From positions 5,810,630 through 5,874,629 of the forward strand of contig CM026430.1 in assembly GCA_014871385.1 (NCBI GenBank): a DNA stretch of 64,000 bases. The letters are read 5' to 3'. Numbering within the stretch: the first letter of the stretch is position 1; every line of letters begins with the position of its first letter. Positions 1 through 64,000 of this stretch are shown here, piece after piece. Below the pieces are notes generated by a model. That model made no database searches, was not told the DNA's origin, and saw only the letters and a program-made list of their open reading frames with translations. Position numbers and translations under genes: made by a program. Origin of the DNA: Ceratodon purpureus. Lineage: Eukaryota > Streptophyta > Bryopsida > Pseudoditrichales > Ditrichaceae.

Positions 1-324
1 CAGGGGATAACATCAAGTATGTGGTATTTGAGAATATGGTTAAAGTAACGATCAAGGTTAGGGCTAGGCAAGATAATGTTGCGGGCGTGAAGCTTCCCAA
101 ATTTGTTTAGTTTGTGTGCATTTTGTTGTCTGTCTGTGTTGAGAATTAGCTGCTGATCTTATGGTTTGAGATTTCTAGAGGGCGAGTTTTCTTGAGGATT
201 GTGTAGATTTGGTTAGAATGGTAGTTTCAATCTAAACACTAAGGTTGAGGATTGAGGATGTTTGGGATTGTAACAGGTTGAACATTGCATCTTGAGAGTG
301 AAAAGATCTGGAGTACATCTTTGA

Positions 325-1059
325 GGGGAAGCACAATAAAGTGGACCAAAAAAGTGCTTAAGTACTTGACAATTTCAGCCCGTTGTGTAAACACGCAAGA
401 AAGTGGCATCTAAAACTTCTTGATGGGAAATTAAGTTTAGGATACGGAAAGTAGACTTGATGTACTACAACTTCCAAAATTTGCGTTAGTAGTTGTTGAG
501 TTGAGACACCTCTACGAACACCACAAAGTTGAACAAAGTGAATGCAGTCATTTGGAAAAGTGACCGTATTACATTGTAGTTTTGACAAAAATCACTTTTG
601 ACATCGCGGGGCCTTTCGTTTGTACATTACGCTTGTAGAAATGATCCGGGTGGCCGTGTTTGCAATCCTAGATTGGCGAGAAGTACCGCAGGGACGTTTT
701 TAAAACACTATTTTCCACGAAACTTTTAGTTAGTTTTTTTCCACCGAACACTGTTTTTTAAATTGAAAAAAAACATCCTCTAAAGACAATAGAAGGCCCC
801 AAATGAAGAATTAAGACTTTGAAAAAGTTCATTTTAATGATTTAGAACTAGTGGTCAAATTAAGTTTCAATTAAAGATGTTTTGTTTATAAAGATGTATA
901 TAAGATACCTCGTGACACCCTAAAAAGTGACTAAAATGCTCAAAAACTATACCAAAATGCTCAAAAAAAGCTTTGAGCTTTAAAAACAGCACACTTCATA
1001 TTCACTTCCTAGTGATCACATGTTGCACTTTGTGGTCCACTTTATTGTGCTCTCACCCC
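325..1059. mobile_element. MITE-like TIR element, copy 1
   Basis: This is a short non-autonomous element with inverted ends. The left end reads GGGGAAGCACAATAAAGTGG and the right end is its near-perfect complement with a 2-bp insertion after the G run. The same element recurs at 31275-32028 at nearly full length, and half of it recurs inverted at 50085-50392. The body is AT-rich and codes for nothing. Flanks are TTTGA on the left and TTTAG on the right, so no clean target duplication is visible. A roughly 17-bp imperfect direct repeat around GGAGTACAT lies just outside each end. The superfamily cannot be assigned from the sequence alone. Confidence 0.8.
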
Positions 1060-2087
1060 TTTAGAATGCGAAGATTTGGAGTACATGGGTGAAATAGTGA
1101 CATAGTAATCTAGATATTTTGTAGATTGAATGTAAGCTAAGGTATAGATTTTATGACATTCTCGTGGAATGTTCATTGTACACATATTATGAAATATATA
1201 TGCAAAAGACATTTTAACTGCATATTGGTCTTCATTTGAACCTCATCTATTACTGTGCGACATTTTGTCTAAAATGTAAATTAACAGAAATCTACACATA
1301 CATCCCAAAATATGTACATTTTTTGAAATCTAGGTCCCAAAGTAATACCACATCGGATTGTCCAGTCCATTGCAAATGCTGACTCATCACCCCAGTCATG
1401 AGCTAGGATGCATACGTGGCGGACCTAGATTTCGAAGTTCTTGAAATCAACTAAAAGCTCTTCCCTGTGTCCGAAACAAGACTTCCGAACCAAGACCAGT
1501 TATCAAGTAAATTCTCTTCGACATCAGTTGATTGATACTCGGATTTTCTTGTAGTGATTAGAGGTTCGGCCATGGCCGGGGTCCAGAGTGAGTCATGTGC
1601 CCCCATTGAAATTTTCATGTCCTTACTTTTGCTACACTAAGGAAAATGTAAAAGTAAGATCTGGGCGATCAAAAGGAGAATATAAGTTGTGTCACATCTC
1701 ACAGTGATCAATATTATCTCAAACTAGATGTTATGTTCAAAAGAGGATGATCCAGGTTTCATTCAAAATCTTATGGTACAGAATTGATTTACACACAAAG
1801 TTCTGAAATGAGGCAGTTTTTTACAGCTATTGGCTTTCAACCTCCAAATAATCCTCAGGGCTAGGTATTCCAAAATCGCATTATTCTGAATCAACTATAT
1901 ACCTACTGTTCTATTCTCTGTGTCACTCCATATCACAGTACCCACTCTCGTTATGTGTAGACTCGCCAAATTATATTCACACAAGATACTGTAAACATCA
2001 GTACATGCAATACATGAATATTCAAAGTGAATTAAAAAAGTAGAAGCCGGCGCACATGAGAGTGGGTATTAAGCGCATGTTTCAACT
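1060..2087. other. Intergenic, no gene seen
   Basis: AT-rich DNA with no ORF of coding character, no recognisable RNA gene and no clear repeat. Part of it may be the distal promoter of the Gly-rich gene at 3217. Confidence 0.6.
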
Positions 2088-2987
2088 GCAAGAAAAGCTT
2101 CGTTCACATGATTCACTTTGCATCACTTAAGCAGCCCCTGGCTACCGATAGTCCTTAATTACTGCATCGCAACCACTCTCGGGATGTGAGTAAAGGATTG
2201 TTTACCCATGCATTCTGCGATCCTTCAGATCGAAAGCATTATCCTTCCAAGGCCCGGTCCTACTGACGAACCAACTTCATACCGTACCCGCACGTACGGA
2301 ACTCAATTCAAAACGAAAGACTGCATGAAGAGTATCATGCTCCCAGCATAATCGAGTCTGATCTTATCGTCTCCCCAAGTCCCGTCAATTAAGTCACTCC
2401 GGTGCAGCAAATCTGGCCTTAACTCGGGCGGCAAGAAAAGCTTCGTTCACATGATTCACTTTGCATCACTTAAGCAGCTCCTGGCTACCGATAGTCCTTT
2501 TTTTTTTCTTTTCTTTTTTGTGAAGCAACAACAGAAGATCCATTGCGGAAAGATAGAGTACATGCCCTCCTTGGACTAAAGTCCAGGGCGCAAAGAATCA
2601 CCAGTAACCAGAAGTCACCAAAAAATAAGAGGGACGTCAGGGGGAACTAATTTCCACTTGACACCGACAGTCCTTGATAACGGCATCGCAACCACTATCG
2701 GGATGTGAGTAAAGGACTGTGTAACCCATGCATTCTGCGATCCTTCAGATCGAAAGCATTATCCTCTGAAGGCCTGGTCCTACTGACGAACCAACTTCAC
2801 GCACGTACTGTACCCGCACGAACTGTACCCGGTCCTACTGTACCCGCACGTACGGAACTCAATTCGAAACAAAAGACTGCATGAAGAGTATCATGCTCCC
2901 AGCATAATCGAGGCTGATCTTATCGTCTCCCCACGTCCCGTCAAATAAGTCACTCCACTGCAGGCGAATCTGGCCTTAACTCGGGCG
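2088..2987. repeat. Tandem duplication of about 340 bp in a promoter
   Basis: Two copies lie head to tail. Copy 1 spans 2088-2430 and starts GCAAGAAAAGCTTCG. Copy 2 starts with the same bases at 2431 and ends near 2987 with AACTCGGGCG, as copy 1 does. Copy 2 is split by a 163-bp insertion at 2500-2662. The copies differ by scattered substitutions and a short expansion of a CCCGCACGTAC-like motif around 2800-2850. The duplication ends about 230 bp before the start codon of the Gly-rich gene, so it probably doubles its upstream regulatory DNA. Confidence 0.9.
2500..2662 (-). mobile_element. SINE-like retroposon inside promoter copy 2
   Basis: The insertion is exact: copy 1 of the promoter repeat is uninterrupted at the same point. 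It starts on the plus strand with an impure run of T, which is a poly(A) tail read on the minus strand. It is flanked by a 13-bp direct repeat, ACCGATAGTCCTT at 2487 and ACCGACAGTCCTT at 2663, with one mismatch. A tail plus a target duplication of this length is the signature of LINE-driven target-primed insertion. No RNA polymerase III box is obvious, so it may be a SINE or a retroposed RNA fragment. Confidence 0.75.
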
Positions 2988-3216
2988 GCATCTCCAGCTT
3001 CAACTCAAGGGTAACGTGTTCTCTACTCCTCCTCCTACTTTCGAAGCGCCGTTGCTTCAAAAGCCTAAAAGTATAAGAAGCTCAATTGCCTCTCTGGCTG
3101 GCTAGCTCTCACGTACATCAGTCACCTCATCAATCAGTTTCACTTACAATTGCAGGCAGTTCTCTCTGTTTCTTACCAAATTCACGTGCCAGTCTCCCAT
3201 CCATTCACATTCCATC

Positions 3217-4127
3217 ATGTCTGGTGGTGACGGCGGTGGTGATGGCGGTGGCTACGGAGGCGACTCCGGCCACGGGGGCGACTCTGGCTATGGAGGGGAT
3301 TCCACCTTTGGAGACAGCGGATACGGATATGGCCACAATACTAGCAGCTATGGAGGTGGAGGAAGCGGATATGGATATGGGCACAATACTAGCAGCTATG
3401 GAGGAGACACAGGTCAGGGAGTCCACGGTAAGCAAACGAGCACCGTATATGGAGACAACACTGCTCGCGCTGGTTATAGTAAGAACACCAGTACCATACA
3501 TGGATATGGAGACGCCAGTGCCCGCCCAGACTCTGGTCAGAAAACCAATACCGTACGTGTATATGGAGACGGTCGAGCAGTCACCACCGGCTATGGATCG
3601 CAACGGAAGGAGGATGTGAGTTTAAACTACATATCTGGCTCCCCGTCTAGCTCATTCAAATAAATCATTTAATTTTATCACCTTTTGTCCTACTTGTCTT
3701 GGCTCTGATTGCTTTATAATGTTTTAGCTAGTACTATGCAGTGACCGTAAGTTTCAATGAAAGGCTTAATTGGAGAACTTTGTTCACGGTTGGTATAACG
3801 TACGACAAGTTGCACGATGCATGATGCACTTCTTCATTGTGTGGGATCATGAATTGCTACTTTACTTTCATGTTGAAGTTAATTGGTACAATACGATGTT
3901 TTGATGGAATTAGATTGTTCATATGTTGAAGGGCAATCGATGTGTCTTGTGCCCTTAGAGTCTTCGGATTGATATGTATCATTGTGTAGGTCGAGAAGCT
4001 GAAGAATCGTTCAAACGTTGATGATGGTGACAAGAAGTTCGTAGTAAGAGTGGTTGGTGCAGGTCAGCGTGTCCAACAGACTGGTGCTGGACAGCAGCCT
4101 GAGAAGAAGAAATCGTGGTTCGTGTGA
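3217..4127 (+). CDS. Small Gly/Tyr-rich protein, two exons
   Basis: Exons are 3217-3615 and 3990-4127, joined in phase 0 by a GTGAGT donor and a GTGTAG acceptor, giving about 178 residues. The first third is made of GGDSGYGG-type repeats followed by a twice-repeated YGYGHNTSSYGG block. The middle has loose 20-residue repeats built on KxTxTVxGYG. The C-terminal exon is charged (VEKLKNRSNVDDGDKKF) and ends KKKSWFV. There is no signal peptide or membrane segment, so the product is probably cytosolic or nuclear. Low-complexity Gly/Tyr proteins of this kind are common stress or RNA-associated proteins in plants, but no defined domain is present and I assign no function. The promoter is duplicated just upstream. 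Two overlapping ORFs in other frames come from the same repetitive DNA. Confidence 0.7.
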
Positions 4128-5505
4128 ACCATCAATGCATTAATCAAGTAACTAATTTGTCCCTAGCCTTGTTAGGTCAGCCTTGTGTCGATCTGCAAGG
4201 TTCGTCTGTGTAATTGATGTACGCAAATCTCTGTTCTGTCCGATCCAGTAGGTCAGTTGCGGACAGTACGTGAAAGTATCAGATTCACTTTCTACCTTAT
4301 GCGGTCAACTAAAGTCCAGCTCCGACCCTCAAGTAGGAGCCCTTCTCTGTACGTGCATGAACTCTGCTTGTGACGCAAGCTTAATTTGATGAATTCGAAT
4401 TGAAGTTTTATCTAAAAATACTTGATGGCTCTCAGCGAACTACTCATGTGTGTACATATTATTTGAGTTACGAATGTCATGTTTTACGCTAATTTACATC
4501 TTCAGATTTGCACACCACAGAACTTCATTCCATAAGCACACCACAGAACTTCAAGCAGCTTTCATTGTTGATATCTATCATCTTTCATTGTTGATATCTA
4601 TCATCTGCATTTCAAGGGCCAGACAAAATTGTTAAATACGATGCCATACTCATGAAACCAAGTTGAATGAACCATTTCAATGCACCAAAAACCATATGTA
4701 TGAATCCCAAAATAGCGTCACATTACAACGATACTCTTGACTCCATTGTGCAGGCCTTGAGGAAGCAACGTGGACGATGGAACACTCACTAAACCTAACC
4801 CGCATCACGTGAGCATATTCTCAAAAAAATATTACTGACTGAGGAATGGAACTGAGGGATCAAACAACCCCTAGGCAACAGGATTGTGGATCTGAAAATA
4901 TGTCATCAAGTGGAAGAAATTGGAAATATATGCATTGTACACCAATATTACAATTACTTCACACTGTGCAGAATGCTGTCAAATCGACAGTGCACTGTAA
5001 GGGAATCGGTCTAAATCATTCTAGAGTGGCCACTAATTTCTTACTATTGGCTACACATTGACCAGCTAAATAATGTACACAAATGTTCAATTTGCATCCA
5101 TCAAACCTTGATCACCATCCCTTAATTTTCAATGAGCAGTTGACACTCTACATAAGAAGCTTTCGAGCTTCATTCTAATGTGGATGAGTTAGTGCTAATG
5201 GACCAAGGCATAACTTGCGCCGCTGTATACCACAATAAGTAACACACTAAAACTTGAGCTGATGTCTCGGACACCGCATAGCAATTCCATACAGTAGTCA
5301 CTGGGGATTAACTTACTTGAAAGAGAGAAAGTCGTTTGTATTACGAACACAGCCCACCGAGACCTCAGTTTGCATAGCATTTCAAACTGATTCGCTCTAC
5401 AATGAAAGGAAAGATCGGTGAGGGCTTCCAGTAGCATGGTGACTTCGCGGCTGTAACCATTTTACTTTGGGGTAGTGGAACACATTCCTTTAGGCCGAGA
5501 AGTCC
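4128..5505. other. Intergenic, no gene seen
   Basis: The first 200-300 bp is probably the 3' UTR of the Gly-rich gene. The rest has only short ORFs with no family resemblance. A short internal tandem copy (TCATTGTTGATATCTATCATCT) lies near 4561-4604. Confidence 0.55.
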
Positions 5506-5757
5506 TTACTTGCGAGGTCCTCGTCGGCCATGTCTTCCTCCACCAATCTCATTGTTTGCCACACTTATCCCGAAAAACAGAGAAACCCACACGAAAGTAG
5601 CCATGTAAATTCTGGACACCGCGTTCGCCCTCTCCACAGAAGAAGTCCATGACTCTACCAAATTACACCATAAAAGAATAATCAGCCCAAACATCAACCA
5701 CGCAATGAAATAATGCCCCAAATCACTCTGAGTCAAGGACATCGAACCCAGGTGCAT
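5506..5757 (-). CDS. Possible small two-span membrane protein
   Basis: An 83-residue ORF if started at the ATG at 5757 (a second in-frame ATG is at 5742). It has two hydrophobic stretches, around residues 14-32 (FIAWLMFGLIILLWC) and 47-65 (IYMATFVWVSLFFGISVA), separated by a polar loop, and a basic tail GRHGRRGPRK. This amino-acid pattern is unlike random translation of AT-rich DNA, which supports a real gene or exon. It sits divergently just upstream of the SEC5 fragment. I do not recognise the family. Adjoining exons upstream cannot be excluded. Confidence 0.4.
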   Translation of the reverse strand: MHLGSMSLTQSDLGHYFIAWLMFGLIILLWCNLVESWTSSVERANAVSRIYMATFVWVSLFFGISVANNEIGGGRHGRRGPRK

Positions 5758-5968
5758 TTCATCACGCAAACTAGTGTCCAAAGTGAAGATAGACTTGTGT
5801 GTTTGCTACTTCAGAACCATCCCATTGTAGGCAACGTCATTGCAGACCGCTCGGAGCGACCTAGGACCTACAGTCCGCTACACTTTTTTTGAATGTTTCT
5901 TAGCACTCTCTGGTAAGTTCTACCTTTTCCAAATTGGAAAATTAAGAATCCGTATTTAATATTTCTAG

Positions 5969-8440
5969 GATCCAAACTAAATTGCTTCTATCGATGTTAG
6001 CAGGTAATTTTTGTGTAATGGTTTTGCAAATGGAATCCGTATTAATCTTGTTAAATCCTGATTCTCTCCCTTGTACTTCTAATGCAGGAAACTTAGAGAA
6101 ACTAGCGAATGAGTTGGCTTTCGCACCAAATAGTGAAGAGAAGGATGATCTTGAGGAACAAGCGTGGAACGATAGGTTTGTGGGGCTTATAGCTGGAGTT
6201 GAGGTCGGTAGCTCCCATCAGCGCCTGCTCATGGTGCTCAGCAATGTTGGTTTCTGTCATTCCACTCTTCTTCCTGAGCAAACGCGAAAGTATGAACACG
6301 TTTGGACCTATGAAGGGTAAGGTTCTAAAGCCTGACCACATTCTGAGATGTCTCCTTTCATTGGTCTTCAATTCAGTGATAATGTCGCAAGGTGTGCTCA
6401 CCTGTTTTGACTTATTCTTTTGTTGATATTTCACGACATGTATTTGATGTACTAGTTTGTGTTGATTTTTTTTCCACTTCTGCAGCTCTGATACAGCCAG
6501 CAAAGGAGGAAACATGGCGACTTATGAAGAAGTATCAAATACTCTCTCTGAATTAGAAAAGAAGGTTCTCAATCACTACAACGTTGCCAAGGTGAGGGCA
6601 CACTGAGCTATCTCTGTATTTATTTAAAATTTTATAAATAATACTTACTTTACTTGCTTTTGATTAATTCGTCTATTGATGCTAACAATTACTTTTGAAA
6701 TGCAGGCTAGAGAAATTCAGAGGGCGACAGAAGCATATTTACTCCTTGATGGCAGTCAATGGGCTTCCACTCCTCCTGTGAAAGTAAGCATTAGCATCTC
6801 TGTATTCAAATTAAATTACAGAACCTGCGTAAATTTGTAATTGGAAGTAGTTGCATTATTACTTTCATATGAATTTACATTAATTAGTTATAATTACTGC
6901 ATGGAGCCCTTGTTTTTCTCTCAACCCCGTCCTTGACATAACTCGTCTACTTAAAGAGCCACTCATAAAGTTTTTTACCATGATTGTAGCCTTACAAGCA
7001 TGCATCTACCATTCCATATTATCTGTTGCTTGGGGAGGTCTCGCTCAGTGGCAAGTGGTTTTGTTAATTTCCAGGGTTTCCGATATTCTTTGATGGAGCT
7101 AATGCATCCCTTGGTCACCACCCACGCAGAGGTGAGTACTTTGCAAAGATTAAAGTTATAGATCCAAGATTTTGAGACATTCAGCTCTGCTATGTTCAAG
7201 CTCTTGTTGACCTCCGCATATAGATGGAGATGGTTGTTCCTTAATTGTTATTTGCTTGCTGTACTATGCAGGTGTTCGCAGGAGCAAAACCATTTTTGGA
7301 GAAAGCCATAAACTCGTTAGTGGAAGCACTGATGGATTCGCTGGTAGCCACTTTTACTGATAACAAAGGCACAGCATTTCATAGATTTGACATCAACGGA
7401 TACGTCCAGCTGATGCTTGAGGTTTGTTACTCGTTGCTATGCAAACTGATTCTCCCTGAAGAACCTTTTTTTGGCGCATTCAGTTTATACAAATAGTTTT
7501 TCTTCCCTGCTCCTATGGACCAGAGAGTTGCTAGAGAGTTACACTGCAAACATGTTTTTAACCTTACTAGATAACAATAACTCGAAAACCTACTGCAATT
7601 ATTTATATCTTCTGAATATTCCCATTTCTTGACATAATCGGCTGTCATTTATTCATACAGGTGGAGTACCTGCAAACAGTTCTGGAAGGATACTTGACCA
7701 CAAACGCGTACGATCTAGCTGCCAACTTCCGTGGATTGCTACTGGAGAAGGTTATGGAGACAGTCGCTGAAATGACAGACCAACAGAACCATGGCCGTGG
7801 CTCTATCAGAGGAGGAAGCCAAGACGGTTATGATTACGGAGGAATGACACCCGAAGATTTACAAGTAAACCAAATCCAAAGCCTCTCTCAGCAGCACCAT
7901 TTTCCATATGTTCGTTAGAATATTATCAAAAACTAGAAGGATGTCATATTTTTGTAGAGAAAATTTAAGAAACGACGTAACAGTCGTGCATAATTTCTGG
8001 CAAATATTTTAATTGTCCAAAAACAACTCTTCGATCCTAACTTAAATTCTGTGTCTCTACAGGGGCTTGCACAAGACCACATCCAAACCTACTTACCCGT
8101 GGAGCTCAAGAGAACTCGCTTGAATGTGCTGTGCTTCATGGAACCTCTTGCGGAACAAAACTCATCACATCTGGGAGGAAGGCGAGGATCACAGCAAAAT
8201 ATTCACAAACAGCGGTCCAATGCATATGGAAACAATGGCACTGCTTCTGGTCGTCGAAGTGGATCCTCCAGCTTAACCGACTCCGAAACAGGGAAGCTCC
8301 CCAGTGGATTACCGCCTCCTATTCCTCATGACTCTCCCAGAGGCCAAGAGCGTTACATGCGTGTTCGGCATGATCCCAGGCGACCCTCCTTCCGGGCCAA
8401 CTCTCAAATCTCTTATGTAGATAACGATGACTTGAGATAG
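5969..8440 (+). CDS. SEC5: Exocyst subunit SEC5, C-terminal part only
   Basis: Eight exons fit in frame: 5969-6003, 6088-6316, 6486-6591, 6706-6783, 7075-7131, 7272-7421, 7661-7864 and 8063-8440, about 411 residues. SEC5 is a subunit of the exocyst, which tethers secretory vesicles to the plasma membrane. Plant SEC5 hallmarks are present in order: LLMVLSNVGFC, PPVKGFRYSLMELMHPLV, THAEVFAGAKPFLEKA, INGYVQLMLEVEYLQTVL and LKRTRLNVLCFME. The tail is Ser/Arg-rich. Plant SEC5 is roughly 1,000-1,100 residues, and the N-terminal two thirds cannot fit in the 1.8 kb between this gene and the Gly-rich gene, which also holds a divergent ORF. All visible splice sites and frames are intact. It may be a truncated duplicate, a gene with a new 5' end, or a relic. 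A 9-bp candidate micro-exon lies near 5916. Confidence 0.85.
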
Positions 8441-8711
8441 GGAGGGATGGAGTTTTTTTTCTACACAGTTGGGTGAGGTTTGTAGGTAGAAAGGCTGAGT
8501 TCACTGTGTTGATAGAGCTATGTATGATAGAGGTCCTAAGGTTCTGAGGCCTGAGTCTGTAATGTATCTTTTGCGCTTCAGTTATCTATTTGGAAGCGCA
8601 TTTATTTATGTGAAGATGCTGGTTGAACTCATACTATTATGTTTTTTTGTGATCTTGATGGAGATGGTTTGTGGAAGATGTAGACTTGTGTCATTTGGTA
8701 GAAGATCAAAG

Positions 8712-8803
8712 GAAGAGCGTCTTATTAATCCTAACATAGTTTTATGTTAAATCTATTCGGTTAAAAAAATATTGTTACAATACCGTGTCATAAGACGCTC
8801 TTC
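8712..8803. repeat. 14-bp inverted repeat after SEC5
   Basis: GAAGAGCGTCTTAT at 8712 is perfectly complementary to ATAAGACGCTCTTC ending at 8803. The 64-bp interior is AT-rich. It lies about 270 bp beyond the SEC5 stop codon and could be a short MITE remnant or a hairpin near the transcript end. Confidence 0.6.
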
Positions 8804-10980
8804 TATTGATTTGACAATAGTTTTATCTTAAATCTTTTTAAATCTTTTTTAATAAAAAAACATTGTCACAATATCATGTCACTACCCTATTTGATATCCG
8901 TCACAACACTATGTCATGAAATCATCCAAATCTTACATTCATACCTTTCATCCGTAGTTCCATATTGTTCCTAAAGGTTCCCATGTCCCTTCCATGTTTT
9001 GAATTGATTCTCACTTTTCCAATGGCCAATACAATTCTTGCGCTTTCTTTAGTTGCATTGTTGTTAGAGCGAGAGACTAAGTGCTAATAACGTATTGTGA
9101 ATTGAAGAATGAACACAAGCTTATCCAAGCCAAAAAGAGAGTGGCCGTCGATGGCCACGGTTTTTATACTTTAGGGTGAGAGGTACAATTAGCCCAAAAG
9201 ATTGCTCAGTCAAGTGACTGTGCATTTAATAAGCCGTTAAGTCTTTATCACTTAAGTAGTAGAGGATTGGTTAGCTCAGATTTTAACCCCCAAATGCCTG
9301 AGCCTATGACCACGGTTTAGTTTGATAACATGTGTATCTAGCTAAGAAAAGTTTAAAATTCATATTTTACATTATTTATAGTAGCAAAATAGAGCATCCA
9401 AAGTCAAAGTCAAAAACAAAGAAAATTCATATCAAATATAGGTTATACTAAAAAATTATGAAATATTTACCATAGATGAATATGACAACCAAAAACCTTA
9501 TATTAGTTACCGTGCTCATAAAATTATGTTTTAATTCAAAAATATGATGAAAAAACCTAAAACCGTGGAAAATCAAGAAGTAGACACGGTTATACCCCTT
9601 CATCTTATACCAGCTATAAATCACTCAATTTTAGGTATTTTTCAAAATTTTAAATTGGAATGGAAAAAAGATTTGCCAAACTACATTTCATTAGTTTACC
9701 TCAACTGCAAAAAAGATCATCCCGATAGTCAAAATTGTGTTTCACCTGTCTGTATCAAGGAATTTTTGAATACATACACGGTATTGATCCTTTTGACTTT
9801 AAGGAGGCACCAAAATTCATGAAATTATTATTTTGAGAATTTGTTAATGAGATTAGATAGATTTCTCACAACTTTACAACATGAAAAAAAAAATGGATGA
9901 AAAATTGTCATTTGGATGACAGTTGTATGGAACTTGGAAAAATGAAAACGACCAGTTTTTGGTTGTTTAGGCGTTTAGGGGTTAAGTAGATATGGCGGTT
10001 ATTAGGAACTTGGAAAGTGGGAACGCATGGGATGAAGCTAGAGTCACCATGGGAGAGAGAATTATTATCTATTTCAACAATCTTCACCAAAGTGACTAGA
10101 TCATTTTATGCCGACCGGAATGATTACTCAAGTATGGAAAGTTGGAAACCCTTAATCATTGTAAAACTGTAATTACATTTAACTTCTCTTCTTCTAGAAC
10201 TTTACTCATGTGCAAATTAACTTACTATCATCTAGTTTCATGTCAATTAAATGGATAAAACCACACTTAGGCATGTCACAAATTGTATGATATGGGAATG
10301 AAATGATTCTATCCTCTATTCTATAATGAAAAGGCATGTTGGACAACAAATTTTGTATAAGAATAGAAGAGGACTAGCAAAATTTGTTGTGTTTTACGAG
10401 ATTGAGATGTCCCTTCCTTTGAAAGAGTCATTGTGTGTGGAGAAGAGATGTAGCAAGTGCTTGTTATAGCTTAGAAGATGGTGTCTCTTTTGGCGAAATG
10501 CCAGCGTTGCCAAAATATGCACATGTCATGATATTAACAATACTTATTCTATCTGTAATATTTGCAAATCAAAGAAGAGGTTTGATAAATGTCATGGTAG
10601 CATCATGGCATGATTAAATTTGGCATGATGTAATATTGAGGTTTATAACAACTCGCATGACATTATTTGGAGGTTAGATTAATCAAATGATGACACATGC
10701 AATAAATGGAGAAAAAATTAAAAAGACAAAACATTATTTAGGTGAATGAAACAAGTTACACTTTGTAATTTAGTAAAGAAGAAGGGGTATTTAAGTAATT
10801 ATGGACAAAACGCTCAATTATGGACTACTTTGCATCATCAGTAGACGTCCAATTCATGTGTTATCCCTCAAATTTAAAGACAAAGATGTCAAATATTTAT
10901 GAAAAAATGCATTCCGTTTACAAGGGATAAAATCATTTGAGTGAATTTATTATAATGTTGAATAGAGGACATCCCAGTCC
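8804..10980. other. AT-rich intergenic DNA, no gene recognised
   Basis: No ORF here has coding character. The stretch near 9060-9180 (GTTAGAGCGAGAGACTAAGTGC and what follows) resembles the edge of an LTR retrotransposon, but no partner LTR or internal domain is seen. The composition changes abruptly to GC-rich near 10980. Confidence 0.5.
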
Positions 10981-11020
10981 CACAGTCATGGCCGAATCTC
11001 TCGGCGAGTGGCTGACTGAG

Positions 11021-11075
11021 AACCCTAAACCCTAGAAACCCTAAACCCTAGAAACCCTAAACCCTAGAAACCCTA
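11021..11075. repeat. Short interstitial telomere-like repeat
   Basis: About three and a half units of a 16-bp repeat, AACCCTAAACCCTAGA, which is built from the plant telomere heptamer CCCTAAA and a variant. It is too short and degenerate to be a chromosome end. It sits between the two leftmost degenerate palindromes of the large element, so it may be part of that element's end. Telo-box promoter motifs are an alternative. Confidence 0.8.
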
Positions 11076-11359
11076 TCCTTAGAAATCTATCTGTTCTAAT
11101 AAAAGGAAATACTTGCTCTGCAAAATGTGGATTTGTGAAGTGAAGCGGGTGAAGGGAAGATCGTCGGCGACCCGCTGAGTGGACACGACTGCCAGGAATC
11201 TCACATTGGGGTGTCCGTCTGTGAGGACTCCGGAGTCGTCGTTTAGAATGAACAGTATTCACGGTCACAACAAATGGAAGTCCTTTGTAGTCGGCTGGCC
11301 GCCGACTAGGAGAGCCAACCTCTTCCTCACTGAACCGACCTCTGGAATCTGAAATACAT

Positions 11360-11660
11360 ATAAAGATGATGAGGAAATAAGTCCTAGTCCTCGTGATAAA
11401 AATGATGAGTAACCTAGTCCTAGTCGGCTATCAGCCGAGTAGGAGAGTAGGGGCTACTAGTCCTAATGATGAGTAAATAAGTCCTAGTCCTAATGATGCA
11501 AATGATGAGTAAGCTAGTCCTAGTCGGCTACCAGCCGAGTAGGAGAGTAGGGGCTACTAGTCCTAATGATGAGTAAATAAGTCCTAGTCCTAATAATGCA
11601 AATGATGAGTAGGCTAGTCCTAGTCGGCTACCAGCCGAGTAGGGGAGTAGGGGCTACTAG
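11360..11660. repeat. 100-bp tandem repeat, about three copies
   Basis: Three tandem units with a period of 100 bp. Each carries a degenerate palindrome of the large element's family (starts at 11423, 11523 and 11623, right arm GCCGAG) followed by GTAGGGGCTACTAG and AAATAAGTCCTAGTCCTAATGA. The units differ by a few substitutions, which indicates fairly recent amplification. It lies near the left edge, where many DNA transposons keep subterminal repeats. Confidence 0.85.
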
Positions 11661-11758
11661 ACTAGGTCGACGTTGGCAATTAGTCGTCCAGAAAATCCTA
11701 GAGAAGTGGATTACTAGAACGTTTACCAGTTTACTAGACGAACTCGTCGGCTGTCCAC

Positions 11759-11818
11759 TGTAGAAGAAGGTCGCATACTGTAGAAGCAGGTCGCATACTG
11801 TAGAAGTTAGTCGCATAT
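11759..11818. repeat. 20-bp tandem repeat, three copies
   Basis: Three adjoining 20-bp units based on TGTAGAAGCAGGTCGCATAC, with 2-4 differences between units. They end 20 bp before the ATG at 11838, in the presumed leader or promoter of that ORF. Confidence 0.85.
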
Positions 11819-11837
11819 TGTCCAATATTTTGTCGTT

Positions 11838-12359
11838 ATGGTGAGGCGTGGTAGCAATGTGAGACCACTAGGTTATCAGGAGTCAGCGGCTGACCTCGAG
11901 GAGCTCCGGCCATGGTATAGGGCGGTGGTCGCCCGTTCTCGCAACACCGCCATTCCACGTTTCAAGTACATCACACGCCTTCTGCAGCCAGGTGCGGTGT
12001 GGTTTTGGAGTATTGCTCACACCATAGAGTTGATGGAGATCGCTGACGCTTCCGGCATCGCCTTCCCACTGACATTCGAGGAGTCCGAGGAGTCTGAGGA
12101 ATCCGAGAGTGTTGGCAGCGTTCACTTCAGCCACACAGGGGAGGTGTCAACGCAAACCATGTCAACGGCAGGGTGGCTCCGCATTGTTGGCGAAGCATAC
12201 GACAACTTGGAGGGTGCTGGAAGTCGGTGCTCTGGCCAAGATCAGTGGTGCGGAGGGAACGCAAGCCCGCAGTCCACGTATTCGTCGTTTGGATCCGTGC
12301 ATCCATCCGTCGATACTGGGTGTAGTGCTGTCCGAGCCAAGTCTACTGCGAAGGACTGA
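11838..12359 (+). CDS. Unknown small protein of the large element
   Basis: A single ORF of 173 residues with a proper ATG, preceded by 20-bp tandem repeats. The N-terminal half looks like a folded segment (PRFKYITRLLQPGAVWFWS, then IELMEIADASGIAFPLTF). It is followed by an acidic EESEESEESES run and a Ser/Gly-rich tail. There is no signal peptide or membrane span. The ORF itself lacks the palindromes, but it lies inside the palindrome-bearing block, so it is probably a gene of the element. I do not recognise a family. The tail after about residue 120 may be intron read-through, because its composition becomes less protein-like. Confidence 0.4.
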   Translation: MVRRGSNVRPLGYQESAADLEELRPWYRAVVARSRNTAIPRFKYITRLLQPGAVWFWSIAHTIELMEIADASGIAFPLTFEESEESEESESVGSVHFSHTGEVSTQTMSTAGWLRIVGEAYDNLEGAGSRCSGQDQWCGGNASPQSTYSSFGSVHPSVDTGCSAVRAKSTAKD

Positions 12360-13009
12360 TCGCTTCATGGCGTTGGCGACCATCTGCAGCTTTTTGGTTT
12401 TTTGGCTTTAGGGTGAATTACTGTGTGTTAGAACTGTCCAGCTCGTTTTCAATAGAGCTGCTTCACACACTCGGATAGTTGTAGAATTCATGGTTAGTAT
12501 TTGTTACTGAGGCTTTAGGAGTAGTGGCATCTCTGATGTATACACAATACAAAGTAACATGTAAAGGGCGGAACACTACCGTTGTACTCCGATAAGAATA
12601 TAATGAAATGGATAAATATTTTTTCCCAGTTTCTCAAAGCGCATAGTGGTTCTACCAATGTTGTGGAAAGCGTCGGCGGGCAGCCGACTAGAGTAACAGT
12701 GTCCACCGTAAAAATCACAGGCCCTACAATATAGACCAGCCTCACAAAGTCACCGATCATGATGCTTATCTAACATGGTTAGAGGCATCGGCGGACAGCC
12801 GACGACCACCGAAGAAGGAAAAGTAAGGTATCAGAACAACAAATAGAAGACAAAGTGTAATACATGACTAGTATTGGGTCAATGGTAGAATACAATTCTT
12901 ATTCGAGGGAATCACAGTGTTTACAATATTCAACTATAACGTTTACAGAGGAAACCATCACTACCTACATCTTCTAGAGCTAAGATCACAATCGTCGGCG
13001 GGCAGCCGA

Positions 13010-16000
13010 CTAGTCTTCCTCCTCGTCATTCCAGTTCATCGAGATTCCATGCGATTCGAAGTTTGCCATGGCAGCAATCACAACATCTTCGGGTATTAGA
13101 TGGGACTTTGGGGGCCCCTCATGCGTAGTTTTCTTGGTCCTATGAGTGTATACAACGGATTTACACTCCACCCACTCCGCAAGAGTCAACTCCCTTTCCC
13201 ACCGTCTTGTCCAGCACTCTCTCGCAACCTTCTTCTTACCTTCCTTCTTGCCCTTCATCGGAGTCCACCATTCAACCTTGAACTTACCGTAATTAGGACC
13301 AGGCTCTGTAATAACAGGCTCTATCGCCCTACCCATCCAAATGGGTAGGTGGTCTTCCTTACACGGACGACAGAAAACCCAATCGCCACGTAAAACGTCA
13401 CGATATGGGTTAAACACAGACTTCGGCCTAGAGTTTTTCGGACCACAGAAAGGATAGGGCTCCACCTCATCCTCGTCACCGGGACGAATATCCGGATCCG
13501 GTATATATTCGTCCTGTGCATCGAATGTGGTGACGTGGTCCCGCTTCCAGTCTGAGATAGGCCAGAATCCTTCCTGTAAGGTGGCGGAATTGGGGGGCAG
13601 TGGCTCGTTGACCTCCTTTAAAATTCGTTCCCAATACAGTACATATGGTAACATGTCTTGTGCGTATTTCTTATCCCGAGCCATGCCAGTTCTCCAGTAC
13701 TCAATGTACTTAGATAATCCACTTTTAATGAAATTTCTCTTCTCTGAACACTCCGCTGCCCTTGCCACCTCTTTATCCGCGTTCTTCTTGCCCTCATCGA
13801 CTTCAACACTACCCCATAAGTGCTTATGAGGAACCGGTTTGGGATCACCGACGGGCAAACGTGGTTTACCCTCTTTGTCTGCCCTCCACATTTTCACGGG
13901 TTTGCCAGGTGGAAGCCATGACGGATCAGTTGCACGCTTCTTGTACCTCATTACGGGCCACCCCGCATCCTCCCCATCCTCCACCACATAGAACTTAAAA
14001 AGATGCATTTCACTGTGACCTTCTATCGCATTACCTCCGTCGTGATGAAAATCAGCAACATAACTTTTGAAGTCTGCCACTTCCTGAACAACCTCTGGAA
14101 TAAAGGCAACTGTCTTCTGAGAATCCATGAATGCCTTCATAAGGTCGGCAAGGCAGTATGTGTTCTTTCGCTTAATGAGTTTCGACAGGTGACTGAAGTG
14201 GGCGTCGATGTCCTCATGTGTGTGTCCCACAATCAGGAAACCAACTGTAACTTCCTTGAATATTCGCCTCGCCGTCAGCAACGAGCAGAATGCTAGAAGA
14301 AACCGGTTCTTGTTGTCCTTCGCAGAATTGTCAAGCTGCAGATACAACTTCTTCGGCAAAGGAACAGCAGGCCTACCAGGCAGAGGTGGAGTGAGTGGCT
14401 CATCTCTAGAAGGTGGAATTGAGGGGATGCAACGTGACGATCCATGCATTAGCGCTGCAAAGAATTCATTCTGTGGCGGTGCCTCGAAGAGTGCTTTTGA
14501 CTCCCGGACAGGTAGTCTCTCCAAGGCACGGAATACCCTGCACAACGAGGAGATTGTGAAATTTGGGTCTCTTGGCCACAGGGCAGTTGCATAGTGTGCG
14601 TAGGCGCCATCTCCGTGACCGTGAGTCAGCATTCCAGTACAGGAAATCGGAATTTGACCAAGCCCTGCCGTAGCCTTCGTGATACGTTGCATGCGGGGGA
14701 TCGCTGTTTTCGATGTGTCCATCTTATCATGTATGATGCATAGGAACTCAGTAGGACTCTGTATAGATTGGGTTGTCCATCCGTAATAAATGTTGCGACA
14801 AGCTCGCTGATAGTTCAAATGCCTGGTCCTATCCTCTGTCAAGCTCTGCCACTCGTCCGACCCTCTAGGATACTTGGCAATGAGTTCAACGAGGAAGTCA
14901 CACTCAGTGCACTTGGAGAAATTACTTCCTACTGCCTTGACCTCAACGTTGCGGAAGTACTCCTTCCTCATGCGACTAACGGAGGACTGCGAAATCAGCT
15001 TCGCGTTGCACTGCTCATTGACCTGAATAGCACAGAGTGAGGTCGATCAGTTGGGAAGTTCGTCATCCAGTCGGCGGGCAGCCGACGATAGTAATCACTA
15101 CAATTCAGTAAACTATCCAAAGTGAAAGAAGATGAGGAGGAACTTACGGCGTTGGCCATTTCGCGCATGTGGTTCCAGTTCATCGCAGACGGGAGTACTT
15201 TGAGCGCGGCCACTCTCTTCTTGCCAATCATCCGAAACTCATTGGGCATTTGGTCGGCATTCTCATTAACGATAGTGGTCAACGTCGCGCGGGCCTGGAT
15301 TGTGTGAATCTGGGGGCGATGTACACCGGAATTTCCGTGACTCCCACTGACACGACCACTTCGGGCCGCAGCCTTGTAGCTGTAGTACGCGGATTTCGAT
15401 ACTCCGTGAATGATATACCACGCCACTTCACATACGTCAACGTTCGCAAGAGTAACATAGAGCTTCCGCTTGCCGGGTACAGTATGTAAGTGCCCTTGCA
15501 CAGCGAAGGACATCTCTCGCCTCGACTGGAATGTTGTTGCGTAAAATTTACGCCGAATACTCACTGTATCTTCCCATCTAAAAGTCTGGCAACATCGGTC
15601 CTTGCAACAGCGCTTTGAGCTCACTAAGCGGCATTCAGCAGGGACAACCATTCGACGAAGCTTAGTGGAAGAGACGTCATCTTTTTCGCGGACTTTCCTC
15701 CGCACCGATCGATAGGCATTCTTCGGGACACCATCCAGACCATCGTCCGCGTCGGCGTCTGCTAAATTCTCGGAGCAGTAAGTAATTATATCAGAGAGGA
15801 GGTGACCCCCTTCTAACCGAGCGTGAGTCAGACGCCATCTGAGAGTTGTCATCTGCAGATGATCGTCTTCAGAGACGAAGAGAACCCCAACCTCTGTATC
15901 CCCTAGGACTTCATCATCACATGCCTCGTCCGGTAAACATACTTGAATCATTGCTCTACCACGGACTGATAGATCATCATTAAGAAGTTCGACATACCGA

Positions 16001-16920
16001 TTTCTCCAGAGGTGGCGGTCAGGATAAGAAGCATCTGGAGTGGAAGGAATACCCGAGGTCCCGGAATCCGGACCCCAACAATGATCATCTGTTTCTACGT
16101 CGGATTCCCCTTGATTAGACACATCGTCGTCACTGCTGATATTCATTGGAGACCTAGTCCCCAGATCCTGCTCAGACGGAGCGGAGTTGCTTTCATCAAT
16201 TTCTTCATCTTCGTTCCCCAAGTGAGGCTCTGTCGGCGGGCAGCCGACGGGACATGTGCCAGCCAACGCGCCGTTCACAAGTGGACAGACCTTGTATCCA
16301 CTCCAAAGTACCAATCGCCCCACAGCACACCCGATCGTTAACACATCCGGTAACTCGCAGAAAGCAGGTGTTTCAGAGAATTCTGGATTGACGGACGACA
16401 CTCTCACTATTAGAAAGAAGCTGTGAGGAATCAAGAACCCCTCCCACGTTCCTTTAGGAGAGCACTCCATAATGACTCCAGCGGCAACACAACGCTTTGA
16501 GCCTCCGGATTCCTCGAGGAGCGCAACTTCCATCTGCTCTGCGAGGTCCAGGAATTCTTGAACGGGCTTGACATCGTCTTCAACATCCGTCGGCGGGCAG
16601 CCGACGGCCTTGATGTCATCGTCTTCCACCTCTCCGAAAGGCCTGAGGTCAGCCGCCTCCCACAATATCATTTGTCCTAAGCAGTTGCTCAAGGACTTCG
16701 CACCCTCATCCGGAAATGGTATATTCATTTCCATGCTGTCTGAAACCTCAATCACTTTTACCACCACCACTATAGGATCAAATTCTACAACACGTTGGAT
16801 CACTGCCCTGCCTGCATAATAGAGCCCAGAATGAGTAAGGGCCACGACAACGCCCTTTTTAACCTTCCACCGCCCTGATCGGCCATTCCTTAGAAACGTC
16901 TGGATCGGCTCTACTTCCAT
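13010..16920 (-). CDS. DUF7869-family transposase-like protein
   Basis: Two exons, 16920-15148 and 15022-13010, joined in phase 0, give about 1,263 residues. The start is the first in-frame ATG; the frame stays open upstream to 17010 but without an ATG. The N-terminal part has about three copies of a small beta-rich module (for example VVALTHSGLYYAGRAVI and ending QMILWEA) that resembles DUF8039 repeats of plant transposons. Next comes a Cys cluster (CRLVSSKRCCKDRCC) and a segment typical of this family. Exon 2 carries a CTEC motif, an acidic site HDKMD, then YLQLDNSAKDNKNR and VGHTHEDIDAHFS, which are plausible RNaseH/DDE-type acidic positions. A C-terminal GDWVFCRP module with WW residues resembles a chromatin-reader fold. 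The expected role is nuclear DNA transposition. Palindromes interrupt the coding sequence at 16232 and 16589, read as VGCPPT, and one lies in the intron. The stop codon abuts another. Confidence 0.75.
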
Positions 16921-17929
16921 TGGATAAGAGATGAAGACCTCGTCGGCGGACAGCCGACAGGGTCGACGGGAAGTGTCCCCGCCGACGGAGTAAAATGTAT
17001 CCGCCGACAACGAAGACGACTCGGCGGGCAGCCGACGCGGATCCTACGACTCGGAGTGTGCACAGAAATAGCATCCGCCGACGATGACGGACACGTCCGC
17101 CGACAGAAATTGCAGGGGACCTGAGTCGAGAAGCAGTATGATGTCCCTAACCTGTCCAATCAGAGACTCCTCTCAACCGTCCAATTAGAAACGATAGACG
17201 AAGAGAACAGAAACGGCAACAGAAGGTGCGGGACAGTTAAGCACATGCGGGAATAAAAACGGTCCTCTCAGGAAACGTGTGCGTCAGGAGCACTCTCAGA
17301 GGGAATCGAAAGTGCAATGACAGAAATAGAATGAAGTATGCGCATCTGACGGGGGGTTAGTTATGAATTCCCAGGAGTACAAATTGGCGCCAGAATCGAA
17401 TTCAATTTTGCGCGCCTTGGACAGATCAAGATCCCATCATGGCGGCGAGATGCCCCCGCCGTCACAGAACAATGTTGGTTCATTATTACGAATTTGAACG
17501 TGGCGATTGGAGCAGCTGTCATATCACATGCGCAGGCCATCATGACTGGGTGACGGATTGAAAAAAAGTCAAAAGACGTCCCATCATCATCCTACGTGGC
17601 GTGATGGGACGGATGTTAGGGATGACCATCCATGCATGGATGGTATGTACATAGCCATACGTCATGACCCATCGGGCGTGACGATTCAGTCTCGGGAGGT
17701 GGGGGTCTGCAGGGTATACACCCGCCACTCCCGACATTTCCTCCTCATTTCCAGCCTTCTCTTTCTCAGCTCTCTTTTGTCCTCTTCTCAGCGCTCCGCA
17801 GAGGTCGCGTCGGCTGCTAGGTTTTTCTGCGTCGGCTGCTAGGGTTGAGGGCGTCGGCTCCTTCGCCTGCGCGCGTCGGCTGCTGTTCGTGGATCATCCG
17901 CCGACGGTGAAAGGCCATCCGCCGACGAC
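16921..17929. promoter_or_regulatory. Divergent promoter region of the large element
   Basis: About 1 kb lies between the start codons of the transposase-like gene (minus) and the ParB-like gene (plus). It holds two full palindromes (16942, 17020) and several half sites, CCGCCGAC or CGTCGGCT, clustered at 16981-17110 and 17805-17930, the latter right up to the ATG at 17930. No clear TATA box is seen. The clustering of half sites next to both start codons suggests a protein-binding control region, which is inference. Confidence 0.45.
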
Positions 17930-20900
17930 ATGGCAGCCTCCGAGAGTGGGTAAGTTGTCCAGTCGGCTGTCCGCCGACGCTCCCCTTCTTGAGTCCTTCA
18001 AGTTTTCAATTTCTCGCCTGGGTTTGTCCCTCCCGTCGGCTGTCCGCCGACGCTCCCCTTCTTGAGTCCTTCAAGTTTTCAATTTCTCGCCTGGGTTTGT
18101 CCCTCCCGTCGGCTGTTCGCCGACGCCACCCCTTCTTGAGTCCTTCAAGTTTTCAATTTCTCGCCTGGGTTTGTCCCTCCCGTCGGCTGTCCGCCGACGC
18201 CACCCCTTCTTGAGTCCTTCAAGTTTTCAATTTCTCGCCTGGGTTTGTCCCTCCCGTCGGCTGTCCGCCGACGCCACCCCTTCTTTTGTCCTTCATGTTT
18301 CTGCTTTTCGCATGAGTTTGTTCCTCCCGTCGGCTGTCCGCCGATGCCACCCCTGCTTTTGTCCTTCGTGTTTCTGTTTTCTTGCATGAGTTTGTCCCTC
18401 CCGTCGGCTGTCCGCCGACGCCGTGACCCCTTCTTTTGCCCTTCATGTTTTGTGTTCTGGCGCATGGGGTTGTTCCTCCGTCGGCTCACCGCCGACGCCA
18501 CCCCTTTCTGAGTCCTTCATTTTTCTATTTTCTCACATGGGTTATTCCCCCCGTCGGCTGTCCGCCGATGGAGTGAAAAACTGATGGTCTAATCTTGTGA
18601 TTCTAATTTTGCAGGGCGAAGGTCGACTCCACCGCAAAACCGAATGGGTTACGTTGGCTCTGTGACAAGGTTGTTGATCCTAAAGTAGAAATACTCGCAC
18701 GGGGCTTGAAACCGAGGGTGACATTCCTCGCTGATTCGAAGATAACGGAGTGGGGCATCACCTGGCGTGACACTCCCATGTCGCTGGGCTTCGTGACCAA
18801 AATAGGTCAGAAGCAAATGGCAGGTGGACCAAGATTTGAGATTATTGGTTCCAGGGAATGCGACGATGACGACAACGTGTTCTTGGTGTTTGCATCGGTT
18901 CCTGTCGCGGAGGGTCAACCAGTGGACTGCTTCGCGGTTGAAATTCCGGTTGAGAAGTGCATGGACGACTTGTGCTCTAAAGAAGTACAGGATGCGGCTA
19001 CTTGGGGCAGGGGTGAGAACATAGCTGTTGAACAGATACTCGACGTGATTGATACGCTCGGGGACAAAGTGATGGTAGAGAGGACGAAGAACTTGGTTAA
19101 GCCTGCAGCAAAGAAAAGAGGCGGCCGCAAGTCTGCTGTAGAAGCGGGCACTGGTACAGTCACCCCCGAGACCGGAGAGACACAGACGACAGGGGAGTCA
19201 TCGAGAAGGAAGAAGGGAAAGGCAGCGGCTGCTGAGGGCGAGGGTGCGAAGAAGAAAGGTGGGAAGAAGGAAGAGAAGAAGCAGACCGTGGCGGAAGCTC
19301 TCATGCTCGCAAACAATCTCACTTCCAAAACAAAGGACACCGACGTCCTTGCCATGTACCAGACGTTGGAGGAGGGACTTGGGCACTGCTTCCCCAACGG
19401 GCAACGTGCCCTTCCTTGTCAGATTCCATATAACAGGATACACATAGCTCCCGACGAATTCAAGTACAGAGCGATATTCAGGAAGAGGCAGGATCAGATA
19501 AGTCTTTTCTACAAAGGACTTGGAGCAATCCGGAAGAAGCCCGAGCTGTACTGCCTTCCTATGAGTGGTGACCCCAGAGTAAAGGATCCAGTGACGGGCG
19601 AGATTGTTAAGCTTAAAGGCTTGGAAGGACTTCTTCGACCTTGGATGGGCCTAAATATCAAGTATTCACTTAGACAGGATGACGGCAAAGAGAAGCTGGT
19701 ACCTTGGTATGAAGATGAGGGCATCCACTGGTACATAATTGGGGGCCAGCACACGTTTGAGGCTTGTCGAGAACTGGGAGAGAAGGAACCACTGGACTCG
19801 CCTATGCGGCAGTATTACCTTAACCACGATATTATTCCTGTATATTCTGATGACAAGGATACCCTCATAAAGGTCTCTAACGCATTAAACATCGAGGTGA
19901 AGGATAAAGTCGCCGAAGTAAGTTTCAGGTCCCAGCTGACGAAGATGCGCGCCAAATGGATCGAGCGGGGGAGGATCGAGAAGAAAGATGACTTCAGCGC
20001 ATGGAAGGTAATTTACATCTTTCTCTTTTCCTGTTGTTTCCATGTAGTTGAAAGTCGTCGGCGGCCCGCCGACGCTCAGGTGGTTTTCCGTATTGTAATT
20101 GTGGGATTTATTTATCGATTTCATTTTCTTCTTCCTTGCAGGAGTTCTGCAAGGAGTACCTCAGTCCGATTCTCGGAAAGACCCCTACGTCCCAAACCTT
20201 GAAGCTGCCCTTAGTCTTCGTTTCTGATGAAACATACAACGAGTGGCAACTGGTGTTCGACGCCTGGGAGGAGGGGAGGATCATCGGGGAGGACGGTCTG
20301 AAACCAGGATTTCCCCCAAAGCCAGCCCGCCGGGACATAACATTCAACGACATGCAGTACGTGATCGGTCTTCGGGACCACGAATGCAAGAGGCTGGCCA
20401 AGGAAATTCTGGACCTTAAAGTGTACGTCAAGGTCACTGGGAAAGAGGTGGTTCAACGGGATGGAACATCAGTGGAGAATTGGTGTAAGCGTGTGAAATT
20501 CGAGTATATTGTCCGGAACGAGCTCATGTGTATTTACAGGGGCTTTGCACTGAGGAAACCAGGGATTGGGAAGCAGATTGAGTGGACCATGGATGACTGG
20601 AATTCCCTTGAAGTCGAGAAGGGGTTCAATGATACAATGGTTAGTAATATTCGGGCTGACTTGGAAGATAGTCCTGAGGGGAAGGAGTGGCTTAAGGGAC
20701 GGAATCATCCGCTCACGCCGTTGCAAGGGCCAACTCCAGAATTCTTCAAAGACATTGTGCAAAAATACTGTAAGTCGGATGTGGACCAGTCTTCGCAGTC
20801 GTCTGTACAGTTCGATGTTCGGATTGCAGAGGACCTGGGTGAAGTGTGCACAGCTCTTGACGTTCGCGGAGCATTCTCCTTCAACAAGGCGCAGTATGAG

Positions 20901-22792
20901 ATGTTCGTGGTCTTTGGCTACGATCCAGCGGGAAAGGAGATGCCTAACATGCGACAACAACACGTTATAACTGTCGCTGAGAGGATTCACCGTGAGGTGG
21001 AGGAGGAGGTCATTCTGGATGGGGAGGTAGATACAATTAAGGTGAATAAGCTTGTCACCCCATCCTTGTGGCTACTCGATGCTGAGTGTAATCACACTCT
21101 TCAAGGCGTGTCAAGGCTGACGAGTAATTCGTGGACGGTTCATACTATGCACTACTTCCCTGATAGTTCCGCCGGGTTTCAAAGGAGTTCTCTCATTGAC
21201 TCTAGACCCAAGGTTCATGTGTCCGTTATGTATCCAAGAACAACGCCCGGGGATGCATGGAATACCTTCTCAGACTTCACTGGTTTGAAACGTCCGCTTC
21301 CTCCCTATGTGGACGAAGGAGAAGATCATCTTGGGGAGGATTGGTCAAATGATCACTGCCACGCTAGTTTCTCTTTCCTCCAATCTCTTCTGGAGAAAGC
21401 GATGCAGTTTGAGGACGTTCGGGTGATCAATTGCTGGGGAGGGGGGAACGTCACGGCCCTCGCTCTGGTAAGTTACTGCAGTCTCTTCTGGTGCCTTCGC
21501 TGTTTGCTCACCGATCGTCGGCTGGCAGCCGACGCTGATTGAATCCTTCGTGTTTCTTGGGCAGAAGATGTCCTTAACCGTTTCGTCTTGTTCTGCTGCA
21601 GAAAAACCATTTGACTGTAATTGAGATCGTGCGTACCGAGGAAGAGAGATACGAAGCGCACTGTCGGGTTCGGAATATGACGTTCATTCCTGGCGTCTAT
21701 AACGTGCCCGTCCAAGCTCCAGTTCAGACCACGCAGTCTGGGGCCGAGCCGTCTGTCCCCGCCTGTGCTAGAGGCAGGACTGGCTCTCTCACGGCTGCCG
21801 ACTTGGGTGTGAATGCGGAGGAGGCCCATTTGGTCGGGAAGGGTGGATGTATGGGTTCGGGGAAGACTGCGGGGGTTCGCTCACAGAGTTTTCTGGACTC
21901 CGACGACGATGTCGACGAGGAGCCACCAGATGTACCCGACCCAGACGTTGAAGATGAAGCTGGAGATGCTGAGGAACAGCCAAGAAACGAGGACGACCAA
22001 GCTGAGGCTCGCATTCCAAGTGGAGATGCAGAGGTAGAGGAGCAAGACACGGAGGAATTAGACTATGAACCAGAACCCGACGAATTACCACTGGAAGAAT
22101 CGAATCCTCGTTACGTGAACCCACCGCTGTCGCAAGTTCTACGGGAGACCGGAGCTGACTCCCTGAGCTTCGGTATTATTTCTCCTACATTTCAAGAGCA
22201 GGGGACTCCTCCCGCCGAGCCAGAACGTGATTTAGACCAGGCGGGGCGTCCAAAGAAGATGCAGGTTCCTCTAGCATCGAGGCCTGACGATGAAGTGGTT
22301 CGCCGTGTCCAGAAGCCAACCCAGGAGCCTGCAGTGAGCATTGAAGGGCATGTTCCTCCTGCTGCCGTCGGCGGGCAGCCGACGGCAGACGAGCAAACCT
22401 CATCTAACCCCTCTGCCAAGACCAAGTTGACAGGGAAGTCAATCGCATTCGTCACTCAAGGTGTGAAGGGCGCAACTCGGATGATTGGCCCGGATGAGAA
22501 CCCTCTGGTGTATACACGATCAATGAAGAGAAGTAAGACCGATGGTACTGCGCAGGATTCCTCTCTTGTGGGTAACTTATCCCGTGATTCCTCAGGGGTT
22601 CAGGAAGGGGAGGAGTCCTCTGGGAAGGGCAAACGGAAGGCTGCTTCGAAGAAGACTTCCTCCAAGAAGGGCACATCTGGGGAAGAGCACATGAGTCCCA
22701 AAAATGTGGACGCTCCACAGGACGTTCTGTCACCTGTGCGGGCATCCAAACGGGAGCCTAGGCCGAAGAAGCACAAAGGTGGAGGTCAGTGA
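17930..22792 (+). CDS. Large protein with ParB/Srx-like domain
   Basis: Four exons, 17930-17949, 18615-20007, 20142-21467 and 21602-22792, keep frame and give about 1,309 residues. A Lys-rich disordered linker lies near residues 140-200. At about residue 360 the sequence HWYIIGGQHTFEACRELG, followed by HDIIPVYSDDKDTLIKVSNALN, matches the GG-x-H/R-x-x-A core and following strand of the ParB/sulfiredoxin fold. In bacteria that fold binds CTP and loads on palindromic parS sites. A long region of unknown fold follows. The last exon is acidic, then rich in Ser, Pro and Lys with basic patches, which suggests nuclear location. A palindrome at 22367 is translated in frame as VGGQPT. Introns 1, 2 and 3 each contain palindromes. 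A GTCAGT donor at 22785 is in phase with the HAD exon at 23025, so a fusion transcript is possible. Confidence 0.65.
17962..18569. repeat. Minisatellite of 73-77 bp units in intron 1, nine palindromes
   Basis: Nine units, each with a palindrome (starts 17962, 18035, 18108, 18182, 18256, 18329, 18403, 18480, 18553) followed by a similar linker such as CTTGAGTCCTTCAAGTTTTC. The first five are nearly identical and the last four diverge, mainly in the linker. The palindrome arms stay conserved while the linkers drift, except for single changes in units six and nine. The array fills almost the whole first intron of the ParB-like gene. Confidence 0.95.
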
Positions 22793-23024
22793 ATCAGGCG
22801 GTGGCCCAGTCCATCTTTTAAATGCCTGCATTGATAATTTAGTGTAGTGATCGGGCTCTAGGATTGTGTTAGATGTTTGTACTGCCAAGTATGAATAAAT
22901 TTTCGGTAAATGCCAAGTTGTACGCTTTCCCTTTTTTCAAATATTGTTGCTTGCAAGTCGGCTGTCCGCCGACCGTCATCCTAACCGTCACGTTTGTCCT
23001 CTGCTTCGTTTTCTGTCACTCCAG

Positions 23025-23794
23025 AGTCCGCGGACAAGGAAGTCCATGGAAAACTTCACGAAGATAGACCCAGTGCAGTTCTGGAGCAGGGACCTCCACC
23101 TCTGAATCCACTTCACATAGCCCCGGAACAGGCTGGTACTCAGGTACACGATCCAGTGCTGAAGTACTTTCTTGTTCTGGATATTAACGGCCTGCTATTA
23201 GTCCAGACGAAGCAGGGTACTAGGTGGAATACTAAGCTTAGACCGGGTTTAGAGAGGTTCCTAGAGTTCTGCCTGGACAATTTCGAGGTGGTCTTCTGGA
23301 GCTGCGTTCAGGAAAAGAGGTTTCAGATTCTGTGGAAAGCGTTGCAGCAGCGCTGTCCTCGTCTAGATGCCGAAGTGCGCTACAAGTTCGACCAGAGTTT
23401 CTGCGAGACTTGCGTACATAAGGCTAGTAGGGAGTTTTATTTGAAGAGACTCCAGACCCTCTTTGACCTCGATGACGGGCTGAAGGGGACGGGGGCGTCT
23501 TCAATTAACACTCTCTTGGTTGATGATTCCCCTTATAAGAATGTGGCAAACACTCCTTGGAACGCTGTGCACCCTACACCATATACCTTCGAGTCGAAGG
23601 AGTCGGAAAGTAAGAGGAATTATCTGCTTGGAGAATTGATTCCTTGGCTTACCAGTTTGAAAGAATCCAAACTCCCCGTGCCCGAGTACTGCCAGAAACA
23701 TTCCGAATTCGGTCAGCGTCGTCTGTTTCCGGGGGATGAAGCTTATAGTCTCTTCTCTCCACACATTGATTGCCCTAAACGAAAGAGAACATAG
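23025..23794 (+). CDS. FCP1/NLI-type HAD module 1
   Basis: An exon-like ORF after a CACTCCAG acceptor. It has no in-frame ATG before the domain, so an upstream exon is needed, and the ParB-like gene donor at 22785 fits in phase. The HAD fold of FCP1/SCP-type phosphatases is recognisable: motif I LVLDINGLL, then RPGLERFLEFCLDNFEVVFWS, and the acidic motif NTLLVDDSPYKN. Members normally dephosphorylate Ser residues, for example on the RNA polymerase II tail. Here the nucleophile Asp is kept but the second Asp of DxD is Asn, as in some plant relatives. The C-terminus is basic (PKRKRT). AATAAA lies downstream near 23883, and an earlier one near 22893 precedes this exon. Confidence 0.65.
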
Positions 23795-24051
23795 TAGATG
23801 TAGAAACTGTTTTAGAGAGCATGCACATGATTCAGTCGGCTGACAGCCGATGGGATCTTCATGTATTTAGACTTTTACAGTAAATAAAGTTTTCCTCCTT
23901 TTAAATATATGAGAACGGAACTCAGTGTCGAGACTGTGTATTCTGTCGTGGGTGTCTTATTGTGTCTCCATTTGTACACTAGAGCAAGTATGAATTGTGA
24001 GCATGCGATTGATCACCGGAATTTTCTTGGAATTTGTCCTTCATTTTTCAG

Positions 24052-25149
24052 GAGTCACTGGAGGATGACGCTGAAATTAAAGTGCACCAGGGACCTTCCC
24101 TTCTTAGTATGCTCTTGGAGGAGTACCCAACATCTCCTGATGGTGATGCTCTCAGAGAAGAGTCTCCGGGAGCGGAAGCCGAGAATGAAAGTGATGGGGA
24201 GGACGAGTACGACTATCCACTCGGCGGGCCGCCGACGCTGTCTGCTGCACATAGCTCTGGCCGGTGTGCGATGGCTTCCACCTCGTTCGTCGAGACCAAC
24301 GTCGCGATCCCGCGCACCGGTTCCCCGCGCGATGATTCCGTCAATGTCAGCACTGATATTATTGCGCGTAATATTGAGGTACCTCTCCAACGATACTACC
24401 TTGTCCTTGACATTAAGGGGTTGCTCATCGCGGAGCACCACGGGTATATCGGTGATGACCTGAAGACAAAAATTCATATCCGGGCTAGACCAGGACTTCT
24501 TTCATTTCTAGAGTTCTGCACGGCGAATTTCGAGGTAGTCTTTTGGTCCACGGTTTCTGAAAAGAATCTCGATCGTCACTTCCAGAAGCTGTTAGCCATT
24601 CATCCCTTGCTCATGAGCAATTACAGACGCCTTCCAGGATTCTGGTGTGATATCTCAACAAGGACTAATCCGCATGGGAAACGGGAGTACTTGTTGAAGC
24701 GTCTGGATAGACTTTTCTGCGACACTAGGCTACTGGCTCGATCAGGTGCCACTGTCCAGAATACCCTACTGGTAGACGACCGCCCTTATAGGAATGTACT
24801 TAATCATCCATTTAGCGCTGTCCATCCTAATTCCTTTTTCTGGGACTCTGCAGAGTGCAAAGAACCTCAGCCCACCCCCAATCCCTATTTAACTAGGGTA
24901 GTTACACCATTCCTTGCAGGACTTAAGCAGTCTGGATTGGATGTCCAGGAGTATTGTAGGAGGAATTCTAGCGTGGGGAAGCCACGTCTTTTTCCAGAAT
25001 CTCGCGAATACCAGAAGTATAGGGAGGTTATTCCTTCTCATGCATGCGGGTTTGACGTCCCGGGTGATCCTGGATCTTGGTTTGTGAATTTACCTTGTCC
25101 TCCGGAGGCCCCTGGTAGTTCCATCGTCGGCGGGCAGCCGACTGATTAG
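24052..25149 (+). CDS. FCP1/NLI-type HAD module 2
   Basis: An ORF after a TTTTTCAG acceptor; the first in-frame ATG is at 24109, which would give 346 residues. The N-terminal 90 residues are acidic and disordered and include a palindrome (24220) read as LGGPPT. The HAD domain follows: motif I LVLDIKGLL, then RPGLLSFLEFCTANFEVVFWS, and NTLLVDDRPYRN. It is a clear paralogue of the module at 23025. The second Asp of DxD is Lys, so the usual acid/base residue is missing and catalysis is doubtful. The ORF ends within 10 bp of a palindrome (25126) that supplies the last residues VGGQPTD and leads into the stop. Confidence 0.65.
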   Translation, partial: ESLEDDAEIKVHQGPSLLSMLLEEYPTSPDGDALREESPGAEAENESDGEDEYDYPLGGPPTLSAAHSSGRCAMASTSFVETNVAIPRTGSPRDDSVNVSTDIIARNIEVPLQRYYLVLDIKGLLIAEHHGYIGDDLKTKIHIRARPGLLSFLEFCTANFEVVFWSTVSEKNLDRHFQKLLAIHPLLMSNYRRLPGFWCDISTRTNPHGKREYLLKRLDRLFCDTRLLARSGATVQNTLLVDDRPYRNVLNHPFSAVHPNSFFWDSAECKEPQPTPNPYLTRVVTPFLAGLKQSGLDVQEYCRRNSSVGKPRLFPESREYQKYREVIPSHACGFDVPGDPGSWFVNLPCPPEAPGSSIVGGQPTD

Positions 25150-25439
25150 AGCCTACATCATCGGCGCCACTAGTTTTAAAAATCACATATGATACTCTGC
25201 ACTCTTTAGTTTAATACGCTAAGACTGTTCCCTTTCTGAACTTCCCTGCACCACACAATTGTTTCCAGTGCTGCAATTCGGTACTTCTTTTTGTAGATGC
25301 ATGCATGACATTTCACTTGCTGCACATTTACCTTTGAGGTTTCTTCAATGCATCGACGACTTTGAATGTAGTCCATTTCTTTCATATACTTCGTCCTGTT
25401 CTTTGATTTCCTTCACTGATTGCATTTCATATTCTTCAG

Positions 25440-26117
25440 GGTTCCTCGTTTTATTTCAAATGCCTTCACGGTCCACATCATCATGTCAAGAAATGTATTG
25501 TCCTATGCGTCAATGGCCTTCTCTGCTATGTGGATCCCAGGATAGAGGCTTTGCCATGGGATACGCATCGGAATGTAGTGAAGCGCCCAGGTTTGAAGAA
25601 GCTTTTCGACATGCTTTTCTTGCATTTCCATGTTGGTCTGTGGTCGAAGATGCCCTTGGGAGAACTGAAGCCTTTACTCACACATATTCTGCCGGCCGGT
25701 GTAATGGAGAGGTTGTCCTTCGTGTATAGCAGAAGTGACCTTATCGACCGGGAGAATTTCCCCTGGAGTTATAAGACGTTAGGTCAAGTTTGCTCCAAGG
25801 TACAGTCTAGAAACGTCTGCAAACTAGATCAGGTGCTATTTGTGGATGTTGACCCGAGGTCATTGAGGAGGACACCAAACTGTATGTGCTACATTCCTTG
25901 GCCTTTTCAGGGTCATCTAAACTTTCCGAACGATGACGGCGTTATACCTAACATTGCTACAGATATCCTTCCTCTGGTTTATCCCTTGCACAAGTTCGGA
26001 TCTGTACCGGAGTATATGGCGCAGGCGTGTAGGCCGGGGCAAGTGCACTGGGCAATTGAAGCTGCGAGAAAGTTTGGACGTGCACGAGTGGACTGGACTG
26101 AAGTTTGCTGGGACTGA
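25440..26117 (+). CDS. HAD module 3, catalytically degenerate
   Basis: An open frame after a TTCTTCAG acceptor, without an early in-frame ATG. The order of motifs matches the two HAD modules upstream, but the key residues are lost. Motif I reads IVLCVNGLL, with Cys in place of the nucleophile Asp. The third acidic motif reads LFVDVDPRSLRR. Between them is KKLFDMLFLHFHVGLWS, equivalent to the FEVVFWS strand of the others. The frame is nevertheless uninterrupted for about 225 residues, which argues for selection as a pseudo-enzyme or for recent decay. It may be an alternative terminal exon or a separate gene. A palindrome follows at 26184. Confidence 0.5.
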   Translation, partial: GSSFYFKCLHGPHHHVKKCIVLCVNGLLCYVDPRIEALPWDTHRNVVKRPGLKKLFDMLFLHFHVGLWSKMPLGELKPLLTHILPAGVMERLSFVYSRSDLIDRENFPWSYKTLGQVCSKVQSRNVCKLDQVLFVDVDPRSLRRTPNCMCYIPWPFQGHLNFPNDDGVIPNIATDILPLVYPLHKFGSVPEYMAQACRPGQVHWAIEAARKFGRARVDWTEVCWD

Positions 26118-26664
26118 GTTAGGCGGACTTTTTCGCCTCCAATTTGCACTTCTTCCCTCCTCCTGACCAACAGAACACCTTCCATCGGCTGCCCGCCGAC
26201 TTGGTCGACCCGTTTGTGCGGCCTTCAAATATATGATTTACTCATTGACCTTACGGCTATGCTCTCAGGGAAATAGTTTTCAGAGTAGGTTATAATGTGA
26301 TAGGATTTACGTGAACTTGGTACATAGTGCTGGGTGTAGACTTAATGTTGTAGGACTTCAGGACTCAAAGTGCTACGGGACTAGTTAGTTTACTGGTTCT
26401 ATTATCGGCGGGTCGCCGACTCTGTATTGTACATTTCATTACTTGAATCAACATGATATTCTTTAAAGTATTCATTGTAACTCTTATTCTGCATTATATG
26501 TCGCAATCTTCGGGTTCATATATCCATCACTGGCAAATTCCGCCCATGCACATCTCGATGTCTAGTTTTGCATTCCATATTCTGTGGTATTCATGTACAA
26601 TGACACTGTTCATCTGTGGTCTCCATCCATCGGCGGTCCGCTGAGTTCGCATTGGTCATTTTTG

Positions 26665-26692
26665 AATTCTGGACTTTTTTTTGTCCAGAATT
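26665..26692. repeat. Perfect hairpin at right edge of the element
   Basis: AATTCTGGAC, eight T, then GTCCAGAATT: a 10-bp perfect stem with an 8-nt loop. It lies 20 bp beyond the last palindrome and just before the switch to AT-rich DNA. It could mark the end of the element or a transcript end. Confidence 0.75.
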
Positions 26693-29135
26693 ACCTAAAT
26701 ATCCCTTGAAGACATTGTTTTATTATTATTTTATAAAATATAAAATTGTCTTTCATTTCTTTTTAAAAGAATACACCCTCTTTCATTATCTTGTTACACA
26801 ATAAACCCTGGGTACCATTATTGTGTCAAATTATACATTATCCTAAATATTATTGTAATCAATATTATGACATTATCACTCTTTGGATGGTTTCAAGATT
26901 GTTTCAGTTATATTGTAGAATATCTTATAGTGTTAAGAGGAATTCAACACACTGATCACAAAGAGTAGGGCCCAAGTGGAACATATCTATTAGCAACGAC
27001 GGGATCAAGATCAAGCTAACGGAGAAATATACTCAGGGCGGGAGGGATTTACAAAATTGAAAACAAGTAACGTCGAATATTTCTGATATGCGTATTCTGC
27101 GTCTTGAACACAGTATGCATCGACGGACCTTTCTTGGAGTGGATTTAATTTAAATGGAGTTGATAATTTCATAGGCCTCGGGGCGGCACTGAGCTTGCAA
27201 CAACCGTACATAGAGGCTGGTTACGAATCCGCCACCGGTGCTAGAATAAGTTTTAACATAGCGTATTGATCAGATCCTATGGTCCAGCCCGTCAATAGGC
27301 AGGCGGTGGAGAGATCTCCTTTTGCTTAATACCATGAGTCTGTTTGCTTCACAGTGAATTGCAAAACAGTATCATGTGTTTGCTGATAGTTGAAATTAGA
27401 ACTAACTTGAAATATGAATGATCCTTGGGGCATGCCAAATGCAGATAAATGTTTTCTACACCAAGGAGGGCACTGGAAATTGCTTTAACATGGACTGGGT
27501 ATATTCACGTCAGTCCCAACATAGTGCTTGGTGCCCCAATTACCGGCACTGAGATGTCATTGTTCATTCTAATGGTAAGCCGAATGTCACATTACACCAG
27601 CCTGCCCCCATATGTCTCAATCATTACATCTTGCTCATCAATCACACACCAGTGCTGAATTTGGTCCATGTGCACAGGATTATAACTTGAACAGGTACAA
27701 AGTTCTTGTTTTATGGAACAGAGATGGTTGGTTTCTGGACCCATGCGCAGACAATTGGCTGGCGTTTCCAACACTTTGTCACTAAGGTTCGCCTCGGTGC
27801 AACTGGCAAAACTTGGACCCCCTGCTACATGTGTCCCCTAGAAGTCCATTGAGACTCGTGTATACAGGGATTTGGCTCTCGGAGTGGACCGTGCTGGCTT
27901 CCTCGAGTGCGCCTCTAAAGACTCACGTGTCAAGTATGTAGCAGCATGGATGTTTGCCCGAACGCTGATGATCCTGGACAAAGGCAACACAACATGCCAG
28001 CCTGCCTTGTGCACCAAATTTAGGTCAATCATTTACTGTTGGGCGGGGTCTGTTCTAGCCTTGCATGGCTTTTCCTAAGCAATGGAACTCTTTTCATATC
28101 TAGTGGCTCTTGGAAATAAACTAAGGAAAAGGAGCAGATTAATGGATCTTAGGCCGTGATCGTTCCTCACAATAATGCATGTCCAAGATAACCGAGGCAG
28201 GGCTATCGGATTAATAGTGTTCATTAAACTATGTGGCTTCAGGATCGACGAGTTATGTACTTTAACCGTAGTACGTAATAATGTGAACTCCGAGATGCCA
28301 GTACTAAAATTGTACTGTACACAGAAGACACCGGAAGGCGTGGTGAAAGGAAAATGCACCCTGTGGAACCAAGTCCAGGAATTTGATAACGCAAGACTCG
28401 TGAGGTTAAATCCTAATCCCTGACGGAAGCGCAATTTGAGTTGTCGTGAAGCAGCGGGAGGCGAGGAAAGAAAGTTGAAGAAAGTATATGAGCGCGAACT
28501 AAAATGTCGGAGGTCGAACTTGGTTGCAACACACGCCAGCAAGCCTTCGGGTAACACAAATGATCCTCGGTTTTGAAAACAAACCCAAATTAATAGTAAA
28601 AGCCTCTTCCGAAACCCTTCCAAAGCCCTTCCGCAGGCAGTCTTTCGAATTAAGTGCAAAGTCCGGGTACTGAAAGTTCAAAGTAAACTTTTCAGGTATT
28701 CACCTAAATTTGGTTCACTAGGTGTACATTTAGCGTTCATGCATGAATTGTAATGAGATGGCCAGTCTCGCTTCACTGAAATCAAAAGTTTGATTAAAAA
28801 GCAATGACGTGACTAGTTTAAATGCACGAGATTCTGGATTAGTAATGTTTTTCAATATGTACATCTTCTACGTTGCAGGTTATAAAAATTTGATTGGTGA
28901 GCAGAAAAAACATCACCTCCACATGTGACTTCTTCTCATACTGTCTTTTACAAAGAAATTTTGTGAAGGATTTGTAAAATCAAAATATACATATTAACAT
29001 CTCATGTTTTGCACTATTGCTGGTGAAGTTATTTTGGAGTCGTCAAACACAGCCCGTGCCGAAACTTTAACATGTCCGGCGGGTGGATTATGCGCTAATT
29101 TGAGCAGTCACGCCCGCTCAAGGCCACCCTCCAGA
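26693..29135. other. Intergenic DNA, no gene recognised
   Basis: AT-rich at first, then more balanced from 27000 to 28700. Several ORFs of 60-190 codons occur, but none has recognisable motifs or consistent splice structure. The stretch 27440-27850 has a faint coding look (for example VLWNRDGWFLDP in one frame) broken by stops, and may be a relic of a gene. The 3' UTR of the CAP gene probably covers the right end. Confidence 0.4.
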
Positions 29136-29929
29136 TTAATACGGCCTCTTCCCAGCAATGTTGCCAGCAGGGTAGTAGAAGCACGCCACGAACCTCCCAC
29201 CGTTACCGCATAGATAGTATGAGCATCCTACTTTCGTAGTTGTCCTCCACACAATCTGCACACAGTTGAACAACACAACCTTCATGAGCTGAAATCTTTC
29301 ATTAACTTGCTTTCTTTGAAATAGAACGGAAGCAGAACGTCAATAGATTCAGCGTCGAGTCAGTTCAGAAATGGAAACGCCCTAAAGTAACATGGCACCC
29401 GAATGGCTAGCATTCCACCCTCCAAGTTCGGCACCATCGACGGCACAGGCGGGCACGCAGGCATGGTCGCCTGGCACGCCTGGTGGACGGCACCATCGAC
29501 GGCACCAAGTTCGGCACCATCGACGGCACAGGCAAGGTCGCCTGGCACGCAGGGGTATTACTGCACCTGGGTGTAGTGGCCGCAGATTTGAAAGGAGGCA
29601 CAGGAGTTGGAGGAGTAGGAGTAGAACTTCTTCTCGCCCAGCCATGTCGTCATGGCATCGGTGAACGAGACCGGGGAGTCAGTGAGGTAGAGGTTCATGC
29701 CATACGAGCTCCTCGGGTACGACCCCGCGCACGTGTACTTACTCACGTAATCTTCAGCGTACTTCTGCAGGCCGTAGCTCCACTGCAGGGCCGGAACGCC
29801 CACCGCCCGCCGCGCGTTGTTGTGCGCTGTCAAGAACTTAGCATCCGTTTCTATATCTGCCGCCACTCCCGCCAGTGCAGCCATCACCACGACCGCCATC
29901 ACACCCGCTGCTTCCATCGTCCTCGTCAT
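29136..29929 (-). CDS. PR-1-like CAP-domain secreted protein
   Basis: Exons 29929-29567 and 29255-29136 join in phase 0 to give 160 residues. An N-terminal signal peptide (AAGVMAVVVMAALAGVAA) leads to the extracellular space. The CAP fold follows in order: FLTAHNNARRAVGVPALQWS, YAEDYVSKYTCAGSY, GMNLYLT, ICGHYTQ at the exon end, then IVWRTTTKVGC and a C-terminus FYYPAGNIAGKRPY. The CAP His and Glu/His pocket positions can be traced, and paired Cys residues suit disulfides. PR-1 proteins bind sterols and are linked to pathogen defence in plants. The donor GTGCAG is weak, but the phase and the conserved GHYTQ/VVW boundary support it. The intron holds short GC-rich repeats of GGCACCATCGACGGCAC. 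The length is normal for the family. Confidence 0.88.
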
Positions 29930-30857
29930 CGTACCCCTGAGCTCCTCTCCGCACAATACCAGGGCGCTGCAGTCTCTCCCTCTCCGTGTCTCTCCTTCTC
30001 TATCCCACGCGCTCACACTTCCACTCTGCTCCACTCTTGTCCTGCAATTTATACACGCCGAGTGGTGGACGATTCAGAGAAGAATCAGGAAGGGTCAGTT
30101 CACATGCGTCGTGAGTAGGAGATTCTTGCTTCAAAGGCCAAACGGCACATACCGTATCCAATCAGTATTCCCGGTTGAATATTCAGTTGCAGACAAAGTG
30201 ACAGTATTTACTGTACCAGGTTCGATATATTCGATGATTTGTGAATATTCCCCACCCACTTGCACAGGGCGCCCGGGGCAGCCATACCAGCGTTTTTTTT
30301 TTAAAAGGAGAGGGTGAGCGAAAGGCTCTAGCTGGGTACTTTCACCTGCCAGAGAGGCATTATCAATTTAAATAAGGTGTGAATTCTGGCGAAGTAAACA
30401 ATTCCAATGTGAACAGTTGTCTGCTGTTGAAATTTTGAAGTGGTTAAATGTGGCTAATTTTTAAAACAGAATGGAGACAATGGGTGGCGAATACAAGGCA
30501 GCAAACCAACAACTGATGGCAACCTAAGTGCAAAAACGACCCCTGTTCTGGCTACCTTATTTCAATCACACAAGGCATTGTGGCAAATTTCAAACACTTA
30601 GGAACAATTTCAAACACTTAGGAACAAAAGACAATTCTGCCAGACACAAGTACATAGAATTCGAACAACAATCAGACAGGGGAGTTGAACCCCGCTCCAA
30701 AGAAGCCTGCCCATCGCAGTGTTTGATCCCACCCACCCACCACAAGTTAATAAATATTATGAAAAAATTTGCATCACAAATTCGAAGCCCGTAAGCTTGC
30801 AAAAATTATGGAGACAGAAGAGTTGAATAAGCTCATTCTTTTGCCTCCCTCCAATGG
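29930..30857. other. Intergenic, no gene seen
   Basis: Promoter side of the CAP gene on the left, with AT-rich DNA and short runs of T and A on the right. A 25-bp direct repeat (CAAATTTCAAACACTTAGGAACAA-like) is present near 30587-30627. A tRNA-like B box near 30680 was examined and not accepted. Confidence 0.5.
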
Positions 30858-31274
30858 TCAAAAGCAGCACCGTAACCTGGAAAGGTTTCCAGATCGAACC
30901 AAGTCTGTGAATACAATCTTATCGAGGTATCCAAATTTCCCCCCTAACCGGTTCCGAAGCTTGCTTTTGATAAAGTTCAGGATCGAAAAGGTACGCTCAT
31001 CTTCATAGGAACCAAGTACAGCGATTGCAGCAATGTTCGCAAGCTTCATGTATTCCGACAATTTATTCATGAGGAGGGCATTACAGCCGAGTCTTTGCCA
31101 AAGCCGAGTCACAGGGTTCACATTGTGGGGAGGCTCCATCGACTTTTTAGCATTCCCCTTCATGGTGAGCTTAAACAAACACTGCTGCAAACTTAGCAGG
31201 TGCCAATCCAACGGGGGAATCACTTGCCTGAGATTGCCTTTGGCACTGCTGCCCACTGATCTCGTGGTACAGAA

Positions 31275-32028
31275 GGGGGGAAGCACAATAAAGTGAACCA
31301 CAAAAGTGCTTATCTTTTTTCCAATTTCAGCCCCTTCTGTAAAGACTAGAGAAAGTGGGATTTACGTTATGTTGATGCAAAATTAAGTTTGGGATACGGA
31401 AAGTAGACTTGATCTTCTTCAACTTCCCAAAGTTGCGAGAAAAGATATTAAGTTTACAATGGAAAACGGAGACGTCAAAGTCAGACAAAGTGAATGGTCG
31501 TCATTTGGAAAAGTGAACATATCGGTTTAGGGTTTTGTCCGAAATCACTTTTAATTTCGTGGTGCACTCTATATGTTTAAGAAGTATTCTAAAATAGTCA
31601 ATTAATATACTCATTGATTGGTTTAGGGTTCCAAAAGTACCGCAAGGATACTTTTTAAGAGGGTCACTTCCGCGGTACTTTTAGTGCGTTTTTTTTCACC
31701 GAACATTGTTTTTCAAATTGAAAAAAACATCCTCTAAACTTTAAAGACAATAGATGGCTCCAAATGAAGAAATTAAGACTTTGGAAAAGTTCATTTTCAT
31801 GAATTAGAACTAGTGGTGACTGGTCAGATTAAGTTTCAATTGAAGATGTTCTTTTTATGAAGGTGTATATAAGATACCTTATGACACCCTAGAAAGTGAC
31901 TAAAATGCTCAAAAACTACACCAAAATGCTCAAAATCAGCTCTAAGCCTTAAAAAACAGCACACTTCATATTCACTTGTTGGTGGTCACAATTTGCACTT
32001 TGTGGTCCACTTTATTGTGCTCTCCCCC
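31275..32028. mobile_element. MITE-like TIR element, copy 2, inside hAT relic
   Basis: This is the same family as at 325-1059, with ends GGGGGGAAGCACAATAAAGTG and its near complement. The flanks are AGAA on both sides, a likely 4-bp target duplication or part of a longer imperfect one. It splits the hAT reading frame: coding similarity continues directly on either side, so the insertion is certain. The interior is non-coding. Confidence 0.88.
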
Positions 32029-32655
32029 AGAACCATGCTTTGAGCACCTCCAAGTGCCGTGAAAATAACTCATCGCACTTCTCTTGTAGCCAGTACTGAG
32101 GGAATATGATTCCCAATGCCTCCATCACCTCCGAATCAGGGAATCGTTTATCGAGTTGCTGGATCAACATTTCCGCGGCAGTTGTGCACTGTTCTTTGAC
32201 ACCAAAAATTATCTCTGCCAAGTCATTGCGAGAGACAGGCAAGCAGCGCCCCAAAAGAGGGTCTACTGTATGGGCCGGGTGAGTGTGATTATTCACACGA
32301 AACCCCAAGGTCTCATGCCCATCATTCAAGTCGGTCACCCATTCATGCTGAATGGTGTGACTGCAATCCCCCACCACATCATGGAAAAGTTTGAAGTGTG
32401 CAGGGCCGAAGGCAGTATGATCATCAACATACATCTCAAAAATCTCGTGTTGACAGATTTTTATAGCTGCAATGAAATCAGATACAAAGACATGACGGGA
32501 CTGTGCAAACTTTATCAATGACTGAATTGATTCCAGCAAGGGGAGGATACAGGGCAAGGCAAAAACCGTAGTGACATCAAGTAGTCGCTGTAGGTTTGCT
32601 TTCGCAACAGATTCCTTCGGTGCATCTTCCGCAAACTTGGCAAGGAGTGCCATTA

Positions 32656-33046
32656 GGTGCAAAACGGGGTCTGGAAAAGGCCGTGTAAGCGGCACGTGAG
32701 AGAAAAAAACGGGCGCTGCCTACGTGCTTTTTGACATGGCACTGGCTGTGCCACCGTGGTGCCAGCAACCACCACGGCGGCTCGAACCAATGACCTCCTC
32801 GCGAGGCGTGTGGATGGCACAAGCTACAGTGGCAGGCTGACACCATCTACCCACTTGGGACCAAACCCCGAGACATGTCATTCATGTCTCAACTATTATT
32901 CCTCGGAGGATTGTTCACAGTGCGCCACGCAGTTCTATGCGGGCAGCAACTCTGGCACCCGCTGCCAGCGACAGTGCGGGGGGCACCAGGGGAATGACCT
33001 AGAAAGGGCAGGCTTACTCAGCCTTTTCCAGACCCCGTTTTGCACC
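32656..33046. mobile_element. MITE with TA duplication, inside hAT relic
   Basis: The terminal inverted repeats are perfect over 31 bp including the flanking CATTA (32651-32681 and 33021-33051), starting GGTGCAAAACGGGGTCTGG after the TA. TA on each side fits a Tc1/mariner-type target duplication. The 391-bp interior is GC-rich compared with other MITEs here and codes for nothing. It lies between the hAT segments that encode EGEYKH and LLAKFAEDAP. Confidence 0.9.
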
Positions 33047-35304
33047 TAATGCTTGTATTCGCCCTCAATCCTCTTGAATGGCTCTAACAGGGAGATCCAT
33101 CGGGTCTACACCTGCTTCAATATATTCAATCCCTTTGTCTCCACAATCTCAGCAAGTTTAGTGAGCGCCAAATGGCGTTTAGGTGAACCTGCAAAATACA
33201 GGTGCAAGTTTTTGCACAAACGTTCCAGCTTCTGAACAAACGGTAACCCTGAAAGAGCTTCGACAGCCAAGTTAGTACGATGGGCGAAGTCATGAATCCC
33301 AATGACATATGGAGCATGAGAAGTCTGCAAACCGCGAAATGACCCCAGACCTACTGCCTTGGAAAACAGCCGCAGCGTCTGCCCCGAAACAGATAAGCTT
33401 TTGCGCAAGCTCAATTCCCGAAACCCCCCCATGCCAACCCAATTGATCTAAGATCATCTTAGTAAGATTTGCGGCATTTGCATCACAGTCCACTCTCCTT
33501 ATACAGATCAGGTGGGACTCTCTCACATAATTGACAGAATAGTAAATATGCACACTCAGCCACTGTTGGTTATTGACACTGGTTACCTCATCGGCACTTG
33601 CAGACAGGTACAGAGCTTCGGAGACACCACATTTGAGCTTGTCTGAGCATACTTTGTCCATGGCAATCGTGAAGTCCCACCTTGCCCCTTGAGTCCAATG
33701 CTTTTTGGGGATATCCGGAACATTAAGGGACTGCAGAAGCTTCTGCATGGCAGAATATTCTGCCATGGGCCTCCCATGCATGAATACATGCAGACAGACC
33801 TTCATCTGTATCATCTTCTTGCGCCTCTCCTTGGTTACCCCCGCCAAAACCTTTGTGATTATGGTCTGCCCTCCCTTGGCAAACCACACTCGCTCATTCT
33901 TTATGTGCTGGTTCTGCCCAAGGTAGTAGTACTCCCCACGTTTGATCTTCCCCATATCAACCATCGCCCTTCTCCGGCCCGCATGCTTGAACATGCCGTC
34001 AATTTTTGGGACCAGCAACTTCTCCCTCTCCTCCACATCGGTGCAGATTTTACACCGCACCTGTGTGATGGTTCCCCCACAGCCCACAACTGACCCCGCC
34101 CATGGGAGTTTCGCAGCCCAACTGTCCTGGAAGTGCCGTTGGGCCTCGTAATTTTTTCTACGCTTTCTCTTAGCCTCTGCCTCTGCAACAAACACGGAAC
34201 CAAACACAACACAATCAGGAGAAGACGACTTTGCAGGTGTGCTCTTGGCCTCATCCACAGCGCAATCAGAATCGGAGGGCGTCTTTCCGCCAAGGAGTTC
34301 CTGCTTCACCTGCGAGAAGTGGAAAGAGGCGTCAAACTCGGCAGGAGGGGACTCAAGAGGAGCCCTTGCTCCGTAAAGAAATTTACGGAGCGGAGCTTGG
34401 ATAGCAAGTTTAGCGGGCGCCATGACTCTCTCACAATTCACAACCAGCAACCAGCAAGGACCCCAATGAATCGCAACAAAAACCACGGCACAAAACCGAG
34501 CAACCAACGGCTGGGCACAAAACCCAGCAACCACCAACGGATCTCCCCACACTAATCACCCAGCACCCCTCGCAAAGAAACCCCAACCAACAATCCCGTC
34601 AATGGTTCCAGGATCGCAACCAACATAATCCCCGAGCACCAATTTCCCGCAACACAATGTAATCAGAATCGAACACCCAGAACCTAGAACCCTGGCTGAT
34701 GAAAATGAACTCCCTGATCGCAGGTATATACTCCTCCAAACTCCTCCTCGCACCCTCTACATTGTTCACACACTCTCCCGAATTGACAAAAGTCTGGCAC
34801 AGTTTCTCGAAGCACTGGTGGAACAATGAAAATCAACTAATTTCAGAGGTGGCGCCAAGTGAGAATTGCTGTATACAGGAATGGCGAAAACAAAAGGAGC
34901 GGGAGGAGAAGAATGCAGGCTCAGATCCTGAGAATGGGGGAAGAAGAAGTGGCATTTGCCTGAAATACACCTGCGTGGAGAGGCTAATGAGGGAGGAGAC
35001 AGGGCTTGATTTGGCAGGATTGGAGTTGTGGGGGGTGCCATGGCGGCGCACTCCACCACCTCTCCCGTCGTGGAGACGGCGAGGAGACCCCCCACTCCGC
35101 CCCGGATTTGACTCCACCCGGTGTATGAACCCCCCCATACCCAACAGGGTATTCGCCAATACATGGGGAGGGGGGTCGGTTTCGGCGAATAATCGCCTAA
35201 AATGAAAACCCTGAGCCATACCCCCCGGTATCCCCGCCAGGGATGTGCAAATACCCCCCCTTGGCGAGTGGCTGGGGGGGGGTATTCTGGTGTGATGGCT
35301 TTTG

Positions 35305-35330
35305 CCCCCCCCCCCCCCCCCCCCCCCCCC
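35305..35330. repeat. Homopolymer of 26 C
   Basis: A run of 26 C on the plus strand inside a C-rich stretch with many other short C and G runs (35110-35340). The true length may differ in the genome, because such runs are hard to sequence. Confidence 0.9.
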
Positions 35331-35570
35331 TCCTCCCCTCCAAAACCTCAGTAGCTTAAATGAAAAACTGAATGCAAGCCCTCCGAAGCTGAGACTTTGC
35401 GTGATCATGCTTCCCCACGAAGCTCTTTTGGCCCAAAACAGGGTCACATCCACAGTGGTTTTTGTTGGGTCTTCACTTTGGAAGGAACATGGAGTTCTGA
35501 ATTTTATGCTTCTTTGAATTTTATGTGTAGAATGTGTAGGTGGACTTAGTGATTCTCTCATTTGCGTGTT

Positions 35571-35624
35571 GGAATTGTAGTATTGTGTAGGAATTGTAGT
35601 ATTGTATTGGAATTGTAGTATTAT
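35571..35624. repeat. Short tandem repeat, about 20 bp, three copies
   Basis: Units of GGAATTGTAGTATTGTGTA with length changes of 1-3 bp between copies. Confidence 0.85.
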
Positions 35625-36260
35625 GTGTGTGTTTAAAATCACCACATGTTGGAAGGGTGGGTTTCATGGTGTCTAATGGATTATGAATTAGGTGGTTCTA
35701 CAGGAGCTCGTTGTGATTCATTTCAAGTTTATTGGAAATCATTTTTTGTTTAAATGGACAATTAGATGTAAAAATATGTGTGATCTTGGTTTGAAAATTT
35801 TTCAATATATGGAGTTGTCTGTAATTTTTCATCAATTTTTTATTATAATATACTCGTTAAGATATAATTTAAAATAACATGTATAAATTGAATCCTTATG
35901 CTTTAAAAGGAATTTAAATTAAACTTAACACAAAGTCAAAATGACTTTTACTTTACAAATGATTGACATTGTAGGAACTAGTCTTGCCTCAAATCCTAAT
36001 TGTCTTTGAAATAACAATAATATTTTTAAGATTTATTTATAGAAAATAAATGAATGCATGATTATATATACAAAAGCAATTGTATACAAGAATAGAAAAT
36101 ATGAACATAATATGTGCATTTGGATACATATTTTTTATATAAAACTATTTTTGAAGCCGTCATTTGCAATCATGATAATTATAAATCATAATTTTATTAA
36201 TTAGATGATACCTATTACTAAATAACAAATAATAAAGAATATTACTGAAGTCCGATTCCA

Positions 36261-37375
36261 GTGCTTGAAAATGATCCTTTTCGTGAAGATGTTTCTATAC
36301 CTGATGAGAATGTTCCATTGGATGAGAATGTTCCTTCGGACGAAGATGTTTCTATGCCTGATGAGAATGTTCCATTGGATGAGAATGTTCCTTCGGACGA
36401 AGATGTTTCTATACCTGATGTCGTTTCTACAGACGAAGAATTGAATTTGTTTTCTGATAATGAAGGAGCTCCTGCGGATGAAAGTGACCATGATAATGAT
36501 GAAGCAAATGAAGGTAGTGTAAATGAGGAAGAGGAAGTGCCACTTGGTCAAGATATTGCAACGAACACATTGAATAAACTCATGCTATCTAAGGTAATAG
36601 AACTGCAAACATTATGTGATTCTAATGGATGCTCACAAGCTATGCAAGGTGCTTTGTTGCGCATGTTGTTCAGTAGACTAGGCGTGGACAATAATAATGT
36701 GCAACCTTGGGAACGGACTTTTGGCGATGTTTTCAAAGACATGCCATTGACGTGGAAAGGAGACTTAGTAGGCTCAACCAAACCTGAGTCTTGGAAAACA
36801 TTAATGGGTATGTACAAGGAGTTGGGCATGCTTGAACCGCAACGTTGGAGAATGTATGTTGGAACAACCGAGTATGTCCATGAACCTTTCATCTTGTTGC
36901 CAAATGACGAAGACAATTGCACAAGAATGAGTGACAAGCTATGCAATTGCAACCCTCCTCACCGAGTCATGAAACGCAATTGTGCGTCGTGTTTAGAGAA
37001 ATGCGGTAATTGCAACAAATTGAGGAAGGATATGATCAAGCATTTAATTATTTATCAATTGCTGAACAACTTCGTCTCATAATGAGCTCACAGAGTTATT
37101 GCAAAAAGATATTGAATATGTGGACAAACAAGGACCGTTGAATCAACAAAAGCTTATCCGAAGGACCTGATTATGTGAAGGAGTTTTGGGATGGTGAAAA
37201 AATTCGATTGTATCAAGATTCCTGGAATCGTGCTGCCACGTGGGAACTACCTGTTTGATGTTCAACCCCAGGGTGCAAAATGACTTATCAAGCTTTTCCA
37301 CTATTCCAAAAACACGAAAATTTAATAAGCGGTTGGAATGAAACAACTCAAACTTATGAATTTGATTGTGTCTAG
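36261..37375 (+). pseudogene. Decayed transposon protein with Cys cluster
   Basis: An open frame without an ATG starts at 36261. It opens with a 19-residue repeat (ENVPLDENVPSDEDVS, encoded by a 57-bp tandem unit), then an acidic stretch, a helical segment, and a Cys cluster of form CNCNPPHRVMKRNCASC followed by CGNC. Downstream, after frame changes, there is protein-like sequence with two in-frame stops (SYCKKILNMWTNK, GPDYVKEFWDGEKIRLY, CKMTYQAFPLFQKHENL). The layout resembles the N-terminal half of CACTA (Tnp2-like) or KDZ-type plant transposases, but I cannot decide the superfamily. No catalytic core is visible, so this is a truncated relic. Confidence 0.55.
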
Positions 37376-38005
37376 ACCTCTAATAGAAGGACACTAGCAG
37401 GAGAAAGCACAAAGCTAAAAATCCTAACTAGAAACCTAAGACGCAACGATGAGCCGCAAGCCTAAGCGCCAAGGTCGATGCCGAGACGCTGCTCCCTTGA
37501 TCGAAGAGGAAAGGAAAAATAACCCTGGTAGCGAGGATCAATATTTGATCCAGAAGTTGGCCTGGTCTATCAGATCAGAAGAGGATTGGAGGTCGTTCGG
37601 AAGACTAAGGTTGTCCTCAGATTCTTCCCCCTCGGAAAAATCCACTTGGGATGGGCCTGCCTCTTGTGCAAAGAGGTCCTCTTGAATTCTTGAGATGATA
37701 TCTCGAAGAATGGATTCTGCTTGAGATTTTGCTCTTCTGGTAATCTGAGACAGAATGACGCTGAGAGGTCTCAGCCGATGAGACCACCGGAGTCTCAAAA
37801 TTATGGAATCGGTTGGCAAAGTCCCTCGTAAGGAACTAGGGATGGGGAACGGGCTTCCAGTTTAGGGAACTAGTCCCGGAACAGAAGGGGTTGCCCTGAT
37901 TCCAAATCGACATAAAGAGTTGTTCTATTGCCGAGTGCTTGTCAAGTGAGTCTTTCTTTTTAAATCGATGTAGTTCTCCGCAAGCTGCCATTCCAGTTTA
38001 GATTG

Positions 38006-38150
38006 CCTAACCATCTAGACTGATATCCCCACCGGATTACAAAAAGTCACCAAAAAACAGTGGCGCGCAAAGCGCGTAGGGGGGAGCCCGCCCGACCCGG
38101 GCAAGCCCGAGCACGCCAGGGAGGATCCTAACCATCTAGACTACAACGGA
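38006..38150 (-). mobile_element. tRNA-Glu-derived SINE-like element
   Basis: Read on the minus strand it starts TCCGTTGTAGTCTAGATGG, matching the 5' half of plant tRNA-Glu, including the A box, almost base for base. A degenerate B-box-like stretch (CCGGGTCGGGCGGGC) follows, then a non-tRNA body containing TTTTTTGGTGACTT. The 16-bp sequence CCTAACCATCTAGACT occurs at 38127 inside the tRNA-like head and again at 38006 at the other end. The second copy is either a target duplication or the stub of a dimeric unit. Confidence 0.65.
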
Positions 38151-39312
38151 GAGCGAATCAAATCGGCATCTTCCACGTCAGATGACCAATATTCCGCTAA
38201 CGTGGCATGTCGAGACGACTGCCAGATGACGTGGAAAGTCAACAAAATTAATTTTTAAAGAGAACTCCTTGTCGCATGTCCGCTACGACTTGCCAACTTA
38301 CTTGCTCTAGCAGACGTTTGCAGTGTAACTGAGAGTAAATTGAGATTTCCTTCATCATCATTGTTGCAAAGTCAGACCAGGCCACCCTTTGCAGGATTCC
38401 ACTCTTACTGGGCCTCGCCAGGATGTTAGTTTGTAGCCTTGGCTCATATGAAACAAACGCCACACCCATGTTCTACAAAGAAATTGCAATCGGTCTACAC
38501 TTCATTGGATTGTGATCACAGATATTACAGGTTGCAATATGATTCTTATGTGTAAGGGGCCAGCTACTTCTACTCCATAGACATTGAGGTGAATCAAACA
38601 AATGAACAATGTGGGTGTATGCATTTTGAACATAGTTTGTAGACTTCATGTTTGGAGCACCGCCCGCTTCCGGAGGAGAGCAATTCGCATGATGCTCTTA
38701 TTCAGTACATTGATTCAGAGTCTTCAGAAACTATCGGTAATGGCAGTAATTAATTACAGACAACATCATTTTATTAATGAACGCAAATGATAAGCTTTCA
38801 GGTGCAGGCTGTATGCTCCTGTTACAATGGGTCAGTTAACAACTTTACAAGTATGTTCAATTTCTAAAGTTCTTCGCCTTCTAATCACATGGACTAAGAA
38901 TTGAAATCAGATAACGAAATTTAACTGGTTGAAAGAATTGCACCTATCCTCGCGTACACCGGTAATAAGATACTGAATTCACAGGTAATATATTTAAACA
39001 AAGGACCAGTTCGCATATGCTGCATATTCCAAAACATGCTGGGGTAATGGAAGTAACATATAACAAATGAATTTGTACATTTGTTCACAAATCTGTAGCT
39101 GCGCACATATCCAGTTGAAGGGCAAAAAGCAGCTCTTTCGACCTCAAAATTTCTATATAGATGTAGTTGGCGAATTTCTTGTAGCATTCTTGCTAGAACA
39201 GCTGCGCCGGGCTGGCTCGGCATAGCAGGGCCTCTGGTCCTGTTGTCTTGTTTCTTTTTTTTGGTCTTTTAACCCCGGTGAGAATTTCATAGCATTCTTG
39301 CCAGAAAAAAAA

Positions 39313-41301
39313 TCACTGGCTAGTGTTGTTGTAGAAGTATTGGGGTGCTCTCTTTGTGCCTGCTTGCACGTTCTCTAGCTTGAAGCCTTTGCGAGCAGGA
39401 GCTGTCGATGTTTCAATGCACACATCCAGCATCCTCCCAAGCATTTTTCTTTCGCTCAGGTATGGCTGGGCTTTGTATTCAGCCAAAGGAACCCACTAAA
39501 TCACACAACAAACACCACATTGTTGATATGTGTACTGAAACTGCAACTAGCGCACTTGGCAGAAACATTTGTCAAAAGGCAAGACGAAAAAGCGAGGATT
39601 TAGGTACCTTGGCGTCAACCAATTCTGCCGTTTGCACGGTAATTGTGGAAGTGAGCGGCCGTAACACACACAGAAAGTACAAGTCGGATTTCCCAAAAGC
39701 TCCCCCGTGAGATTGCCTGGATCAAAAATCGCAAAACGTTTACTTCATGAGAATTACAGTGTCTAATTGGCAAGCCTTTCAAAGTACTGCCAGTACTTCG
39801 AAACCTTAAGCATAGGGGCAGTAACAATACCTGAACCCGATCACTTCGACGAATTCTGTCTCAATCTGCATTGTTGCGATATGCACAATTAGAACAAGGA
39901 TATTCGAGATGGACCATTCAGACATGATGAACTCAATCTTATAGACAGTAGAGAAAATAGGTTGTACTCTTACTAGTGACTGTCCTAATGCAGGAAGAAA
40001 AGATCCATAGCCATCTAGATCACTTCACAAAGGAGATGGAACAAACCCCGGTTTCCTCCTTCACCTCTCGAATGGCTCCGGCAAATATATCCTCACCCTG
40101 AGACCAAGCAGGTGCAACGATTTCATTAGCTGCATCATCCATGAAGGTCAAGGAGTGCCAATAAGAAGTAATCTATGAGAAGCAGATCCTGGATAGGTTC
40201 ATAAAATGTGAGTGTCCTGGCGACCATTTAGTTTGCAAACCTGATTGAGACATCCTGATGGCATCTTCCATTTATCCTTAAAAAGTCCATATCTCTCTTG
40301 TACGGCTAGAATCTGCACACAAAAATAAAATTTAACTAGGTATGACCAAGTGCAAAGAACGGTGATATTGTATCAATACGATTTCAGACATATGCCTTCG
40401 TTCCAAATAAGGAATCCTTTGGGCCCGCAGTACAACATTATCTCGCCAATCCGTTTAACTTATTGAAGAGGGAATAGTTCACTAGTCAATATAACAAAGA
40501 CATTTACTGCCATTCTGGACTGTATTGTACCTCTCCCTTGTCATTCAAGACGAAGGCGCCAACACCAATAGTGTGCGAGGCATTTGCAGGAAGGGTACAT
40601 GGTCCATCTCCAAGCCAGAGATTGAGCATCACATACGTGGCTTCTGCGTGATGATAAGTGAATCCTCCCTGCACATCATAGAGATGTTAATGCTAAGAGG
40701 TCACTCCATTCAAAGCACACACAGCACTAACACCATATTTCGAGAAAATTGTTATGATATCCAGTGTCGTGGACAAATTCTTTTATCATAGAAACCAAAC
40801 AAAGAGCTATAAAAAATACATTGTAGTTCGTCATTGTAGGCATAGCCTCACTATGGTACCTTGATGGCCGCAGGCACGAAATCGCAGTACTCAATTGGTA
40901 GCTTCAACCACACACCCTTCTTTTTCTGCTAGCACATATTTATTCGATATTTTAGTCAATGACAATACCAAATACCTCAACTCAGTTTGCACCAAAAGTG
41001 TCGGTAGAGATACACAGCTTATCCAAGATGTTATAAATGCACGCTCGCATTCGAAACATGCACAACGCACGGATGCTGCTGATCAAGTCTGTAGAACATT
41101 TTTCTCTCGAAAACCTGGTCAAAATACCTGACTCCTCCACTGCTCCAGAGACAGGCGCAGAGAATCTTCGAAAGCCGAGACGTCACTTGAGGGAAATTTG
41201 AGGATATCCACTTCGATGCCGTCGTACTTATCCTCTTTTGCTGGCAAACAACGAACAGCAGTTGGGAAACTCCCAGGTCCATCCACGATCATGCCCTCCA
41301 T
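39313..41301 (-). CDS. Nudix hydrolase, plant NUDT2/6/7-like
   Basis: Eight exons: 41301-41128, 40925-40860, 40668-40531, 40312-40241, 40097-40047, 39865-39831, 39716-39608 and 39495-39313, giving 275 residues. The Nudix box spans exons 4-6 and fits G-x5-E-x7-REVKEETG. It coordinates metal and cleaves nucleoside diphosphates linked to another group. Relatives in plants hydrolyse ADP-ribose or NADH and act in stress signalling, but the exact substrate cannot be read from sequence. Family landmarks include GVWLKLPIEYCDFVPAAI, YHHAEATYVMLNLWL and the tail GTKRAPQYFYNN. There is no transit peptide, so it is probably cytosolic. It is head to head with a paralogue at 43690. Intron positions and phases are identical, and exons 2, 5, 6 and 7 have equal lengths (66, 51, 35 and 109 nt). 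Confidence 0.9.
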
Positions 41302-43689
41302 TGTGAAACTGTACACAACTGCACAGTCTATAATCTTTAGGTCAAGTCGTCCGTAACTGAGCTCACAATGCTGCAGATGTAGAAAAAAACCGAACAAAAC
41401 CTGCCAAACCCAAGCAGACAACCCCCTTGAAACCGACTCTCTCAAACCCAAAAGCTACAAACGACCCAAACAAAATGAACTCATCTCTTAACCTTCCAAA
41501 CCATTTCAACCCCGGTAGTCGGTTGCAAAGCTCCCAAAATAAGCTGAATCGATGCCGACATTCAGAGCCAATCCATCCTTACCGATCGTCTACCGACAAA
41601 CTGAGGCTCCACTAGGCTTTGAAATCTGACACATACCCGACTAATACCGCATTTATAAATTGACATAGCTTCAGTTGTTCTCTTACCTCTGCCGACTGAA
41701 TTACCACAACGTGCGATGGAGTTAGATCGCGTAACGTACCTGCAAGGTCCGAGAGTTTAAGCGTACCTGCAAAACGTCCGAAATTATTCCGATCTGGAAA
41801 ACCCACTCTTCCTGGGGTTTGGAGGTAAGTTTGCCCAGCTAATGGGGGCTGAGAAGCAGGAATCTCTGCTCAGGTCCCGGAATCCCTACCATATTCTACA
41901 GTAAACAGGTTGACTAGTACACATTAGAGCACAATTTGCTCAGCGCGGAGGTTATTGGAGAAATTGTCTACTCCGATATGCATCCGCTATCACTTCTTAC
42001 AGCAGACAAATCGGCGAGAAATGATAAAACAAATGAGTGACCTAAACGGTTAGTAACCGAGATTAGTCTCATCGACACTCCATCTACCAAGTTCTCTGCC
42101 TACAAGGAAATGTAGAGCAACGGAGGCTTGTGCCATACTGGAGACATGGCTACAGTGTGTATAATCTAAACAATGGACTTGTGTTTCGTTGGAATTCACT
42201 GATGAACAACATGATTGCCTGAACGTAATTTCTGATAGGAGTGATGCGAATTCTTTTGATTTTTAAACCAAATTGGGGAAAAAGTCGTTGAGTTGAGCCG
42301 GTTTCATGGCAAAACTCGAGCCGGCCAGAATAGTCCCATCGTTGATCCATGGTGATCTGTAAACATGATTGCGAGGCACGCATCAGTCTTACCATATCCC
42401 GGATCTCCGATGCTGATGACAAACTCGTTCAAAAGAGTGGCTTATCAGAAATAGCAACATGCGAGTGACTCAATCGAACAGAGTCTAAAGCTTGAAAGAT
42501 GTGAATTGAGGGCAGGCCGCACGAAAGCATGTTCCGATGATAGGGATGGTTGAAATTTTTCTAACCTAAACAGATATTGTTGTAGGGTTCATGGAAGTAA
42601 ACAAGAGGAAATCACGGCTGCGATCGTCAGAAGACGACCAGGAGTTTAGGGCTTAGTAGACACAACCCTAATGATGTGTAATCCTCAAGATTAGAAGTGA
42701 TCTTGCAAAATTGTGACTTCCAGAGACTTTTCCTTGCTTACCAGTCAGTGTAATGACGCAGCAAATTGAATAGTTCGTTCCAAGCAAAAACTTGCCATGC
42801 AGACCAGAGTATTGAAGTTGGTGTTCGGCGACTCAGCATGAGCGAGGATCATCCCTGGAATCATCGATCGGTTGAACCAGAAGCTGAGTAGGTCGACACT
42901 TGGAAAATGAATTGAATATCCTGCGTCCTCTCAGGCCCAGAAGTTGCCACCGTGGTTTCAAACGCTGTAGCCGACTCATCTTATTTTACTCCTGTGAAAC
43001 CCATTTGGGTGCGAGCAAGGTTGATCTACCGCACTTGAAGTTTCGCAGTTTGGTCCCTTGTGCTGACATCAAGTGAGGTAGGCAGAACCGTGATCTCTTT
43101 GAGGATCTGCCCGACATTTCATAGCGTGAATGGGGTGAAAATGAACTCTAATTTACGGAGTTGTATGAAGACGCGTTGTTAACGGAAATAACAGATCACC
43201 ATTTGCCAGCTCCAAGGTTCAATGTCTGCAATGTCGGCGGGCGTCGGCGGGGTCGGCACCGTGTTCTGAGCACACTGCAAAGCGCGCTACTGCGAAGGTC
43301 GACTAGTAACAGAACAAACAAGATTGTATTTATGCATGCCTTGGGTTGTAACAAGCTCAGTCGACTTCAGTTTAAACCTGGATCAGTTTACACATTCCGG
43401 TTAAAGCATTGGACGCTTGATCACGCTGAGTGCTTAGCGGAATTTTTTCGTAAGTGTTAACAGCAAGTCTTGTTATGCTATGTTATGTTGCAGTTCGATA
43501 AGTATGCACTATTCTTTACCAGTATTTTTACAGGCCCACTGTGACAACTCTCTGAGACACCTTTGGTGTACTGTACTGTACAGTTCTTGTGTGTTGGTTT
43601 GGTTGGAGCTGAATCTCTGCTTTGTACAGTACTTGCAGCTTACTGACAAGAGCAGCTCATTGCTTGGTTCCCTCAACGCAACTGCGGCA
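41302..43689. promoter_or_regulatory. Shared upstream region of two divergent Nudix genes
   Basis: About 2.4 kb between two start codons, with no coding sequence recognised. A GC-rich spot at 43233-43257 (GTCGGCGGGCGTCGGCGG) echoes the arms of the palindrome of the 11-26.7 kb element but is not a palindrome itself. Only distal 5' leaders or promoters are expected here. Confidence 0.5.
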
Positions 43690-45696
43690 ATGGATTCTCA
43701 AATGCATATCCTGAAGGCTGTGGAGGACAGATTTGGTGGAGTCGTGATTGACAGCCTGAGCTTGCCTTACGACGCGTCTGTCTTCGTGGACTCCTTGAAG
43801 TATTCTCTGACGCAGTGGAAAGTCCAGGTAACTCTTGCTTCAGAACAGAAAAGTAGAGAAATTAATCATAGAATGCTTGATTCTTCCTTCAAATTGTTGT
43901 GATTACATTGGTACCGATGATCGGCGATGCAGAGTTTACAGTGATGCATAATTCTGTCTCGTAAGGGCTATAGTGCTTGTGTTAAGGGAGAGTGGAAGGG
44001 AGTTTGTTGGCTAAAATGAATCTCTGCAATTTTCCAGGGAAAGAGGGGAGTATGGCTGAAACTTCCGCTTGATCTCAGTCATTTAGTGCATCCTGCTATC
44101 CAGGTAAGGAAATGAACGAAATCCGATTATATGAATGCAAGACACGCTTTAATAACAAAATAAAGTGAAACAAATTTTTCAGATTGCTACACATGGTAAA
44201 GACCAAGCGAGTTCTTAAATTGATTTTGGAAGGTGTACTGTGCTAATCAGAAATTCCGGAGGATAATTAACATTAGAATGCTGAAGTATGAAGTTGATAC
44301 CACGAATTTTGAGCTCTTACTGACATACCAAGTATTCATGAAATGCTTCTGCAGGAGGGCTTCAATTACCATCATGCCGAAAGTACACATTTGATGCTGG
44401 TGACATGGTTAGCATCTGATGTACCATCTACTATCCCTGCTAATGCATCTCACCAAGTTGGAGTGGGAGCATTCGTCTTGAACAATAAACACGAGGTAAT
44501 CTAATAGATAACTACATTTGCACCAAGCACCAGAAAATGGAAGTTCTTGGCTGTTAATTCAAGGTGGCCTCGCTTGAATGCTTCGTACTTTTTATAACAT
44601 CTTGAGGTGGGGTACTTTGTGGGTTGCAGATCCTTGCTGTGCAAGAGAAGAGTGGCGTTTTTCAAGGTGCCGGTATCTGGAAGATGCCCACAGGATCTGT
44701 CAATCAGGTTTGTCATACTAGTGATCTGCACGAACATTTGCTAATGCTCAAATGAAGCTTGTTAAGGAGTGTATATCACAGCTAGCTGATTCTAATATAT
44801 TGGAATATGCAGGGAGAGGATATATTTGCTGGGGCAATCCGAGAGGTGAAGGAGGAAACAGGGGTAAGGGTCTATGAATTATCTGGATAAGTGATCTTCA
44901 TTGCGTCTCCTTCCAATGTATTAAAAATTGTACACAGGTCGAGTAAAAGTTTTTGGTTGAATTCCTCAAGGCTATTTTCTTGGATCGGTGTATCTACCGC
45001 ACCATGAAGCTCGATTAGATTCTGCTACACTTGTGCTGAGTATTTAAATGCTAAACAAGCAGTTGTTGTGTCATTCTACAGATTGATACCGAATTCGTTG
45101 AAGTGATTGGCTTCAGGTACAAAGTTCTCACCAGTTTGGTTCTCTCTACCTAAGGATCAATACAGAAGAGAATTCTAAGTCAATTTATTTACAGGTTTCC
45201 GTTGCAATTTCATCAGGATTCCTATCAATGATATCATCTGTTACAGATACTAACTAATGGTTATGGTTTTTCTGATCAGACAATCCCACAAAGTGGCTTT
45301 CGAAAAGTCGGACATCTTCTTCTTGTGTGTGCTCCGACCTCTAACCTCCGAAATCACCATTCAAGACTCTGAATTGACAGCAGTCAAGGTAGACAACCCA
45401 TCCACCGATCCTTTGAACATCACAATGATATTTTTACTTGTACTTGGTCATTATAGACTCAAAGTTGCTAAATATACGTGTCTTGGCTTTGTGATGGACA
45501 GTGGATGCCTTTGGCTGAGTACAGAGACCAAGCATATCTGAAACAGAGGAAGTTGTTGAAGAAAATGCTTGAGGTCTGTATTGCAACAACAGAAGAACCT
45601 GGCTACAAGGGATTCCAAATAAGGGATATGCAAGCAGGCGCCACAGGCAGAAGGCCTCAGTATTTCTACTACAATGCTGTCGATTGCCAGGAATAA
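43690..45696 (+). CDS. Nudix hydrolase, paralogue of the minus-strand gene
   Basis: Eight exons: 43690-43827, 44038-44103, 44355-44495, 44630-44707, 44813-44863, 45082-45116, 45280-45388 and 45502-45696, giving 270 residues. The Nudix box reads G-x5-E in GSVNQGE, then REVKEETGI, so all metal-binding positions are present. Other landmarks are GVWLKLPLDLSHLVHPAI, FQGAGIWKMPTG and the C-terminal tail RRPQYFYYNAVDC. Activity should be that of an ADP-ribose/NADH-type pyrophosphatase in the cytosol. The start is the ATG that aligns with the paralogue; the frame is open upstream of it. The mirror-image arrangement and identical intron phases show an inverted tandem duplication. A fragment of a third copy lies downstream. 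Confidence 0.92.
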
Positions 45697-46923
45697 ATCA
45701 TGTAGTCGAAAGAGTTGATTTGTGTGTATAATTTACACATATTCAGGCATACATAGTAATCATGTTTGTTTAAATGGCCTTGCGGGTTCATGGTTTCCAC
45801 AAACCAAGTCCAATTTTTGAAAGAATGTCAGTTGATTTTGTGATTTAAAACATTCTGAAATTCATGTGCATTGACGTATTATCATAATGCTGACTGAAAT
45901 AAAGTATCGGATATTAATCCACTAGTGATCCCTTCATATCACTGTAGTCAACAACTTTGGTGGATTCATTTTTCACCTGATCTCTGCTTCTACTGCTCTG
46001 GCTTATGTAGCTCTGAAAGTGGCTTGTACATATATTCCCCTATTAAAGGACTAGACTCTTGGAAGTATTGCATGTTCGCAGCAATTCGGAGGAAAGTACT
46101 TCATTGGTCCAGGAATTTGTAGACTTTATGATTTAAGACACTCAAAGGTGTAGATGATTCACAAGCAACGGGGGATAAACTTGGTGTTGTGAGAAAATCA
46201 TAGGCAGTGTTTCTCGAGTTTCTAAACGAAGTTAAATTGTGGAACTTAATTGTAAATTATCCTGCTGAAGGGAGTATCCAATATGTATGACCTAAGTTCG
46301 TTTGCAGAGAAAGTAATATTGCCGCTTACATGTAACAATGTGTGTACCATTATAACCCAGTGAATAATATCTGCAAGAGTTCGGAAGCAGCATGCAGTGT
46401 TGGAAATGCAAAACAACAGATGAATCCCATTCAGAAATAATGTAAATAATCACACCATAACTTTGAATGCTTTGCTTCTCTACATGTCTACATTCTGAAC
46501 ATATGTGATGTTTCTATAACTTCTGTGCTTTGTCTCCACAATAACAGCTATTCTCGACTAATTTCCTCACGGAGCCTGTTCATGTAGTACCATATTTCCA
46601 GTAAATCTTCAACCATTCAGGGAAATTAAAACCTACGCAGCAAACTTTGTTTACATTCCCCACATTCAGAGAAAACGGAACAAACCTTAAAAGAGAAAAG
46701 TGCCGGAACTTGGTGATAACGGTCCCTGAACCCCAAAACCTAAACCTAAACCCCAGCACATTGACCACTTAAACCAAAAAAGTTAGGTCTAAGACAGGTG
46801 AAGATGCTGAGAACCCATCGCCACCACTGTAAACACACCACATCATACACAAAAGAAATTTGATGCAAGAACGACACACAACTAGAAGCAAACAATCGCC
46901 TACCTTGTAAGCATAACCAGTTC

Positions 46924-47290
46924 TGTTAAAGCTATTAGCTTCAGGGGAAAAAAATTCTTCACATGCTTCCCACTTTTATCCAAACTAGTACCGTCAATAC
47001 ATCAGAGAATTTACACCATTGTATATATATCCCATAGATATCCATTGAGCAATAATTTCACCCGGACTCCGCTCCATTGCATTCCAATATATCGCGGAGT
47101 ACTACAGTTAACTCCACAGATGCTAACCAATGTATCCCAATATCTCCTACTCAGACAAGCGCATGCATAAAGTGCCTCGTCTTCTTCAACCTCCGACCTC
47201 TCACCTCCCAAAACCACCATATCCAAGCCTCTGAATCAACCGCTACGAAGGTAGAAAACCAACCCCAATATCCACTAGTCCTCTGAAAAT
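46924..47290 (+). pseudogene. Fragment of a third Nudix gene
   Basis: 47178-47270 resembles exon 7 and the start of intron 7 of the Nudix gene at 43690: CTCCGACCTCTCACCTCCCA and TCTGAATCAACCGCTACGAAG align with the exon, ending in the same GGTAGA donor. Upstream at 46926-46950, TAAAGCTATTAGCTTCAGGGG matches the end of exon 6. Stops and indels break the frame and no Nudix box is visible, so it is a decayed copy. Confidence 0.7.
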
Positions 47291-47416
47291 AAAAAATCAC
47301 CGGTTCAAATCCATAAGAAAACCAAATGGGTACAAACACAGGGACCAAACATACTAGAAACACATCAATCCTGGCACAATTCTCCAGACAAAAGCGTTCA
47401 ACCTCGGTAACATCGA

Positions 47417-47881
47417 TCACATATCTGGACCATGACGTCCCAGTCGAAGCTCCAGGTCCACAGCTGTCGGCCGGTCCACAGACTCACAACTCACCAAGCT
47501 CCTAACACCGTAGCCTAGAGAATTGGCAAACGAAACAGTGGATGCCTGAGAAGGTGGAGAAGACGACGAGGTCGACGAGCCTGGTAAAACACTATCGCCA
47601 TGCACGATGACGGTATCGATCTTCACGTCGTCCTGTGCTATTCCTGCATGCAGTACCGGCGGACTGTTCGACGACGGCGGCTCCTCCCCCTCCCCGCCAT
47701 GGTTCCGCAGCTGCATCAGATCCTTGGCCAGGTTCTTCTCCCGCCTGTGCACATTCATGTGGCCTCCCAGCGCTTGCGCATTGCGAAACTCCCGGTCGCA
47801 GAAATTGCACGGGAACGATCTAGCAGATTTTCTAGACAGGTGCCTTACTGCAACCTCGTCGATGCCGATGGCTTCCGGCAT
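47417..47881 (-). CDS. SUPERMAN-like C2H2 zinc-finger repressor
   Basis: An intronless ORF of 154 residues from the ATG at 47881. It has one plant-type zinc finger at about residues 24-46, [18 protein letters not shown] followed by HMNVHRR, with the invariant QALGGH that contacts DNA and C-x2-C-x12-H-x3-H spacing. The middle is Ser/Pro-rich and disordered. The C-terminus holds an EAR repressor motif DLELRLG, which recruits TOPLESS-type corepressors. This set is typical of SUPERMAN/RABBIT EARS-class nuclear regulators, which control cell division and organ growth in plants. The length suits the family. It is convergent with the Nudix fragment. The target genes cannot be told from the sequence. 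Confidence 0.9.
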
Positions 47882-48056
47882 ATTGTTTGACAAGCATCAA
47901 CAGGTCCAGTAGGATGGAGAGAATTGATTCTAGGCTTGCTACAAAGACTCTGATCGAGAGCTTCTATTCAACAGTTTCTAGACTTGTGATGATTTCGCAA
48001 CAAAAACTTTGATCCAGAGCTTGGAATCAACAATCAATCAATAACATCCTATCACC

Positions 48057-48174
48057 TGTTGTTTGCTTGGGTAGAAAAAAGTAGCTTATACTGAGAGTAA
48101 GTACTTGTTGAACTTTGTTGTTTGCTTGGGTAGAAAAAAGTAGCTTATACTGAGAGTAAGTACTTGTTGAACTT
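48057..48174. repeat. Perfect 59-bp tandem duplication
   Basis: Two identical adjoining units that start GTTGTTTGCTTGGGTAG and end GTACTTGTTGAACTTT. The lack of differences suggests a very recent event or an assembly effect. Confidence 0.9.
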
Positions 48175-48916
48175 TAGTGATGTGTAAAATATGTCAGAAT
48201 ATAAGAGTTGTTTGTGAAGGGGTATTGTGTTTTGACTTAGATATGAGTAGTTTTGATTATTTAAGTACTTAGTCTCCTTTGTTTATTGTGAATATTTGAT
48301 AAATATGGAAGACGTTGATGGTATCAAGTTTACTCTATGTGTGTAAAGGTTTAGGTGGTCTCTAAATTGATAGTCTATTTGTTTTTAAGTGTGAGACTAT
48401 TGATAAAATTGGTTTTTTTTTAGTTTGAAGACTACCTAGATTTTTGTGGATTAAGTATTTAAAAATTGATTTTGAAGGTTTTGAAGGGTCATAGCTATTA
48501 GTGTAACTCAATGATCATCTAACGGTCATCTAATAGTCACTAAGTTTATTAAACTAACGGTTATCTAATAGTGTAATTTTGAAGGGTCATCTAATAGTGT
48601 GATTGCAATCTGAATGTGTGGAAATGGGTAGATTAGCGTAGTTGCTAAAATAATGTTCATTTAGAATAAGAAACAAAGTTGTTAAAATAATGTTCATTTA
48701 GAATAACAAACAGAGTTAGCAATTAATAGTGCAACTTCATTTTGCATCTTTGCTCATGAGAGCTAATGTGGTTGAATGAAGCTTTGTTAGCATTAGTCGA
48801 CAAGTACAAATTAGTGACCTCAATCTTGCAGCCCTCTTGAGTTTCTTGATGTAATAACGAAGACACGACCAATTCTTTTATTTGAAATAATAAATAATAA
48901 AATAAAACAAAATTCA

Positions 48917-48918
<2 letters not shown>

Positions 48919-48949
<31 letters not shown>
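48919..48949. repeat. (TA)n microsatellite
   Basis: About 15 uninterrupted AT dinucleotides within the left copy of the 1-kb direct repeat. Confidence 0.95.
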
Positions 48950-48952
<3 letters not shown>

Positions 48953-50084
48953 TATTTATTTTGAATCAAAGTGAGTCAGACGATGGCTTTATAATACTAA
49001 GTCACTTAATTTAAATGTGATTTTTCATAAATGAATATGAACCATCTTTACTACCTTTATAAACAAATACAAACCATCTTTAATTTTTTTAAACAAAATA
49101 AATAAAAGACATTAATTAAAAATTCTTAGAAAAATACTAAAATATTAAAAATTGACTTTAGACGGATCAAACAAAATTTAAATTTTTAATTTAAATGATA
49201 AAAATGAACTTATACTAAGTTAAATAAGAAGGATAATTTACCAAAAGCACTTTAAAACACAAAAATTTAGTATAAAAATTTGCAATAATAAAAAGAATTG
49301 CTTAAAAAAAATCATCTTCTTTAAATACTAAACTAATTTAATTTCAATAAAGGAATTTATTATTACAAAATATAAAACTTATAAATCTAAGACTTTTCAA
49401 ATAGACATACATAAATTAACCCCTAAAATTCCACAAAACCCAAAGTGGGTTGCAAGGAACTTCCGCAAGCTACCACAGTTAGGATTTTTAATATTTCTTG
49501 CCAAGATTTTTTTAGTGAACATGATAAATCATAATCTTCATGGGGTTGAAATTTCAGCATTTAAAAAAATTAAAATTGAAAAAGGGATTTTTTGAAATTT
49601 TCAGCATTTTGAAAATTGGCAAAAACGGGCCTGGAATTTTAGGGGTTAAGAAAATGATAAATTGACAAAATGGTAAGAACAGTGATATTAATATAATAGT
49701 ATATTTTTTAATTTGGCAATCAAACATGAGACCATATTTTTTTCTTCCTATTATAACTTGAACTATGATATCTTTAAATTATACTTTTTTTTAATTGAAT
49801 TATATGAAGTTGAGTGACTGTCAGATGGGAATTCAAATGGTGGACAAGATTTAAATCAGAATCTTTAATCAAATGCTTGAGTGGGCAGAAGAGCATGCAT
49901 ATTGATGTTGCTACAAGCAAGTGTGGATTTGTCACAAGCAGAGAAATAATTCATACACATACATATTGATAGCTACAAATTGTAAGAAAGGGTTTTGAAA
50001 ATGATTTTTTCTCATGACCAAGCCAAAAATTGCATTGACCGTTCATGAGTGGAGTTTAAAGGGATCTGAAGAAAATAATGCATA

Positions 50085-50392
50085 GTAATGTACAAACGAA
50101 GGGCCACACGAAGTCAAAAGTGATTTCTGTCAAAACTACAATGTAATACGGTCACTTTTCCAAATGACTGCATTCACTTTCTTCAACTTTGTGGTGTTCA
50201 TAGAGGTGTCTCAACTCAACAACTACAAACGTAAATTAATGAAGTTGTAGTACATCAAGTCTACTCTACGTATCCCAAACTTAATTTGCCATCAAGAAGT
50301 TTTAGATGCTACTTTCTCACGTGTTTAGACAACGCGCTAAAATTGACAATGAGCTAAGCACATTTCTGGTCCACTTTATTGTGCTTCCCCCC
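50085..50392. mobile_element. MITE-like TIR element, copy 3, truncated and inverted
   Basis: This is the reverse complement of the first 300 bp of the element at 325. It ends GGTCCACTTTATTGTGC followed by CTTCCCCC, and the other half is missing. Identity to copy 1 is high (for example CAAAACTACAATGTAATACG is exact), so it moved or duplicated not long ago. Confidence 0.85.
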
Positions 50393-50458
50393 TCTATCTA
50401 CGAGCAAATACTAATATTTGTTTTCTATGAATTACACTAAGGTAGGGTTTCCTTATAG

Positions 50459-50790
50459 CTATTTGACTTCCAAATCTAAGTCGTTGGATGTGCTTGCGGA
50501 TGGTGTTTTTGTGAAATCCAAATTTAAAGACTCTGCAAGTGATTCTAAATTTAGTTGATGATCTTCATGAATGAGGCATGTTAGATCTCTAACTATACGA
50601 TTTGATAGCTTTGGTGGTCGCGGTTTAGGTTTTTGAGTGGTATTCAACCCAAATTTTTTCCACTTTGTCAAAATTGTGGATATGGTTAAACAACACATTC
50701 CTGATATTTCAACAATTTGTCTAGATTTTATCCCACCTTGTCTCATTTCTATGATTAAATCACTCTTAAATGAGCCTATCTACACAATAG
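50459..50790 (-). pseudogene. Tc1/mariner-like transposase, N-terminal HTH fragment
   Basis: About 100 codons in one open frame. Helix-turn-helix features are clear: IIEMRQGGIKSRQIVEISG, then CCLTISTILTKWKKFGLNTT, a PKPRPPKLSNR linker and a second helical region DHQLNLESLAESLNLDF. This is the paired-domain-like DNA-binding half of Tc1-type transposases. The DDE catalytic domain is absent, so it is a fragment. It adjoins copy 3 of the TIR element. Confidence 0.75.
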
Positions 50791-52942
50791 AGCTACATAT
50801 AAAAGTACATGAAAGTTCTTGTAATTGTTTGTAAATGAGTATGAATATTCTACAATTAAAATCTAGGCATAACCATTTGTATAACTGGTTTGAATAGCCT
50901 CAACTATAATCAAGGCAAAGTCTCACGAATGATTTCATCATCAATTCCAACATCTTCCTTATCCATAATTATAACCATCTTCATTAGATGCATGCTCGTA
51001 TGGAACGTGTGAAACGTGCTTGAAGCATTTGCTTTGGAGAAGTGCGTGCATTTCCTGTACAAACAATAAATAATTTAAGCGATCTGAGCACCCGCTTTAG
51101 TAAAGATGTATGAGGAGTTGCCTCAAAGTAGATTGTTAAAATTGATAGAATGTATTAAACTTAGGTGGTGTGAGGACTATTTAGTGATAGAGGTGGATAA
51201 TATATTGAGAGGGGTCAATATGGTATAGTTATTGCAATTTTTCAATGTCAATTGAAATGTATGATGTTATTTATTTATTTATTTTAAAATTTATAAAAAT
51301 AAAAAATAAAAAATAAAAAAATAAAAAAAAACATCGCAGCACAATCAAGCAAGCTAACTTATTATGCAATTTTGAAACAAGTTGGTGTTGTAAATTCATT
51401 GTTTCAATACCTATTGTTACATCATAAATCAATAGCTTTTGAAATTCCATTGTAACAATATTGTTTTAGAGATTGAAACAATGTAGAAACAAAAAGTAAT
51501 ATTACAATGACAAAATAATGTCCGCCTTAATTTGAGATGTAGTTCATAGTGGAATTGTAAAAAATGACATCATGAATTTAAGAAACAAAAAAATCTCAAA
51601 GTTCCTCCACATTGAAAAGTGTTTCATTTCAAAATCATTCCAACAAATTTTACTCAAAAAATATTGAAATTTAATTTGAAATCAAATTTAGAAGGAATTT
51701 TTAATTTTAACTTTTCAATTTTATAACTAAATATTGGTAATTGCATTAGTGAATGAAACCGTACGGATGAAATCTAAAATTCAAGATCTAGAACTTTCAT
51801 TCCTATATCAATTTCACAATATCCTTCTAGATTGGAGTTAATAATGTTTTTTCTCAAATTGTTAATTCCTATGACACCTTACTGGTGTTTTCTCTAGGTC
51901 CTAGAGGAATATAAGAGTTGTTTGTGAAGGAGCATTGTATTTGAAGCAATTTTGATTATTTAGATACCTAGTCTTCTTTGTTTATTCTATTTGATAAATA
52001 TGGAAGATGTTGATGGTGTCTTTATGTGTGTAAGGGTTTAGGTGGTCTCAAAATTGATAGTCTATTTGTTTTTAAGTTTGTTTTTAAATGTAAGACTATT
52101 GATAAAATTGGTTTTTTTTAGTTTGAAGACCACCTAGCTTTTATAGATTAAGTATTAAATTAATTTTGAAGGTTTTAGAAGGATCATCTAATAGTGTAAT
52201 TTTGAAAGGTCAGTATAATTTTGAAGGGTCATCTAGTAGTGTGAATGTTTGAAAATGGATAGATTGAGGTAGTTGTTAAAATAATATTCATTTAGAATAA
52301 TAAACACAGTTAGCAATTAATAGTACAACTTCATTTTGCATCTTTGCTCATGAAAGCTAATGTGGTTGATAAAAACTTTGTTAGCATTAGTCGGCATGTA
52401 CAAATTAGTGACCTCAATCTTGCAGCCCTCTTGAGTTATCAAAAGTCACTTGCTGTAATAATGAAGAGACCACCAATTCTTCTATATCTTTTAATTATTT
52501 AGAATTAAAAATAGTACAATGAAATAAAATTCATGATATTTAAATAAAATAAAATAAAATAAAACAAAGTGATGATGGCTCTATAATACCAAGTCACTTA
52601 ATTTAAATGTAATTTTTCATAAATGAATATGAACCATCCTTACTACCTTTATAAACAAATATGAACCATCTTTACTACCTTTATAAACAAATACAAACTA
52701 TCTTGTTTTTTTAATAAAAAATAAATAAAAGATATTAATTCCAAATTCTTGTAAAAACACTAAAATATCAAAAATTGACTTTAGATGGATTAAACAAAAT
52801 TTTAATTTTAATTTAAATGAAAAAAATGAAATTATACTGAGTTAAATAAGAAGGATAATTTACCAAAAGCATTTTAAAACACAAAAATTAAGTATAACAA
52901 ACTCTACTTTTACTCTTTGCTCTTCAAAGGAATAATCCACTT

Positions 52943-53221
52943 TCATTTGCATAAGTCATTGAAGGCTTCTGCAACTTTTGATTTGACACTACCTTGGATT
53001 AATGGATCTGGGTATTGTTTTCCTATCCATCTTGCACTTTTTGAAATCTTAGTGACAATGACAAGATGGTCTTCTGGCCATAAAAAAACAAGAATCAAAC
53101 TTGAACCATCATTGTTCCATTCAACTAAATGTCGAAGTATATAGAAGTCTCTTGGGACAAGTTCCTTTGGCTTCGGCGGAGATGCTCTATTTTTCTTCCT
53201 TGCTTGTAAAACATCAGACAT
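52943..53221 (-). CDS. ORF of unknown type, possible transposon exon
   Basis: 92 codons from an ATG at 53221, with a more protein-like composition than its AT-rich surroundings: KELVPRDFYILRHLVEWNND, LILVFLWPEDHLVIV and WIGKQYPDPLIQGSVKSKV. No stop occurs until 52943. It lies between the right copy of the 1-kb direct repeat and the inverted repeat at 53255, so it is likely part of a mobile element. I do not recognise the family. Confidence 0.3.
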   Translation of the reverse strand: MSDVLQARKKNRASPPKPKELVPRDFYILRHLVEWNNDGSSLILVFLWPEDHLVIVTKISKSARWIGKQYPDPLIQGSVKSKVAEAFNDLCK

Positions 53222-56182
53222 TCCTTGACTACTCTTACCATCCTGTCAATTTATTATATTCTTAATTTATGTATGTCTATTCAAAAAGTCTTAGATTTAT
53301 AAGTCTTTTGTTTGTAGTAATAAATTTCTTTATTGAAACTCAATTAGTTTAATATTTAATGAATTTGAAATTCTTTTACTTTTCATATTTTTGACATTGA
53401 AAACTTATAGTATCTTTAAAAGAATTGCCATCAATTCCAAAATATTCTTCTAAATTAGAGTTTTTAATGTTTCTTCTCAAATTGTCAATTCCAAAGACAT
53501 CTTGGTACGTTTAGAAATTAAAGAAGAGTAATCTCATTTAGTTTTTTAGAACTTTTATAAAATATATTTGTAAAAAAACAAAGCATAACAACTTATAATA
53601 TAAAAATATATTTTTAAAGGTTAAAGGCTTTAATTTCTTGTAAAATATTGTTAAATGGATAACCATAAATTTTATATATAAACAAGTTATCAAAATTTCT
53701 AACTTATTATTGGATATTTTTAGAATAAAAATAATTAATAAAAATAGGCCTAGTCTACTATATTTCTATCTAAACTATTATTGTTTAAAATTGAATATAT
53801 TAAAATTTACTATTCCGATTTTAGACGTCAAAGTCTAAATCATTGTAAAAAAAAATGTATTATGTGTAATACATGTTACTCATCAATTAAATTTTATGAG
53901 TATTGTCATTAAACAAATTTTAAATAAATTGATCTATAAAAGATCAAAAGAAAGTCTTCAAATCCTTGAATTGTATTAAAAAAACTTCAATAATTTAAGA
54001 TATCTAATTTAGATGTATCTAAATGATTTGATTATTTAAATTTATTTAATTAATATGTATTATATTTAAAAATAATAAAAAATAATTAGTTTGGATTTTT
54101 TTTAAATGATTTAATAAACATTTTTATAAATATAAAAATATTTTAAATTGAATATTCATGCACCTATATTAATCCACTCCTATTGGTTCATCGTACATTT
54201 GATTTTCATTTTGATGATATAAAATTCAACTTAAATATTTTTATAGTAGTTAATTTTATTCTTTGTTGCAAGGCGGCTAGATCGACAACAAGTTGGTCAT
54301 TGGTTAACATTTCTTACATTGTTATTTAATATTGGTTATTGATTGAATTTCTTGCATCGTCACTTAGTGTTGGTTTTGATTGATATTTCTTTTATCTAAC
54401 CTTGATTTATATTTTTTACATTGTTACAAGTTAGTGTTGAAGGAGTTGGAGTTGAAGAACAAGATCTCAAAAATCAAGTTAGAGTTCAAGAATCATGTGT
54501 AGCATTGGCTAAAATAAGTCAAGACTAACCCAATTTAGCTAAGAGTTAGTTCAGACTAGGATATCAGTTGTACTAGAACTAAAAGAACTAAGAAGGTTCT
54601 AGAAGGTCTCAAGATTAGAAGGGAAAATACTTTCAATTTAAGAAGTGATTGTCCTTTAACTTTAGAAAGCAACTAAGCATGGTGGGGAGGTATATAAGAC
54701 CCTCCAAGGCTAAGAAGAACCCACTCTATATTTTCTCCAATATATATTTGGATAAGAGTCTTGGGAAGTATCCCGCGGGGGGATGGTTCATGCGAAGGAC
54801 ACTTGGAAGTTGGTTAGGTTTGTTTAGAATTCTAGTTGACTTATAAGGTATTTATTACACCATGCTAATGACTTGATTTCAGAGTTGAATGACCATATTT
54901 AAAGAATTGGAGAATAAAATTCAAACAAAAGTTTCTAGAATTTTGATATATAAAATTAAAATTCTTAAGATAAATTGATAAGATAAGGAAGATGAATTGA
55001 TAAGATAAGGAAGATGAATTGATAAGATAAAGAAAAAATTTAATGCATTACATACTTTTGCATAATGGTTGCATTATTTGAGCTTATTTTTAGAAAAAAA
55101 ATGTTTTTAAGCTATTTTTCGTTTTCAAAGTAGTTATATATTCAAAGTAGTTTATATTATGATAAAATTATAAATTTAAAGTTTTAATTTATTTGAGATA
55201 AGTTTTTTTTGTGATTTAAAAAATATTATATTAAATGTACCCTTTTGTGATAACACATATACACATACATACATATATTGGTTCATGGTTGAATTTTTTG
55301 CATCGTTACTTAGTATTGATCATTGATTGACATTTCTTTCATCATCACTTGAAACATCTCAATCCAACAAAAACTGGAAGCTCACAATGCTTTGCCAATG
55401 ATACATCGAACCACAAGTGGCCCCTCCACTGCATCAATTGTCATGTAGCTCGATTGTGTGAATGGCTGATTTGGATACAGATAATCTAATTCTTCAAGCT
55501 TTCTTATAATGTTTTAATAATAAAAATTAATCAATTTTTAAATTCTTATTTATAATTATTTATTGTCACGGTTCCAAATTGCATTTAGTCCCTTCACTAC
55601 ATTTATTTAATGTTTAAATATGTTATATAAATTTCCAAATACAATTTTCGAACAAAAGTGGTTGAAAAAAAAATGGAAAAAATTTGGACAAACTTCTATA
55701 TATTTATTAAGTATGTGCTCTTCAAAACATTTTTCTAGGAAATCAATATAACAATTCTATTTTTCTCTTTAATTTTTCCATACTATGCAATATGCATTTG
55801 CCCAAATTATCAATATTTGCTTTCATTTTGTAAATATGTAAAAAATTATTTATGAACTAAAGATATTCATTACAATAAAATATTCATTTTCAAGCATAAG
55901 GATTTATATTTGAAAAACACAATACTAAATTTATTTATTTATTTAGTTTTTACTTTAATATACATTTAAAGAATGAAATTACGAATAATTTTCAATATTA
56001 ATAAAAACATAAACTACATATATTGCTAATTACTACCAAATATAATAAAAATTCATTATTAACTATTATTATTTTATCTTTAAATAAAATTAAAATTTCT
56101 ACCATCAATAATAGAAGTTTACTATATTTAAAATATTAAAGTTTTAATTAATACGTTTTTCAATATATTTTGTATTCAAAGC

Positions 56183-56308
56183 AGGGGTTTTTTTTTTTGC
56201 GGCAAAATTTCGCTAGTCAGAAATATAGCCTCTCTGACTTCGTCCTTTCAAAAATTGGCAACTGCAATAAAGCGAGCAAGAGGACACAGGTCCCAAAAAA
56301 AACCTCTG
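56183..56308 (-). mobile_element. Short retroposon with poly(T) start
   Basis: About 125 bp that starts with a run of T on the plus strand (a tail on the minus strand) and is flanked by the direct repeat ATTCAAAGC at 56174 and 56309. This is the same class of signature as the insertion at 2500, although the bodies are not clearly alike. Confidence 0.6.
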
Positions 56309-56595
56309 ATTCAAAGCCTAACAAAATTAATAGAATATTTTAATTTCAAAGAAAATTCAATACAAAATTTTGTAGAAAAAAATCAACTATAATTGTAGGA
56401 TTTTATATATGGAAAAATTATGAGAATTTCTGCTAATTTTTCCTTTATTTTTTAATAGATTTTATATAATCATATGGTTTCATTAATTTTATTAGCCCAC
56501 AAGTTGCTCCGTCACAATCTCTTCAATCCCTAATTGAACATCACGGTGAGAGACCATCAAACCAAGTCACATTAAGCAAATGAAAAAAGAAATAT

Positions 56596-56890
56596 GGTGA
56601 AACTACCTATAAGCGGGCACCACCTCAAGAGAGTGCACCCAAGATTCTTGCCTTTATAAGTATTTAACCTCCCTTGCATGTACCTCAGGCGTACATAATT
56701 AGGGTGCCCGCTTAGAGGTTTCCACTTCTAAAATTTGTACTTAATTATGTGTGTGCTTTAAAATACCAAAAAATAGGGAAAGTTCATCTTTTCCTATTCC
56801 TTATCCCTGAAGAATAATAACTCATTCATCACTCTAAGAATATAGATTCCTTACATAATCCTTAAATGCCCGCTTACAGGTAGTTTCACC
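56596..56890. mobile_element. MITE with 24-bp inverted ends
   Basis: The left end GGTGAAACTACCTATAAGCG and on to 56619 is matched by the complement at 56867-56890 with one mismatch. The element is 295 bp and non-coding. The interior repeats part of the end (GGGTGCCCGCTTAGAGG near 56701). The flanks are AT-rich (AATAT, TTATAT) and a target duplication cannot be fixed. Confidence 0.88.
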
Positions 56891-57039
56891 TTATATGGCA
56901 CGTAATACAAAAAGGTTTGCCAATGCCAACTGAAATTGTTCCCACAGTAACAGCTTTTAAACTCAAAAATGTGTACATAGCCATAAGCATATACTTGCCA
57001 CCAGTCTGCCCAGTTCTATACATTCGTAGCATTCAGATA

Positions 57040-57470
57040 AGGTGGAGGCACCCATAACCGACCAGATACCCATAACTAATGAGTAGACTTCTCCATTTCT
57101 GACCTCCATTTCCAACCACCTACTGTTCAAAATCTTGGGAGATCTAGAAGAAAGTATCAAGCATGATTGGTAGAAAGGGAATCAAAAGGAATCAAAGGAA
57201 ATCCTGTGGGAATATTTCGGTAGTAGCAGAGTGATCAAGTTTTGGTGTCATGGTGGTCGGTTTTAGGTGTGTCTACATATCGGTTGTATGTATTACAAAA
57301 AAAATGTCTTTCAAAATTCATAGTAAATAAAATATTGAAGTAAACATGACATTCAAAGTTGCATTCCTCCTTAAACCTATTTCCCCTTCAAAGAATAATC
57401 TCCCTCAACTTATACACCTTCAATCTTAGTGGCAAATCTCTTAACTGGTCGGTTATAGGTGCCTCCACCT
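57040..57470. mobile_element. MITE with 26-bp inverted ends and TA duplication
   Basis: The ends AGGTGGAGGCACC and ATAACCGACCAG are mirrored at 57445-57470 with one mismatch, and TA stands on each outer side. The element is 431 bp with no coding capacity. It looks Stowaway or Tc1/mariner-like. It sits about 500 bp upstream of the presumed start of desaturase gene transcription. Confidence 0.9.
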
Positions 57471-57758
57471 TAAGTACAATCCTGATAGATGAGAACAAGC
57501 ACATTACAATCCCTAAAAATTTATATAAAAAAAAAACAAATAAATACACTTCATGTATGAGTCCAGATGATGTGCTTTAGTCTACTGGAACCTCCACATC
57601 CATTTTCAGGTCAGCCTTGCCCAAAACGTGCAAGTTAAAAACTAAAGATCGAGCTTTTCCGAGATGATCTGCTTCCAGTGACATCACAAGAGCTTCACGA
57701 GAGCTTCACGAGAGCGTGAGAAAGCAAACGAAAGCAAACTTCTCCTCCGAGCCGCAGG

Positions 57759-59207
57759 TTGCGCCGCACGGTTTGCAGGAGGGTTGCGCGCACGGTTTGC
57801 AGGCGGGTTGCGCGCACGGTTGAGCTTGTGGTGGCCCGAGGCGAGGCGACACTATTTTTGTTGCCACGGGGTCCACAGAGGGCGTTTCGTTCATCCCAAC
57901 CTGGCACTGACTCAGTGTCCGGGCTCGACTGTCGAAGAAGAAGAAGAAGAAGAACAACAACAACACCGCAACGAGGAGACTCCGCCTGTTCAATCGCTTC
58001 GCACCCATTGCAGCTAACTTGGGCCACTCGCTTGCAGCTGGGCTCCTCCCACTTCGCCATTCAGGATCCCAAGGTTGGGGTTTCGCTCCGTTCGTCTTGG
58101 TAAGCTTAGCGTCTCCTGCAGATCCGACTGGGGTTGGTTTTGTGTGGGAATCTTTCGCTGGGCTTGGGTTTTGGCGTTTTGAGAGACGAATCTTGGTCGT
58201 GGACGGTGCGTTTGTGAGCTTCGGTGGTGGTGGTGGTGGTTATGAGATGGTTTCTTCAATGTGGTGTGGAGATTATGTGCATGCGAGTTTTTCGTTGATT
58301 CTTGAGTGTTGAGTGAGTTGAGTGTTTGTCGAGGTTTATCTCTGGTTGTGCATTCATTTCCGGAGCTCACTTTCTGGAGATAGTTGAGTTATGTCCAGCT
58401 TCCCTTTGCCGAAGAACTTTTGTGGTTCAGGTAGCCGGCTCATTGCCACTGTGCTCCAGCAAAGAGCAAGGGTATGTAGAGGGACTGATACCGGTTCCAC
58501 TTTTTTCGAGCTTCTCTCGTTTGATTCTTTACAGAGCGCAGAGAAAATTTTAGTTTTGTGGACTTTTTCTCCTCTTGTGTGAGGCTACAGAATTTTTGTA
58601 AATTTCCAACAGTTCTTGTGTTCGTTGCAGTGTTTTAGACTTAGTTTGTGCGGTAAATGGAGTGGTTAGTGGACTAAATGTGCAAGCGAGTGTGTTTGAG
58701 GCAATGCGAGGGGGATATCTCAGTGAGTGGAGGAGGATTCATGTATACCTTTATCCGGTGCAGAGCAGGGCTTTAGGTCGATATTCTCTATGTTGATACT
58801 CTCTATGTGGAACAATTCAATCATTGATAGTTTCTGGGGTTGGATTGTTTTACTTGTTAGCGTCGAAGAGCTTCGTTGATATCACCAAAGGCGTGAGTAG
58901 TCTTCACATTAGGAGGTATTTCTGGTTTTTGGTGGTATATGGTTCTCCAGAGGCAGATTCTTCTGATGAACTTGAGAAGTCTTGGGAGATTACAGGTTTA
59001 ACTTCACTTGAGTGAGAGTGTTTTTGGGGGGATTGGGTAATAGTGGCTGTTTATCTACCTTTTTGGCACTGGAGGCAGATGGTCTCTATTGATAACCCTC
59101 TTTCAGCATTAATACCCATGTGGTCGATGCTGGTGCGTATGAGTGGCCCATTAGAAGCAAAAATAGTGCAGCGTGTATTGAAATTCACGACTTTTGAGGT
59201 TTTGCAG
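57759..59207 (+). promoter_or_regulatory. Promoter, leader and leader intron of desaturase gene
   Basis: A 24-bp GC-rich tandem repeat (GGGTTGCGCGCACGGTTTGC, three units) spans 57759-57830. A (GAA)n-(CAA)n run at 57936-57966 probably lies in the 5' leader. A GTAAGC donor at 58100 and a TTTTGCAG acceptor ending at 59207 define a likely leader intron of 1.1 kb, as is common in plant housekeeping genes, with the second leader exon starting 36 bp before the ATG. Confidence 0.55.
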
Positions 59208-59243
59208 ATTGAATTCAAGAAGATAGTTTTGGAGTGAGCTACA

Positions 59244-60877
59244 ATGGCGGCAATGGCGATATCTGCACCTGTTGGAGGGATGACTAGATTTGCCGCTTCG
59301 AGCCAGAGCCCAGCTTTGAAAGGCCAGAGGTTGAATGTAAAATTTGACTTCGTCAGACGAGCCCAAAAAGCTGGCGGCTTGGAAGTTGTTATGACTGCGA
59401 CACTTCCTCCAAAGACCTCGTGAGTGGATAATGACATTTGCAATCCTCCGACCTATGCATGTGGAAAATATTGAAGCTCTTACAGTTTTATAGGAAATCA
59501 GGGATCGAGATCAATTTAGCATTCTGTTAAGATAGCCTACTTTAGCTTGTTTAAGTCAGTTGCGCTTCAATGATTTGATTTTAACATTTGGGTACGATGT
59601 CAATCGTGAGCAATAACATCACGAATTTCAGCTCCTTTTTGGTAACTTTTATTAGAGGGAGATGATTCTTACCTTGACATTAGCTTGATTGCAGGGGAGA
59701 GAGCGTCGGCAGGCCACCATTGGAGAAGCACTCTAAGGTAATGCACACCATCACACCAGAGAGACTGGAGCTCTTCAAGTCTCTCGAAGGCTGGGCCTCC
59801 GAGACTCTTCTTCCTTACTTGAAGCCTGTGGAGAAGAGCTGGCAACCACAGGATTTCCTCCCAGATCCCGCTGCCGAGGATTTCTTGGACCAAGTTCGGG
59901 AGCTTCGAGAGAGATCTGCATGTTTGCCGGATGATTATATGGTGTGTCTGGTGGGAGATATGATCACTGAGGAGGCTTTACCGACGTACCAAACCATGTT
60001 GAACACTCTAGATGGAAGTAGGGATGAAACGGGCGCTAGTCCCACTCCTTGGGGAGTCTGGACTCGTGCCTGGACTGCAGAAGAAAATCGTCACGGGGAT
60101 CTGCTGAACAAGTACTTGTACTTGACTGGTCGTGTGGACATGAAGCAAATCGAGAAGACTATCCAGTACTTGATTGGATCTGGCATGGTGAGAGTTTTTC
60201 TCTTTTAGCTTTATCTTACGCTTTTATTACAAAGCAGCATTCAGAATCGTGATGGTCTCGAAATTTATATCTATCTGTGCATTGACATTACCCATTGCGT
60301 GCAACTGCAGGACCCCCAAACAGAGAACAACCCCTACTTGGGATTTGTCTACACTTCTTTCCAGGAGAGAGCAACCTTCATTTCTCACGGTAACACTGCC
60401 CGGCACGCTAAGGAACATGGTGATCAAAAGTTAGCCCAAATTTGTGGCATAATTGCTGCAGATGAGAGAAGGCATGAGAACGCATATACTAAGATTGTTG
60501 AGAAGCTTTTTGAGCTCGACCCCGATGGTGCCATGTTATCCTTTGCTGACATGATGAGAAAGAAAATTGCGATGCCAGCACATTTAATGTACGATGGCCA
60601 GAACGACCACCTGTTTGATGACTTCTCATTAGTCGCTCAAAGAACGGGTGTTTACACGGCCCGCGATTACGCTGACATCATGGAGCACTTGGTGAAGAGG
60701 TGGGATGTTCCTAACATCAAAGGCCTCTCACCTGAGGCTGAGGCTGCGCAACAGTATGTGTGCTCACTACCTCCTCGAATCAGAAGACTCGATGAACGTG
60801 CTCAATCCAAGGTGAAGAAGGGTCCGAAGACGGGGAAATTCAGCTGGATTTTCAACAGAGAGGTTGCGCTTCTGTAG
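59244..60877 (+). CDS. FAB2: Plastid stearoyl-ACP delta-9 desaturase
   Basis: Exons 59244-59419, 59695-60187 and 60311-60877 give 411 residues. The enzyme puts the first double bond into stearoyl-ACP in the plastid stroma, making oleoyl-ACP with ferredoxin as electron donor. About 50 N-terminal residues, rich in Ala, Ser, Arg and Lys, form a chloroplast transit peptide. The mature protein shows the di-iron ligand motifs EENRHGD and DERRHE, the family sequence [15 protein letters not shown], and [16 protein letters not shown]. The tail [12 protein letters not shown] is of the canonical type and the length is normal. Splice phases agree (2 and 0). Nothing suggests damage. Sister isoforms with other specificities exist, so the exact substrate chain is not proven. 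Confidence 0.97.
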
Positions 60878-61799
60878 GCGCATTTTCGGGGTTCCTGGTC
60901 ACATTCCAGTCAAGATGGTCTGATTGAGTGCTATAGTATAGTGAGTTGAAAGAATATCTTAAATTTTCTAGATCCCTGAAGGCTGATTAATGTTAAGAAA
61001 CATCAACTACGCACCTTCTTGCAACTACTCTATACATATGTTTTGATGCTTTAGAAGGGACAACATGTGGTGTGCAATGAGCGTGCACTGTATTGCCGAT
61101 GAGGATGTAATCCAAAAGAACAGGATTTTATTTATCAGATTGTTACTAATTGTGTTTGGACAGAATATGAAATTTTGACTACTGTCGATCTGGTATTGGA
61201 TAATGTATAGAATTTCGACTGTTTGAAATAGGAAAGCTGATATTCAACATCGACAATTGTGAACAAAAAACAACTGTAATTAATGTGAAAGGAGTGAATG
61301 TCGTATTCATCATCTCACTGTCTGAAACACTTCTAATTAAGTTTCACGGCACAGTGCGTAATGGTCGAAAGAAATCGTATCTGGTCACCAGTGTCGAGCA
61401 TAATCACCACAAGGAGATTGATTCAATAAGATTATGAATCCCACTTCGAAGTACAAATTTTGTGGGTCTGAGGTAGACCCGAGGATCCTTCACACCTAAA
61501 GTTAAAGTATGACCATTGGACATGGCATTATACTGCATGAACTCTAAATCCTTCTAGCAAAACAGTATAGCATCAGGTCAGTCGGAGCTTTTGCTACCCA
61601 CAAGTTGTGATTCTACTACTGTAACCGCCTCTAGTTATCACATCAACTACTACCAAGTTACCACTTTCAATAGAACCTTCTCAACGGATTTGCCTGGTCA
61701 CACTGATGCCCATGTTGAGCATGGCGGATAAGCTGATAACTTGTGCTGTGATCATGTCCTCTATTTACAGCCTCATCATATTTGAACCGCATATTAAAA
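60878..61799. other. Convergent intergenic region, no gene seen
   Basis: It lies between the desaturase stop and the PP2C stop, which face each other. It should hold both 3' UTRs and transcript ends. No ORF or repeat of note. Confidence 0.6.
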
Positions 61800-63838
61800 T
61801 TAGTTCTGCTGTTTCACATTCTTTTCAAGATCCGGCTTTCCATCTTTTTCCGCGACCTGTTGTGCATCCTGTTTGGTCTTGCAATTGGCACACAAAAATG
61901 GTCCTTGCCAGGCCTTTCCTGCTGCTATTTGTGAAAAGAATGAACCTGCATGCACAGATATTCCTGAATCTGCCTCCAGACTTGTGTGACACATGGCGCA
62001 TACAAATAGTCTGTTTCCAGCATGCACCGACGCTTCTGGTCCCAACCTGCCCCGATTACACAACCATGTCAATGATGCGGCAATCAAAACAAAGAAATCC
62101 ATAGAGCAAAGTTTGATATAAATTCATCTACGAGCAATAATGGGCCCTGAAGTACACACCTTTCAGCCAGCTCATGTGAGTTCTCATCAAATAATTGCTC
62201 CATAAAATTTAGATCATCGGCGATATGTGCTTCCTTAGCAGACGAGCAACGCAACAATTTCATGAAGCTCGATGATTTCTTCATCGCTGGAGCAAAAGGC
62301 TCAGAGCCGCGCGGAGCAAGATCAACCACCAAACATGTCGTATCGTCTCTCAACCCACGGCTCCTTATTGCTTCCTGACATCCAATAAGCTTCCTCTCAG
62401 TATAAAACTAAAAACACGAAATTAAGTCCATTCCATGAGCTCATGTCAATTTCAACAATTCCCTGAGCTACTCAAGGACTGTCTGCAGGACGGGTCTACA
62501 ATGACATTCTCTTGTAAACTTCACTCCATCGTGGCACACTGAACAATTCTTCCAGTGAATGACTTCAGTTTACATGCTACTGACACCACAACAATAAATA
62601 AACTCAACGAATTCCATTTATAATTACTTCAATATATATTTCACCGCCATACATACAACATTTCCATCTGGTGTTGTTCTGTGCATTTCAAAATAACAGA
62701 ACAAAGCTATAGGTGAGGTCACAGACACCTACCTTCACGACATACTTGGCAGCAATTTCTGGTCGCTGCACTCCACGACAACACCTTGCAGCCCTCCTTG
62801 TGCTCACGGCATCCCAAACTCCATCCGACGCAATAATCAGCCTACCTCCAGCAGGCGCCAGCTGCACCATAACAAAAGATACTACCACTCAGACCTTGAA
62901 ATAGATACTGTACATAATTCCCCTGAACACCCAGTTCCAGATCCGCGAGTGCATTCCTACTGCACTAAAGGAGCAAACAGATTTCAAGGTCTGCCAACAA
63001 AATGCTTCGCTGACTCTTGTCAAAAATGTTTTCTTCTGCTACAGCAACTTGAAATGGGACAATAGAATACCTCTCTGAATTTAAAATTGATTTTCTCAAT
63101 TACCTTAATTTGCTTCACGTGAGGCACGGCCACAATGTAATCGCCAACATCCATGTCTCCAATTGATCTTGACAGGCAAAGACCACCTGGCCACACCCTC
63201 AGTGGGCCGACCTCAACCCCACCTGCAAGCCTAATCCTCGCTACTTCCCCTCCACTTGCTTTGATGCGCTCTTGCCTGCAAGTACATACACCATATACAT
63301 TCTCAGAAGCTAAAACCAAGACCAAGTGCAAAACTTAACAAAATTAGGGATTACAAAGCGCAGCGACAGATGGGAAGCATAAGGACACCTACTCTTCATC
63401 GTTACCGTCGAGTCTGTGATCAATAGTTAGCGCTGTCGCTATTCCTTGTGCATCTAGCACACACCGAGAATCTCCAACACATGCTACAGTCACGGTCCAT
63501 CCATCCACGATCACCAGTGTCGCGGTTGTACCTGATGTTTGGCCTGTAAACACCCAAAAAACATATCATTCAATTTCTATTCAGTGAAGCTACAGCTGAC
63601 AAATCAAAGAGTGCATCACACCTCGACGGAAAGATGATTGTATGCTTTGGTTCACATGTCCAATACCTAATTGCTGCCAGTCCTTGTCGGTCTTCACGAA
63701 TCCTGCCACCATAGCTCGAGGTAAAAAATTCAACCACTCTTCTCGAGTAAGATCCGGTGGTATACAGCTCATGACATCCTTGAGAAGATTTTCCTTCGAG
63801 TAAATGGCAGCTGCTGGTCCATTGTGTCCATCCAAAAT
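61800..63838 (-). CDS. Protein phosphatase 2C, 5' end outside window
   Basis: Exons seen: 63838-63667, 63543-63393, 63275-63104, 62861-62733, 62374-62160 and 62046-61800, all in compatible phase, about 361 residues. PP2Cs are metal-dependent Ser/Thr phosphatases. Conserved motifs appear in order: ILDGHNGPAAA, SGTTATLVIVDGW, ACVGDSRCVL, DHRLD, GGLCLSRSIGDMDVGDYIV, IIASDGVWDAVS and RGLRDDTTCLVVDL. After the catalytic domain comes a tail with two CxxC pairs (CAMC and CANC) around SGISVHAGS, a feature of the plant PP2C12/33-type clade, perhaps a zinc-binding module. The exon with the first metal-site motif must lie beyond 64000. Convergent with the desaturase gene. Confidence 0.93.
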
Positions 63839-64000
63839 CTGCCAGAGAATACAGACGTCGGATTGTTTCAGTAAATATGACATGAAAAGATGGTGCCACA
63901 ACTCATAAATCATGCTTCTTCAAAAACATAGCCTATATGGTGAATTTTAAATACGTGCGGAATATTCAGGAAGGGCACTGGAGAAAGCATGTGTACCATG

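Follow-up and report, generated by a model that had tools for sequence, protein, structure and literature searches.

A 17-bp palindrome repeated throughout DUF7869 transposons of the moss Ceratodon purpureus: a putative binding site of an element-encoded protein

The closest described systems are plant transposons whose own proteins act on a short repeated motif. In the CACTA elements En/Spm and Tgmt, a motif repeated near the ends is bound by a poorly conserved, TNPA-like element protein and is required in non-autonomous derivatives, according to excerpts of PMC2613891. TnpA of Spm is a subterminal binder that also activates the silenced element, and MURA lowers the methylation of terminal repeats (excerpts of PMC10398659). 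For VANDAL elements of Arabidopsis, the VANC21 motif is described as 9 bp long and mainly noncoding (excerpts of PMC5735166). The anti-silencing transposons named in these excerpts, VANDAL, Spm and MuDR, are elements of flowering plants. Sola transposons produce 4-bp target duplications, which are AT-rich in Sola2 (excerpts of PMC3627910), and Sola1 is recorded for Physcomitrella (excerpts of PMC9033089).

The locus described here lies in a 64-kb window, i.e. the whole stretch of DNA that was analysed (C10:5810630-5874629), of the 362-Mb genome of Ceratodon purpureus. The first-pass annotation knew of no plant element with a comparable motif pattern. This view had to be given up, as CACTA subterminal repeats and VANDAL/VANC motifs are comparable and the motif-bearing block is a transposon with defined ends. 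As in CACTA elements, a near-end repeated motif is retained in non-autonomous derivatives (excerpts of PMC2613891). Unlike them, the moss element has the termini AAGGG, a target duplication of 4 bp and not 3 bp, a DUF7869 protein and not tnp2, and the motif throughout its length. The likeness to VANDAL/VANC consists in a short motif that is concentrated in a single transposon family and scarce among other transposable elements, in motif-bearing tandem repeats in introns and upstream regions, and in element proteins with variable regions (excerpts of PMC5735166 and PMC10398659). In contrast to VANDAL, the moss motif is a 17-bp palindrome that is also found in coding exons, and the nine translated element frames scanned gave no Pfam match to a VANC-type or Mutator transposase domain. 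VANC proteins are of the DUF1985 type. The target duplication, likewise 4 bp long, agrees with Sola. The best reading is that the element would work like the CACTA and VANDAL systems by analogy, not by membership. A literature search on DUF7869 found no paper, and of the 10 matches listed among the 782 of a broader search, none deals with this element. Three traits are new to our knowledge: that the motif is this long and palindromic, that it also occupies coding exons, and that MITEs of a DUF7869 element keep it.

A full-length transposon with a repeated palindrome

The block represents a full-length member of a Ceratodon purpureus DNA transposon family. It comprises 15,926 bp (10782..26707, + strand) and is flanked on both sides by the 4-bp target duplication GAAG. 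The block 11000..26645 that was delimited in the first-pass annotation is thus real, but its true boundaries are slightly wider. Three other full copies, all located on C1, align exactly from 10782 to 26707 with 97-99% identity in long pieces, and each of the four copies has a 4-bp duplication of its own (gaag, ataa, ttat and atgt). The ends shared by the copies are terminal inverted repeats, namely AAGGGGTATTTAAGTAATTATGGACAAAAC at the 5' end (10782..10811, + strand) and an imperfect counterpart at the 3' end (26678..26707, - strand; reverse complement AAGGGATATTTAGGTAATTCTGGACAAAAA). Exact shared ends, inverted repeats and a separate duplication per copy together identify the block as a mobile DNA element. 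Terminal inverted repeats and duplications of fixed length at dispersed copies, as expected of a cut-and-paste DNA transposon, were found for all four full copies, and the 4-bp duplication is present in 33 of 40 MITEs of the family. A search with the 5' end returned 358 first-look candidates, of which the best 40 were scored and all appeared at 99-100% identity. Among 30 five-prime ends, including the window's own copy, 28 begin exactly with AAGGGG. The copies compared are the best-scoring among the candidates.

Between 11000 and 26645, the pattern GTCGGCN5GCCGAC occurs 19 times in perfect form, 11 times with one mismatch and twice with two mismatches; several copies with three mismatches (including 26629) are also present. 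This recount agrees with the 19 perfect and about 12 near-perfect copies reported before, and so does their confinement to the block, as the rest of the window holds just two 3-mismatch matches (4176 and 4248). With up to three mismatches allowed, 46 sites were observed in the whole window versus 7.8 expected from dinucleotide shuffles, and none of 100 shuffles reached 46. The refined motif GTCGGCKGNCMGCCGAC has 26 sites with at most one mismatch in the element; not one arose in any of 200 first-order Markov simulations. Chance or base composition as the source of the palindrome was ruled out by the shuffles, the simulations and the site-free flanks of family copies (see below).

The refined form is an 8-1-8 palindrome, GTCGGCKG-N-CMGCCGAC, with nearly constant arms and with variation at K (G or T) and M (A or C). 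The arm reads GCCGAC in most copies, and its first five letters are invariant among the 30 best. Conserved arms and a variable spacer had been proposed at first. The former stands, but the spacer is constrained: among the 30 copies that have no more than two mismatches, positions 7 and 11 are always K and M, and positions 8 and 10 are G and C in 24. As judged from its symmetry, such a palindrome resembles the site of a protein dimer.

Promoters, introns and intergenic DNA contain palindromes, and so do coding exons, as had been annotated. Coordinates refer to the + strand unless stated otherwise. At the 5' end, two degenerate palindromes (11000 and 11163; 11000..11179) are followed by one with perfect arms upstream of a small ORF (11290..11306) and by the first of two tandem arrays with one palindrome per unit. 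This array consists of three 100-bp units (palindromes at 11423, 11523 and 11623; 11366..11665). The small ORF (11838..12359, first ATG 11838) is without known domain. Two palindromes (12672 and 12787; 12672..12803) lie between convergent genes and another one adjoins the stop codon of the predicted transposase gene (12994..13010). This gene (13010..16920, - strand) has two predicted exons (16920-15148 and 15022-13010) encoding a DUF7869 protein (PF25273) of 1,261 aa, which by its predicted fold would be an RNase-H-like DDE transposase. One palindrome is found in its predicted intron (15070..15086), two in coding exon 1, where the protein reads VGCPPT (16232 and 16589; 16232..16605), and two just upstream of its ATG (16942 and 17020; 16942..17036). 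Single half-sites (CCGCCGAC / GTCGGCTG) without assigned strand are clustered between this and the divergent rightward gene (16979..17928).

The rightward gene (17930..22784) has four predicted exons (17930-17949, 18615-20007, 20142-21467 and 21602-22784) and encodes a candidate motif-binding protein. Its predicted intron 1 (17950..18614) holds the second array, with about nine units of about 73 bp (palindromes from 17962 to 18553). Further palindromes lie in predicted intron 2 (20057..20073), predicted intron 3 (21517..21533), coding exon 4, where the protein reads VGGQPT (22367..22383), and a possible intron 4 or intergenic DNA (22957..22973). Three NIF/HAD phosphatase-like frames follow. 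The first (22985..23794; PF03031) may be spliced to the preceding gene and has a one-mismatch palindrome on its 3' side (23835..23851), the second (24013..25149) contains the palindromes 24220 and 25126, and the third (25407..26117) is followed by three more palindromes close to the 3' end, each of them near-perfect or degenerate (26184, 26404 and 26629; 26184..26645).

Distribution and conservation of the palindrome

The whole genome contains 2,858 perfect palindromes versus 3 matches to the reversed pattern. Among the 50 sites listed of these 2,858, 49 are located in the three 16-kb copies on C1 and one in a 380-bp MITE (C1:2805555). Counting imperfect sites, a 16-kb element of the family has about 25 to 30 palindromes. 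The flanks of the 30 five-prime copies (43,607 bases) are devoid of sites within three mismatches. As far as these 50 sites and the flanks go, the proposed link of the clusters to DUF7869-bearing units was confirmed, and an equal density in ordinary genes, which would have spoken against it, was not seen. A genome-general motif is likewise not borne out by the 50 of 2,858 sites listed. An origin from viruses was also considered and rejected, as protein searches of viral contigs found no relative; the single sites that fit the DNA pattern in each of 54 viral contig stretches were taken as chance.

The MITE at C1:2805555 has the same inverted repeats as the large element and the duplication GTAT; beyond the shared ends, no similarity to the window was detected at E 1e-5. 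Its palindrome is located 57 bp from the 5' end, and a half-degenerate copy, GTCGGCGGATGAGCTGAC, 47 bp from the other end. A search for such MITEs gave 366 first-look candidates, of which the best 40 were scored and all 40 read. Both arms are intact in 32 of them (K = G in 25, K = T in 7), and 54 MITE copies with exact flanks and exact arms are present genome-wide. Leaving K aside, 8/640 motif cells are changed in the 40 MITEs versus 309/11,381 in the interior (p = 0.02). At CpG positions the ratio is 7/320 in the motif versus 31/200 outside (p = 2.5e-8), a comparison that involves only three CpG dinucleotides outside the two motifs, of which one borders on the motif, as well as changes shared by descent. 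In an earlier sample of 21 of the 40 MITEs, the CpG values were 2/168 and 17/105; inclusion of all 40 weakened the motif contrast, with the changed fraction rising from 0.6% to 1.25%.

In the three live full copies, K/N/M positions are changed more often (12/263) than the arms (10/1,225; p = 9e-5), sometimes two at a time. The arms (C1a 5/392, C1b 2/413, C1c 3/420) show no significant excess of conservation over the remainder of the element (593/43,934; p = 0.13), with the arrays set aside for the background. The 30 five-prime copies show 40/3,939 changes in the motif versus 967/56,213 elsewhere, figures that include degenerate motifs and misaligned rearranged copies and are not relied on. A search for diverged copies first yielded two with 98% identity in which the motif persists, and then two dead ones on C6, which have stop codons and 88% and 74-81% DNA identity to the window. 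C6 is likely the sex chromosome, as its 110.5 Mb are close to the 112.2 Mb of the contig carrying P0002, a gene tagged UG. In the two dead copies, on which the decay contrast rests, homologous sites still align (6/6 and 4/6), and their arms are changed at the background rate (11/83 vs 439/4,176, p = 0.37; 11/56 vs 629/3,439, p = 0.73). The sites are thus old, and nothing was seen to protect them in dead copies. Retention in MITEs that otherwise have little in common with the large element, together with this decay, suggests that the live, mobile lineage likely keeps the palindrome by selection. Of the two first-pass alternatives, a motif under selection or one that is spreading, selection is the likely one from MITEs and dead copies, but the arms of the live full copies do not stand out.

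Possible role of the palindrome

On balance, the palindrome is probably bound by a dimeric protein that the element is predicted to encode and that would act on all copies of the family, in analogy to TNPA in CACTA and VANC in VANDAL elements. A docking site of an element protein is likely because the large element carries about 25 to 30 copies and most MITEs read keep the palindrome. Its position near both MITE ends corresponds to that of TNPA sites in CACTA, and the tandem motifs in an intron and upstream correspond to VANC anti-silencing, so that one dimeric protein is proposed for both roles. Near the element ends, the palindrome would be a cis-determinant of mobility. The additional internal copies, including the intron 1 array, would recruit the same protein and thereby keep the element unmethylated and expressed, and the DUF7869 protein would carry out transposition. 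The likeliest binder would be the product of the rightward gene. It is favoured because the largest array is located in intron 1 of this gene and because the exons, above all exon 4, vary freely at the protein level.

Rather unlikely, as we see it, is a site for transposase or an accessory protein that serves excision alone, like CACTA subterminal repeats, with internal copies as by-products of tandem duplication and conversion and no anti-silencing. The end-proximal palindromes of the MITE would fit such a role, as would the degenerate copies of the large element that lie 62 bp from its 3' and 218 bp from its 5' terminus. However, most sites of the large element are kilobases away from either terminus, spread over introns, coding exons and intergenic DNA, and the end-proximal copies are the most degenerate.

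Binding by host AP2/ERF factors of the DREB/CBF type, which would make the element a drought- or cold-responsive transposon, appears improbable. The nearly invariant arm GCCGAC, which we take to be the DRE/CRT core, the half-sites between the divergent genes and the stress tolerance of Ceratodon purpureus are consistent with it. Monomeric AP2 binding, however, needs no strict 8-1-8 dyad, and an enhancer would not be expected in coding exons, in 3' regions or in MITEs that lack coding sequence. Still less probable is a self-spreading micro-repeat or conversion hot spot without a bound protein: K, N and M change faster than the arms and at times in pairs, as if copies converted each other, but no listed site (50 of 2,858) lies outside the family, the flanks are empty, dead copies lose the palindrome at the background rate and it persists in most of the MITEs read. 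A system for partition or spreading of the ParB-parS type within a plant transposon is very improbable, as the supposed ParB-like gene, despite palindromic sites and an IIGGQHTFEA stretch presumably recalling ParB/sulfiredoxin motifs, has no ParB family match in Pfam or NCBIfam and only an unusable structure model (pLDDT 34).

The proposed binding by an element-encoded dimer admits a bolder, tentative version, which we hold possible rather than probable. Moss DUF7869 transposons may have evolved an independent anti-silencing coat, in which the dimeric protein paints all of the about 30 palindromes, coding exons included. The same word would license parasitic MITEs, and a docking code without coding sequence would mark the DNA of the family. 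If true, a second, seemingly unrelated anti-silencing lineage with a longer, palindromic code would exist in a moss, which would imply convergence, and a function of DUF7869 as a transposase domain would become likely. The family would also offer a testable system, with the 380-bp MITE as a natural minimal substrate and the dead C6 copies as natural mutants.

Relatives of the encoded proteins

Pfam and NCBIfam scans detected no known DNA-binding domain in the element proteins scanned and no known domain in the rightward protein, and PDB sequence searches with rightward exon 2 and NIF 1 gave no match. Homologues of the rightward protein include at least one metagenome protein among the candidates listed. 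The match P0010 bears the precomputed label PF26133, which Pfam scans of P0010 and of rightward exon 2 did not return.

Some relatives retain peptides that correspond to the palindrome. The Physcomitrium patens protein P0005 is 58% identical over exon 2 and reads VGGPPI and IGGPPT where the Ceratodon protein reads VGCPPT; judging from the peptides, these replacements would be compatible with a DNA motif that varies at K and at its outermost positions. In the metagenome protein P0001, the frame continues across the second intron and yields RRRPAD, the same palindrome-encoded stretch, and P0004 reads RLPAD upstream of its own exon 2. These peptides suggest a palindrome in the genes of P0001 and P0004. 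In the Ceratodon protein P0002, VGCPPT is kept at the first place and lost at the second. P0003 corresponds to KC19_7G136300 of Ceratodon purpureus.

Spacer positions of the palindrome

In the site comparison, the variable spacer positions (K, N and M) of the palindrome GTCGGCKG-N-CMGCCGAC were found to change faster than background, both in live copies of the element and in L118 and L119, two dead copies on C6. For the dead copies, a change at K/N/M was counted in 12/30 (p = 4e-4 versus background). At times two of these positions change together, which looks as if palindrome sites convert one another.

Element-borne frames and subterminal repeats

Three NIF/HAD phosphatase-like frames are located in tandem at 22985-26117. 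By eye, the second Asp of the catalytic motif is missing, so these transposon-borne frames are possibly pseudo-phosphatases. P0010 is related to exon 1 of the leftward gene (predicted DUF7869 transposase, 13010-16920, minus strand) and carries the precomputed label PF26133, which was not reproduced by our own Pfam scan of this protein. Adjoining the 5' subterminal motif, AACCCTAAACCCTAGAAACCCTA is found three times with 16-bp spacing (11021-11075); by eye, the units resemble the telomere repeat.

Two copies on C11

The copy L084 (C11:2730682) carries an internal deletion from ~11580 to 15777 in window coordinates. In L085 (C11:10539926), the match to the element ends 5 bp past the palindrome starting at 12672; the sequence beyond this break, without clear match in the window, is perhaps a nested insertion.

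Frames outside the element

Frames resembling hAT transposase by eye are located at 30858-34555. The stretch 48001-56000 is very AT-rich (GC 25-31%) and includes a frame with a mariner-like helix-turn-helix (50459-50779, by eye).
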